Positions 1 through 44,387 of a DNA stretch of 44,387 nucleotides are shown here, in pieces. The stretch covers positions 1 to 44,387 of the forward strand of contig JAUIDB010000032.1 in assembly GCA_030429235.1 (NCBI GenBank). Reading direction: 5' to 3'. The DNA is from Thermoanaerobaculia bacterium (GTDB lineage: Bacteria; Acidobacteriota; Thermoanaerobaculia; Multivoradales; JAIOJS01). A model generated the notes under the pieces. That model was not told the origin of the DNA. It worked only from the letters and a program-made list of their open reading frames with translations, and searched no databases. A program made the translations under genes and the position numbers. Positions within the stretch are counted from its first letter, which is position 1, and every line of letters begins with the position of its first letter.

Positions 1-2
1 CC

Positions 3-1031
3 GAGGTCGAGGCCGAAGTGCAGATTCCCCCCGGCGCCACCCTGGACCATGTCGAGTTCTACTGGAACCAGGACCTGCAGATGCGGCTCGAGGAAGCGCC
101 CTTCCGCACCACTCTCGCCACCCCGAGCGGTGGGGCGGGAGCTGACTTCCTTCGAGTCGTGGCCCACTACGGAGACGGCAGCTGGGTCGAAGACGTCCAT
201 CTGGTGGGAGCTGGTTCCAGTGGCGAGGAGATCTCGGTCAACCTGGTCGAGGTCTACGCGGTGCTCAGCGACTCCGCAGGCAACCCGGTCCGAGATCTCA
301 CCGCGGCGGACCTCTCGGTGGCCAGTCGAGGTCAGACCTACACCATCGAGCGCTTCCAGCCAGCCGAGGATTTGCCCCTGTCGCTGGGCCTGATCCTCGA
401 CACCTCCGAGAGCATGTGGACCCTGATGCCCGACACCAAACGAGCCGCTGCGATGTTCCTCAGCCGCATGCTGTCGGAACGTGACCGCGCCTTTCTCGTC
501 GACTTCGACAATCAGCCTCGGCTGGCTCAGGCCAGCACCGGGGACGTGGTAGCTCTGGTCAGCAGCCTCGGAGCTCTCGTGGCCGACGGCGCCACCGCCA
601 TGTTCGATGCGATCGCCTTTGCTTCCCTCCAGTTCGACGACGCCGTCGGCCGACGAGCCATGGTGCTGCTCACCGATGGCGACGACTACCGCAGCAAGTT
701 GGGTCTCAACAAGGCCCTCCAGCAGGCCAGACAAGCGGGGGCGCCGGTCTACGTCATCGGACTCGGCGGCCTCGACGGGTTTCGCCGGGACCTCAAGACC
801 ATCGACATCGAGGCGATCGCCCAGAGCACCGGCGGACGGGTCTTCCTGGTGCAGTCGATGGAGGAACTCGGCGAGGCCTACAACCGGATCGAGGCTGATC
901 TTCGGGGCCAGTACCTCATCGCCTTCTCCACACCCGAGCCGCTGACCCAGGAGGAGTTGTCGAAGCTCAAGGTGCGGAGCCAGCGGCGGGACCTCGAGGT
1001 CCGCGTCGTGGTCAGTCCCTTCTCCCGCTGA
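3..1031 (+). CDS. VWA-domain protein, VWFA-related family (5' end outside window)
   Basis: The reading frame is open to the left edge, so this is the C-terminal part of a longer protein; the GTG at 18 is not necessarily the start. A beta-rich segment (roughly 1-110 counted from that GTG) precedes a von Willebrand A domain. Its MIDAS signature DTSES lies at about 128-132, followed by the DGATAMFDA threonine region and LLTDGDD, so the metal site looks intact. This arrangement fits the VWFA-related family common in secreted or envelope proteins of Acidobacteriota (family knowledge). The role is probably divalent-metal-dependent adhesion or protein assembly at the cell surface; the ligand is unknown. 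The N-terminus and any signal peptide cannot be seen. Confidence 0.85.
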   Translation, partial: EVEAEVQIPPGATLDHVEFYWNQDLQMRLEEAPFRTTLATPSGGAGADFLRVVAHYGDGSWVEDVHLVGAGSSGEEISVNLVEVYAVLSDSAGNPVRDLTAADLSVASRGQTYTIERFQPAEDLPLSLGLILDTSESMWTLMPDTKRAAAMFLSRMLSERDRAFLVDFDNQPRLAQASTGDVVALVSSLGALVADGATAMFDAIAFASLQFDDAVGRRAMVLLTDGDDYRSKLGLNKALQQARQAGAPVYVIGLGGLDGFRRDLKTIDIEAIAQSTGGRVFLVQSMEELGEAYNRIEADLRGQYLIAFSTPEPLTQEELSKLKVRSQRRDLEVRVVVSPFSR

Positions 1032-1045
1032 CGACGATGCGCCGG

Positions 1046-1074
1046 TTGACAGCCGGGCCGAGCCTTGGCATCAT
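1046..1074 (+). promoter_or_regulatory. sigma70-type promoter of the 1099 gene
   Basis: TTGACA at 1046-1051 matches the consensus -35 perfectly. CATCAT at 1069-1074 lies 17 bases downstream as a 4/6 -10. Transcription would start near 1081, just upstream of the AAGGAGG ribosome site at 1082-1088. This leadered promoter contrasts with the leaderless ones elsewhere in the window. Confidence 0.55.
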
Positions 1075-1098
1075 AGGCGTAAAGGAGGCGTAATTCAT

Positions 1099-1392
1099 AT
1101 GCGACCCACTTCCGAACCCCCCATGCAGCCGCTCGTAGACACCGAAGCCTGGTCCCTGGTGCACCGGCGTTCGCCGTTCCTGGCCCGAGCCGTCTACCAC
1201 CTTCTCGAGGCCGGGCGTCCCGCCCAGGAAGTCATCGACACCGCTCGCGCCAGCTGTTCCGACCCCGCGTTGCGCCCGATCCTTGCCTGCGCTGTCTACG
1301 GGTGTTCGAGACTGCGACAGACCAACCCCGGCGCTCTGTTCGGCGAGCCGTCATCGCTGCTGACCGACCTGGGCCGGGGCCGAGTCCACTGA
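1099..1392 (+). CDS. small hypothetical protein (97 aa)
   Basis: I do not recognise this protein. It is supported as a real gene by a near-perfect Shine-Dalgarno (AAAGGAGG, 1081-1088) at proper spacing from the ATG and by the promoter at 1046-1074. It is soluble, has no signal peptide or membrane segment, and is predicted mostly helical in the middle (LARAVYHLLEAG, VIDTARASC). It contains three cysteines (PILACAVYGCSR and ASCSD) that do not form a clear metal motif. It stands alone between the VWA gene and the S41 protease, each with its own signals, so context gives no function. Confidence 0.65.
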   Translation: MRPTSEPPMQPLVDTEAWSLVHRRSPFLARAVYHLLEAGRPAQEVIDTARASCSDPALRPILACAVYGCSRLRQTNPGALFGEPSSLLTDLGRGRVH

Positions 1393-1470
1393 TCCCCGCG
1401 ACTCCGTAAGGGTCCGGATATCAAGACCTTTGAACCCGGGTACCAACGGCCGAACCGGCCCAACCCGTGC

Positions 1471-1476
1471 TACCAT
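1471..1476 (+). promoter_or_regulatory. extended -10 of the S41 protease gene, leaderless layout
   Basis: TACCAT is preceded by TGC (extended -10 TGnTANNNT) and is followed by exactly six bases (GCCACG) and then the ATG at 1483. No Shine-Dalgarno is present. The transcript is expected to start at or next to the A of the ATG. Confidence 0.5.
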
Positions 1477-1482
1477 GCCACG

Positions 1483-3105
1483 ATGCGCAGACCGTGGAGA
1501 ATCGCCGCCGCCGTCCTCTTCGCCGCCACTCTCGTCACGGGGGGCCTGATCGGGGAGAAGCTCCTCGCCCTCAACGATACGACGCGCCAAAACCTGCGTC
1601 AGTACACCGAACTCGTCGAGTTGGCTCATTCTCGCTACGGCACCGAGGTCACCTACCGCGACGTCGTCAACTCGTCGGTCCACGGGATGCTGCGCACCCT
1701 CGATCCTCACACCAACTTCCTGCCCCCCGAGGCCTACCAACGGATGCGCGATCGGCAGCAGGGGAGTTTCTTCGGTCTGGGCATCCTGGTGGGCATCCGT
1801 AACGATCAGCTGACGGTCATTGCGCCCCTCGCGGGCACTCCGGCCTCGCGGATGGGGGTGCGGGCCGGCGACGTGATCTGGGAGATCGACGGCGAGGCCA
1901 CCGAGACCATGACCCTGGACGACGCAGTCGGCAAGCTGAAGGGCCCCAAGGACACCCAGGTCACCATCACGATCGTACGAGCTGGTCTCGACGACCCGCT
2001 GGACATCACCATCACCCGAGCCGAGATCCCGCTCACGACCGTGCGCTACACCCACATGATCGATCCGACCACGGGCTACTTCCGGATCACGGAGTTCTCC
2101 CGCGAGACCGGTCAAGAGGTCGAGCAGGCGATCCAGCAACTTCGCGACCAGGGGATGCAACGACTTCTCGTCGACCTGCGAGACAACGGTGGTGGATTGC
2201 TCGACCAGGCGATCGAGGTCGCCGATCAGTTCGTGCCGAACGAGACCAAGATCGTCGAGACCCGCGGACGGATTCGTGACTCCTTCCAGGAGTACGCGGC
2301 CGAGGGCCGTCACGAACCCCTCGACCTCCCGGTGGTCGTGCTCGTCAACGGCGGCTCGGCCTCGGCCTCCGAGATCCTCTCCGGTGCGATCCAGGATCAC
2401 GACGTCGGAGTGGTCGTCGGGACTCCGACCTGGGGCAAGGGGCTGGTGCAGACGGTCTACGGCCTGTCCTACGGCGCCGCCATCGCCCTGACCACCGCCA
2501 AGTACTACACGCCGTCGGGTCGCTTGATCCAACGCGACTACTCGTCGGTCTACGACTACTACGCGCACAACACGGCGCCCCCCGAGAGCGAACCAGAAAC
2601 CGCCGACCTGGGACGGGAGGTCTACGGCGGTGGAGGAATCACGCCCGACCTGATCATCGAGCCCGAGGAGACGCACGAGCTCCTGCAGTTCCTAGCGGCC
2701 CGCAACGCCTTCTTCCGCTTTGGGGTCGAGTACTCGAACCGGCATCCGGTCGAATCCGAGGCTTGGCAGCCGGGGGATGCAGTCCTCGCGGAGTTCAAGT
2801 CGTGGCTGCGCACCGAAGAACTCGGAGACGAGGCCGAAATCGAGGAAGCCTTCGCCGACGAGCTCTCCCGCCAACAGGCTCTCAATCGAATCCGGGCCGA
2901 GATCTTCAACTCGACCTTCGGTAACGACGCCTGGTATCGGGTCATTGCCGCAGCCGACAATCAGATCCAAGAGGCGCTCGAGGCGTTCGACCGAGCCGAA
3001 CAACTCCTGGCCCAACGCCGCGGTCTGGATGACGGTGCGAACCTGATCTTGACCAACCTCGAAGGCCAGGTCAGCACCGACTCCTCGGAACCGGTCGAAC
3101 AGTAA
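1483..3105 (+). CDS. S41 family C-terminal processing peptidase (CtpA/Prc-like)
   Basis: A serine protease of the periplasm that recognises C-terminal peptides of substrate proteins. The 540-aa product starts with an uncleaved-looking signal anchor (about 7-30). A PDZ domain follows at about 95-180 (FGLGILVGI, GVRAGDVIWEIDG). The S41 catalytic core is at about 185-360: DLRDNGGG at 231-238, the catalytic serine in GSASASE (S294 by spacing), and the general-base lysine in TWGKG (K319). The Ser-to-Lys spacing of 25 equals that of E. coli Prc. The tail of about 160 residues is helical and acidic and may mediate partner binding or autoinhibition. The start is set by an N-terminal hydrophobic segment and a -10 six bases upstream. 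Monocistronic by layout. Substrate unknown. Confidence 0.93.
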   Translation: MRRPWRIAAAVLFAATLVTGGLIGEKLLALNDTTRQNLRQYTELVELAHSRYGTEVTYRDVVNSSVHGMLRTLDPHTNFLPPEAYQRMRDRQQGSFFGLGILVGIRNDQLTVIAPLAGTPASRMGVRAGDVIWEIDGEATETMTLDDAVGKLKGPKDTQVTITIVRAGLDDPLDITITRAEIPLTTVRYTHMIDPTTGYFRITEFSRETGQEVEQAIQQLRDQGMQRLLVDLRDNGGGLLDQAIEVADQFVPNETKIVETRGRIRDSFQEYAAEGRHEPLDLPVVVLVNGGSASASEILSGAIQDHDVGVVVGTPTWGKGLVQTVYGLSYGAAIALTTAKYYTPSGRLIQRDYSSVYDYYAHNTAPPESEPETADLGREVYGGGGITPDLIIEPEETHELLQFLAARNAFFRFGVEYSNRHPVESEAWQPGDAVLAEFKSWLRTEELGDEAEIEEAFADELSRQQALNRIRAEIFNSTFGNDAWYRVIAAADNQIQEALEAFDRAEQLLAQRRGLDDGANLILTNLEGQVSTDSSEPVEQ

Positions 3106-3147
3106 GCGCCCCGCGCCCTCCTGGAGCAGAAGCGGGCTCGTTTATAC

Positions 3148-3175
3148 TTGCATTCTTGCGCAATCGTGCTATGAT
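3148..3175 (+). promoter_or_regulatory. arsR promoter with embedded TTGCGCAA operator candidate
   Basis: TTGCAT (3148-3153) and TATGAT (3170-3175) are separated by 16 bases, with TGC before the -10 (extended -10). The perfect palindrome TTGCGCAA (3156-3163) lies inside the spacer, where a bound repressor would block RNA polymerase. The -10 ends six bases before the ATG at 3182 and there is no Shine-Dalgarno, so the mRNA is probably leaderless. Autorepression by the ArsR product is inferred. Confidence 0.6.
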
Positions 3176-3181
3176 GCCGTC

Positions 3182-3553
3182 ATGGCCGACGCAGACACCG
3201 CGCCCACCTCGCTTCCCGACATCGGCACCGCCGAGTTCTTCAAGGCACTTTCCGACCCCAACCGACTCGGCATTCTCGCCGACCTCGTCGGCTGCTGCGG
3301 TGAGCCAAAGACCGTCACCGAGGTCGCGGAGTCCTGTTCGATCGATCTGTCCGTCGTGTCTCGCCATCTCGCCACCCTCCGGCGGGCCGGTCTCGTCGCC
3401 GCCCACCGCCGCGGGCGCGAGGCGCAGTACCACTGCTGCTACGACGAGCTGGTGCGTGTCCTGAGGGCCACCGCCGACACGATCGAAGCCTGCTGTCCGC
3501 CGACGGAACTCTCGTGCTGTTGCGTCCCCACCACCGAAGGGCCGGTGCGTTGA
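3182..3553 (+). CDS. ArsR/SmtB-family repressor, cysteine-rich
   Basis: A winged-helix metalloregulator that would leave its operator when a thiophilic metal or metalloid binds. The 123-aa product has the ArsR fold at about 17-100: ALSDPNRLGILADL, then the recognition helix SIDLSVVSRHLATLRRAGLV, then the wing HRRGREAQYH. It is unusually rich in cysteine: ten in all, as pairs or triplets at 38-39, 85-86, 104-105 and 112-114 plus C52. Paired cysteines of this kind suit As(III), Sb(III) or Cd(II) (family knowledge; the metal is not shown). No resistance gene follows. Instead the stop overlaps a small ORF (TGATG at 3551-3555) leading to a 16-residue Cys-Cys peptide and then a terminator. Confidence 0.9.
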   Translation: MADADTAPTSLPDIGTAEFFKALSDPNRLGILADLVGCCGEPKTVTEVAESCSIDLSVVSRHLATLRRAGLVAAHRRGREAQYHCCYDELVRVLRATADTIEACCPPTELSCCCVPTTEGPVR

Positions 3554-3657
3554 TGGCCCAGGAGAAGACCCCGTCGTTCGTGTCCACCCCGTTCCCGGGA
3601 GTATCGCCCACCGAGCCGGGCTCCGGAATCCGGCTCTTGATTCGAGGAGGTCCAACA

Positions 3658-3708
3658 ATGCCTCGCTACACCATTCCGCGTGTCGCTCACTGTTGTGAGG
3701 GCGCCTAA
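3658..3708 (+). CDS. 16-residue Cys-Cys micropeptide downstream of arsR
   Basis: The peptide MPRYTIPRVAHCCEGA is preceded by a textbook Shine-Dalgarno, GAGGAGG at 3644-3650, seven bases before the ATG. Such a site by chance just there is unlikely. The same frame is open from an ATG at 3553 that overlaps the arsR stop, so a 51-residue version coupled to arsR translation is also possible. Both end in HCCEGA. The Cys-Cys pair echoes the pairs in the upstream repressor, so a metal-binding peptide, an attenuator leader or a ribosomal peptide precursor are all conceivable. It ends 34 bases before a strong terminator hairpin, so it would be the last gene of the arsR transcript. Function unknown. Confidence 0.45.
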   Translation: MPRYTIPRVAHCCEGA

Positions 3709-3742
3709 AGCGGGTCGCGGTCGGACCTGAGCAAAAACGACC

Positions 3743-3793
3743 ACGCCCACCCGGCCCCCGACTCGTCGCAGGGAAGGAGGACCGGGTGGGCGT
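3743..3793. terminator. bidirectional intrinsic terminator
   Basis: A perfect 12-bp stem, ACGCCCACCCGG (3743-3754) with CCGGGTGGGCGT (3782-3793), closes a 27-base loop. On the plus strand it runs into TTTCCTTTT (3793-3801). On the minus strand the A-run at 3733-3737 gives a U-tract. It can therefore stop both the arsR transcript and the convergent aldehyde dehydrogenase transcript. Confidence 0.8.
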
Positions 3794-3852
3794 TTCCTTT
3801 TGGAATCCAGAGGATCTGAGACCCGGTGGATTCGCCGCTCAGTGTACCGCGC

Positions 3853-5376
3853 TCAGACGTCGAACTCGACACCCTGAGCCAAGGGGAGGTCCGTTCCCCA
3901 GTTGATGGTGCAGGTCTGACGGCGCATGTAGGCCTTCCAGCTGTCGGAGCCGGCCTCGCGACCTCCACCCGTCTCCTTCTCGCCCCCGAACGCTCCCCCG
4001 ATCTCGGCTCCCGAGGTACCGATGTTGACGTTGGCGATACCACAGTCGCTGCCGGTGTTCGAGAGAAAGACCTCGGCGTGGCGCAGGTTGAGCGTAAAGA
4101 TTGCCGACGAGAGTCCCTGGGGCACGGCGTTGTGGAGCTCGATCGCTTCCTCCAGGGTCTCGAACTCGGTGACGTAGAGGATCGGAGCAAAGGTCTCTTC
4201 ACAGGTGATCGGCAGCTTCTGCGGCGCATCGATCACCGCCGGCGTCACGAAGTTGCCGGGTCGGTCCAAGACCTCGCCACCACACAGCAGGGTGCCCCCC
4301 TGCTCCTGCGCGGTAGCGATCGCCTGCTGCATGTTGTCGACCGCCGTCTGGTTGATCAACGGACCGATCAGGGTGCCCTCCTCCAGAGGATCTCCGACCT
4401 TGATCGAAGGGAAGGCCTGCACCAGCCGCTGCTTCATCTCGGCCGCGATCCCCTTCTGTAGGAAAAGCCGTCGTAGCGTCGTGCAGCGCTGTCCCGCGGT
4501 ACCCGCCGCCGCGAACACGACCCCCCGCAGCGTGAGATCGAGGTCCGCGTCGTCCATCACCACGATCCCGTTGTTGCCTCCCAGCTCGAGGAGCGAACGA
4601 CCCATGCGCTGGGCTACCAGAGAACCGACCCGCCGTCCCATCGGAACCGAACCGGTAGCCGAAATCAGAGGGAATCGCGAATCGACCACCATCGGCTCAC
4701 CCACCTCTTCCACGGTGCCGATGGCGAGGTTGAAGATCGCCGGCGCACCGTTGGCTTCGAGCACCCGCTGTGCGATCCGCGTCACCGCGATCGAGCAGAG
4801 CGGCGCTTCGGGAGAGGGCTTCCACACCATGGAATCACCACATACGGCCGCCACCATCGCGTTCCAAGCCCAGACCGCTACTGGGAAGTTGAACGCGGTG
4901 ATGATGCCGACCGGTCCCAGAGGCATCCACTGTTCGTACATCCGGTGCTGGGGGCGCTCGGAGTGCATCGTCTTGCCGTAGAGCTGACGCGACATACCGA
5001 CCGCCAGATCGGCCATGTCGATCATCTCCTGCACCTCGCCCAGGCCTTCGCTGTAGATCTTGCCCACCTCGAGGCTCACCAGCTTGCCCAGGGCTTCCTT
5101 GTGCTCGCGCAACGCGTCGCCGAGCTGCCGCACGATCTCACCCCGGCCGGGAGCCGTCCAGGTCCGCCATTCGTCGAAGGCGGCCACCGAACTCTTCACC
5201 ACGCGCTCGTACTCGGCGGGAGTCGCCATGACGACGGAGCCGAGCACCTCGCCGGTCGAGGGGTTGAGGGTCTCGAGGCGCTGCCCTGAAGTCTGGATCC
5301 AGGTGCCGTCGAACGCACCGGAATGATCGGTCGTCACACCGAGAGAGGCGAGGATGTCGCGAGTGGTATCAGTCAT
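3853..5376 (-). CDS. ALDH7-family (antiquitin-like) aldehyde dehydrogenase
   Basis: An NAD(P)-dependent oxidation of an amino-aldehyde; in this family typically L-2-aminoadipate-6-semialdehyde to 2-aminoadipate in lysine breakdown. The 507-aa product has the ALDH7 signature FNFPVAVWAWN (N163), the general base E264 in LELGGNNG, and the nucleophile C298 in GQRCTTLRR. It has no signal peptide and is full length for the family. The start at 5376 (MTDTTRD) is chosen over an upstream in-frame start because an AGGAG site lies just before it. It is on the same strand as the alkaline phosphatase, 131 bases downstream of it. No other lysine-pathway gene is nearby, so the substrate is inferred from family only. 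Confidence 0.9.
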   Translation of the reverse strand: MTDTTRDILASLGVTTDHSGAFDGTWIQTSGQRLETLNPSTGEVLGSVVMATPAEYERVVKSSVAAFDEWRTWTAPGRGEIVRQLGDALREHKEALGKLVSLEVGKIYSEGLGEVQEMIDMADLAVGMSRQLYGKTMHSERPQHRMYEQWMPLGPVGIITAFNFPVAVWAWNAMVAAVCGDSMVWKPSPEAPLCSIAVTRIAQRVLEANGAPAIFNLAIGTVEEVGEPMVVDSRFPLISATGSVPMGRRVGSLVAQRMGRSLLELGGNNGIVVMDDADLDLTLRGVVFAAAGTAGQRCTTLRRLFLQKGIAAEMKQRLVQAFPSIKVGDPLEEGTLIGPLINQTAVDNMQQAIATAQEQGGTLLCGGEVLDRPGNFVTPAVIDAPQKLPITCEETFAPILYVTEFETLEEAIELHNAVPQGLSSAIFTLNLRHAEVFLSNTGSDCGIANVNIGTSGAEIGGAFGGEKETGGGREAGSDSWKAYMRRQTCTINWGTDLPLAQGVEFDV

Positions 5377-5507
5377 GAGAATCTCCTGCTGGAATCGGAT
5401 GGCGCCCCGGGAGGCCAGCGGAGGAATCTCCAATGCCTGCGAGCGCGGTGGGTCCCGCAGGATATCAAGGCAACGACGTCGAAGGAAGCATCAGACCGAG
5501 ACCGTTC

Positions 5508-6794
5508 TCACGGGCTCGCCGGCGCACAGCCTGGAGCCTCCGGCCGCGCCGCCACCTCGAGCAACCCCTGCAGGGCCCTGCCGACCTGCCAACTGCTCCA
5601 GGCTCCGCCGAACCCCTCGGCACCGGGCCCCGAGGCCATCAACGGCACCGGCGCTCCCGTGTGATCTTCGGAGGCCCAGAGCGGAACCAGCGTCCGGTTG
5701 TCGCGACCCCGAATCGACAGGGCAAGCCCCCCGGTCTCGTGGTCGGAGGTGAAGAGCAACAGCGTCTCCCCGTCCTCCTCGATGAAGTCGAGCAGGGCGG
5801 TGAGGGTCGCATCGATCGAGGCCAGACCCCTGACCAGCCGTTCGAAGTCGTGGTCGTGGGACGCAGCGTCGGGCTCCTCACTCTCCACCAGCAGCACGAA
5901 GGGTCGCTCGTCCGAGGAGAGCCGATCCAGGGCCACCTCGAGCATCCGCGGCAGGTTGGGAACGTCGTCCAGATCGTTGATCTCGTCCTCGTCAAAGAGG
6001 GCGGCGATCGGCCGGTCCTCGAGCCCTACGACCAGTTCGTGGTCCAGGATCTCGAAGCGGCGAGCGAGGAGTTCGAGGGTTGGTTCCCGTTCGGGGACCC
6101 CGTCTTCGCCCACGTCCTCGAGTTCACCGAACAGGACCTCGAGCCGTGATGCGGTCAACTGCTGGAGGATCTCGGCCGCCCGAGTGCGGTCCGCGACGTG
6201 GGTAGCAAACGCCGCCGGAGTGGCATCCCAGACGTAGGAGTCGGTGACGATCCCGGTTCGGTATCCTCGCTCCGCTGCTACCTCGAGCAGCGAGGTCAGT
6301 GGTTCTCCTTCCGGCCCCACGCCCACGAACCCGGGGTGGGTCAGGTGGCCAGTGGCGAGCGCCGTTGCCGCGGCCGCCGAGTCGGTCAGGAACCCGCCGG
6401 CGGAGTGGCTCGCGAGGCTCCCCGTCGACTCGAAGCGATCCCAACTGGAACCGCCACCGATGCCGTCGAGGGTCATCCGGGCCAGCATGAGATGAGGGAA
6501 GCCCATCCCGTCCGCGACGAAGAGGATGACGTTGCGCGGGCGAGCTTGACCCTGCACGTCGATCGACCGCTCGTCGGTCCCGAGACTCAGCTCTATGCCC
6601 GACGCGACCTGCGGTCGGGCCGACCACTTCTCATAACCCCAGAGCACCACCAGACCGAGCACGAAACCCAGTGCCACCCACCACCCTGGGCCGATCGGGG
6701 CACCCGCCGGTTCGGAAAGATCGTTCGCCGAGCCCTCGGTCTCGGTCGAGGGTGTCGGGGTGGTTTCAGGAACCTCATCGTGCACACCACCCAC
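5508..6794 (-). CDS. membrane-anchored alkaline phosphatase
   Basis: Hydrolyses phosphomonoesters outside the cytoplasm. The 428-aa product begins with an acidic 36-residue tail, then one membrane segment (about 37-54), then the PF00245-type core: VADGMG (about 93-98) for metal binding, TDSAAAATALATG with the nucleophile S139, an acidic metal motif ending SHDHD, and TSDHETGG near 345-352. The core is shorter than E. coli PhoA. A GTG at 6794 is used as start; a second in-frame GTG at 6785 is an alternative, and no clear ribosome site decides. The anchor implies that the enzyme stays attached to the inner membrane facing the periplasm. It follows the PAS-AraC gene by 64 bases on the same strand; no Pho-type operator was recognised. 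Confidence 0.85.
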   Translation of the reverse strand: MGGVHDEVPETTPTPSTETEGSANDLSEPAGAPIGPGWWVALGFVLGLVVLWGYEKWSARPQVASGIELSLGTDERSIDVQGQARPRNVILFVADGMGFPHLMLARMTLDGIGGGSSWDRFESTGSLASHSAGGFLTDSAAAATALATGHLTHPGFVGVGPEGEPLTSLLEVAAERGYRTGIVTDSYVWDATPAAFATHVADRTRAAEILQQLTASRLEVLFGELEDVGEDGVPEREPTLELLARRFEILDHELVVGLEDRPIAALFDEDEINDLDDVPNLPRMLEVALDRLSSDERPFVLLVESEEPDAASHDHDFERLVRGLASIDATLTALLDFIEEDGETLLLFTSDHETGGLALSIRGRDNRTLVPLWASEDHTGAPVPLMASGPGAEGFGGAWSSWQVGRALQGLLEVAARPEAPGCAPASP

Positions 6795-6858
6795 TACGCA
6801 GTGGAACGAGAGCGGGTTCCCTCGAGGGATCGGCCTTCCGCCGCCGCACGTCGGGCCG

Positions 6859-7617
6859 CTACTTGCTCGCGGCTCTCACCAGCCCTCGAAACTCCCGCGG
6901 AGTCACCCCCACCCGCGCCCGAAACTGACGGCTGAAGGCGCTGTGCTCCGAATACCCACAGTCCTGGGCAATGCTCGCAATCGAACCATCGGTCGAGGTT
7001 AGGAGACGACACGCCCGATCGACTCGCGCCTGGACGATGAGGTCTCCGGCACTCGCCTGATACAGGGTCCGCACTGCCCGCTCGAAACTGCGCTGCGCCA
7101 TCCCGGCCTCGCGGGCCAGGTCGGAAACGCGAAGCGGCGACACCAGGTTCTCCTCCAGATAGGCGATGGCCCGGGCGACCCCGGCCGGGGTCCGGTCACT
7201 GGCCTTCCGATGGAGGTCTTTGGAAAACCCCATCAATCCGACGACCTTGCCCTGATCGGTGAGTGGAGCCTTGTAGGTTCGACACCATCCGGTCGACGCG
7301 TTCGAATAGAAGTGCAGTTCGAGCCGGTTCTCGATCGCCCGGCCCGAGCGCAGCACGGCCTCGTCCTGGAGCCGAAACGCGACGCCGAACGGTTCCGGGA
7401 ACAGATCGTCGGTACGACGGCCGAGGACCTGCTGTTTGGACTGGAGGCCCACCCGCTGCACCAGCGTCTGGTTGACGAGCCGGTAGCGACCCTGCAGATC
7501 CTTGGCGAAGAAGACCACATCGTCGAGGGCGTCCATCAGGGAGCGAAGCACGGCAGGAATCCCGGCGAGCGCCCTCTCCAACCCCTCCTCGGGCGTCGAT
7601 TGTGCAGATCCCGCCAT
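6859..7617 (-). CDS. PAS-AraC family transcriptional regulator, probable hydroxyproline regulator
   Basis: A 252-aa DNA-binding activator with a sensory PAS domain at about 20-130 (DVVFFAKDLQGRYRLVNQ, VLGRRTDDLFP, GLMGFSKDLHRK) and a C-terminal AraC double helix-turn-helix at about 145-250 (RVSDLAREAGMAQRSFERA, SIASIAQDCGYSEHSAFSRQFRARVGVTPREFR). It is divergent from the hydroxyproline operon with only 54 bases between the two start codons. This is the classic place of a pathway regulator; in Pseudomonas the AraC-type LhpR controls the equivalent operon (established). That it controls this operon, and that the PAS domain senses a pathway compound, are inferences. It could also act on the phosphatase gene downstream. 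Confidence 0.88.
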   Translation of the reverse strand: MAGSAQSTPEEGLERALAGIPAVLRSLMDALDDVVFFAKDLQGRYRLVNQTLVQRVGLQSKQQVLGRRTDDLFPEPFGVAFRLQDEAVLRSGRAIENRLELHFYSNASTGWCRTYKAPLTDQGKVVGLMGFSKDLHRKASDRTPAGVARAIAYLEENLVSPLRVSDLAREAGMAQRSFERAVRTLYQASAGDLIVQARVDRACRLLTSTDGSIASIAQDCGYSEHSAFSRQFRARVGVTPREFRGLVRAASK

Positions 7618-7659
7618 TCTCTAGTCTCAACCGATCAAGACGGCTGGGGCCGCGAGATG

Positions 7660-7665
7660 TAAGCT
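7660..7665 (+). promoter_or_regulatory. -10 of the hydroxyproline operon, leaderless layout
   Basis: TAAGCT is followed by exactly six bases and the ATG at 7672, with no Shine-Dalgarno. No good -35 is found 16-18 bases upstream, which suits a promoter that needs an activator such as the divergent PAS-AraC protein. The operator must lie in 7618-7659; no clean repeat was recognised there. Confidence 0.45.
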
Positions 7666-7671
7666 GTACCC

Positions 7672-8616
7672 ATGAGCGAGAGAGTACCATTCATCGACTC
7701 TCATACGGGGGGCGAACCGACTCGGTTGATCCTCGACGGCGGCCCGGACCTCGGCTCGGGCCGCCTGGACGAGCGGGCCAGGCTATTTCGATCCCGCCAC
7801 GACTCTTTTCGATCCGCCGTGGTCGAGGAACCGCGGGGATCGGACGTGTTCGTCGGCGCTCTGCTCTGCGAGCCTCAGGACGAGCGTCACAGCGCGGGCA
7901 TCATCTTCTTCAACAACGTTGGCCTCCTCGGCATGTGTGGTCACGGTCTGATCGGGGTGATGGTGTCCCTCCACGACTCGGGCCGGATCGAGCTGGGCAC
8001 CCATCGCATCGAAACCCCGGTCGGCACCGTCGAGGCCACCCTGATCGATCCGCATCGAGTGCGCATCGACAACGTCCCGAGCTACCGCTACCGCCGGCAC
8101 GTCGAGGTCGAGGTCGATGGCCTGGGCGCGATCCAGGGCGACATCGCCTGGGGAGGCAACTGGTTCTTCCTGACTCCGGCCCCACCCAGCGTTCCCCTGG
8201 CACTCGGCAAAGTTCGGAACCTGGTCGATCTGACGGAACGGATCCGAACCAGCCTGAAGCGGTCCGACATCCGCGGCGCCGACGGAGCCGAGATCGACCA
8301 CATCGAGCTCTACGCCCCCACCGCGGGCACTGCTGACGTGCGCACCTTCGTCCTCTGTCCGGGCGGCGCCTGGGACCGGTCCCCCTGCGGCACCGGCACC
8401 TCGGCCAAGATGGCCTGCCTGGCCGCCGAGGGCGTCTTGGCTCCTGGTACGCCCTGGATTCAGGAGAGCATCGTCGGGAGTTCCTTCGAGGGAACCTACC
8501 GACCGGGAGCCGACGGTACGATCCTGCCGACCATCGTCGGTAGCGCCCACGTCATGAGTGAGGGATCGCTGCGCTTCGATCCCGACGATCCGTTCCGCTG
8601 GGGTCTGGCGCCGTGA
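7672..8616 (+). CDS. lhpA: 4-hydroxyproline 2-epimerase
   Basis: First step of the pathway: converts trans-4-hydroxy-L-proline to cis-4-hydroxy-D-proline in the cytoplasm. The 314-aa product belongs to the proline racemase family. It opens with FIDSHTGGEPTR and carries both catalytic cysteines, C89 in GMCGHGLIG and C239 in DRSPCGTGTSA. The second cysteine separates it from trans-3-hydroxyproline dehydratases, which have threonine there. Assignment as hydroxyproline rather than proline epimerase rests mainly on the operon. It is the promoter-proximal gene and its stop overlaps the next start by four bases (GTGA). Confidence 0.93.
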   Translation: MSERVPFIDSHTGGEPTRLILDGGPDLGSGRLDERARLFRSRHDSFRSAVVEEPRGSDVFVGALLCEPQDERHSAGIIFFNNVGLLGMCGHGLIGVMVSLHDSGRIELGTHRIETPVGTVEATLIDPHRVRIDNVPSYRYRRHVEVEVDGLGAIQGDIAWGGNWFFLTPAPPSVPLALGKVRNLVDLTERIRTSLKRSDIRGADGAEIDHIELYAPTAGTADVRTFVLCPGGAWDRSPCGTGTSAKMACLAAEGVLAPGTPWIQESIVGSSFEGTYRPGADGTILPTIVGSAHVMSEGSLRFDPDDPFRWGLAP

Positions 8617-9719
8617 GTCGAATCCTGGTCGTCGGAGGCGGGATCGTCGGCACGGCCATCGCCGCCGACCAGGCGGAGAGAGGTCACGACGTCGTCCTGA
8701 TCTGCGACTCGCCGATCGGAGGCGGAGCCACGGCGGCGGGTATGGGGCACTTGATCGCGCTGGATGGCGAGGCGGCCAAGGTCGAGCTGACCAACTACTC
8801 CCTCGACCTCTGGCGGACGGTCGAACTGCCCGACGACTGCGATCTGGTGGTCTGTGGTGCCCTCTGGGTGGCGGCCGACGACCGGGAGATGCAGACCGCC
8901 GCTGCGATGCGTGATCGCTACCTGAGCCGCGGCATCGGCGCGGAACTGATTCCCGCGGCCCAGCTGGCCGAGCTCGAGCCCGAACTGCGTCCGGGACTGG
9001 CGGGTGGGCTCCGCGTGCCGACCGATGCGGTCCTCTACCCGCCCAACGCGGCGCGATACTACTGGCATCGAGCCGTCAAGTCGCGAGCCCGTCATCTGAC
9101 AGCTCGTGTCCTCACCGTGGAGTCTCATCGAGTCCAGCTCCGCGACGACAGCTCAGAGCGCTGGCTCGAGGCCGACTGGGTCGTGGTGGCCGCCGGTGAC
9201 CGCACGTCGGCGCTCCTACCCGAACTCAGCATCAGGCCCAAGAAGGGTCACGTCGTCATCACCACCCGCGACGCTCCCTTCGTCCGTCACCAGGTGGTGG
9301 AACTCGGCTACGTCGGAACCACCAAGAGCCGAGCCCCGGTCTCGGTCGCCTGCAACGTGCAGCCCCGGCGCCGAGGACAGGTCCTCATCGGATCGTCTCG
9401 CCAGGAAGACACGCACGACCCGAGGGTCGAGCCGGCGGTCCTCGACCGCATGTTGCGACGCGCTGCGAGCTACTTCCCCGGCCTGACACGCCTGACCGCA
9501 CTGCGCGCTTGGACCGGATTCCGCGCCGTGAGCGAAGATGGAGCCCCCATCATCGGAAGCCTGCGGCCAGGGCTCGCGGTGGCCACTGGCCACGAAGGTC
9601 TGGGGATCACCCAGGCCCCTGGCACTGCTCGATTGCTCGGTCAACTCCTGGCCGAGGAACCGCCGGACCTCTCGGCTGCTCCTTTCGACCCACATCGATT
9701 CGGTTCGGAGGCCGCGTGA
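8613..9719 (+). CDS. lhpB: D-hydroxyproline dehydrogenase, FAD subunit (DadA/GlyOx fold)
   Basis: Oxidises cis-4-hydroxy-D-proline to delta1-pyrroline-4-hydroxy-2-carboxylate as part of a three-subunit enzyme. The 368-aa product starts with the FAD Rossmann motif RILVVGGGIVGTAIAADQAERG (about 3-24). It ends with the typical D-amino-acid-oxidase-fold C-terminal FAD segment (GFRAVSEDGAPIIGSL and ATGHEGLGITQAPGTARLLGQLL). It starts at a GTG overlapping the epimerase stop. The order FAD subunit, [2Fe-2S] subunit, NAD-type FAD subunit matches Pseudomonas lhpB-F-E (established). A HcnC-like hydrogen cyanide synthase role is an alternative by homology, but the epimerase and deaminase neighbours argue against it. 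Confidence 0.88.
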   Translation: MSRILVVGGGIVGTAIAADQAERGHDVVLICDSPIGGGATAAGMGHLIALDGEAAKVELTNYSLDLWRTVELPDDCDLVVCGALWVAADDREMQTAAAMRDRYLSRGIGAELIPAAQLAELEPELRPGLAGGLRVPTDAVLYPPNAARYYWHRAVKSRARHLTARVLTVESHRVQLRDDSSERWLEADWVVVAAGDRTSALLPELSIRPKKGHVVITTRDAPFVRHQVVELGYVGTTKSRAPVSVACNVQPRRRGQVLIGSSRQEDTHDPRVEPAVLDRMLRRAASYFPGLTRLTALRAWTGFRAVSEDGAPIIGSLRPGLAVATGHEGLGITQAPGTARLLGQLLAEEPPDLSAAPFDPHRFGSEAA

Positions 9720-9994
9720 CCACGGATAGTGAACGGGTCGAGGTCCTCATCGACGGCACGGTCCTGCACGTGGCGGCCAACACCAGCGTCGCCGCCGCGG
9801 TTCTCAACCACGGCGGATCGGCCTCGCTGCCTAGTCGTCGCAGCGGCTGGACCCCGCTGTGCGGCATGGGCGTCTGCTGGGGATGCCGGCTCACCATCGA
9901 CGGTCAGGCCAACCGGCGATCCTGCCTGATCCCGGTGGCGGCGGGGATGCGGATCGACACCCAACCGAACGGTTCAGAACCGGAGGCACCATGA
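9716..9994 (+). CDS. lhpF: D-hydroxyproline dehydrogenase, [2Fe-2S] subunit
   Basis: A 92-aa ferredoxin-like electron-transfer subunit linking the two flavin subunits. The fold begins with a ubiquitin-like beta strand pair (VEVLIDGTVLHVAANTSVAAAVL). Four ligands lie in CGMGVCWGC plus a distal cysteine: C49, C54, C57 and C70, the C-x4-C-x2-C-x12-C plant-type pattern. It starts at a GTG that overlaps the previous stop by four bases, and its own stop overlaps the next ATG by four (ATGA), so the subunits are probably translated in step. A longer in-frame reading exists upstream, but it runs through the previous gene and is rejected. Confidence 0.88.
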   Translation: MTTDSERVEVLIDGTVLHVAANTSVAAAVLNHGGSASLPSRRSGWTPLCGMGVCWGCRLTIDGQANRRSCLIPVAAGMRIDTQPNGSEPEAP

Positions 9995-11262
9995 GTTCCA
10001 CCGCCTCCGAGGCCTCGACCTACGACCTCGCCGTCATCGGCGGAGGACCGGGAGGCCTGGCCGCGGCGGCGACGGCGGCCGAGCTCGGAGCTCGGGTGGT
10101 GTTGGTCGACGAAAGCCCCGCCCTCGGGGGCCAGATCTGGCGGCAGAACCGGAGCCGCGTGGTGCCCGCAGCCCAACCCTGGCTCGCTCGGCTCGAGGCT
10201 GCTGGCGTCGAGCTGCGGTTGGGTACGACGGTCTGGCAGGCGACTCCCCCGGGGAACCTGCACACCAGCCAAGGACCGATCCGGGCCCGCCAGACTGTCC
10301 TCGCCTGCGGGGCGCGGGAGCTCCTCCTGCCCTTCCCCGGATGGACCCTCCCCGGGGTCCACGGCGTGGGCGGGCTGCAGGCACTGGTCCATTCGGGTCT
10401 CGAGGTCCGAGGTCGTCGCGTGGTACTGGCCGGTAGCGGCCCTCTGTTGCTTCAGGTCGCCGCCAGCCTCACCTCCCATGGCGCCCAGGTCCTGCGCGTG
10501 GCCGAGCAGGCTCCGCTGTCGAGACTCGCTCGATTCTCTCTAGGGCTCGGGCCCGGCAAGACCTGGCAGGCTGTGACCCTCGCCAACCCCCGCTTCCGAG
10601 CCTCCAGCTGGCCTCTCGAGGCCCTGGGAACGGAGCGCCTCGAGGCCGTCCGCCTCCAGCGGGTGGGTGGCTCCGAGATCCTGCCTTGCGACCTGCTCGC
10701 GGTCGGTTTCGGCCTGACCCCCAACCTCGAACTGCCGAGGGCGCTGGGCTGCCGCATCGAAGAGGGAGCCGTCGCCGTCGATGAGCACCAACGCAGCTCC
10801 GTCCGCGGTGTCTTCGCCGTCGGCGAAGTGTGCGGGATCAAGGGAGCCCCGGGTGCACTGGTCGACGGGCTCTGTGCGGGTGCTTCGGCCGGCGGCACCA
10901 CGATCGCGCGGCCGCTTCTCCGCAAGCGAGACCGCCAACGTCGTTTCGGACGGCTTCTGACCAGGACCTTCTCCCTGCGCGAGGAGATCCGGCAGCTGGC
11001 GCGATCAGAAACCACGCTCTGCCGTTGCGAACAGGTCGACTACGCCAGCGTCGCGGCCCACCCCGACTGGACCTCGGCGAAACTAGCCAGCCGCTGCGGC
11101 ATGGGCCTCTGCCAGGGGCGGATCTGCGGCGCAGCCACCCAGGCCCTGTTCGGATGGGGACCCCACGGCGTCCGACCTCCACTGACCCCGGTTCCCGTTG
11201 GGGCCCTGTTCTCTCACGACATCCCGCCACCCCCACCAGCCTCTCGAGAATCAAGGAGCTGA
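9991..11262 (+). CDS. lhpE: D-hydroxyproline dehydrogenase, FAD/BFD [2Fe-2S] subunit
   Basis: The electron-accepting flavoprotein subunit. The 423-aa product has an N-terminal FAD motif (DLAVIGGGPGGLAAAATAAELG, about 12-33), a central pyridine-nucleotide-disulfide-oxidoreductase fold with a second Rossmann strand (RRVVLAGSGPLLLQVAASL), and a C-terminal BFD-like cluster domain. The latter has ligands C344 and C346 (CRCE) and C374 and C379 (CQGRIC), with an extra cysteine at 369. HcnB and LhpE-type subunits share this architecture. The ATG at 9991 is preferred because it overlaps the previous stop as ATGA. Electrons probably pass to the respiratory chain (family knowledge; the acceptor is not shown here). 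Confidence 0.9.
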   Translation: MSSTASEASTYDLAVIGGGPGGLAAAATAAELGARVVLVDESPALGGQIWRQNRSRVVPAAQPWLARLEAAGVELRLGTTVWQATPPGNLHTSQGPIRARQTVLACGARELLLPFPGWTLPGVHGVGGLQALVHSGLEVRGRRVVLAGSGPLLLQVAASLTSHGAQVLRVAEQAPLSRLARFSLGLGPGKTWQAVTLANPRFRASSWPLEALGTERLEAVRLQRVGGSEILPCDLLAVGFGLTPNLELPRALGCRIEEGAVAVDEHQRSSVRGVFAVGEVCGIKGAPGALVDGLCAGASAGGTTIARPLLRKRDRQRRFGRLLTRTFSLREEIRQLARSETTLCRCEQVDYASVAAHPDWTSAKLASRCGMGLCQGRICGAATQALFGWGPHGVRPPLTPVPVGALFSHDIPPPPPASRESRS

Positions 11263-11265
11263 ACC

Positions 11266-12192
11266 ATGCGGTTCGAAGGAATCTACGCCCCGGTGGTCAC
11301 CCCGTTCATGGACGACTACTCGATCGATCACCAAGGCTACGCCCGCTGCATCGATCACCTGATCGAGCGCGGGGTCCACGGCATCGTGGTGGGCGGCACG
11401 ACCGGAGAGAACTACGCCCTCAGCCAGCAGGAACGGATCGACCAGTTCCACGAAGCCCACCGGCTGATCGACGGTCGGGTTCCCTGGGTCGCCGGCGTCA
11501 ACGACATCCGGACCGAGGAGGTCAGCGCCTTCGGGGTTGCCGCCCGCGAAGCGGGCGCCGACGCCTTGCTCCTGGCTGTGCCGCCCTACTCCCTTCCCAC
11601 CGCCAAGGAACTGGCTCTCCACGCCCTCAAGGTGGACCGCGAGGTCGATCTACCCATCATGCTCTACAACTACCCGGGCCGGTCCGGCACCGAGTTCGGT
11701 GAGGAGTTCCTCCAGCGAGTCGGCGGCAGCCGGAACTTCTGCGCCATCAAGGAGAGCAGCGGCCAGCTCGAACGAATCCATCTGCTGGCTCGGGAGTTTC
11801 CCCACCTGCAGCTGAGCTGCGGAGCCGATGACCAGGCTCTCGAGTTTTTCGTGTGGGGGGCGCGCAGTTGGGTGTGCGCGGCGGCGAATTTCATCCCCGA
11901 GGAGTCCATCGCCTTGTACGAAGCCTGCGTCCAACGCCAGGACTTCGCCACCGGCCGCAGGATCATGAAGGCCCTACTGCCCCTGATGACCGTCCTCGAA
12001 CGAGGCGGCAAGTTCGTCCAGTGCGTGAAGTACTCGCTCGAGCTGCAGGGACTCCCCGGAGGCACCGTACGGCTGCCCCTGCGCCCGATGAAGAAGGAAC
12101 TCAAACGAAGCCTACGCGAGGCTCTCGAGACGGCCCGGTCCTCGGTGCGACGGATCGTAGAATCGCAACCCAAGGAGACCTTCGATGTCTGA
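11266..12192 (+). CDS. lhpC: delta1-pyrroline-4-hydroxy-2-carboxylate deaminase (DHDPS/NAL superfamily)
   Basis: Deaminates and dehydrates the cyclic imine to alpha-ketoglutarate semialdehyde. The 308-aa TIM-barrel protein has the superfamily motifs GGTTGENYALS (about 43-53), the tyrosine in LYNYPGRSG (Y134) and the Schiff-base lysine K162 in IKESSG. On sequence alone it could be another dihydrodipicolinate-synthase-like lyase. The gene lies three bases after the dehydrogenase subunit and overlaps the next dehydrogenase gene by eight bases, which fixes the assignment. Confidence 0.88.
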   Translation: MRFEGIYAPVVTPFMDDYSIDHQGYARCIDHLIERGVHGIVVGGTTGENYALSQQERIDQFHEAHRLIDGRVPWVAGVNDIRTEEVSAFGVAAREAGADALLLAVPPYSLPTAKELALHALKVDREVDLPIMLYNYPGRSGTEFGEEFLQRVGGSRNFCAIKESSGQLERIHLLAREFPHLQLSCGADDQALEFFVWGARSWVCAAANFIPEESIALYEACVQRQDFATGRRIMKALLPLMTVLERGGKFVQCVKYSLELQGLPGGTVRLPLRPMKKELKRSLREALETARSSVRRIVESQPKETFDV

Positions 12193-13705
12193 TCTACTGT
12201 CCCGCGACGACTACCTCGCCATCGCCCAGGAAGTGCCGCGGCCGAGCAACGCCCACATCAACGGCAAGTTCACCGCCCCCCGCTCCGGGGTCGAGTTCCC
12301 CACCTTCAATCCGGCCACCGGCGAAGAGCTGACCCGGATCGCTGCCTGCGGACCCGAGGATGTCGACTACGCCGTCAGGAAAGCACGCCAGGCCTTCGAC
12401 GCCGGCGTCTGGTCTCGCCTGCCTCCCGCCGACCGCAAGGCCGTTCTGATCCAGTTCGCCAAGCTGATCAAGCGGCACCGACACCAGCTCGCCGTCCTCG
12501 AGTCGTTGGACAGCGGGAAGCCGATTCGAGACTGCGCCACCCTCGACCTTCCCGAGACCGTTCACTGCCTCGTCTGGTACGCGGAGGCAATCGACAAACT
12601 CTACGGTCAGACGACTCCCTCGGGTCACGATGCCCTGGGACTGGTGATCAAGGAGCCGGTCGGCGTGGTGGCTGCGGTGCTGCCCTGGAACTTCCCGATG
12701 CTGATGATGGCCTGGAAGGTCGGCCCCGCACTCGCCGCCGGCAACAGCGTCCTCGTCAAGCCGGCCGAAGAGACCAGCATGACTGCCCTCTACCTGGCCG
12801 AGCTGGCCACCGAAGCCGGCCTTCCCCCCGGCGTCCTGAACGTCCTCCCCGGGCCGGGCGAGATCACGGGAGAAGCGATCGGTCGCCACCCCGGCATCGA
12901 TGCCGTGTCGTTCACCGGTTCCACCGAGGTTGGCCGTAGGTTCCTCGAGTACGCCGCCCAGAGCAACCTCAAGCGGGTGACCCTCGAATGCGGCGGCAAG
13001 AACCCGGCGGTCGTCCTCTCCGATGCCGAGCATCTCGACTCCGTCGCCGAGCACGTGGTCCACGCCGTCTTCTGGAACATGGGGGAGAACTGCACCTCCA
13101 ACTCGCGTCTCATCGTCCACGCGTCGCTGAAGGAGGAACTCCTCTCCCGCATCCTCGACAAGGTACGCGACTGGCCGACGGGCGATCCCCTGGAACCGAG
13201 CCACCGGCTGGGAGCCATGGTGTCAGCCGCCCACTTCGAGAAGGTGATGAGCTTCATCGAAGGTGGCCGCGAACGGGCTCGGCTCGTGCTGGGTGGCGAA
13301 CGGATCGGCGACACCGGTTACTTCATCGCGCCCACGATCTTCGACAATGTCGCGGCCGACGATCCGCTGGCCACCGAAGAGATCTTCGGGCCGGTGCTCA
13401 CCGTGCTCGAGGTCGGAAGCGACGACGAGGCGATCCACCTCGCCAACGACACCTGCTACGGACTGCAAGCCTCCCTGTTCACTGGAAGCCTACGCAAGGC
13501 CCACCGCGCCGCGCAGGAGCTCAGAGCGGGTACCGTGACCGTCAACTGCTACGGCGAAGGCGATATCACCACCCCCTTCGGCGGCTACAAGCTGTCCGGA
13601 TTCGGCGGCCGCGACAACTCGCTCCAGGCCTTCGACCAGTACACCGAGACCAAGACGATCTGGATCGACCTCAGCGACCACGAGATCGACGCTACCCTCG
13701 ATTGA
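12185..13705 (+). CDS. alpha-ketoglutarate semialdehyde dehydrogenase (ALDH superfamily)
   Basis: Last step: oxidises 2,5-dioxopentanoate to alpha-ketoglutarate with NAD(P)+, feeding the TCA cycle. The 506-aa product is full length, with WNFPMLMMAWK (substrate/cofactor asparagine), FTGSTEVG, the general base E268 in LECGGKN and the nucleophile C303 in GENCTSN. By sequence it is closest in style to PuuC/KauB-type omega-amino aldehyde dehydrogenases, so the substrate is set by its place at the end of the hydroxyproline operon. The start overlaps the deaminase gene by eight bases. No terminator was recognised after it. Confidence 0.88.
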   Translation: MSDLLSRDDYLAIAQEVPRPSNAHINGKFTAPRSGVEFPTFNPATGEELTRIAACGPEDVDYAVRKARQAFDAGVWSRLPPADRKAVLIQFAKLIKRHRHQLAVLESLDSGKPIRDCATLDLPETVHCLVWYAEAIDKLYGQTTPSGHDALGLVIKEPVGVVAAVLPWNFPMLMMAWKVGPALAAGNSVLVKPAEETSMTALYLAELATEAGLPPGVLNVLPGPGEITGEAIGRHPGIDAVSFTGSTEVGRRFLEYAAQSNLKRVTLECGGKNPAVVLSDAEHLDSVAEHVVHAVFWNMGENCTSNSRLIVHASLKEELLSRILDKVRDWPTGDPLEPSHRLGAMVSAAHFEKVMSFIEGGRERARLVLGGERIGDTGYFIAPTIFDNVAADDPLATEEIFGPVLTVLEVGSDDEAIHLANDTCYGLQASLFTGSLRKAHRAAQELRAGTVTVNCYGEGDITTPFGGYKLSGFGGRDNSLQAFDQYTETKTIWIDLSDHEIDATLD

Positions 13706-13729
13706 CCCGGGTGCGCTCACGCCGACTGC

Positions 13730-13735
13730 TACGAT
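13730..13735 (+). promoter_or_regulatory. extended -10 before the alpha/beta hydrolase gene
   Basis: TGC-TACGAT shows the same extended -10 form as other promoters in this window. It ends nine bases before the ATG at 13745, giving a leader of only about two or three bases. No Shine-Dalgarno is visible. Confidence 0.35.
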
Positions 13736-13744
13736 CCCCCGAAG

Positions 13745-14629
13745 ATGCGGGTCGAGGCGTGGCGGGACCAGGGCAGGTTCTTCGACTTTCGCGGCCACCG
13801 AGTCTTCTACCGAGACTGCGGGGCCGCAGAGGGCGAGGTGATCCTCTGCATTCACGGCTTCCCCACCGCATCCTGGGACTTCCACGCTATCCTGCCGCAC
13901 CTGCAGCGGGACTTCCGGGTCGTGACCGCCGACATGCTCGGTTTCGGCTTCTCCGACAAACCGCGCGACCTCGACTACACGATCGCACTGCAGGCCGACC
14001 TCCAGGTGGCCCTGCTCGACCGTCTTGCCATCGAGCGCTGCTTCGTCATCGCCCATGACTACGGTGACACCGTGGTTCAAGAGCTCCTGGCCCGCGACCT
14101 CGAAGGTCGCGAGGACGGAACCAGCCCCAACGGGCCTCAGTACCTAGCGGTCGTGTTGCTCAACGGGGGGTTGTTCCCGGAAACCCACCGGCCGCGCCCG
14201 ATCCAGCGCCTGCTCGCCAGCCCCTTGGGCGGCCTGGTGGCGAGACAGTTGGACGAACGCCGCTTCCGCCGGAGTTTCCGCCGCGTGTTCGGCCCCGACA
14301 CGCAGCCTACCGACGACGATCTCGCCCAGTATTGGAGTCTCATCTCTCACCAGCAGGGGCAGCGTCTGGCCCATCGGCTCATCCGGTACATGGGCGAGCG
14401 GCGCCGGTTCCGAGACCGTTGGGTGGGGGCTCTGCAACGAACCCAGGTACCCCTCCTCCTGGTCGACGGTGCCCTCGATCCGGTCTCGGGGGCCCATATG
14501 GCCGAGCGCTACCGTGAGGTCGTCGGCAAACCGGTCCGAGTGCTGTCTGGAGTGGGTCACTATCCGCAGATCGAGGACGCACCGAATACGGCTTCTGCCG
14601 CGCGCGAATTCTTCCAGTCCCTGGCCTGA
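13745..14629 (+). CDS. alpha/beta hydrolase, MEST-like with Asp nucleophile
   Basis: A 294-aa soluble alpha/beta hydrolase. The oxyanion strand is CIHGFPTASWDF (about 35-46). The nucleophile elbow reads AHDYGDTVVQEL, placing aspartate (D105) rather than serine at the nucleophile position. The acid is probably in LLVDGALDP and the base is the histidine in SGVGHYPQIED near 272. Asp nucleophiles are found in epoxide hydrolases and haloalkane dehalogenases, and the HDYGDTVxQEL form is shared with the animal MEST/PEG1 group (family knowledge). Substrate unknown. It lies 39 bases after the hydroxyproline operon, apparently with its own -10, so pathway membership is doubtful. Confidence 0.85.
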   Translation: MRVEAWRDQGRFFDFRGHRVFYRDCGAAEGEVILCIHGFPTASWDFHAILPHLQRDFRVVTADMLGFGFSDKPRDLDYTIALQADLQVALLDRLAIERCFVIAHDYGDTVVQELLARDLEGREDGTSPNGPQYLAVVLLNGGLFPETHRPRPIQRLLASPLGGLVARQLDERRFRRSFRRVFGPDTQPTDDDLAQYWSLISHQQGQRLAHRLIRYMGERRRFRDRWVGALQRTQVPLLLVDGALDPVSGAHMAERYREVVGKPVRVLSGVGHYPQIEDAPNTASAAREFFQSLA

Positions 14630-14694
14630 AGCAGAGCGTTGTCCCCATGCCTCGACCGCTGTGCTGCCGCTCCTTCCCCTTCGCTCGACGTCGG

Positions 14695-15747
14695 CTAGTC
14701 CGTAGCGCCTTCGACCTCCGGTGCCAGTTGCCCCTCGGGCCCCACTGCCCACCGGACCACCCCGGGGAAGACTCCTGCGACCAAGCGAAGCCTCCTGGGA
14801 TCCTCCTCCGACCCATCGGGCGCAGCCAGCCACGCCTCGCGAAAGTCCAGGATGAAGCGCAGGCCGCTCTGCTCGACCACCTCCGCCGCCAGCTGCTGGA
14901 AGTTGCCCTGGTACCAGCCGTAGTTTTCCAGTCCCACTGCGATATAGAGCTGATCGAAGTCACGCAACGTCGTATGGGGATGGGTGGCTGCCTCGACGAT
15001 CGCATCGTTCACCGCGTCCCAGACCCGTGCCTTCTGCGGGTATCGGTCAGCGAGAAACTCGAACGCCAGGAAGGTGGCGAGGAACTCGTTGAGCCAGGCC
15101 TGTCGATGCCGGGTGGTGAGCTGACTGGCGTAGGCGTGGCCGATTTCGTGCAAGACCAATAAATCGGCGAACTGCCTCGCCGCCTCCTCGAAGCCGAGGC
15201 CCAGGTCGGAGAACCGTAGGCGCATCGGCTCCGACAGGCGCTCCGCCATCCGCAGGTTCAGCGCCACGATGGGGCTGTCCGAGGTGGCGGGCAGGAAGGC
15301 GATCTTCGGTTCGCCGGGAGGATGCCACAGGAAGGGGACACCGTAGGGACGAGGCACCACCGCTGCCCAATCGTGGGGGTCGAGTACCGCCAGGCTGAGT
15401 TCGAGGGGCTGGTTCAACGTCGTGGGCTCAGCAGAGTACTGGGTAGCCTCCTCGACCAGGGTTCCGAACGATTTGGCTCGAGCCTCCGCTCCCTCGCTGT
15501 AGTAGACCGTCACCTCACCGTGCCAGCTGGGCGTGCCGAGCCGCTCCACTCTAGACCGGAGGGTGTCGTCGGAAGCGGCCGCACCCTCGACGAGCGCCAG
15601 CGGGAGAACGCACAGGAACCAGAGGAGCAACCTCCACCCTCGGTTCGGTCCTGCAGATGCCACCGCTTTCGCGCCTCCGACGCGGCTGGCTCCGGTCAAC
15701 CAGCAAGACTGTGGACTCTGGACAACTGCAAAGAGGCGATCACGCAT
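14695..15747 (-). CDS. exported or membrane-anchored gluzincin-like metalloprotease
   Basis: A 350-aa protein with one hydrophobic segment (about 38-56, RLLLWFLCVLPLALVEG) after an unusual 37-residue N-terminal extension. The zinc motif HEIGH is at 200-204, and NEFLA, with E221 as likely third ligand, follows 17 residues after the second histidine as in gluzincins. This suggests a peptidase acting in the periplasm or at the surface. The rest resembles no family I can name. The ATG at 15747 is supported by GGAGGTC directly upstream. It is convergent with the hydrolase gene and separated from the monooxygenase gene by 77 bases. Whether it cuts proteins is unproven. Confidence 0.72.
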   Translation of the reverse strand: MRDRLFAVVQSPQSCWLTGASRVGGAKAVASAGPNRGWRLLLWFLCVLPLALVEGAAASDDTLRSRVERLGTPSWHGEVTVYYSEGAEARAKSFGTLVEEATQYSAEPTTLNQPLELSLAVLDPHDWAAVVPRPYGVPFLWHPPGEPKIAFLPATSDSPIVALNLRMAERLSEPMRLRFSDLGLGFEEAARQFADLLVLHEIGHAYASQLTTRHRQAWLNEFLATFLAFEFLADRYPQKARVWDAVNDAIVEAATHPHTTLRDFDQLYIAVGLENYGWYQGNFQQLAAEVVEQSGLRFILDFREAWLAAPDGSEEDPRRLRLVAGVFPGVVRWAVGPEGQLAPEVEGATD

Positions 15748-15824
15748 CGAGACCTCCTATCCGTACTGCAATGGGGCGGGCCGCGGTTCGCCGGCTAAGG
15801 CGCTTCCGACGGATCCGCTGTACT

Positions 15825-17258
15825 TCATCGACACTTCGAGATCTGAGCCGCAGCTTCTTCCCACCGTCCCGGACCATCCAAACGGTAGTGCACCGGCCGT
15901 AGCGGCCCGACGAGGAGTTGACGGGCCAGACGAGGGTGGCGCCACCAGCGAGGCTGGCAGCCGATCCTCCGCGCCAGGGCGTCCATGTAGTCGACCGGTT
16001 GGACACGCTCGAAGGCAACGCGACGCGCGCGAGCGGTGGCGACCGCCCGGTCGAGTTGATCCTTCATCTCCTCGGGTGTGGGCAGCGGGCAGCGTCCAGA
16101 GACGACTCGAGCGACCCAACGCGCCTGCAGTTCGAGTACCGGAGGGTAGGCGCCGATGACCCAGGGGACGCCGACGAAGGCCAGTCCGGGCAAGCACGGC
16201 GGGAAGACATGTTCGAAGAGGCGCGGAATCCTGCCCTCCCGTTCGACCTCTTCACGAAGGAACGGGACCGCCATCTGATACCCGGTCGCGGCCACGATCC
16301 AATCGACGGGTCGACGGTGGCCATCCAGAAACTCGACCTCGTCGCCGTGGAGTTCCTGGATCCCGGGCACGACCTCGATCTTGCCTTCGTCCAAAAGCCG
16401 GGCGAGGTCCCGCCCCGGGGTGATTCGAGCTCGTTCGAGATCAAAGGGTGGCTGGGGAAGGCCGGAGCGGGCCGGATCGACCCCCTGACGACGGTACTCT
16501 CGGACGATCAGGTAGCGCAACAGACGCCGCCGAACCCAGCTCGGCAGAGCGTTCCCGAGCCGAGTGATCTTGTGATCTGACGGCCGACCGTCGACCGTGC
16601 GAGGTAGGAGCCAGGCGCCCCGGGTCGTCGACAACATCGTGTGGCGAGCCACAGGAGCGATCTCTTCGACTAGATCGACGCCGCTGGATCCGACTCCGAG
16701 CACCAGGACCCGTCGATCAACGAAGGGATCCGGAGTGGTGTAGTCCCGGCTGTGCAGGACTCGACCATGAAACCCCTCTCTCCCCTTCAACTCAGGCCAG
16801 CGGACAGTCTGGTGCCGCCCGCTGCACACCACGACAGCTTCGAAGACCAGAGTCTCGGAAGGACCATCCTCAGACTGCACGACGAGTTCCCAGCGATCGG
16901 CTCGCCGGCGCACCGAAACCACCTCGTGGCCCAGGCGGAGGCAGGGCTTCAGCCCGAAGTAGCGACAATACTGTTCCAGGTACTGCAGAACCTCTCGATG
17001 TGTCGGGAAGTCGGGATACGACTCGGGCATCGGGTAGTCCGAGAAACCCATCGCCTGACGAGAGATGTTGGTGCACAGCGACTCGTAGGCGGGTCCGCCG
17101 CCGTCGGGAAGGCTCTTTTCGAAGCGCCAGACACCCCCGAGATGCGACGACCTCTCGAACACCACCGGTCGCAAGCCTTCTTCGCGGAGTGCCTTGGCGG
17201 TGGTTAGACCGGCCACTCCGGCTCCGATCACGGCGACTCTCGGCTTCGACTCGGTCAT
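15825..17258 (-). CDS. flavin-containing monooxygenase
   Basis: A 477-aa NADPH- and FAD-dependent monooxygenase that would oxygenate a nucleophilic N or S atom, or act as a Baeyer-Villiger enzyme. FAD motif VIGAGVAGL near residues 10-18, the FMO-type fingerprint FHGRVLHSRDY near 170, and the NADPH Rossmann motif VLGVGSSGVDL near 193. ATGYQ, the second FMO mark, appears in the C-terminal half. The last 100 residues contain several tryptophan/arginine-rich segments and no membrane segment. It lies 16 bases after the GntR regulator on the same strand, so the two are probably co-transcribed. Substrate unknown. Confidence 0.88.
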   Translation of the reverse strand: MTESKPRVAVIGAGVAGLTTAKALREEGLRPVVFERSSHLGGVWRFEKSLPDGGGPAYESLCTNISRQAMGFSDYPMPESYPDFPTHREVLQYLEQYCRYFGLKPCLRLGHEVVSVRRRADRWELVVQSEDGPSETLVFEAVVVCSGRHQTVRWPELKGREGFHGRVLHSRDYTTPDPFVDRRVLVLGVGSSGVDLVEEIAPVARHTMLSTTRGAWLLPRTVDGRPSDHKITRLGNALPSWVRRRLLRYLIVREYRRQGVDPARSGLPQPPFDLERARITPGRDLARLLDEGKIEVVPGIQELHGDEVEFLDGHRRPVDWIVAATGYQMAVPFLREEVEREGRIPRLFEHVFPPCLPGLAFVGVPWVIGAYPPVLELQARWVARVVSGRCPLPTPEEMKDQLDRAVATARARRVAFERVQPVDYMDALARRIGCQPRWWRHPRLARQLLVGPLRPVHYRLDGPGRWEEAAAQISKCR

Positions 17259-17274
17259 TCCGTCTCCGTCCTCG

Positions 17275-18009
17275 TCAGGTCCGACTCAGGTGCTCCAGGA
17301 GTTGTCCGACCCGCTCCAGCAGCGACCGCATCTCCGTTTCCGCGTGCGCTGGCTCCTGGTCGCGGATCGCTCGAGCCACTGCTTCGTAGCGAGCCAGCGC
17401 TTCGTCTACCGGGCTCGCGTAGGGCGCCGCCAGCTCCCTCGGCACAGCGTCCAGAGCCGGTCGAGTGAAGTGTCGACTCTCCAAGACCGCCGACCGCAAG
17501 AGACGGCCGAGACCAGCGATCACTTCGTTGCCACAACCATCCAGAATCAGCTCTTGCATCTCGGCCGCGGCGTCGATCCAGCTCACCGGGTCGTTCCGCG
17601 CCGCCGCTAAGGCCTCGAAGGCCTGCCAGATCGCCTGTCGTCGCTCCTTTTCGGCTCGTTCCGCTGCCAGCCGAGCCGCCGACGGCTCGACGAGAATCCG
17701 CAGCTCGAGCAGCGACTTCAGGTACCCGACTCGATCCTCGCCCTGCAACCGCCATCGAATGACGTCGGGATCGAGTGCGCTCCACCGCTCCCTCGGTTCG
17801 ACGCGGGTACCAGCCTTCGGCCGAGCCCTCACCATGCCGCGTGCCGCCAGGCTCTTCAAGGCCTCCCGGGCTACCGTCCGGCTTACCCCCAGATTGCGGG
17901 CCAGGTCGGCCTCGGTCGGAAGCACCGTCCCCTCGGCCAGTTCGCCGACCGCAATCGCTCGGCCCAGTTCGTCGACCACCTGCTGGTAGAGGTTACCGCT
18001 GCGCTTCAT
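17275..18009 (-). CDS. GntR-family (FadR/FCD) transcriptional regulator
   Basis: A 244-aa repressor with an N-terminal winged helix (about 5-72: VLPTEADLARNLGVSRTVAREALKSLAARGMVRARPKAGTRV) and a C-terminal all-helical FCD ligand domain (about 95-235). FCD domains bind small organic acids, often with a metal ion (family knowledge). It is the first gene of a two-gene unit with the flavin monooxygenase, so it probably represses itself and that enzyme until the substrate appears. Its promoter ends six bases before the ATG and no ribosome site is present. Confidence 0.9.
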   Translation of the reverse strand: MKRSGNLYQQVVDELGRAIAVGELAEGTVLPTEADLARNLGVSRTVAREALKSLAARGMVRARPKAGTRVEPRERWSALDPDVIRWRLQGEDRVGYLKSLLELRILVEPSAARLAAERAEKERRQAIWQAFEALAAARNDPVSWIDAAAEMQELILDGCGNEVIAGLGRLLRSAVLESRHFTRPALDAVPRELAAPYASPVDEALARYEAVARAIRDQEPAHAETEMRSLLERVGQLLEHLSRT

Positions 18010-18015
18010 ACTGAG

Positions 18016-18045
18016 AGTATATAATAGTACTTATTGAACCGTCAA
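18016..18045 (-). promoter_or_regulatory. gntR-monooxygenase promoter, leaderless layout
   Basis: Read on the minus strand: TTGACG (18040-18045), an 18-base AT-rich spacer, and TATACT (18016-18021), then six bases and the ATG at 18009. It is one of the most consensus-like promoters in the window. The AT-rich spacer containing AGTACT is a plausible self-operator, although it lacks a clear FadR-type palindrome. Confidence 0.65.
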
Positions 18046-18115
18046 GACCTTTCGCCGCCACCACGGGTTCTCTGGGGTAACCTTGCACCGCTCCAAGTCA
18101 CATCCAGGAGGTTGG

Positions 18116-20887
18116 TTGGCCCACGATCGTCAGATCCTGCGCGAGACGTTGCTGCAGGCGTTGGGGGTTGCTCCCGAAGAGAGAAGCGAATGGGCCCGCG
18201 TGCGCCTACGGGGAGACGAAACGCTCACCGAGGCGTTCGTTTCACTGACCGCGCAGGCCGAGGAACTCGGAGGGCTGTCCCTTCTCGAATCTGGCGGCGC
18301 CCTGCGCGGGCCGTTGTTCGATGCATTGACCGAGAAGCTGGCGCAGGGCGAACCGATCCCCTCCGGGACTCGGGTGGGCCGCTTCGTGGTCCTCGACGAG
18401 GTGGGGTCCGGAGGAATGGGCGTCGTCTTCGCAGCCTGGGATCCCGAACTCGATCGCAAGGTGGCTCTGAAGCTGCTCCACGCAGAGGGTGCGGCGTCGC
18501 GGGAATCCGAAGACAGACTTCGTCGCGAAGCCCAGGCGATGGCACGACTCTCCCACGACAACGTGATCACGGTGCACGAGGTCGGCCAGTGGCAAGACCG
18601 GGTCTTCGTCGCCATGGAGTTCGTCGACGGCGAGAACCTCGCCGCTTGGCAACGGAGTGAAACTCGTCCTTGGCGCGAGGTTCTGGAAGTCTACCTGCAC
18701 GCCGGACGAGGCCTAGCCGCGGCCCATGCCGCTGGGCTGGTCCATCGAGACTTCAAACCCCAGAACATCCTATTGGGCAGCGACCGACGAGTTCGGGTCG
18801 TGGACTTCGGGCTGGCCCGGTCGATTCACTCAGAGCCGGAGGAAGATACCGACGCCGAGGCGATCGAGCCCGGTCCGGTCTCGCCGCTGCCCGTGCTGAC
18901 GAGGGCAGGACAGATCACCGGGACCCTCGCCTACATGGCCCCGGAGCAGCTCCTCGGGCGAGCGCCGGATCCCCGCGGTGACCAGTTCAGCTACTGCGTC
19001 TCGCTCTACCAGGCGCTGTGGGGCGCACTTCCGTTTCCCACCAAGTCTCCAGCGGAGCTTTCGGACTTCTACCAGCGGGACGGACAGCCAAACCCACCAC
19101 CGAGTCGTACCGCTCTCCCCAAGGCGATCCAGACCGCTGTCCTACGGGGACTGTCGGTGGATCCCGGCGACCGCTGGCCCGATATGGACGCGCTCCTCGC
19201 GGCCATCGATCGCGGCGCCACCAGGCGGTTTCCGACGCCCTCCCTGGTCGCGGCTCTGGCCGTGATGCTCGTCGTGAGTTGGTGGTTCCTGGCCAGCATG
19301 CCATCCACGTCGCCCTGCGACGAGGCCGCCGCGCGGATCTCCTCGGTATGGGACCAGTCGGTCCAGGACCGCCTCGGCGCTGCGTTGCGTCAGGGGTCCG
19401 AGCCCGCGACGAGTCTCTACGATCGCACCTTCGCGGCTCTCGACGACTACCGAACCCGGTGGATCTCGGCCCGCACCGATGCCTGTGAAGCCACCCACGT
19501 GCGCGGCGAACAATCCGGTGAGCTGCTCGACCTGAGAATGGCGTGTCTGGACCGTCGCCTTCAGGAGTTTGACGCCCTGACGCAGCTTCTGATCGGTGCT
19601 CCGCCCGAGGTCCTGGCCTCCGCACCCGAGGCCGCCCTGGCCCTGGAACCGCTGGAGATCTGTTCCGACGCCCGCTTCCTCCGTGCTCCTATCCGCCGGC
19701 CGACCGACCCGTCACAACTCCAGAGACTGGAAGACCTCGAGTCCGACCTGGCGCAGATCAAGGCCGCCGTCGACGCCGGGCAGATGAGCGAGGTGCTGAG
19801 GGATGCCGAATCCCTCGTCATTGACTCGGCCGCGCTGGGTTTCGCTCCCTTCGAGGCCGAGGTCCGCTGGACCCTTGCCGACCTCGTCGAACGGCTCGGA
19901 GAGTTCGACCGCGCCGCCGACGAAGCCTTCTCCGGCTGGGCCGCCGCCGAACGCGGAGGCCACGACGAGTATCGGCTTCGGGCCCTCTCGCTGCTCGTCT
20001 GGATCGATGGCAACGACCGCGGCGACCTCGACGAAGCCCGGCGCTGGCAACAGTTGGCGGAGGCTACCCTGGAGAGACTGGACGGAGGAGGCCTGCTAGA
20101 AGCCGAACTGGTGAACAACATCGGCGCCGCGCTCCAGACCAGCGGACGATCAGAAGAGGCCCTTCCCTACCATCGACGCGCGCTCGAACTGCGACGGGAG
20201 ATCCTAGGGTCTCAGAGCTATGCCACCGCCAAGTCCCTGAACAACATCGGTTCAACGCTGTTCACCACCGCCCGATTCGAAGAGGCGTTGGACTACTACC
20301 GCCGAGCCCTCGAGACCACCGAACAGGCTCTCGGACGGCACGCCGCCACCGCTATGATTCAAAGCAACATCGGCGCCTCCCTGACCGAACTCCAACGAAG
20401 CGACGAAGCCGTCCGCGCGAATCAACTCGCGCTCGAGATGCGACGGGAACTCTTCGGGCCAGACAACGTCTGGGTCGGCTTCTCGCAAATCAACCTGGCC
20501 CTCTCCTATCTGATCGACCAACCCGACCTGGCCGAGAAGCCACTCGATGAGGCGAGTCTGGTACTTCAGCAGGCCTTGCCCGAGGATCACCCGTATCAGG
20601 CCTTCGTCTTTTCCACCCGGGGTGCGTTTCTCCTCGCCACCGAGCACCCCGATGACGCCATACCCTGGCTCGAACGATCCCTGGCAACCTGGGAAGAGCA
20701 CGGCATCGTCTCGCCCTACGAGATGGCCGGCAATCGCTTCGGTCTGGCGCGGGCTCTGTGGCAGACCGGCGACCGGCCGCGGGCAATCGAGGCCGCCCGA
20801 ACTGCGTGGGACGAGTTGTCCGCCGCCTACCCGATCGAGACTCCGTTGCACCAGAAGCTGTCGAGCTGGCTAGCCGAACGCGGCTAG
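18116..20887 (+). CDS. Ser/Thr protein kinase with transmembrane segment and TPR sensor
   Basis: A receptor-like kinase of about 923 aa. After an 80-residue N-terminal segment comes a Hanks-type kinase: glycine loop VGSGGMGVVF near 96-106, HRDFKPQN at 210-217, DFG at 230-232, then APEQ. One membrane segment lies at about 376-394. A largely extracytoplasmic region follows with several TPRs in its C-terminal half (NNIGAALQTSGRSEEALPYHRRALELRR and repeats). The TTG at 18116 is preferred because AGGAGG lies four bases before it; the ORF also opens at a TTG at 18083. A candidate -10 TAACCT sits at 18078. The ECF sigma gene begins 24 bases downstream, but with its own -10. Confidence 0.9.
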   Translation: MAHDRQILRETLLQALGVAPEERSEWARVRLRGDETLTEAFVSLTAQAEELGGLSLLESGGALRGPLFDALTEKLAQGEPIPSGTRVGRFVVLDEVGSGGMGVVFAAWDPELDRKVALKLLHAEGAASRESEDRLRREAQAMARLSHDNVITVHEVGQWQDRVFVAMEFVDGENLAAWQRSETRPWREVLEVYLHAGRGLAAAHAAGLVHRDFKPQNILLGSDRRVRVVDFGLARSIHSEPEEDTDAEAIEPGPVSPLPVLTRAGQITGTLAYMAPEQLLGRAPDPRGDQFSYCVSLYQALWGALPFPTKSPAELSDFYQRDGQPNPPPSRTALPKAIQTAVLRGLSVDPGDRWPDMDALLAAIDRGATRRFPTPSLVAALAVMLVVSWWFLASMPSTSPCDEAAARISSVWDQSVQDRLGAALRQGSEPATSLYDRTFAALDDYRTRWISARTDACEATHVRGEQSGELLDLRMACLDRRLQEFDALTQLLIGAPPEVLASAPEAALALEPLEICSDARFLRAPIRRPTDPSQLQRLEDLESDLAQIKAAVDAGQMSEVLRDAESLVIDSAALGFAPFEAEVRWTLADLVERLGEFDRAADEAFSGWAAAERGGHDEYRLRALSLLVWIDGNDRGDLDEARRWQQLAEATLERLDGGGLLEAELVNNIGAALQTSGRSEEALPYHRRALELRREILGSQSYATAKSLNNIGSTLFTTARFEEALDYYRRALETTEQALGRHAATAMIQSNIGASLTELQRSDEAVRANQLALEMRRELFGPDNVWVGFSQINLALSYLIDQPDLAEKPLDEASLVLQQALPEDHPYQAFVFSTRGAFLLATEHPDDAIPWLERSLATWEEHGIVSPYEMAGNRFGLARALWQTGDRPRAIEAARTAWDELSAAYPIETPLHQKLSSWLAERG

Positions 20888-20899
20888 AGTGACCGGCAC

Positions 20900-20905
20900 T
20901 ATACT
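20900..20905 (+). promoter_or_regulatory. -10 of the ECF sigma gene, leaderless layout
   Basis: TATACT is followed by exactly six bases and the GTG start at 20912. No Shine-Dalgarno is present. A clear -35 is not seen. This allows expression of the sigma factor apart from the kinase gene upstream. Confidence 0.45.
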
Positions 20906-20911
20906 CGCCGC

Positions 20912-21535
20912 GTGCCGATCGACCGAGACGACGATCATGCCGGCGATCACGCTGCGGCTCAGGCGGGCGAGATCACTCTGCTGATCCAACGCTATCAGGA
21001 GGGGGATGCCGGCGCCTTCGAGCTGCTCGTAGAGCGGGTCTACAACCAGCTGCGGAGCATCGCCCGCGGTCAACTGCGCGGTCGTCCACCCAGTCCCCTG
21101 GACACCACCGCGCTAGTGCACGAGGCCTATCTCAAGCTGTCGGCCCCGGAGCGCGCGGCCTGGAAGGACCGCGAGCACTTCTTCGCCACCGCGGCCCGGG
21201 CCATGCGACACATCCTGGTCGACCAGGCCCGCAAACTAAGCCGGGAGAAACATGGCGGCAGGGTCGCCCACGTCCCCCTCGACCAGGCCGATCTCCGAGT
21301 CCAGCAGGACGCGACCCAACTCACCCAGCTGGATGATGCTCTCCGCCGACTCGAAGAGCTCGACCCTCGCTCGGTGCGGGTCGTGGAGTGCCGCTACTTC
21401 GTCGGCTTTACCGACGCGGAGACCGCAATCGCGCTCGGTACCTCGCCACGCTCCGTGCAACGTCTCTGGAAACAGGCCCGGGAATGGCTGGCCTTGGAGT
21501 TGAAGACGACTCGCGATCGACCCGCGTCCAGCTAA
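20912..21535 (+). CDS. ECF-type RNA polymerase sigma factor
   Basis: A 207-aa sigma70-family factor lacking region 1. Region 2 is at about 30-110 (ELLVERVYNQLRSIARG, ALVHEAYLKL, HFFATAARAMRHILVDQAR) and region 4 is at about 135-200 (LEELDPRSVRVVECRYFVGFTDAETAIALGTSPRSVQRLWKQAREWLALEL). It matches the ECF group typical of Acidobacteriota and Planctomycetota that sits beside Ser/Thr kinases and seems to be controlled by phosphorylation rather than by an anti-sigma factor (family knowledge). No anti-sigma gene is adjacent, in keeping with that. Start is GTG, placed by the -10 six bases upstream. The likely signalling partner is the kinase 24 bases upstream. Confidence 0.92.
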   Translation: MPIDRDDDHAGDHAAAQAGEITLLIQRYQEGDAGAFELLVERVYNQLRSIARGQLRGRPPSPLDTTALVHEAYLKLSAPERAAWKDREHFFATAARAMRHILVDQARKLSREKHGGRVAHVPLDQADLRVQQDATQLTQLDDALRRLEELDPRSVRVVECRYFVGFTDAETAIALGTSPRSVQRLWKQAREWLALELKTTRDRPASS

Positions 21536-21631
21536 CGACCCGGGTGAGCTCCCCTGCCCGCATTCGTTCGATTCGAGGATCCACCGAACCCATCCCGTCC
21601 CCTCTTCAGGTAGTGGTTCCACGAGCTGTGG

Positions 21632-21637
21632 CATGAT
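21632..21637 (+). promoter_or_regulatory. -10 of the PhzF-like gene, leaderless layout
   Basis: TGG-CATGAT (extended -10 form) is followed by GCCGTC and the ATG at 21644. The stretch ATGATGCCGTCATG is identical to that in front of arsR (3171-3184). No Shine-Dalgarno. Confidence 0.4.
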
Positions 21638-21643
21638 GCCGTC

Positions 21644-22462
21644 ATGCGACTGCCACTCTTCCAGATCGACGCCTTTGCCCGCCGTCCCTTCGAGGGGAAC
21701 CCGGCCGCAGTGGTCCCCCTCGAGTCGTGGCTCGACGACGCGATACTGCAGGCGATCGCGCTCGAAAACAACCTCTCCGAGACCGCCTTTCTGGTATCCC
21801 AGGGCGAGGCAGAAGAACACCGTTTCCACCTGCGTTGGTTCACGCCCGCGCTCGAGGTCGCACTCTGTGGACACGCGACGCTGGCCTCCGCCTCCTGGTA
21901 TCTCGACCGGCACCCCGAGGCTGACGAAGTAGCCTTTGACACCCTCTCGGGACGGCTCACTGTCCGGCGGTCCGGCCATCTCTTTGCAATGGACTTTCCC
22001 AGCCTTCCGCCGGGTGAAGCGCTGGCGCCCGAGCCCGACCAGGTCGAGGCCATGGGTTCTCCTCCCCAACAGGTCTTTCGGGTTCGCGAAGTCCACGGCT
22101 CGGCCTACCAACTGTGGGTCTTCGCCAGCGCCGACGAGATCGCGGCCCTGGCCCCCACCTTCTCCGCCCTGCGGGCCAACGTCATCGCTACCGCCCCCGG
22201 CTCCCCGCAGTCCGAGTACGACTTCGTATCCAGATTCTTCGCCCCGCAGTCGGGCGTCGACGAGGATCCCGTGACAGGTTCGGCCCACTGTACCCTCACC
22301 CCGTACTGGGCCCGGCGGCTCGGCCGGAACGAGCTGTCAGCCCGGCAGATCTCGGCCCGCGGTGGGGATCTCTCGTGCCACCTTCGTGGCGACCGCGTGG
22401 TGCTCACGGGATCCTGCGTCTGCTTCCTCGAGGGCGAGATCCACCTCCCCGACACACCATGA
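21644..22462 (+). CDS. PhzF-family isomerase
   Basis: A 272-aa protein of the PhzF/diaminopimelate-epimerase fold. The N-terminal half has FQIDAFARRPFEGNPAAVV and the conserved acid E46 in NLSETAFL, then LRWFTPALEVALCGHATLASA. The C-terminal half has DEDPVTGSAHCTLTPYWA. Such proteins are homologous to the phenazine-pathway isomerase PhzF, but most act outside phenazine synthesis and their substrates are unknown. There are no other phenazine genes here. It is probably cytosolic and dimeric (family knowledge). It stands alone between the sigma gene and a small unknown gene. Confidence 0.88.
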   Translation: MRLPLFQIDAFARRPFEGNPAAVVPLESWLDDAILQAIALENNLSETAFLVSQGEAEEHRFHLRWFTPALEVALCGHATLASASWYLDRHPEADEVAFDTLSGRLTVRRSGHLFAMDFPSLPPGEALAPEPDQVEAMGSPPQQVFRVREVHGSAYQLWVFASADEIAALAPTFSALRANVIATAPGSPQSEYDFVSRFFAPQSGVDEDPVTGSAHCTLTPYWARRLGRNELSARQISARGGDLSCHLRGDRVVLTGSCVCFLEGEIHLPDTP

Positions 22463-22504
22463 CAGACTCGCGGTAGCCGAAACTGACCAGATGGGGAACA
22501 CAGG

Positions 22505-23041
22505 ATGAGCGTCGAGTACGGAGTCGAGCTGGTCGAGTGGCAGACCTTCGTCGCCCTCTGGAACGAGCACCCGGACGGTGAGTTCTTCCGCGAAGCGGAA
22601 GAACTCGGAGCCGATTGGCTGCTGCCCCTCGGTCCCTGCCCACACTGGGTCTCCAGCATGGACGCGGCGATCGACTTCAGCGACGCCTTCAAGCGTTTGC
22701 GTGCGCACCTCGACGAGCCGCAGCGCGAGCGATTCGAGGCCTTCTTCCTCAGGTTCTGCCTGACCGACGATCGGGAGGCCTTCCGTCCACCCCGAGATCT
22801 CGGCGAGGAGATCGACGAGATGCTCTTCTTCAGCACGATCTCGCCCGAATCGGCCCGCCAACTGCTCGAACAGTGGCAGCATCTCGACATGACGGATCTC
22901 CGTGAAGCGTACGACCAGAGCCCACCGGCCGGCTTCTACGTCGATACCTTCGAGGACTTTTCCAACTATCCGAGGATGTGGGGTGACCTGCTGCAGTCCG
23001 CCGTAGAGAAGGGCGCAGGAATCGTCATCACCGCCGCGTGA
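22505..23041 (+). CDS. hypothetical acidic protein (178 aa)
   Basis: I do not recognise the family. The protein is acidic and rich in aromatic residues, with no signal peptide or membrane helix. It has two halves: an N-terminal part with VEWQTFVALWNEHP and LGPCPHWVSSMDAAIDF, and a helical C-terminal part (SARQLLEQWQHLDMTDLREAY) ending in DLLQSAVEKGAGIVITAA. The general look is of a small stress or immunity-type cytosolic protein, but this is only an impression. Start chosen at the first ATG; GGGGAACACAGG just before it is a weak ribosome site. The gene lies 42 bases after the PhzF-like gene on the same strand and may be co-transcribed. Confidence 0.7.
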   Translation: MSVEYGVELVEWQTFVALWNEHPDGEFFREAEELGADWLLPLGPCPHWVSSMDAAIDFSDAFKRLRAHLDEPQRERFEAFFLRFCLTDDREAFRPPRDLGEEIDEMLFFSTISPESARQLLEQWQHLDMTDLREAYDQSPPAGFYVDTFEDFSNYPRMWGDLLQSAVEKGAGIVITAA

Positions 23042-23093
23042 GCCCCCGAGAATCCAACTGCTACGACTGAAGTCGCACCTCGAAAGGGAACCC

Positions 23094-24218
23094 ATGAAGC
23101 TCGGCTCATATCCACCACTCCTCGCGCTCCTGACCTGCCTGCTGTTGTCCTCCGTACCCGGAGCGGCTTCGGAGGTCGTGTACCGAGGCCCCACCCTCGA
23201 GACTGACTACACCGGAGCGGTCCTGATCGACAACAGTTGGTTTCGATACCCGGCCTCTGAAAAGCTCGCCTTTCGGACCGCGACCTATCTCGACGAGCTT
23301 GCCCCTCACCTGCTGCCCCTTCGGCCCGCCATCGATACCTGGGCAGCTCGTCTCGCCGTGCACCCTCGCATCCTGATCGTCGCGACGGACGCTTACTTTC
23401 GCCAGCGGCCGATCGTCGGCGACCGCGCCGACATGGACCAGGTCAAGGACCTCGCCGCGGGCCTGGCCGAGGTCTACGGGCACGCCCCCCACGATCCCTT
23501 GGCCGCAACGCGAGCCCTCCACTCGATCGACCAGGCCTACGGATTGGGAGTTTCGATCCCAGCCTCCTGGGCCGAAGCCCGCGGCGGAACGGTTCCCCGG
23601 GGCGCGGCTCCCCTCCTGTTCGGCTACTTTCAACCACCCTGGGAACGGGGTGACACCTGGGCGGGAGGTGGTGCGCACGGCGACACCGGTTCCGGTCTGC
23701 AAAACGCCCTCGACCACTGGGGTGAGTTCAGGGTCTGGGGCCAGGACACCTCCCAGTGGTGGGTGGCAGCCATGCAAGCGGGAACGGTGCGGGTCTGGTC
23801 CACCTGCGGCTTGACGGTGATTCACGACGGCGGCTGGGAGACCAGCCTCTACCACCTCGACAACATCCAAGTGGCGGACTTCGCCGTGGTCGAACGGGAT
23901 ACCCGGCTGGCCAACTACGCCAACACCGAGCCTCAGGCCCTCTGTACGGGCGGAGCCTCCTCGGGACCGCATGTCCACATGGCGGTCTACCACGACGGGA
24001 ACCGGGTCCTGGTCGACGAAAGCAACCTGGACTTCACGGCCTACTCGTTCCACGTGGGAGAAGGCCAGTACGACACGAACTGTACCCGTTCGTACTACAC
24101 GCACTACAGCCAGGGAACGGTCTGTCCCAACTCCGATCAGCTGCTGAACGATGCCCCGGAGTTCGACGGACTGATCTTCGCGGACGGCTTCGAGTCGGGC
24201 ACTACGTCCCAGTGGTAG
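23094..24218 (+). CDS. secreted LasA-like M23 metallopeptidase with DGFESG tail
   Basis: An exported zinc peptidase that probably cuts peptidoglycan cross-bridges or glycine-rich proteins. The 374-aa precursor has a signal peptide (about 1-25, ending PGAAS), a 160-residue pro-region, and an M23 domain. Zinc ligands read H195 in GGAHGDTGSG, D207 in NALDHW and H295 in SGPHVHM; H254 in SLYHL and H293 are the catalytic histidines by family pattern. The order and spacing follow Pseudomonas LasA. The last residues are IFADGFESGTTSQW, a tail motif recurrent on secreted proteins of several phyla (family knowledge). Ribosome site AAAGGG before the ATG, and TGC-TACGAC near 23062 as possible -10. Confidence 0.85.
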   Translation: MKLGSYPPLLALLTCLLLSSVPGAASEVVYRGPTLETDYTGAVLIDNSWFRYPASEKLAFRTATYLDELAPHLLPLRPAIDTWAARLAVHPRILIVATDAYFRQRPIVGDRADMDQVKDLAAGLAEVYGHAPHDPLAATRALHSIDQAYGLGVSIPASWAEARGGTVPRGAAPLLFGYFQPPWERGDTWAGGGAHGDTGSGLQNALDHWGEFRVWGQDTSQWWVAAMQAGTVRVWSTCGLTVIHDGGWETSLYHLDNIQVADFAVVERDTRLANYANTEPQALCTGGASSGPHVHMAVYHDGNRVLVDESNLDFTAYSFHVGEGQYDTNCTRSYYTHYSQGTVCPNSDQLLNDAPEFDGLIFADGFESGTTSQW

Positions 24219-24237
24219 GACGAGATCCGCGCCGCCT

Positions 24238-24915
24238 CTAGCGGTCCTCTCCCAGAGCCTCGAAGTAGGCGCGATACAACCGTCGGTGGTATCGCAGTCC
24301 CGAGTACAGGAGACCCGCGGCCTTCGGAATGTGTTGGTGGTCGAGGAGGAGATTCACCTGGAACAGAAAGGCTTGATTGCCGTCGTTGGTTGCGGCATCC
24401 GCCGCCACCAGCGCGATGAAGATCTGTCGTCGTTCTCGCGGTGGAAGCCCCAGTAGTGGAGCCAACGGAGCGTAGGGAGGCTGGCCAATCGACTTGGCCA
24501 GGTACACGACGAGGGGAGGTACGTCGGAACGGGCCCGACGACGGACATCCTCGACACTGGCCACCCGCTCGAGGTTGCAGTCGTACGGCTGCACCACCTC
24601 GACCAGTTGGGTGGCCAGCGCCTCGTCCTCGGTGACCAGGAGTCCCGGGGGCAGACTCTCCCCCGGGGGCAGCATCAGCTCCTCGACCTCGACCGTCGCC
24701 GACGGCAACTCGAGACCAGCGTGGCCACTCGAGTCCGACGGAACCGCGGCCGAGAGCCCGACGCCACGACTCGCTGCGAGAATCTTCTTCTTGTCGATGA
24801 CGATCTTCCCTTTGCACGCCGGGCAGCGATACGCCACCGGGTGGTCGGGGACCTTGGCGGCTGGGATCTTCGTGACGCGGCTGCAGTGAGTGCAGGTGAC
24901 CTCGAGGATCGCCAT
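24238..24915 (-). CDS. zinc-ribbon protein paired with PilT-type ATPase
   Basis: A 225-aa protein of unknown role. An N-terminal zinc ribbon uses C8, C11, C31 and C34 (CTHC and CPAC). A linker of about 60 residues leads to a domain of about 140 residues that looks alpha/beta (GLLVTEDEALATQLVEVVQPYDCNLERVASVEDVRRRAR, VPPLVVYL), reminiscent of a receiver fold without a clear phosphorylation site. A conserved-looking tail reads HQHIPKAAGLLYSGLRYHRRLYRAYFEAL. It begins two bases after the PilT-like gene, so the two are surely co-translated. The likely job is as a partner or regulator of the pilus ATPase (inference from context). Confidence 0.75.
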   Translation of the reverse strand: MAILEVTCTHCSRVTKIPAAKVPDHPVAYRCPACKGKIVIDKKKILAASRGVGLSAAVPSDSSGHAGLELPSATVEVEELMLPPGESLPPGLLVTEDEALATQLVEVVQPYDCNLERVASVEDVRRRARSDVPPLVVYLAKSIGQPPYAPLAPLLGLPPRERRQIFIALVAADAATNDGNQAFLFQVNLLLDHQHIPKAAGLLYSGLRYHRRLYRAYFEALGEDR

Positions 24916-24917
24916 GC

Positions 24918-26039
24918 TCAGCCCTCCCCCTGTTGCAGCGAAGGATCGATCACATCGGCGATGTTGAGGCGCAGGTTGGTCTCGTTGGTGGCGTTGAGCA
25001 GACCGTCCTCGACGCTGATCAAGTCGGCTCGGATGAGCTTCTCCAACTCGGCGTCGAAGGTCTGCATCCCGTCCATCTCGCCAGTCGCCATCGCATCGTG
25101 CAGGCTCCGCCCCTCCGACTCACCCTTCAGGATGTAGTCGCGGGTCCGCTGGGTCGAGGCCAGGATCTCGAGCGCTGCGACGCGTCCCCCACCCTTCTTG
25201 GGGATCAGCCGCTGCGACATGATGTAGCGAAACGAGGCCGAGAACCGTCGGCGGATGAACTGCTCCTGTGCCTTGGGAAACACTCCGAGAATCCGCTCGA
25301 CCGTCTTGGCGGCATCGACGGTGTGCAGCGTCGACAACACCAGGTGCCCCGTCTCGGCGGCTTCGAGTGCGGTCTCGATCGTCTCGACATCCCGCATCTC
25401 ACCGATCAGGATCACCTTGGGAGCTTGGCGCAGCGCCGCCCGTAGCGCCAGACTGAACGTCTTGGTGTCGCTCCCCACCTCGCGTTGGTTGACCGTCGAC
25501 TTCACATGGGGATGCAGGTACTCGATCGGATCCTCGATCGTGATGATGTGGTAGTGCTTGTCGTGGTTGATCTTGTTGATGATGGCCGCCAGGGTCGTCG
25601 ACTTCCCCGAGCCGGTGGGACCCGTCACCAGTACGATCCCGTTCTTCAGCTCGGCCACGTTGTTGACTACTGTGGGTAGGCCGAGTTCCTCCACGGTCGG
25701 CACTCCGTCGGGAATGACGCGCAGTACGATCGAGTAGGTGCCGCGCTGCTGGAAGATGTTGACGCGGAACCGAGTCCGGCCCGGGATGGCGTAGGAAACG
25801 TCGGTCGACCCGGTCTCCACCAAAGCACGGATCTTCTCGGCATCTCCCTGCAGGATGTGCATGGCCACGGTTTCGGTCTGGAACGAGCTGAGCTTTCCGA
25901 GACCAAAGGCGCTGACCTCGACCAGCTTGCCGTCGACCTCTACCTGCGGCGGTCGGCCGACCGAGAAGTTGAGATCGGAGATGCGGTCCGACGTTGCGAG
26001 GGCCGCCTCGAGCCACGCATCCAAGGTGAAGTTCTTCAT
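24918..26039 (-). CDS. PilT/PilU-type twitching motility ATPase
   Basis: A 373-aa hexameric ATPase of the secretion/pilus superfamily that powers retraction of type IV pili at the inner membrane. It has the N-terminal PAS-like domain (about 1-105), Walker A GPTGSGKST (140-148), the Asp box IEDPIEYLH, the Walker B region VILIGEMRD and the His box STLHTVDA. The AIRNLIRE signature of classic PilT is not seen in the C-terminal part (YILKGESEGRSLHDAMATGEMDGMQTFD), which is closer to PilU-like or PilT2 paralogues. No pilin or assembly gene is in the window. A TGC-TAGCCT extended -10 sits at 26053-26058, 13 bases upstream of the ATG. Confidence 0.93.
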   Translation of the reverse strand: MKNFTLDAWLEAALATSDRISDLNFSVGRPPQVEVDGKLVEVSAFGLGKLSSFQTETVAMHILQGDAEKIRALVETGSTDVSYAIPGRTRFRVNIFQQRGTYSIVLRVIPDGVPTVEELGLPTVVNNVAELKNGIVLVTGPTGSGKSTTLAAIINKINHDKHYHIITIEDPIEYLHPHVKSTVNQREVGSDTKTFSLALRAALRQAPKVILIGEMRDVETIETALEAAETGHLVLSTLHTVDAAKTVERILGVFPKAQEQFIRRRFSASFRYIMSQRLIPKKGGGRVAALEILASTQRTRDYILKGESEGRSLHDAMATGEMDGMQTFDAELEKLIRADLISVEDGLLNATNETNLRLNIADVIDPSLQQGEG

Positions 26040-26052
26040 GGGGGGTCTGGCG

Positions 26053-26058
26053 AGGCTA
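26053..26058 (-). promoter_or_regulatory. extended -10 of the pilT-zinc ribbon unit
   Basis: On the minus strand TGC-TAGCCT lies 13 bases before the ATG at 26039, giving a leader of about six bases. No Shine-Dalgarno is visible. It matches the TGC-TANNNT form seen in several other promoters here. Confidence 0.35.
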
Positions 26059-26264
26059 GCACAGGCTTCGCGAGGCTCGGGAATCCCGTCTTGCCCGGCA
26101 CCGAGGCGTCTCGTCGATCGTTAGGCGGCGCAGCCTGGTTACGCTGGCAGCGCGTCTTGGCCCCGTTCTTCCTATCGTCCCGCGCCGGTTCTCCGGGGCT
26201 TCTGGGCCCATCCTCGTGGCGACGTTCTGCTCGTCCTCGGGATCCTGAACGAGATCACTTCCCG

Positions 26265-26333
26265 GGGGCGATTCGCTACTTCGAGCGCGCGGTAGCCCTC
26301 TACCCACGCTCCCCGAATGCCCACGACAGCCCG
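26265..26333 (+). pseudogene. possible TPR repeat relic
   Basis: One frame reads GAIRYFERAVALYPRSPNAH, which closely fits the second helix of a TPR repeat followed by the usual SPNAxDS turn. The sequence before and after it does not continue the repeat and no start or ribosome site is near. It may be what is left of a decayed TPR gene. A chance match is possible. Confidence 0.25.
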
Positions 26334-26479
26334 CCGCCTGGCGGACTCCCACAGGTCTCGCCGTCGACCGGGCCGAACCCCTGCCACCACTCGGTCCCAG
26401 TCGGGGCCACGGCGCTGGCGTTGACTCCCCTCGGTGTCCTCTGCCGCGAGGTCGGGGTTTCTCAGCCCGACCTGAACCT

Positions 26480-26815
26480 CTAGGGAGGCGGCGGACCAGG
26501 AGCGAGGACCGCAAGCACCAGCAGCCGTTCCTCGCTGTCGTTTCGGATTCCGTGGGGGACGCCCTCCGGGGCGACGAGCATCTCCCCGGCCCGCATGGCG
26601 AGTTCGCGCCCTTCGAGGAGAAAGAGACCCGACCCCTCCAACACGTGGTAGAGCTTGTCCATCCCGCGGTGGGCATGGAGCCGATGTTCCTGTCCTGGTT
26701 CGAAACAGTTCAACCCCACCAGGAAGCGTTGCGAGTGGAAGAGTCCGACCTTACCCATCTTCTCGGGTCGATAGACGGCGTGCTCCTCAGGGCGGATGAG
26801 ACAGGGATGTTCCAT
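26480..26815 (-). CDS. single-domain cupin protein
   Basis: A 111-aa small beta-barrel protein. The first cupin motif reads GQEHRLHAHRGMDKLYHVLEGSG (about 41-63), with metal ligands at the two histidines and a downstream tyrosine/histidine pair. The second motif is APEGVPHGIRNDSEE (about 82-96). Such proteins bind a divalent metal and act as small-molecule isomerases, dioxygenases or sensors; which one cannot be told here. Start set by the -10 TAGGAT six bases upstream. It appears to be transcribed alone. Confidence 0.85.
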   Translation of the reverse strand: MEHPCLIRPEEHAVYRPEKMGKVGLFHSQRFLVGLNCFEPGQEHRLHAHRGMDKLYHVLEGSGLFLLEGRELAMRAGEMLVAPEGVPHGIRNDSEERLLVLAVLAPGPPPP

Positions 26816-26821
26816 CGCTGA

Positions 26822-26827
26822 ATCCTA
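26822..26827 (-). promoter_or_regulatory. -10 of the cupin gene, leaderless layout
   Basis: On the minus strand TAGGAT is followed by TCAGCG (six bases) and the ATG at 26815, with no Shine-Dalgarno. Confidence 0.45.
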
Positions 26828-26866
26828 GCTCCTGACTGGTTCTCGCTGGATCCGACCGGCTCGGCG

Positions 26867-27403
26867 CTACCAATCGAGGCGAAACCGTGCCTCGCCACCC
26901 GTCAACTCGAAATCGCCGCGGATCGCCCGGTGTCCGTACTCGAGCCCGCAGCCGAGGTAGAACCCGAGAGCGACCTGAAGGTCTTCGGTGGCCAGAGTTG
27001 GTTTCCCCGTGAGGACGATGGCGCAAGAGTTGCCGCCTTCTCCGATCTCGATCTGCGACCGACCCACGCTGTAGAGCATGTGGTGCAGACTCGAGATGCG
27101 GCCGAGGAACGCGGTGTAGGTTTCGGTGGTGCGAAAGGCACGGTAGGTGGTACTGAGCGCCTGGTGGGCCGAGAACCGTCCGACCTCCTGAAGTCCCGCC
27201 TCTTCTCCGTCGAAGTAGCGCTCCACGATGACTCGAAGCACCTCGACATAGGTCGCGTACGGATACCAGCTCGAATCGAGGATCCGGTCTAGATCCTCAC
27301 TGCGAACCGTTTGACTGATGGCCTCCCTGGCCTCCGGTCCGAACCGCTCTTCCACGAAATCGAGCTTCGACCGGATAGAGCTTCCCTTGACGTTGTAGTC
27401 CAT
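26867..27403 (-). CDS. unknown cytosolic protein (178 aa), DUF2378-like in style
   Basis: No confident family. The protein reads as a helical N-terminal half (VKGSSIRSKLDFVEERFGPEAREAIS, LDSSWYPYATYVEVLRVIVERYFDG) and a beta-rich C-terminal half ending in GYFLGC-like and GHRAIRGDFELTGGEARFRLDW segments. The arrangement recalls the DUF2378/heme-NO-binding-like family found in Myxococcota and other soil bacteria, a weak resemblance by eye only. The start is moved to the ATG at 27403 because GGAGGAACC directly precedes it; an in-frame ATG at 27511 has no ribosome site. Upstream lies an inverted repeat (27464-27479). Confidence 0.7.
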   Translation of the reverse strand: MDYNVKGSSIRSKLDFVEERFGPEAREAISQTVRSEDLDRILDSSWYPYATYVEVLRVIVERYFDGEEAGLQEVGRFSAHQALSTTYRAFRTTETYTAFLGRISSLHHMLYSVGRSQIEIGEGGNSCAIVLTGKPTLATEDLQVALGFYLGCGLEYGHRAIRGDFELTGGEARFRLDW

Positions 27404-27463
27404 GGTTCCTCCAACACACTCGAGAACGAGGAGAGTTTCGAAGTGAACCCTCGCTCGCTGATT

Positions 27464-27479
27464 CAATGATGCTTCATTG
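27464..27479. promoter_or_regulatory. inverted repeat CAATGA-N4-TCATTG, operator candidate
   Basis: Perfect 6-bp arms around four bases, in an AT-richer island 60 bases upstream of the 27403 start. The minus strand has TACAAT (27476-27481), a good -10, overlapping one arm, so a protein bound here would block transcription. The regulator is unknown. Confidence 0.35.
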
Positions 27480-27580
27480 TAGGCCCGCAACGGCGAAAAC
27501 GAGGTCACCATCGTTGGAATTCAGGTCCGAGTTTCCTCTGGCTGATTCCTGACCATAAATTCGCCCGTTTGGAACGACGA

Positions 27581-27610
27581 AGGGCTGCGAGGGAAACCCC
27601 TCGCAGCCCT
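27581..27610 (-). terminator. strong hairpin after the CARDB gene
   Basis: A perfect 13-bp stem, AGGGCTGCGAGGG with CCCTCGCAGCCCT, around the loop AAAC, 23 bases past the stop of the CARDB gene read on the minus strand. The following bases are only moderately U-rich (TCGTCGTTCC), so termination may be partial. Confidence 0.65.
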
Positions 27611-27632
27611 CCCTGCATCCGATCGTCGGGGC

Positions 27633-28469
27633 CTACTGGTAGGTGACCACCTTCTTGGGGCGGTGGTTCGCGTTGTTGGCATCACTGTAGTTGTTCGGCG
27701 AATAGCCGAGGCTCAGGCAGGCCTTGCCCTTCTTGGGCGTCTTGGCCTGTGGGAAGCTCGCGGTGTGCGACTGGTTTCGGCCTACGCTGGGAACGGCCTG
27801 CCAGTTCCTCGAACCACCGACCTGCGAGCCGTAACCCCCGCAGTAGGTGTTGTTGTACCTCATGAGCTTGACCTTGAAGGCGTCGCAACTGGCCGTTCCC
27901 TGGTTGGTGAATCGGACCTGGTAGGTGTACGAGGTACCGCCGGGAACCGAGCTTCCCGAGGGCTGGAGGAAGGTGGCTTCGATATCGCAGCCCTGGTTCG
28001 TGGGCGGAGGGGTGGTGGGCGGCGGGGTGTAGCAGTTCCCGGAGACGTTGGCCGTCGCCAGCCGGCTGTTGTTGTTCTCGTTGGACTCCGGCGTCTCCTG
28101 CGTGGAGTCGACCAGTCCCTGAATGGTCGCCGTGCCGGCTACCTTGAACTCTACGTCGCTGATGGTGAAGCTGGTCTGCGCCCCCGGCTGCATCGGGCTG
28201 ATGAACAGGTTCTTGGTCACGCGGTTCAGATTGGGAGTACCAGAGGGATAGGTGATCAGGGCGATGTCCAAAGTCGCATTGCCGGTGAAGGTGTCGCCGA
28301 AGTTCCTCACGGTCATCGAGACCGTGTTGCAGGTTCCGACCTTGGCCTGTCCCTGGACGCTCATGGCCGTGATCTGTAGGTCGGCGGCCGCGAAGCTGGT
28401 GGTCGGAACGAGACCGAGACCGGCGACGAGCGCGACGATCAGGGCGGGGGTTCGTGGGATTCGAGTCAT
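27633..28469 (-). CDS. secreted CARDB-domain protein
   Basis: A 278-aa exported protein. Signal peptide at about 1-28 (ALIVALVAGLGLVPTTSFAAA). A CARDB-type Ig-like domain at about 29-145 (DLQITAMSVQGQAKVGTCNTVSMTVRNFGD ... ESNENNN). A proline/threonine linker (TPPPTTPPPTN), then a second beta-sandwich with paired cysteines ending TYQ. CARDB folds act as adhesion or spacing modules at the surface (family knowledge). Ribosome site GGAG at proper spacing. It is downstream of the winged-helix/TPR regulator on the same strand with 156 bases between, so it may be a target of that regulator. Confidence 0.82.
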   Translation of the reverse strand: MTRIPRTPALIVALVAGLGLVPTTSFAAADLQITAMSVQGQAKVGTCNTVSMTVRNFGDTFTGNATLDIALITYPSGTPNLNRVTKNLFISPMQPGAQTSFTISDVEFKVAGTATIQGLVDSTQETPESNENNNSRLATANVSGNCYTPPPTTPPPTNQGCDIEATFLQPSGSSVPGGTSYTYQVRFTNQGTASCDAFKVKLMRYNNTYCGGYGSQVGGSRNWQAVPSVGRNQSHTASFPQAKTPKKGKACLSLGYSPNNYSDANNANHRPKKVVTYQ

Positions 28470-28625
28470 GGGGTTCTCCTCAGTTGGTGCTCGGGCGGTG
28501 CGCCGTCACTGAGGGCAGCCTAGAGTTCCGGCTCCAGAAGGTCTTGAGGGGCACTTCCGGCCTACCTGAGCGAATCCCTAGGGACTTCCTAGGCGCACCC
28601 TCGGCGTATTCGAAGCCGGACCCAG

Positions 28626-30680
28626 CTAGCTCGGAAGATCGGGATCCAAGCCGAAACGACGCGCGAAGGCCACGTGCCGCTCGACGGCCCGATTCCAGAC
28701 CTCGACGAAGCGGGGATGGTCGCGGACGGCTCGCAGAAGGGGATCCTGGGCCATGTAGCGCGGACTGAAGTACCCCTGGTTCAGAGATTCTTCCAGCCGC
28801 TTCAACGCTTTGTCGTACTCGTGGCACAGGACATAGAGCTGCGCTTCCTTGTAGGACATTTCACCGTCGGTCGCTTCCAACTGGTCCCGTTGTCGCACGA
28901 TCTGATCGACGATCAGCGTCGCCCCCTCCAGGTCTTGATCGAGGATCGCCAGGAGCGCCTGTGCGTAGCGGGCGAAGATGGCCGCAGGATTGGTCCGAAA
29001 GGCCGGCTCCAGGACCTCGCGAGCGCGCTCGGGGCGGTCGAGCAAGAACTCGGCAAGCCCCCGATAGTAGAGGTGCATGGCAGCATCCGAGGGGGGCAGG
29101 GTGGCAAGGAAGTCCTCGTACTCACCCAGGTACAACAGCGTGTTCGGTGACTCGCCCGACGCCCCTCGCGCGTAGTAGAGCGGGTCGAAGGCGAGCAAGG
29201 TCTGCATGGTGGCCTTGGCTTCGTTCAGGAACCCCGAGTACCGCAGGGAGTAGATGCGAGAGCCGAGAACATCCGCCTCTTCGCTGTGGTCCGGCACGTA
29301 CTCGAGCGACCGCTCGTAGGCCAGCTCCACGTTGCCCGTCTCGATCAGGATCACGCTCTCTACCAGCCAGGGCGCGATGTAGGTCGGTGCGAGGTCGACG
29401 GCCCGTTCGATCGCCTGTCGAGCCTGGTCGTAGTTCTCCGCCGAGGCGCCACAGGCCCACACCTGGTTCGCGTGGGCGATCGCCAGGAGCGTCCAGGCCG
29501 GCGGATACTCCGGATCGATCTCCAGCGATCTCTCTACGAGTTCGATGACTCCCGAGGAGTCGCAGAAGCCACCATCAAAAACGGCCTGGTGGGCCAGCAG
29601 GAAGAGACGATAGGCCGCATAGCTCCGAGGCCGACTGGGATCCTCGGCCGGCGGGAGCAGCGCGCTCCCCAGGATGTCGAGCACGCGGTCGACGACGGCG
29701 TCGCGCAGGGCGAGGAACTCCTCGAGATCCTGGCTCGAAGCCGGGGTTCGGAGGGTCAATGGTCCGAGCGGCGTGGTCAGCGCTCGTCCTCCTTCGAAGT
29801 CCACCAGTTCGAGCTCGATGCGCAACGTATCGGGTCGATCACCCCGCTCGAGGACACCGATCAGTAGCTGTTCGGCTCCGGCCTCCTCGACGTAGGTCGC
29901 CAGGCTCTCCATCGAACGGGACTCCCCGTCTCCGTAGGTCGGGGCACGCACCACCAGACCCGGTGTCTCACGGAGCCGTTGGTAGAGAAGATCGGTCAAC
30001 GAGAAGGCCACGAGTTGGAGATCGGGAGCGTGCTCGCTGGCCAGGATCGGTGACAACGCTAGACGGACATGGGCGGATCGGCCGGACTCTCCCTCCGGTT
30101 CCAGCGGATCCGGTGCGGCGGCTCGAGTGTGAACCTCGCGCGCCTGCGACCCGGGGTCTGGTCGATCCTTCGGCCGGAGGGCAAAGGATGACACCCCGAC
30201 GACCAGAAGGAGTCCGAGCAACCAGGGCAGGGCCCGCCGTCGGTCATCTCGCCCGGCCAGCAGCGGAGTCTGGCCCTCGGCCGCGGCCGATCGTTCGGAC
30301 GGCCCGGAGACAGCGGGTGCGGGCCCGTTGACCGAGGACTCGAACGCCGGTAGGGCCGCCGATTCTGAGGGGTTCTCCAACTCTCCGATGAACTGGTATC
30401 CACGACCGTGCACCGTTCTCAGGTACTGCGGCCGCTTCGAATCGTCGCCCAAGGCCCGACGCACCTCGTAGATCGCTCGGCTGATGGCCGAGTCTCCGAC
30501 GAACCTTCCCTGCCACACGGTCTCGATCAACTCGTCCTTCCCTACGACCCGATCACGATGCTGAACGAGGTAGACCAACAGCTCGGTCAACCGAGGCTCG
30601 AGCTTGATCTCGGTGTCGTCGAGGCGGAGAGAGAGCTTCTCCGGCGACAGGGTGAATCCATCGAAGAGCAGGTCTGACAT
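28626..30680 (-). CDS. CadC-like winged-helix regulator with membrane segment and TPRs
   Basis: A 684-aa one-component transmembrane regulator. The OmpR-type winged helix is at about 1-100 (LEPRLTELLVYLVQHRDRVVGKDELIETVW ... YLRTVHGRGYQFIGE). A disordered linker follows, then one membrane segment (about 151-168), then an extracytoplasmic part. That part has a TolB-N-like alpha/beta domain (about 205-320; VRLALSPILASEHAPDLQLVAFSLTDLLYQRLRETPGLVV) and TPR-like helices to the end. It would bind DNA while tethered in the membrane and sense something in the periplasm. It sits between a CARDB gene and a divergent CARDB/beta-barrel operon, its likely targets. A -10 TAAGAT is at 30696-30701. Confidence 0.9.
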   Translation of the reverse strand: MSDLLFDGFTLSPEKLSLRLDDTEIKLEPRLTELLVYLVQHRDRVVGKDELIETVWQGRFVGDSAISRAIYEVRRALGDDSKRPQYLRTVHGRGYQFIGELENPSESAALPAFESSVNGPAPAVSGPSERSAAAEGQTPLLAGRDDRRRALPWLLGLLLVVGVSSFALRPKDRPDPGSQAREVHTRAAAPDPLEPEGESGRSAHVRLALSPILASEHAPDLQLVAFSLTDLLYQRLRETPGLVVRAPTYGDGESRSMESLATYVEEAGAEQLLIGVLERGDRPDTLRIELELVDFEGGRALTTPLGPLTLRTPASSQDLEEFLALRDAVVDRVLDILGSALLPPAEDPSRPRSYAAYRLFLLAHQAVFDGGFCDSSGVIELVERSLEIDPEYPPAWTLLAIAHANQVWACGASAENYDQARQAIERAVDLAPTYIAPWLVESVILIETGNVELAYERSLEYVPDHSEEADVLGSRIYSLRYSGFLNEAKATMQTLLAFDPLYYARGASGESPNTLLYLGEYEDFLATLPPSDAAMHLYYRGLAEFLLDRPERAREVLEPAFRTNPAAIFARYAQALLAILDQDLEGATLIVDQIVRQRDQLEATDGEMSYKEAQLYVLCHEYDKALKRLEESLNQGYFSPRYMAQDPLLRAVRDHPRFVEVWNRAVERHVAFARRFGLDPDLPS

Positions 30681-30695
30681 GGGCGACTGAAAACC

Positions 30696-30701
30696 ATCTT
30701 A
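30696..30701 (-). promoter_or_regulatory. -10 of the winged-helix/TPR regulator gene
   Basis: On the minus strand TAAGAT lies 15 bases before the ATG at 30680, so a short leader is expected. No good -35 at 16-18 bases upstream. Confidence 0.35.
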
Positions 30702-30749
30702 CGCGATTCCAGACCACCTCAGGAGCAAGAACACCTCCTCCGTCTCGAT

Positions 30750-30786
30750 CCGGACAAACCCCTCAGAACTCCGGAGGACTCCCGGA
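30750..30786 (+). repeat. helically phased CCGGA direct repeats upstream of the envelope operon
   Basis: CCGGA occurs at 30750, 30771 and 30782, spacings of 21 and 11 bases, i.e. on the same face of the helix. OmpR-type winged helices bind direct repeats about 10-11 bases apart (established), so this is a candidate site for the adjacent regulator. The words are short and chance is not excluded. Confidence 0.3.
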
Positions 30787-30850
30787 AGGGAGCCTCAAGA
30801 CGAACCAACCGTTGGATGACGACACTGACGGCACCGAAGGAGGACTTTCC

Positions 30851-31333
30851 ATGATCGCCATCGTCGCTCTGAGCACCTTGCTCTTCGTAGTAGCCCCAAG
30901 TGACCACCAGCCGCCGGCCGACCTCCTCATCGAGTGGGTCACAGAGAGCCGTCACCCCTCGCCCCCGATCGAGGGCGAGAGTGGCACCAGTGTCGACGTG
31001 GGGTACCGCGTCCGCAACATCGGAGGCAGTGACGCCTACGCCGTTCTGATTCGCAGCCACTCCGCTCTCGGTCCCCTCGGCCAACCGATCCGGCTGCATC
31101 CCGGACCCAAGGCGGGTCGCGGCATCGAGCGCACCCTCCGAGTTCCGCTCGCTCGCGGCATGCGCGAGCTCTGCGTCGAGGGTCGCCTGCAAACCCTCGG
31201 CACCGATCCCCACGAAGACCCCAGCCCCAACAACAACCGAGCCTGTCGGCCGATCCGAATCGTCGACCGCCACGCTCACCAGGAGAACGGTCTGGGCTGG
31301 ACGGCCCGACAGTCGAGAGGAGTCGAACCATGA
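30851..31333 (+). CDS. small secreted CARDB-like protein
   Basis: A 160-aa exported protein with a short signal peptide (MIAIVALSTLLFVVAPSDH). One Ig-like CARDB domain follows, with the typical features ADLLIEWV, DVGYRVRNIGGSDAYAVLI and a C-terminal EDPSPNNNRAC. The ATG at 30851 is chosen over an in-frame start at 30812 because AAGGAGG precedes it and it begins the hydrophobic segment. It is the first gene of a three-gene operon; its stop overlaps the next ATG (ATGA at 31330). It resembles the other CARDB protein (27633-28469) across the regulator. Role probably structural at the cell surface. Confidence 0.75.
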   Translation: MIAIVALSTLLFVVAPSDHQPPADLLIEWVTESRHPSPPIEGESGTSVDVGYRVRNIGGSDAYAVLIRSHSALGPLGQPIRLHPGPKAGRGIERTLRVPLARGMRELCVEGRLQTLGTDPHEDPSPNNNRACRPIRIVDRHAHQENGLGWTARQSRGVEP

Positions 31334-33489
31334 AGCGGCGCATCACGATGCCAGGCAACTGCGGCAACCCCCTACTGCCTTCCCTCGCGCACTGCTCTCT
31401 CGCGGCCATGAGACACCTCGGGGCCTCGACCCGGCGGTGGATCGTCGTAGCCGCCCTGGCGATCACTCCGGCGATGGCCGAGCCTCCCGCGGCAACCCTG
31501 GACGCCTTCAGTCAGGAGTGGATCGAACCGGACCACCCTCTGGCACTCGAGCTCTCTCGCTGGCCATCGATCGAGGAGGGCAGACTCGCGATCCTCATCG
31601 ACCAGCGGGACGCGACCGACCTCTTCCGAAGGGTCGGCGCCCGCCTGGAGTACCGCCCCAATCTGCTCCCTCTACCTCGCGGAGAGTCGGAGATCATCGT
31701 CTTTCTCGTCGCGCCCGACGGCGCCTGGTCCGAGATCGCCCGCCACCCGCTGAAGGTCCTGCACGCCGGAGGATTCGAGGAGACGACGCTCCGGCCCACC
31801 CTCGACATCGAGATTCGGAGCACTCACGACCCCGAAGTCCCCGACTCCTTCGATCCCTCGGTCACCCGCTCCAAGACGACCACCAGGGGGACAGGACGAA
31901 TCGGCTTCGACTTCGCGACCGCTCGCGACGGTTGGAGCTACTCGTTCCAGTCAAGTGTCCTCGGGGTCTCGAAGATCGAGGAAGCCATCCGCTTCTCGAC
32001 CGAGGGCGAGAGCGCTCCCCGGCTCGACCTCACCAACTACCTCGTCACCCTCTCTCGAGACGCCACCCGCTTCGAGCTCGGCCACGTCAGCTTCGGCCAG
32101 AGCCGACAGCTCCTCGACAACTTCGCCAGTCGCGGCCTCGGCATCAACCTACCGCTCGGCCAGCGAGTCGTCGTCGGCGGCGCGGCGCTCAACGGTACCC
32201 AGATCGTCGGTTGGGACAACCCCTTCGGGCTCTCCCGCAGCGAGCACCGGATCTACGCCGGCACGGTCGCAGCCGAACTGCTGCCCCGACCGGGAGGGTT
32301 GCAGATCGGAGGTACCTTCCTCGACGCCTCGGTGCTGCCGCTCTCAGCCTTCGACCAGGGCGCTTTGACCGATCGCGAAGAGAGCTCGGGCTGGAGCACC
32401 CGCCTGACCACTTCGACCGCCGGTGGTCGCTTCGCCCTGCGCGGCGGGTTCGCTCGCAGCCGCTTCGACAACCCGGTCGATCCCTTCCTCGCCCAGGGGG
32501 AGGACCTGGTCGCCGTCCAGCGGGAGACGCGAGACGCGCGCTACGCCGAGGTCGACCTCGGCCTGGTGCGGGGTACGATGGGAGGCGGCCAGCCTTTCTC
32601 CCTCGATCTCTCTCTGAGGCACCAGCGGGTCGACCCGCTCTATCGATCGATCGGTGCCTTCGTCGCCTCGGACATCGAGGAGAACGGTGGCGATCTCCGC
32701 GCCACCCTCGGTCAGTTCACGGCCCAGCTGGGACACGTGAGCTCTCACGACAACCTCGACGGAATCCCGTCCGTGCTCGAGACCAAGACCCGTCGCCGAT
32801 CGGGGTCGCTCTTCCTCCCCCTCGCCGCCCTCGGTCAGACCGAGGAGGGCCGCGAGCGGCGATGGATGCCCGCCCTCAGCTACACCTACGGCCGCACCCG
32901 TCAGTTCAGCGACAAGCTGCCGATCGACGGCGGCTTCAGCCCGGGGCACCTGCCAGACCAGATCAGCCTCACTCACGGCCTGTCGATGGATTGGCAGGGC
33001 AATCTCTGGCGTCTCAACGCCACCTTCGGCACCTCTGACCAGGACAACCGCCAACCGGGCCGAGAAGAGAACGACTTCGAGGCTCGGACCGGAGGGCTGA
33101 ACCTGAGCCTGACCCCACACCCGCAGTTGGATCTCTCACTCGCGGTCAGCGACGAGCAGGCCGAGAGCCGCGCCGCCGCGGAGACCGACAACACCTTCCG
33201 CACCGGTCTGAACCTCAGCTGGCGACCCCTCCCCGGCCAATCGGTCGAGGTCATCGGTTCCCGCAGCGAGACCGACAACTCACCACGGACCCGAGAGAGT
33301 ACGTCGTCCGACTTCAGCCTTCAGTGGAGCTGGCAGTTCGCTCGCGGTGGCCCCGACCACGGGTTCTCCTCGCAGCTGACCCTCCTCTACTCCTGGCAGT
33401 CGTTCGAGTCCCGAGACCTGGTCTTCGGCTTCGCAGACAGCACCGACCGATGGACCCTTTCGGCCGGACTCAACCTGAGCTTCCACTGA
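31330..33489 (+). CDS. large outer-membrane beta-barrel protein
   Basis: A 719-aa exported protein. A 27-residue extension precedes a signal peptide (about 28-50, ending TPAMAEP). An N-terminal Ig-like domain (about 55-155; LAILIDQRDATDLFRRVGARLEYRPNLLPLPRGESEIIVFLVAPDGAW) is followed by a long series of alternating strands with aromatic girdles and a last strand ending WTLSAGLNLSFH. This is typical of an outer-membrane barrel that ends in an aromatic residue near the C-terminus. By length it could have 22 to 26 strands. Ribosome site GAGGAG supports the ATG at 31330. It may export, anchor or display its operon partners; no ligand is evident and it lacks a TonB plug. Confidence 0.72.
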   Translation: MKRRITMPGNCGNPLLPSLAHCSLAAMRHLGASTRRWIVVAALAITPAMAEPPAATLDAFSQEWIEPDHPLALELSRWPSIEEGRLAILIDQRDATDLFRRVGARLEYRPNLLPLPRGESEIIVFLVAPDGAWSEIARHPLKVLHAGGFEETTLRPTLDIEIRSTHDPEVPDSFDPSVTRSKTTTRGTGRIGFDFATARDGWSYSFQSSVLGVSKIEEAIRFSTEGESAPRLDLTNYLVTLSRDATRFELGHVSFGQSRQLLDNFASRGLGINLPLGQRVVVGGAALNGTQIVGWDNPFGLSRSEHRIYAGTVAAELLPRPGGLQIGGTFLDASVLPLSAFDQGALTDREESSGWSTRLTTSTAGGRFALRGGFARSRFDNPVDPFLAQGEDLVAVQRETRDARYAEVDLGLVRGTMGGGQPFSLDLSLRHQRVDPLYRSIGAFVASDIEENGGDLRATLGQFTAQLGHVSSHDNLDGIPSVLETKTRRRSGSLFLPLAALGQTEEGRERRWMPALSYTYGRTRQFSDKLPIDGGFSPGHLPDQISLTHGLSMDWQGNLWRLNATFGTSDQDNRQPGREENDFEARTGGLNLSLTPHPQLDLSLAVSDEQAESRAAAETDNTFRTGLNLSWRPLPGQSVEVIGSRSETDNSPRTRESTSSDFSLQWSWQFARGGPDHGFSSQLTLLYSWQSFESRDLVFGFADSTDRWTLSAGLNLSFH

Positions 33490-33521
33490 TGACGGCCACA
33501 CCCTCAGCCAAAGGAACCACT

Positions 33522-34793
33522 ATGCGCAACGCCAGCCGACACCTCCTCGGGATCCTGATCATCGGAGCCCTCACCGCCGTCACCGCCTCCGCCGAAATCC
33601 GTCGCGACCCGACCGGGGTCAACGTCAACTCGCAGGGAGCCACCTCGGTGTTCATCACCTTCGGTGGCCTCGCCGACCAGGAGCCGGTCGAGGCCACCTG
33701 GTGTGGAGAGCTGATTCCGGCGACGCCCGACATCGGCTTCAAGTGCGATCCGACCACCCTCTTCGGGCGTCTTCCCATCCGCTTCGACCAGTCGGCCCTG
33801 CGTGACTCGACCTTCACCGACATCATGTCGATTCCGCCGTCGGTTTCACGCCGGGCCTATCAAGCCGCCGCCGACGGACAGAGCTCGGAGTTCTTCTACG
33901 TTCGCCGCTTCCGTAGTCTCGTCGGCGGTCCCGACGAGTTCGTCTTCGTCACCTGCCGGTTGACCGGCGGCGGGGCTCGGGTACCCTTCGCGCTCCTCGA
34001 CGTGAGGCTCTCGTTCGAGGACCCCGCCCCTCTGCTCGCCGTCGGAACCGGGGGCTCGCTCCCCACGTTCACTGCCGTCATCGCCTACAACGGCACCGGC
34101 CGGCTCCGCGGCCGCTGGGAGGTCGTGCGCCCGACCGACGACCCGCCGAGCTCGCGCGACCTCCTCACCGAGGCGTCGTTGCCAGCCGAGGAGCGGCCGC
34201 TGCAGCGAAGATTCACGCTGGTCGACCGATTCAACGTGTTCCTGCCTCCGACCGGCCGGGTCACGCTGCCAGGACCCGCGCCGGAGCTCCTCCCCACTGA
34301 AGCCAACGGTCTCTACCAGATCCTGCTGCGCATCGAGGCCTCGGACGACAAGGAAGCGGATTCCAACCTCGCCAGTGCCGGGGCCGGTGAGGGGGTCGTC
34401 CACTCCGGCGGCGTCGCCGGTTTCCCGATGCCGGTCCTCCGCTACTTCGTCGGCTCGGTCGATGACGCCGGCGCCGCCCTCGTGGCCGAAGAGCTGCGGC
34501 TGCTCGAGCCGGCCGAGGGGGCGAGCCCGTGGGGCGAAGGGTCTATCGTCTTCTCCTGGACCACCACTCCAGGAGTGCTCCTCTACGAGCTCCAGATCCG
34601 CACTCTCGACGACCGCGAGGTCCACTCGGCCGTGGTACAGCAGGGCATCGGACAGTACCTGGCCCCGTCCTTTCTCACCGAACTGGCCGAGCCAAATCTT
34701 CTCCGTTGGCGAGTCCGTGCGATCGGTCCCGGGGGGCGCGAACTGGCAGTCACCGACTGGCGGGCGCTGAGTACCCTCGAGACCTCGGAGTGA
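33522..34793 (+). CDS. secreted Ig/FN3-like protein, third gene of the envelope operon
   Basis: A 423-aa exported protein with a signal peptide (about 1-24, LLGILIIGALTAVTASA). The middle contains beta-rich segments with isolated cysteines (ATWCGELIP, FKCDPTT, VTCRL). The C-terminal 100 residues read like a fibronectin-type-III repeat (GSIVFSWTTTPGVLLYELQIRTLDD ... NLLRWRVRAIG). The ATG at 33522 follows AAAGGA. An alternative ATG at 33489 overlaps the barrel stop (TGATG) and would add 11 residues before the signal peptide. Probably an envelope or cell-surface partner of the barrel. No family name can be given. Confidence 0.78.
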   Translation: MRNASRHLLGILIIGALTAVTASAEIRRDPTGVNVNSQGATSVFITFGGLADQEPVEATWCGELIPATPDIGFKCDPTTLFGRLPIRFDQSALRDSTFTDIMSIPPSVSRRAYQAAADGQSSEFFYVRRFRSLVGGPDEFVFVTCRLTGGGARVPFALLDVRLSFEDPAPLLAVGTGGSLPTFTAVIAYNGTGRLRGRWEVVRPTDDPPSSRDLLTEASLPAEERPLQRRFTLVDRFNVFLPPTGRVTLPGPAPELLPTEANGLYQILLRIEASDDKEADSNLASAGAGEGVVHSGGVAGFPMPVLRYFVGSVDDAGAALVAEELRLLEPAEGASPWGEGSIVFSWTTTPGVLLYELQIRTLDDREVHSAVVQQGIGQYLAPSFLTELAEPNLLRWRVRAIGPGGRELAVTDWRALSTLETSE

Positions 34794-34954
34794 GGACCGG
34801 GGCCGACAGCGCAGCGACTGTGTAGTTCGAGAAGTCTCAACCGAACTCGTCCCGAAGGGGTAGGATTGTGCTCGACGCCGCGAGTCCTCAAAGAACAGTG
34901 AGTCTCGAGGCCGCGAACGATCGAGATCGTGATCCCGACCACTAGCCGAGACCC

Positions 34955-35536
34955 TTGAAACAACCCGCCGTTCCCAAGTCCCTGGCCGCCGCGGCGACGC
35001 TCGGGGGCTTGTCGACACTCGGGGACTGGATCTGGAAGCGGTTTCTGACCGACGGCGCCTTGGTGCCGGCGTTGATCCACGGACTGCTCTTTTTCGTGGC
35101 CTTGGCCATCGTACTGGGATGGGTTTCGAGGTCAGCGGGCGTCGCCCGCCGACTGCTCACCACCCTGCCCCTGGCGGGTCTGGGTCTCGCCGCGGCCTTC
35201 TATCCGCTCGCCGGGCTCGTCGGCTATCTGCCCGCCCTCCTGCTGTCGTGGTTCGCGATGTGGCTGGTCCTGGCCACTCTGCTGCGTTGGGCCCGCCGAG
35301 AGACCGTGGCCGGCCGCAGCACCCTCATCGCCGGATCGATGGCGGCGATCGGTTCGGGGTTGGCGTTCTGGTCGATCTCGGATATCTGGACCGATTCCAC
35401 CTCCTTCACCAGCTACCCGTGGCGTTTCGTCGCCTGGACCTGGGCATTCTGGCCGGGCTTCGCGAGCCTGTTTCACAACCTCTCGAGGTCGCCGAGTCAC
35501 GAAACCACCGAGACCGACGGCGGCCAATCGCAGTAG
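34955..35536 (+). CDS. polytopic membrane protein of unknown function
   Basis: A 193-aa integral membrane protein with about five hydrophobic segments (LIHGLLFFVALAIVLGWV, LLTTLPLAGLGLAAAFYPLAGLVGYLPALLL, WFAMWLVLATLL, AGSMAAIGSGLAFWSI, FVAWTWAFWPGFASLF). The start is a TTG at 34955 without a strong ribosome site, so a start slightly downstream is possible. The C-terminus is charged (SRSPSHETTETDGGQSQ) and probably cytosolic. It follows the envelope operon by about 160 bases, which hold no recognised gene. I do not recognise the family. Confidence 0.7.
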   Translation: MKQPAVPKSLAAAATLGGLSTLGDWIWKRFLTDGALVPALIHGLLFFVALAIVLGWVSRSAGVARRLLTTLPLAGLGLAAAFYPLAGLVGYLPALLLSWFAMWLVLATLLRWARRETVAGRSTLIAGSMAAIGSGLAFWSISDIWTDSTSFTSYPWRFVAWTWAFWPGFASLFHNLSRSPSHETTETDGGQSQ

Positions 35537-35577
35537 GTAGCGCAGAGGATCACACCTCGATACGATCGCGCACTGCG

Positions 35578-37164
35578 CTAGTCAGCCGAAGTCGGCCAGG
35601 CACAGCCCAGGAGCTCTGGTTTGCCGCTCTCGCCCTCCGAGAAGAAGACCATCATCCCATGGTCCTCGTCCGTGATGGACTCGATCGAGCTTGCGAGCGC
35701 CGCGATGCAGTTGCTGTGCGTGACCATCACATGATTGCTGTCGTCCTCGAGAGCCTTGGAGACGACCTGAGAGATCGTCTCTCGACAACCATCAAGAATA
35801 GAGCCGTCATCGAGCGCAGCGAACCTCGCCGCAATCTGCAAGCCGGACATCGCGTTCGCCATTTGCTGGGTCCGACAGGCGGGACTTGCAACCGGAGTGG
35901 CCCAAGCCCCAAGATCCGTCAGAAGACTCCGCACGTTCAAGGCCTGCTGACTGCCTTTCAGGCTAAGGATCCGGTCCATTCCCTTGCAATCGGAGTCACC
36001 CGCGAAGCCCTTGCAGCTCGTATCGCTCGGCGCACAATCCGCTCCGTGGCGGACCAGAGTCACGAGGTTCTTGTTCTGGGCTGCGGCTACGACCTTGTTC
36101 TGAAGCTCCGCAACCGGGAGAACATCTGAACAGCTAGCCGAAGCACTCCGGCTGCTCGTAGGTTTCGAGGTGGGGCTAGCAGGCTTGGCCGGGCTCGCCG
36201 GAGTCGTTGTGTCCTTGGGCTGAGTATCGTCGTTGTCATCCTCCGCCTTGCTCTTCTTCGCTGCAAAGGGAGCCGAGTCGAACCGAAACGCAATTCCCAG
36301 GAAGAGATTGGGTCGATACACAGAGTCGACCAGGCTGTCCTCCGCCACGGTTTGCTCCAGTCTCTCCCCCTGCTCGTACCGTCCCCGCAGCCTGGTCTGC
36401 TGATGCACCGCGAGACCGACAGTGAGTGTCACGTTGCGATAGTGGGTCCAGCCCCACCCTGCGAACACCGACGGAGTCTCGAGGTCGTAGCCAAGACCGG
36501 CGAGGAAGCTGTTGCGCCAAGAGCGATTCTCCTGGCCAGCCGGCGTGAAGCTGTACAAGAGAGACGGAACGAGGTCGAGATCGGAATCGCTCGGCCTGCG
36601 TTCTTCCTCGATGAGGAAGAACGTCTTCTCGGTGGCGGTGGTGTTTCCACTCGCGTCCGTCGCGCTGGTGGACTCCTTCATCTCGTCGAGAAAGTAGCCA
36701 CGGTTTCGATCCGGCACGAAAGTAAAACCGTAGGTGAGATTCCACGTCCCGACCGGCGCCTTCAACGTCAGCGTCCAGCACTTGCGCGCGGCGTTGTCCG
36801 CCAATCCGCTCCTACACACGGTCACCTTCTTCTCTTCACCACGCCGGACCTCGACTGGCGACTCGAGCCTCGAGACCGTTAGGTCCCGAAAGGTCTCGTT
36901 CAGCTGGGCAGCGCACTCGGGGTTCTTCTTCTCGGCCGAGGCGAGTATTCCGGCGAGTTCGGTCTCCGACTTGGCGGTTCGTAGGGTACTCACCAGGCCT
37001 TCCACTTCCGCTTGACAACGCACATCTGCCTGGTCTGCGCTCAGACTCAGGGGAGGAATCGGCACGATCGCCGTGGCCACGCCCTCGACCCAATACCGAC
37101 CACCGCCGGTCTTCGGAATCGCATGGCGCAGAATGATCGTGTACGAGCCAGGTTGCACTTCCAT
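35578..37164 (-). CDS. beta-rich/barrel-like protein fused to a histidine phosphatase domain
   Basis: About 528 aa from an ATG at 37164. The first 330 residues are beta-rich, with segments (SLLYSFTPAGQ, FLAGLGYDLETPSVFAGWGW, VTLTVGLAVHQQTRLRG, YRPNLFLGIAFRFD) that read like an outer-membrane barrel. A low-complexity Thr/Pro/Ser linker follows. The C-terminal domain has the phosphoglycerate-mutase-like motifs LVRHGAD (about 370), GSQQALNVRSLL, SPACRTQQMANAMSG and VTHSNCIAAL. No signal peptide is present at any visible start: the frame continues upstream to a TTG at 37257, beneath the divergent gene. The N-terminus may thus be cut off or mis-sited. Role unknown; an extracytoplasmic phosphatase is possible. 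Confidence 0.6.
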   Translation of the reverse strand: MEVQPGSYTIILRHAIPKTGGGRYWVEGVATAIVPIPPLSLSADQADVRCQAEVEGLVSTLRTAKSETELAGILASAEKKNPECAAQLNETFRDLTVSRLESPVEVRRGEEKKVTVCRSGLADNAARKCWTLTLKAPVGTWNLTYGFTFVPDRNRGYFLDEMKESTSATDASGNTTATEKTFFLIEEERRPSDSDLDLVPSLLYSFTPAGQENRSWRNSFLAGLGYDLETPSVFAGWGWTHYRNVTLTVGLAVHQQTRLRGRYEQGERLEQTVAEDSLVDSVYRPNLFLGIAFRFDSAPFAAKKSKAEDDNDDTQPKDTTTPASPAKPASPTSKPTSSRSASASCSDVLPVAELQNKVVAAAQNKNLVTLVRHGADCAPSDTSCKGFAGDSDCKGMDRILSLKGSQQALNVRSLLTDLGAWATPVASPACRTQQMANAMSGLQIAARFAALDDGSILDGCRETISQVVSKALEDDSNHVMVTHSNCIAALASSIESITDEDHGMMVFFSEGESGKPELLGCAWPTSAD

Positions 37165-37247
37165 GACCGAGCCGGCGGCACAACACAAACGCGTCGAAAC
37201 CCAGGCTCCGCTATGCTCCTTGCCCAATGAAGCGGGAGGAACCAACC

Positions 37248-37739
37248 GTGACGGCAACTCCGGAACGTCGTGCCATTTCCAACGACGCGTTCCGAATCGC
37301 CCCCCCCAGACTGCGTCGAGCCCGCCAGGACCACGCCATCGGATCGATCCTGGCCATCATCCTCTGTGTCATCGTGGGACGAGTCCTGGTCGCCAGCGAT
37401 GGTCCCTACAACCAGATACTCCTCGGCGCCGTGATCCTCGGAATCTTCGTGCTCGGCTTCATCCAGTTTCGCGGACACGCGCGCCTGGTTCGCCGGAGTC
37501 AACAGCACCAGGTCGTGGTGACCGACGACTGCATTCAGTTCCACACCGAAGGGGAAGAGTCCACGCTCCTTCTGACGGACATCCTCCGGGCGGAGGCGCA
37601 GAATCGCTGGCGCGCCGGGCCATCTCTGCTCCTCCACTTGAGAAACGGGCGCTTCGTTCGGCTCGAGGGCTACGAGAACCAGAAACGGCTGAACGAACTA
37701 GTGGCCGAACGGTTGCACCAACCAGTAGACCGAGACTGA
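37248..37739 (+). CDS. membrane protein with bacterial PH-like domain
   Basis: A protein of about 163 aa with two membrane segments (GSILAIILCVIVGRVLVA and LGAVILGIFVLGFIQF). A C-terminal region of about 85 residues resembles a bacterial pleckstrin-homology domain (VVVTDDCIQFHTEGEESTLLLTDILRAEAQNRW ... GRFVRLEGYENQKRLNELVAERL). The GTG at 37248 is preferred: GGGAGGA at 37234-37240 lies seven bases before it. An ATG at 37227 would add seven residues. A TATGCT at 37212-37217 may be the -10. Such proteins are often involved in membrane stress or are of unknown function. It is divergent from the barrel-phosphatase gene, with which it overlaps if that gene starts further upstream. Confidence 0.68.
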   Translation: MTATPERRAISNDAFRIAPPRLRRARQDHAIGSILAIILCVIVGRVLVASDGPYNQILLGAVILGIFVLGFIQFRGHARLVRRSQQHQVVVTDDCIQFHTEGEESTLLLTDILRAEAQNRWRAGPSLLLHLRNGRFVRLEGYENQKRLNELVAERLHQPVDRD

Positions 37740-37813
37740 CCCACCAGCGTCCCCCGGTAAGGTCCTCACGTCGGCGACAACGAGTCGTCGGCTCATTGCG
37801 CCTTTGCGCAGAA

Positions 37814-37831
37814 CATACCATGCGGTATGGT
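37814..37831 (+). promoter_or_regulatory. TetR operator candidate overlapping the -10, leaderless layout
   Basis: CATACC-ATGC-GGTATG (37814-37829) is a perfect inverted repeat. It overlaps TATGGT (37826-37831), which ends six bases before the ATG at 37838. A repressor bound here would block its own promoter. No Shine-Dalgarno is present. Confidence 0.6.
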
Positions 37832-37837
37832 ACCCAT

Positions 37838-38425
37838 ATGAGGCCGACACCACATCCTCTCCGAACAACCCGTCGCGACTGGCTCATCGAGGGGCTCCGG
37901 CTTCTCGGCCAGACCGGTGACGCTGCGACTCTCACCATCGAAGCGATGTGCGCCCGCATGAAGAAGACCAAGGGCTCCTTCTACCATCATTTCTCAGACC
38001 GAGACGCCTTCGTCCAAGACCTGCTCGAGTACTGGGAACGGCACTACACGCGACGAATCATCGAGGAGCTCGAGGCGATCTCCAGCCCTCGAGAGCGGCT
38101 TCTCACCCTCGGCCGCCGCACCGCCGAAGAGATCTACCTGCGGCTGGAACGAGCCATCCGGACCTGGGCGGACCGCGAAGAAGCGGCCCGTACATTCGTG
38201 GATCGGGTCGACCGTGCACGGCAGGACTACCTCGTCGAACAGTTCACCGCCGCCACTGGAGATCCCACTCGCGCCCTCCTGGCAGCGCGAGCCCACCTCG
38301 CACTCTTGGTCGGCATTCAGATGCTCTACCAGGACCTGGCACTCCCCGAGCTCTTCGAGCTCAACGAGTTCACCTCCCAGATCGGCTTTCTGGGCGATCT
38401 ACCAACCCCGAAGGAACCCACATGA
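37838..38425 (+). CDS. TetR-family transcriptional regulator
   Basis: A 195-aa repressor. The N-terminal DNA-binding domain is at about 12-65 (LIEGLRLLGQTGDAATLTIEAMCARMKKTKGSFYHHFSDRDAFVQDLLEYW). The C-terminal ligand domain is all-helical and binds an unknown small molecule. The ATG at 37838 is used; the frame extends upstream through the previous gene but that is excluded by the promoter. The stop overlaps the next ATG by four bases (ATGA at 38422), so the flavin-type protein downstream is in the same operon and is the most likely regulated function. Confidence 0.9.
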   Translation: MRPTPHPLRTTRRDWLIEGLRLLGQTGDAATLTIEAMCARMKKTKGSFYHHFSDRDAFVQDLLEYWERHYTRRIIEELEAISSPRERLLTLGRRTAEEIYLRLERAIRTWADREEAARTFVDRVDRARQDYLVEQFTAATGDPTRALLAARAHLALLVGIQMLYQDLALPELFELNEFTSQIGFLGDLPTPKEPT

Positions 38426-38922
38426 ACCTCTACGAAGACTGGTCCGAGATCCGCCGAATCTTCTCTCGCTCTCTCTACGCCTCGATCGCCACCGTCGGCC
38501 CGGACGGAGCACCCCATGTCACCCCGATCGGCTCGCTGATGCTCCACCGAGAGCCCGGGCGCGCCTTCTGGTTCGAACGGTTCACCGTCGCCCTCCCCCA
38601 ACATCTCGACGTGGATCCCCGACTCTGCGCCATGGCCGTCGACACCCGGCTGCACTTCTGGGGCAAGGCTCTGCTCCGCGGTGGTTTCCCGACAGCCCCG
38701 GGAATCCGCCTGTCCGGTACCGCCGGGGTCCGGCGGGAGGCCGAGGCCGCGGAGGTCGAACGTTTCCAGCGCCGCGTGCGCCGAGTGAAGTGGACCAAGG
38801 GCCACGAGCTGCTCTGGAGCGACCACTTCACCCGCGGTCGCGACGTGACCTTCGACCGAGTCCTACCGCTGCGTCTGGGGAGGATGTGGCCGGGCCACGA
38901 CTTGGCCTCGAAGCCAGCCTGA
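38422..38922 (+). CDS. pyridoxamine-5'-phosphate-oxidase-like (split barrel) flavin/cofactor-binding protein
   Basis: A 166-aa split beta-barrel protein. It opens with IFSRSLYASIATVGPDGAPHVTPIGSLMLHREPGRAFWFERFT, the typical PPOX start, and continues with a dimer-forming barrel. Members bind FMN, F420 or heme and often reduce or detoxify quinone-like or aldehyde compounds (family knowledge); the cofactor cannot be told from this sequence. Coupled to the TetR gene by an ATGA overlap, suggesting an inducible detoxifying enzyme. Confidence 0.82.
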   Translation: MNLYEDWSEIRRIFSRSLYASIATVGPDGAPHVTPIGSLMLHREPGRAFWFERFTVALPQHLDVDPRLCAMAVDTRLHFWGKALLRGGFPTAPGIRLSGTAGVRREAEAAEVERFQRRVRRVKWTKGHELLWSDHFTRGRDVTFDRVLPLRLGRMWPGHDLASKPA

Positions 38923-38941
38923 GCCAGCCCTCACGGGATCT

Positions 38942-39595
38942 CTAGTCGACTGAGAAGTCGAGCAGTTCTACCGGAGTCGACTCGACGAAACCCAGGGTAA
39001 AGGTCCAAGCCCCCGGCCGAAACACCGTTCGTAGCTGCACCAAGCCGGCGTTCGTCGTCGAGGTGGCCGCAGTCGCCGTCCCACTGCAGTTGGTGAGGCT
39101 CGAGAACGGAATCTCAACCGTACCGACCGGCATCGGGAACTCGGCGTAGCAGCGATTCGCTCCGTCGATCCAGACGAAGAGCCGCATCGCATCGGTGGGA
39201 CGACTATTCGCCGTCACGTCGAGCACGAACTTGTCGTACATTCCACCCTGAGTGAGGTCGACCCCGCCCAGACCGGAGGGGGTGAACCCGTCGTCATCGA
39301 CCCCATCCCACCAGATCTCTAGATCCGATTCGGTATCGGTCGCCAGGGTCAGAGCGCCGCCGCTGACCATCCCGCTCGAAGTTCCTGCCATCGCGCCGTT
39401 GGTGAGCCGAATCAATCGCACGCCACCGAGAACTCCGGCAGCAGCAATCTCGTCGGTCACGGTAGTCACCGTGGATGGATTCGACACGGACTGTACCACC
39501 GTGAAGTCGTCGACCATCAGCTGACCCGACGCCGATGCCGCCCAGCTGACGATCCCGAGAAGAACCAGGGTTATTGACCTCGAGCGTCCGACCAT
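38942..39595 (-). CDS. secreted beta-rich protein of unknown function
   Basis: A 217-aa exported protein with a signal peptide (about 1-24: SITLVLLGIVSWAASASGQ). The mature part reads as a single beta-sandwich (MVDDFTVVQSVSNP ... DLEIWWDGVDDDGFTPSGLGGVDLT ... YDKFVLDVTANSRPTDAMRLFVWIDGANRCYAEFPMP ... WTFTLGFVESTPVELLDFSVD), with a pair of cysteines probably bonded. It resembles carbohydrate-binding or PEP-CTERM-type exoproteins but lacks a C-terminal anchor. Start supported by AAGGAGG before the ATG. It is divergent from the eroded M20 gene. Confidence 0.72.
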   Translation of the reverse strand: MVGRSRSITLVLLGIVSWAASASGQLMVDDFTVVQSVSNPSTVTTVTDEIAAAGVLGGVRLIRLTNGAMAGTSSGMVSGGALTLATDTESDLEIWWDGVDDDGFTPSGLGGVDLTQGGMYDKFVLDVTANSRPTDAMRLFVWIDGANRCYAEFPMPVGTVEIPFSSLTNCSGTATAATSTTNAGLVQLRTVFRPGAWTFTLGFVESTPVELLDFSVD

Positions 39596-39605
39596 TCCTT
39601 CCTCC

Positions 39606-40613
39606 TTGCCGTTTGGCGATTCCCGAATGATGGTACCTCGCTACGGGCCTAGCGTCCATGGCGGATGCGAGACGCCACCTTTGCCCCCGACGGGCCGCCG
39701 GAGCGAAAGCGATCACATGGTGGGCACGGGGACCGTCGACATGAAGGCGGGGATCGCCGCACTGTGGGGGGCGCTGGCTTGGCTCTCCGAACGGCAGCAA
39801 GACCGCTCACGACTGCGATTGATCGTCGTGCCCGATGAAGAGGTCGGGGATGCGATCTCGCGCAGCGTCCTTCGAGACCGCAGCCTGGGAGCCCCCCGAG
39901 TCTGGAGCCTCGAGCCGGGCCGAGCGGTGGGAAGTGGAGAGACGATCGTAGCGGCCCGTCGCGGGCTCCTCTGCTGGCGGCTCGAAATCACTGGCACCGC
40001 GGCCCACTCCGGCGCCGACTACTGGTCCGGGCGATCCGCCCTGGTGGCCGCCGCTGCCTGGAGCACCACCGCCGTCGATCAGTCCCGCCCCGACGATGGT
40101 CCGATCGTCAACGCCAGCCGATTGGTGGCCGGAGGTCAGGACCTCGTCGACGAAGGTCGATGGGATCTCGTCCGCTCCTTCGAGCGGCTCAACGTCGTGC
40201 CCGACCGCGCCGTCGTCGAGGGTGAGATCCGCTGCATCGACCCGGAGAGCGCCGCCGAGCTCGAGACGTTCCTGGCCACCGAGGCGCAGCGAGTCGCCGA
40301 CCGATTCGGGACTCGAGCGCAGTTCGAGATCACGCAGCGGATCGATGCTGTCGCTGCCTCCCCCCGCCAACTCGCCGCCGCCGAGCGGGTCGCCGCGCTG
40401 GCGGCACGACGGGGCTGGCAGATCGAGACCGAACGGGACCGGAGGGGGATCTCCTTCACCAATCTCCTGCCCCACCCCGCTCCGCACGAGGTGCTCGACG
40501 GTCTGCGTCTGGTGGGAGGAGGGATGCACACCCGCGACGAGTTCGTCTCCCTCGGTTCCTTGCGGCGGCGCATCGAACTCCTGGCCGATATGCTGGTGGT
40601 CAAGAGGGACTGA
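39606..40613 (+). pseudogene. M20-family metallopeptidase lacking its N-terminus, probably inactive
   Basis: The core of a CPG2/ArgE-type zinc peptidase or deacylase. VGTGTVDMKAG (bridging aspartate), VVPDEEVGD (catalytic and metal glutamates), SLEPG, a dimerisation domain with GTAAHSG, and the last ligand in GGGMHTRDEF are all present. The first metal-binding motif, normally H-x-D-T-V, is absent: the aligned place reads GGCETPPLPP. Only about 40 residues precede TVDMKAG, whereas complete enzymes have about 100 or more. Upstream bases belong to the divergent secreted-protein gene. A 5' truncation, perhaps after rearrangement, is the simplest reading. The 3' end overlaps the convergent acetyltransferase gene by 14 bases. 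Confidence 0.6.
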
Positions 40614-41436
40614 CCTGCCTACTTTCCGAGCCAAACAACTGCTCGTGCCGCGCCAGGATCCGCGGCCAGAGATCTGCGGCCTCGGGCAGATCCAAACCGA
40701 ACTCGGTTGCCAGCACGGTGACGAACTCCTCGGCGGAATCGAGGACCCTCGACTCCTCACCTCCCGCCGCCAGCGTCGTCAACACCCGGCCCCGCAACGA
40801 CCGGTGTCGATCCGGCAGTCGTCGTTGGACGACGCAGTTCTGCACGAACTGAGACGAGGGATCCGTTTGCAGGAGCTCGCACTTGCCCTGCAACGCCCTT
40901 TCGTCACCGGCCTCGGCCTGGAAGTCGAAGCTGAAGGGACCCTCGCCGTGGTCCTCCCAGAATCGCCAGAAACCACCCTCGAGCTGTTGTAGGCCGAGGC
41001 GGTAGGGCGGTTGCGCATGGTCACCCTCCTCGAGTTCGATCGGTTCCACCAGGCTGCCGCCGAATCCCACGTCCGCGAGGTACGCCGTCGGCGAACCCGG
41101 GATCCTCACGCTGAGGCAAAGATGATTCGCGGTCGCCACCTCGCCTCGCTCCTGACGCATCACCGCCGCGGCCAGCCGCGTCACCTCGAAGCCCATCTCC
41201 GACAACGCCCAGCCGAAGAGACCGTTTTGTTCGTAGCACCAGCCTCCCCGGCGGTCGCCAACGATCTTGACGAACGCATCCTCGATCGAGGTCGTGACCG
41301 GCCGCCCCCACTGCACGTCGAGGTTCTCGAACGGTACCGAGAGCGCATGAGAGCGCAAGACACCCTGCAACGTAGGCAGGTCAGCCGCGGGGTCGCCGTC
41401 GAATCCGATCCGGAGCAGGTAGTCGTCGAGTCGCAT
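40600..41436 (-). CDS. arylamine N-acetyltransferase
   Basis: Transfers acetyl from acetyl-CoA to arylamines or hydrazines. The 278-aa product has the full Cys-His-Asp triad: C67 in RRGGWCYEQNGLF, H105 in ATANHLCLSV and D122 in LADVGFGG. PFENLDV near the start is the family hallmark. Length and motif order match bacterial NATs. It would be cytosolic. It is preceded by an extended -10 TGC-TAGAAC that ends six bases before the ATG, and no ribosome site. No pathway neighbours, so the natural substrate is unknown (in some bacteria it acts on aromatic amide antibiotics or propionyl-CoA). Confidence 0.93.
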   Translation of the reverse strand: MRLDDYLLRIGFDGDPAADLPTLQGVLRSHALSVPFENLDVQWGRPVTTSIEDAFVKIVGDRRGGWCYEQNGLFGWALSEMGFEVTRLAAAVMRQERGEVATANHLCLSVRIPGSPTAYLADVGFGGSLVEPIELEEGDHAQPPYRLGLQQLEGGFWRFWEDHGEGPFSFDFQAEAGDERALQGKCELLQTDPSSQFVQNCVVQRRLPDRHRSLRGRVLTTLAAGGEESRVLDSAEEFVTVLATEFGLDLPEAADLWPRILARHEQLFGSESRQVSPS

Positions 41437-41442
41437 CGCTTC

Positions 41443-41448
41443 GTTCTA
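41443..41448 (-). promoter_or_regulatory. extended -10 of the acetyltransferase gene, leaderless layout
   Basis: On the minus strand TGC-TAGAAC is followed by GAAGCG (six bases) and the ATG at 41436. It departs from TANNNT in the last base only. No Shine-Dalgarno. Confidence 0.35.
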
Positions 41449-41538
41449 GCACGGTTCGGGCGGAGTCGCTGCGCACACCTAGCGGACGCCGGGCCCAAGA
41501 AGGCCTCACCTTCGCTAGGCCACGGCGAGCGCCACGGT

Positions 41539-43686
41539 TCAACCAACAAAGGCGAGGATCACCGCAACCACCAAAGTGCCTCCATAGGCATTCAAGAGAC
41601 TACGCCACAGTAGCCTTGCCGAGCCATCGAATGCCTGGGAAACGAGGCTCCAGCCACTTGCCACCAGAAGAGCCAAGACAGGTACCAGGCCTAGGGCAAA
41701 GAAGGCCTTGACCGTGCTGTACATCGGAGCCTTGAGGCTGTAGTCGACTGCTCCATAGAGAAACACCAGCAGGGTGCAGACGGTGAACCCACTCGCTAGC
41801 CGCCAGCCGGGGTCGGGATCACGGAGTATCCGTAGGGTCAATCTGACCCCACCCACCAGCATGAGAAGTGACATGGGAACAGCCAGCGGAAAGCAGGCCG
41901 TCATGTAGTCGTAGTTCCACAAGGGGTGTCGGAACCTCGCGCTTGTCCTGCCGCCCAAATACCCATCCCCCCAGACGGTGCTGTAGAGGGCATCTCCGAA
42001 GGACTGGAATCCGGAAAAGAACGGCTCCGAGATCGAGGCCCCGAACCCCAGGTAGTACGAGGGAGTATGGAACCCGGGTGCCTGCCACCAACCTCCGTCG
42101 GCTCGCTCGAGCTCCCAATTGAAGACCAGGGGTTGGCCAAAGTGGGCCATATTGCGGGCGTAGAACCATCCAGCAACCACCGCCATCAAAGTGCAGAGCA
42201 ACGCCAACCTAGCCGCCACCACACGCCACGGCAGCCCCTCCAGCTTCCGAAAGCGGTACGTGAGGAAGAGGAAGATCCAGGGCAGCACGGCGAGGATCGT
42301 GAACTTCGCCAGCAGGGCGAGACCCAGGAGAAGCCCAAGACAAGCTGTTCGCCACCAACTAACAGTCGGTGCTACCAGCAGTAGAACCACCGAGAACAAA
42401 GACAGCCCGATCAGGGCCCCCGCGAACGGCTCGTTCGAAAAGTAGGCCGACATGTAGAGGTTCATCGGAAGAAAGCCAGCGAACAGAGTGGCGACCAGGA
42501 AAGCCAAAGGATGGTCCGGGTAGAACTTCCGCGTGAGAAGGCCAGCCACGACGACATGACACAGCCCACTGGCAAACGCTACCAGTTTGACGACCTTGGC
42601 CGTGCTGACGACGCCCAACATCAGATAGAGCACAGCGGTCACCCAATAGAACAAAGGGGGATGGTACGACGAGAAGCTTTCACCCGCCAGGGGCGCCCAG
42701 TTCCCCGAGACAACCAGGTGAAAGTACTCGAAGTGGTTGAGACCGTCGAAACCGGAAGGGATCGGCAGCTCCCAGAACGAGGTACACAGGAACACTCCCC
42801 AAACCCCAGCGACGATGGTCGGTGACCAGCGAGCGGCGGACACGAAGAGCTGCGACGAGAGGTGTTTCTGTCCCAGGTAGAAGACGATGAACAACAGGAG
42901 GAACACGGAGATCAGGCGTGGCGCCGTCCTCGCTGCAACCATCCTGGTCGTCGGTAGGGCTGCCGCATCCAGGTACGGCTCGGTGTCGCTGGCCAACGTT
43001 GCCGCAGTCCACGGTGTGGCCAGGTCACCCAGTCGTTGCTGGACTGGCCACGAAGAATCTGAAACTACGGTGCCCGTAGGGCTCACGATCGACGCCCGAA
43101 GCAGGGCCGGCCCGGATGGGTTGCGGACCCTGACTTCGAGGTGGTTGGTGCCGGCTTGCACGTACCTGCTGACGTCGACCTCGACCCACTGCCGCCAACT
43201 GCTCTGAGGTGACCAGGCGCCCTCCGTCCGTCCGATCTCATGGCCGTTGAGCGTCGCCCTGGTTTCCTTCATCCCTTGCCATCGGATCGTCCACACCGCC
43301 TCGGTCTCGTGCGGAGCGTCGGCGGCCACAAAACGCTTTCGGAAGACTTGTTCCAAGAGAGGCTCCGACCGCTGGATGTTGGTTGCCAGGGGAACTGGGA
43401 ACGTGATCCACGGAACATCGGGATCTGCTCCAACGAACTGGATCTCGGGAGAGTGCGTCGCTCGCCAGACAATCACGGCTGGGACGAGGAGGGCGGTTGC
43501 CAGTACCAGAAACACCGAGAACGAACCGGCGGCGCGCTGTGCGCGGGGTCCAGCGGACGACGAAGTGGAGACACCCCGGGACTGGGTACCCAGTGCTCCT
43601 ACCGGCCCTTGCCTAGCGGCCGGGGACTGAAGAGTGGGTTCGTTGCCTGGCCGCTCGGTGGTCCGAGGATCTCCAGGCGAACTCAC
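41539..43686 (-). CDS. GT-C-like multipass membrane glycosyltransferase with periplasmic jelly roll
   Basis: A 715-aa membrane protein. After a Pro/Ser-rich tail comes a first membrane segment (about 55-73). A periplasmic beta-sandwich of about 150 residues follows (EAVWTIRWQGMKETRATLNGHEIGR ... VEVDVSRYVQAGTNHLEVRVRNPSG), which reads like a galactose-binding or beta-galactosidase jelly-roll domain. About ten further membrane segments follow, with loops such as FDGLNHFEYFHLVV and YSSYHPPLFYWV-type acid/aromatic patches typical of ArnT/PMT-like GT-C enzymes. It would transfer sugar from a polyprenyl-phosphate donor (family knowledge). Start is a GTG at 43686 without a clear ribosome site. Confidence 0.75.
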   Translation of the reverse strand: MSSPGDPRTTERPGNEPTLQSPAARQGPVGALGTQSRGVSTSSSAGPRAQRAAGSFSVFLVLATALLVPAVIVWRATHSPEIQFVGADPDVPWITFPVPLATNIQRSEPLLEQVFRKRFVAADAPHETEAVWTIRWQGMKETRATLNGHEIGRTEGAWSPQSSWRQWVEVDVSRYVQAGTNHLEVRVRNPSGPALLRASIVSPTGTVVSDSSWPVQQRLGDLATPWTAATLASDTEPYLDAAALPTTRMVAARTAPRLISVFLLLFIVFYLGQKHLSSQLFVSAARWSPTIVAGVWGVFLCTSFWELPIPSGFDGLNHFEYFHLVVSGNWAPLAGESFSSYHPPLFYWVTAVLYLMLGVVSTAKVVKLVAFASGLCHVVVAGLLTRKFYPDHPLAFLVATLFAGFLPMNLYMSAYFSNEPFAGALIGLSLFSVVLLLVAPTVSWWRTACLGLLLGLALLAKFTILAVLPWIFLFLTYRFRKLEGLPWRVVAARLALLCTLMAVVAGWFYARNMAHFGQPLVFNWELERADGGWWQAPGFHTPSYYLGFGASISEPFFSGFQSFGDALYSTVWGDGYLGGRTSARFRHPLWNYDYMTACFPLAVPMSLLMLVGGVRLTLRILRDPDPGWRLASGFTVCTLLVFLYGAVDYSLKAPMYSTVKAFFALGLVPVLALLVASGWSLVSQAFDGSARLLWRSLLNAYGGTLVVAVILAFVG

Positions 43687-44038
43687 GTTTCAGGGCCGTC
43701 TACGACCCAGCCCCGTGCAACGGGGGCGTCATTCGGAGGTGACACTGTCAACGAGGTGTCCTGGCGAAGGTCATTGGAAGCAACAGGATACTACGTTCCG
43801 AGGACCCTGACGATCGCCGGCGCCAAACCTCGGCTCCTGCCCCCAGCGCAAGCCTGACCCCAAGGTCGCGGAGACGAATCCCGAGAGGCTCACGGAACCA
43901 TTCTCGGAGACTGACGCAGATCGTGCGGGAAGTCGTGGGCGAGCGCTCTACACCACCTCGAGCCCCGGGGCAGTGCCGCCCCAGGGGTGGTGCCAGAAAC
44001 CTCTCGACGCCAGGAGTGATCTGTTGGGACTGCGCTGC
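43687..44038. other. intergenic region without a recognised gene
   Basis: Between the divergent glycosyltransferase and the last gene. No frame shows a family match. A GGGGC-AGTGCC-GCCCC hairpin (43967-43982), flanked by CCCC and GGGG runs, is the only marked structure; it has no following U-tract. Confidence 0.4.
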
Positions 44039-44067
44039 TCGACAGCAGAAGAAAAACCGACTAGCCT
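44039..44067 (+). promoter_or_regulatory. promoter of the last gene
   Basis: TCGACA (44039-44044, 5/6 to the -35 consensus), 17 bases, and TAGCCT (44062-44067). The -10 ends nine bases before the ATG at 44077, so the leader would be only two or three bases long. No Shine-Dalgarno. Confidence 0.5.
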
Positions 44068-44076
44068 CGCAGCTTC

Positions 44077-44387
44077 ATGCCCCGCCCCGCCCACGCGTCC
44101 TCGCCGTCCCGGCTCTACTTGGGTACCTCCCTTCTGGCCCTGGCTACGCTGGCGCTCGAGGTTGCCACGATGCGTCTGCTGAGCGTCGTCACCTGGTACC
44201 ACCTAGCGTTCTTTGCCATTTCCGCGGCTCTCCTAGGAACTACCGCGGGAGGCGTCCGCGTCTTTCTTGCGAAGCGCCCAGCCACCGAGGAGGACCTGGC
44301 TCGTCTACTCCATCGCCATACCCTGGGGTTCGCGTTGTCTGCCCCCTTGAGTGCGGCGGCCCTCTGCTTTCTGCCCTTACAGGCCCG
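44077..44387 (+). CDS. polytopic membrane protein, spermidine-synthase-like N-terminal part (3' end outside window)
   Basis: The first 103 residues of a longer protein that runs off the right edge. They contain a first membrane segment with the sequence LLALATLALEVATMRLLSVVTW, a second with YHLAFFAISAALLGTTAGGV, and the start of a third (FALSAPLSAAALCF). This pattern (ALEVxxMRLLSxV ... AISxALLGxxxGG) is the mark of the membrane half found in large spermidine-synthase-like proteins that carry a methyltransferase-fold domain at the C-terminus (family knowledge). The catalytic half is not visible, so function is not assigned. The ATG is the first after the promoter at 44039-44067. Confidence 0.7.
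   Translation, partial: MPRPAHASSPSRLYLGTSLLALATLALEVATMRLLSVVTWYHLAFFAISAALLGTTAGGVRVFLAKRPATEEDLARLLHRHTLGFALSAPLSAAALCFLPLQA

Follow-up and report, generated by a model that had tools for sequence, protein, structure and literature searches.

The locus considered here raises the question of whether a membrane-bound regulator, two secreted proteins with CARDB or CARDB-like domains, a large beta-barrel and an Ig/FN3-like protein, all encoded side by side in the genome of a Thermoanaerobaculia bacterium, form one functional unit and what such a unit would do for the cell. An initial annotation, made from the sequence of the region, had read these genes as an undescribed surface-display or adhesion locus controlled by a membrane regulator. 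We investigated this notion in the window, by which we mean the whole stretch of 44,387 nucleotides that was analysed, and in related and more distant genomes.

Genes of the locus

All five open reading frames of the initial annotation are present (Table 1), and the coupled starts it had noticed at 31330 are real: the small CARDB-like gene and the barrel gene overlap in an ATGA. Since the same overlap precedes the barrel in the related locus L010, the barrel start is probably right. The Ig/FN3 gene begins at the ATG listed in the table (possibly at 33489) and not at the GTG at 33324. In agreement with the earlier reading, the locus shows no TonB plug, secretin or ATPase.

Table 1. Coding and regulatory features of the locus (positions in the window)
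Feature	Position	Strand	Basis
Secreted CARDB protein, 278 aa; N-terminal CARDB domain and second Ig-like domain	27633-28469	-	Pfam
Regulatory element, copy before the CARDB gene; 71 bp from the start codon	28541-28583	-	Core search of the genome
Regulator, 684 aa; OmpR-type winged helix, one TM segment, TPRs	28626-30680	-	Pfam, hydropathy
Regulatory element, copy before the operon; 49 bp from the first ATG	30760-30801	+	Promoter alignment, core search
Small CARDB-like secreted protein, 160 aa, ATG start	30851-31333	+	'RNIGG...' pattern, conservation
Predicted outer-membrane beta-barrel, 719 aa	31330-33489	+	Model, fold search, family alignment
Secreted Ig/FN3 partner, 423 aa	33522-34793	+	Family profiles, model, adjacency to the barrel

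Two CARDB proteins had been proposed, and one of them is confirmed by Pfam: the 278-aa protein matches CARDB (PF07705) with E 1.5e-13 and 51.2 bits against a cut-off of 22.7. Relatives of this protein, with a variable number of domains, are encoded within the corresponding locus or next to it in L008, L010, L011 and L012, and it is a candidate for an exported or displayed subunit. The 160-aa protein has no Pfam match, CARDB included, and is CARDB-like by pattern and conservation. Its own signal peptide has a weak n-region and those of its relatives, which are found upstream of the barrel in the genomes G001, G004, G014 and G015, are canonical.

Elsewhere in the window, a gene at 35578-37257 (-) encodes a protein of 559 aa that ends in a PmrG-like histidine phosphatase domain (NCBIfam E 6.4e-15, below the cut-off), and the long domain in front of the phosphatase part matches no family.

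A conserved pair of barrel and partner

The barrel was searched against Pfam, NCBIfam, PHROGs and the sequences of the PDB, both singly and as a family profile, and no convincing match was obtained. Membership in a known porin family, which would have counted against the initial annotation, was thus not seen in these collections. When 20 members of the barrel family were compared with Pfam at E up to 10, no porin family, OprB/OprD, TonB plug or receptor appeared, and the generic barrel models gave weak matches to single members only (Autotransporter, E 0.055; OMP_b-brl, E 0.2). The family alignment displays a BAM-type aromatic pattern at the C-terminus. The AlphaFold2 model, built from 4 aligned sequences, has a mean pLDDT of 57 and contains about 25 long strands from residue 154 to the C-terminus, with residues 420-690 mostly at 75-95 and an unreliable N-terminal half at under 50. 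The long antiparallel strands of the C-terminal half agree with the description as a barrel. The protein probably sits in the outer membrane, and its N-terminal domain looks Ig- or E-set-like, judging by sequence pattern only.

Comparison of the barrel model with known structures by VIA-align placed MtrB first, with Z 16.8 and an rmsd of 3.4 over 276 residues. The matches after it were mostly porins and TonB receptors, whose Z was within 1-3 of that of MtrB and whose rmsd was larger; MtrB is therefore favoured by rmsd and not by Z alone, and it is also the nearest structure to the model in curvature. Foldseek returned SlpA, maltoporin, FimD, MtrB and LptD, all of them weak.

The partner protein is similarly nameless: searches against the same four collections, singly or as a profile, gave no convincing family match. 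Its conserved N-terminal part of about 300 aa constitutes a new sequence family and is followed by a C-terminal FN3 domain at about residues 320-420; in the window the protein has no lipobox. The model contains three beta-sandwich regions, the last of which is a clear FN3 domain, and its VIA-align matches are generic FN3 domains (best Z 9.4, for residues 312-419). The first 300 residues hold nearly all invariant positions of the family and are poorly modelled, and VIA-align gave nothing useful for them. A mobile origin was considered and rejected, as tblastn with the partner gave no match in either the plasmid or the phage collection.

The check that the barrel's neighbourhood be conserved had been suggested together with the initial annotation, and its outcome is clear: other genomes, too, carry these genes together. 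In 29 of 29 loci, 24 from the main clade and 5 distant (L053, L054, L055, L114 and L146), the barrel gene lies directly 5' of the Ig/FN3 gene on the same strand; in two genomes the contig breaks inside the locus and the adjacency was read from the contig ends. These loci come from Acidobacteriota, from the phylum of a MAG labelled Calditrichota, and from Pseudomonadota. With the barrel as query, relatives turned up in the genus of the window's bacterium and in four further families of its order, as well as in the Calditrichota-labelled MAG and in a Burkholderiales MAG, and within the phylum it is carried by 16 of 396 genomes. An independent search with the Ig/FN3 protein led to the same loci. 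This protein gave 3 clear hits and 1 distant one among 300 genomes of the Burkholderiales order, 2 clear hits among 82 genomes of the Caldithrix MAG's phylum, and 3 clear plus 1 distant among 398 Pseudomonadota. The partner is more strongly conserved than the barrel (mean distance 0.50 versus 0.65), and in the main clade the pairwise distances of barrel and partner correlate with r 0.63 (Mantel p 5e-4, uncorrected for the species tree), a value to which species ancestry contributes. The locus is a real unit, and with barrel and Ig protein side by side in each of these loci its arrangement goes far beyond what chance would give. Barrel and Ig/FN3 protein make up its true core, an obligate and unnamed pair. 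In L051 (genome G388) the pair is broken by a stop in the barrel and a frame change in the partner, which could be a decaying locus or an assembly error.

The genes around this core change. Within the taxonomic order to which the window belongs, they are the genes of the winged-helix/TPR regulator, the small CARDB-like protein and the CARDB protein (L008, L010, L011 and L012/L087), the last of which differs among these loci in how many Ig-like domains it has. CARDB proteins are also encoded near the pair outside this taxonomic order, in L042 (Acidobacteriota, E 6e-27) and beside the distant Pseudomonadota pair L146 (E 7e-10). In other loci small secreted beta-rich or Ig-like genes recur by the pair: three in L052, one or two in L045 and L046, and five in tandem in L049, where they occupy 4776-7667 directly upstream of the barrel. 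The small secreted neighbours in L048 are of coiled-coil type. Two other secreted families are common to different phyla, one to L044 and L115 and one to L044 and L112. The gene directly upstream of the pair was called secreted in 11 of 21 loci versus 27 of 110 remote genes (p 0.017); the calls follow a crude signal-peptide rule, and adding by eye the CARDB-like genes that it misses raises the count to 16 of 21. The contrast is weak when the three nearest genes on each side are counted (41 of 114 versus 27 of 110, p 0.08). No small secreted gene is evident beside the pair in L009, L016, L055 and L144, thus the pair may act alone.

Several further neighbours deserve mention in their own right. 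L112 encodes, at 9696-10334 directly upstream of the barrel, a secreted coiled-coil protein in which a stretch of SLxLKS type is repeated, resembling a trimeric beta-helix needle. A secreted protein of 1830 aa directly follows the distant pair in L114 (9782-15274); it has no Pfam match and is a possible giant surface cargo, and its assignment as an RHS protein was dropped because Pfam does not support it. CHAT-TPR proteins are encoded within about 8 kb of the pair in G194, G067, G378, G350 and G240, and in L145 (Pseudomonadota, 10498-16503) a CHASE2-cyclase, a DUF928-like gene (score just below the cut-off) and a signal-peptide-bearing CHAT-TPR gene precede the pair, with the CHAT-TPR gene immediately 5' of the barrel. 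The caspase-like peptidase is in this way associated with the barrel across phyla, in five Acidobacteriota loci and in L145.

Regulator and promoter element

The regulator had been described as a membrane-tethered winged-helix/TPR protein, and this description is correct. Pfam finds Trans_reg_C (E 2.9e-18) with the winged helix at residues 23-97 and TPRs at about 380-600, and hydropathy gives a single TM segment at residues 150-168. The best NCBIfam match of the N-terminal part is CadC (E 2.7e-22), whose 79 bits stand against an equivalog cut-off of 400. The architecture, with an OmpR-type winged helix, one TM segment and a predicted periplasmic sensor in one chain, fits the ToxR/CadC-like one-component type. 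The TPR region is presumably periplasmic and may sense the state of this compartment.

When both promoter regions of the window were aligned with their counterparts in the congener G001, they proved to have in common an element of about 42 bp, CCCTnnGnAnTC-N12/13-GGAAG-N4-CCTCAAGAC, which faces its gene at both promoters. The copy before the CARDB gene has the form CCCTnnGnAnTC-N13-GGAAG-N4-CCTCAAGAC, and the copy before the operon contains the near direct repeats CCTCAGAAC/CCTCAAGAC and ACTCCGGAGG/ACTCCCGGAAGG. Direct-repeat target sites are expected for OmpR-type winged helices. In L008, the locus of G001, the spacing was read from the sequences, with the first bases CCCT taken at ttCCCT in both copies. 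The exact core GGAAGN4CCTCAAGAC occurs twice in the 4.85-Mb genome, both times at these promoters, and in G001 it likewise occurs exactly twice, at the two matching promoters; in both genomes the regulator gene stands between the two copies. A scan of the whole window with a tandem-repeat pattern that was too strict gave no matches. In G004, G014, G015 and G036 there are one-mismatch matches only; none of them lies at the locus and their level, G004 aside, is near that of the control, and the element is therefore a feature at the level of the genus. Since the element is unique to the two promoters flanking the regulator gene, the sequence indicates a dedicated local regulon, and we infer that the regulator binds this candidate element.

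The claim that a membrane regulator controls the locus gains strong, if indirect, backing from this unique element; in other lineages the regulator is swapped for other signalling proteins. Relatives of the regulator are present at the locus in G001, G004, G014, G015 and G388. A Ser/Thr kinase with TPRs lies upstream of the barrel in G036, a further kinase-like gene of G036 has a relative in G381, and the locus of G084 comes with a response regulator of LuxR type and a propeller histidine kinase. We therefore rejected the view that the winged-helix/TPR regulator is a fixed component of the system, both because other groups use a different kind of regulator and because the own genome encodes a paralogue without the pair (G000:C40:84253-86199, or L086 7242-9200; about 35% identical). 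The regulator is a lineage-specific part, replaced elsewhere by Ser/Thr kinase, two-component or CHASE2/CHAT genes. The paralogue itself lies beside housekeeping genes and is closer to the locus regulator of G015 (45%) than to that of the window.

Possible function and relation to known systems

Our leading reading, which we hold tentatively and at somewhat below an even chance, is that the genes form a self-regulated unit for the assembly of surface proteins. The subunits and the Ig/FN3 partner would cross the inner membrane by Sec, and the partner would then dock on the periplasmic N-terminal domain of the barrel or cap the barrel at the surface. The wide barrel would pass or anchor the small CARDB or Ig-like proteins, which would end up standing on the cell surface; in known proteins, barrels of the width predicted here house or pass proteins. 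Through its TPR region the regulator could register, for example, a subunit that has not been exported, and its binding to the element would switch both transcripts.

One would argue that the genes are unrelated and neighbours by chance, given that the regulators and the small secreted genes differ between lineages. However, barrel and partner stay together in all 29 loci and three phyla, and the operon and the CARDB gene have a promoter element in common; chance is refuted for the pair, and for the locus we give it next to no credence. A divergent chaperone-usher system is hardly more probable. The order of small Ig-like subunits, barrel and large Ig protein does resemble CfaB-CfaC-CfaE, the gene order with which such systems are compared here, and FimD and the chaperones DraB and FimC are among the Foldseek matches. 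Nevertheless, the 20 members of the barrel family gave no usher match (PF00577) at E up to 10, hhalign comparison of the profile with FimD/ElfC gave a probability of 0.3%, and 18 of 19 carrier genomes contain neither usher nor PapD_N (PF00345), for which the E. coli controls were positive. We therefore rejected membership in the classical chaperone-usher group, given the results for family and profile and the absence at genome level. The sole PapD_N-positive carrier has this gene on G084:C221, beside a separate classical usher.

Two other readings deserve more weight. The locus could be an uptake system, with the barrel as an unusual kind of porin or receptor, the Ig/FN3 protein as its polymer-binding partner in the periplasm or at the surface, and the CARDB proteins as accessory carbohydrate-binding or surface proteins. 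The porins and TonB-dependent receptors that follow MtrB in the fold comparison speak for it, and a barrel with a tightly conserved partner recalls SusCD-like logic. Against it, the barrel has no TonB plug, its family reaches no porin family beyond the single weak barrel matches, the partner in the window lacks a lipobox, and genes for enzymes, inner-membrane transporters or catabolism do not recur next to it in the loci compared; we regard uptake as unlikely, if not strongly so. Still less probable is an envelope scaffold, in which barrel and partner form an S-layer-like or adhesive outer-membrane anchor and the CARDB proteins leave by another route and bind from outside. Its Ig-rich partners and the two top Foldseek matches, the SlpA/SDBC barrels of Deinococcus (weak, TM 0.2), fit this picture, but the coiled-coil and SLH parts of SlpA are not seen, and a scaffold agrees poorly with one or two copies per genome and a sparse distribution.

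Returning to the assembly unit, the initial proposal is partly supported and stands in outline, as neither of the two findings that would have spoken against it was made; display or adhesion is the use that we would suggest for the locus, and the regulator is no universal part. A more far-reaching version is possible and on the doubtful side: an undescribed outer-membrane export or assembly pathway in at least three phyla, sparsely distributed, in which a wide barrel and its Ig/FN3 partner would build or move CARDB or Ig-like subunits without chaperone, ATPase or POTRA, with cargo and regulators interchangeable. A literature search for such a locus found no paper, and to our knowledge hardly any surface system has been studied in soil and sediment bacteria. 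Two nameless families that are always co-encoded in three phyla, often with small Ig-like secreted genes adjoining, are a strong lead to an unknown surface decoration, and thanks to its compact regulon of one regulator, two promoters and one element, the locus can readily be tested in a surrogate host.

Among known systems, MtrB/PioB of the Mtr complex (6r2q) is the best fold match of the predicted barrel: MtrB is a wide barrel that sheathes a protein. It has 26 strands, and our model shows about 25 with an unreliable N-terminal half. However, the 20 family members do not match PF11854 at E up to 10, there is no match to PDB sequences, we noticed no cytochrome genes next to the pair in the loci that were inspected, and MtrB is without the N-terminal Ig-like domain that this barrel family seems to possess. 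Chaperone-usher pili (FimC/FimD and the CFA/I type) similarly combine a large barrel with Ig-like secreted subunits in a similar gene order, whereas here the usher domain is missing, as is the PapD chaperone in nearly all carriers. Two-partner secretion (type Vb) also relies on one barrel with one dedicated partner, and its genes are accompanied by CHASE2/DUF928/CHAT clusters in cyanobacteria, which recalls the CHASE2, CHAT and DUF928-like surroundings of L145. Contrastingly, Pfam finds no POTRA, ShlB/FhaC barrel, TPS or filamentous haemagglutinin domain in either of our two families, and the partner is a conserved Ig/FN3 protein of 420 aa instead of a large variable beta-helix. The regulator has the OmpR-type winged helix, single TM helix and, as predicted, periplasmic sensor of the ToxR/CadC type, but it carries a TPR sensor region in place of the CadC periplasmic domain and scores below the CadC equivalog cut-off. 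Finally, the 278-aa protein is a clear member of the CARDB-domain proteins (PF07705), with the difference that here it is tied to a particular barrel pair and regulator.
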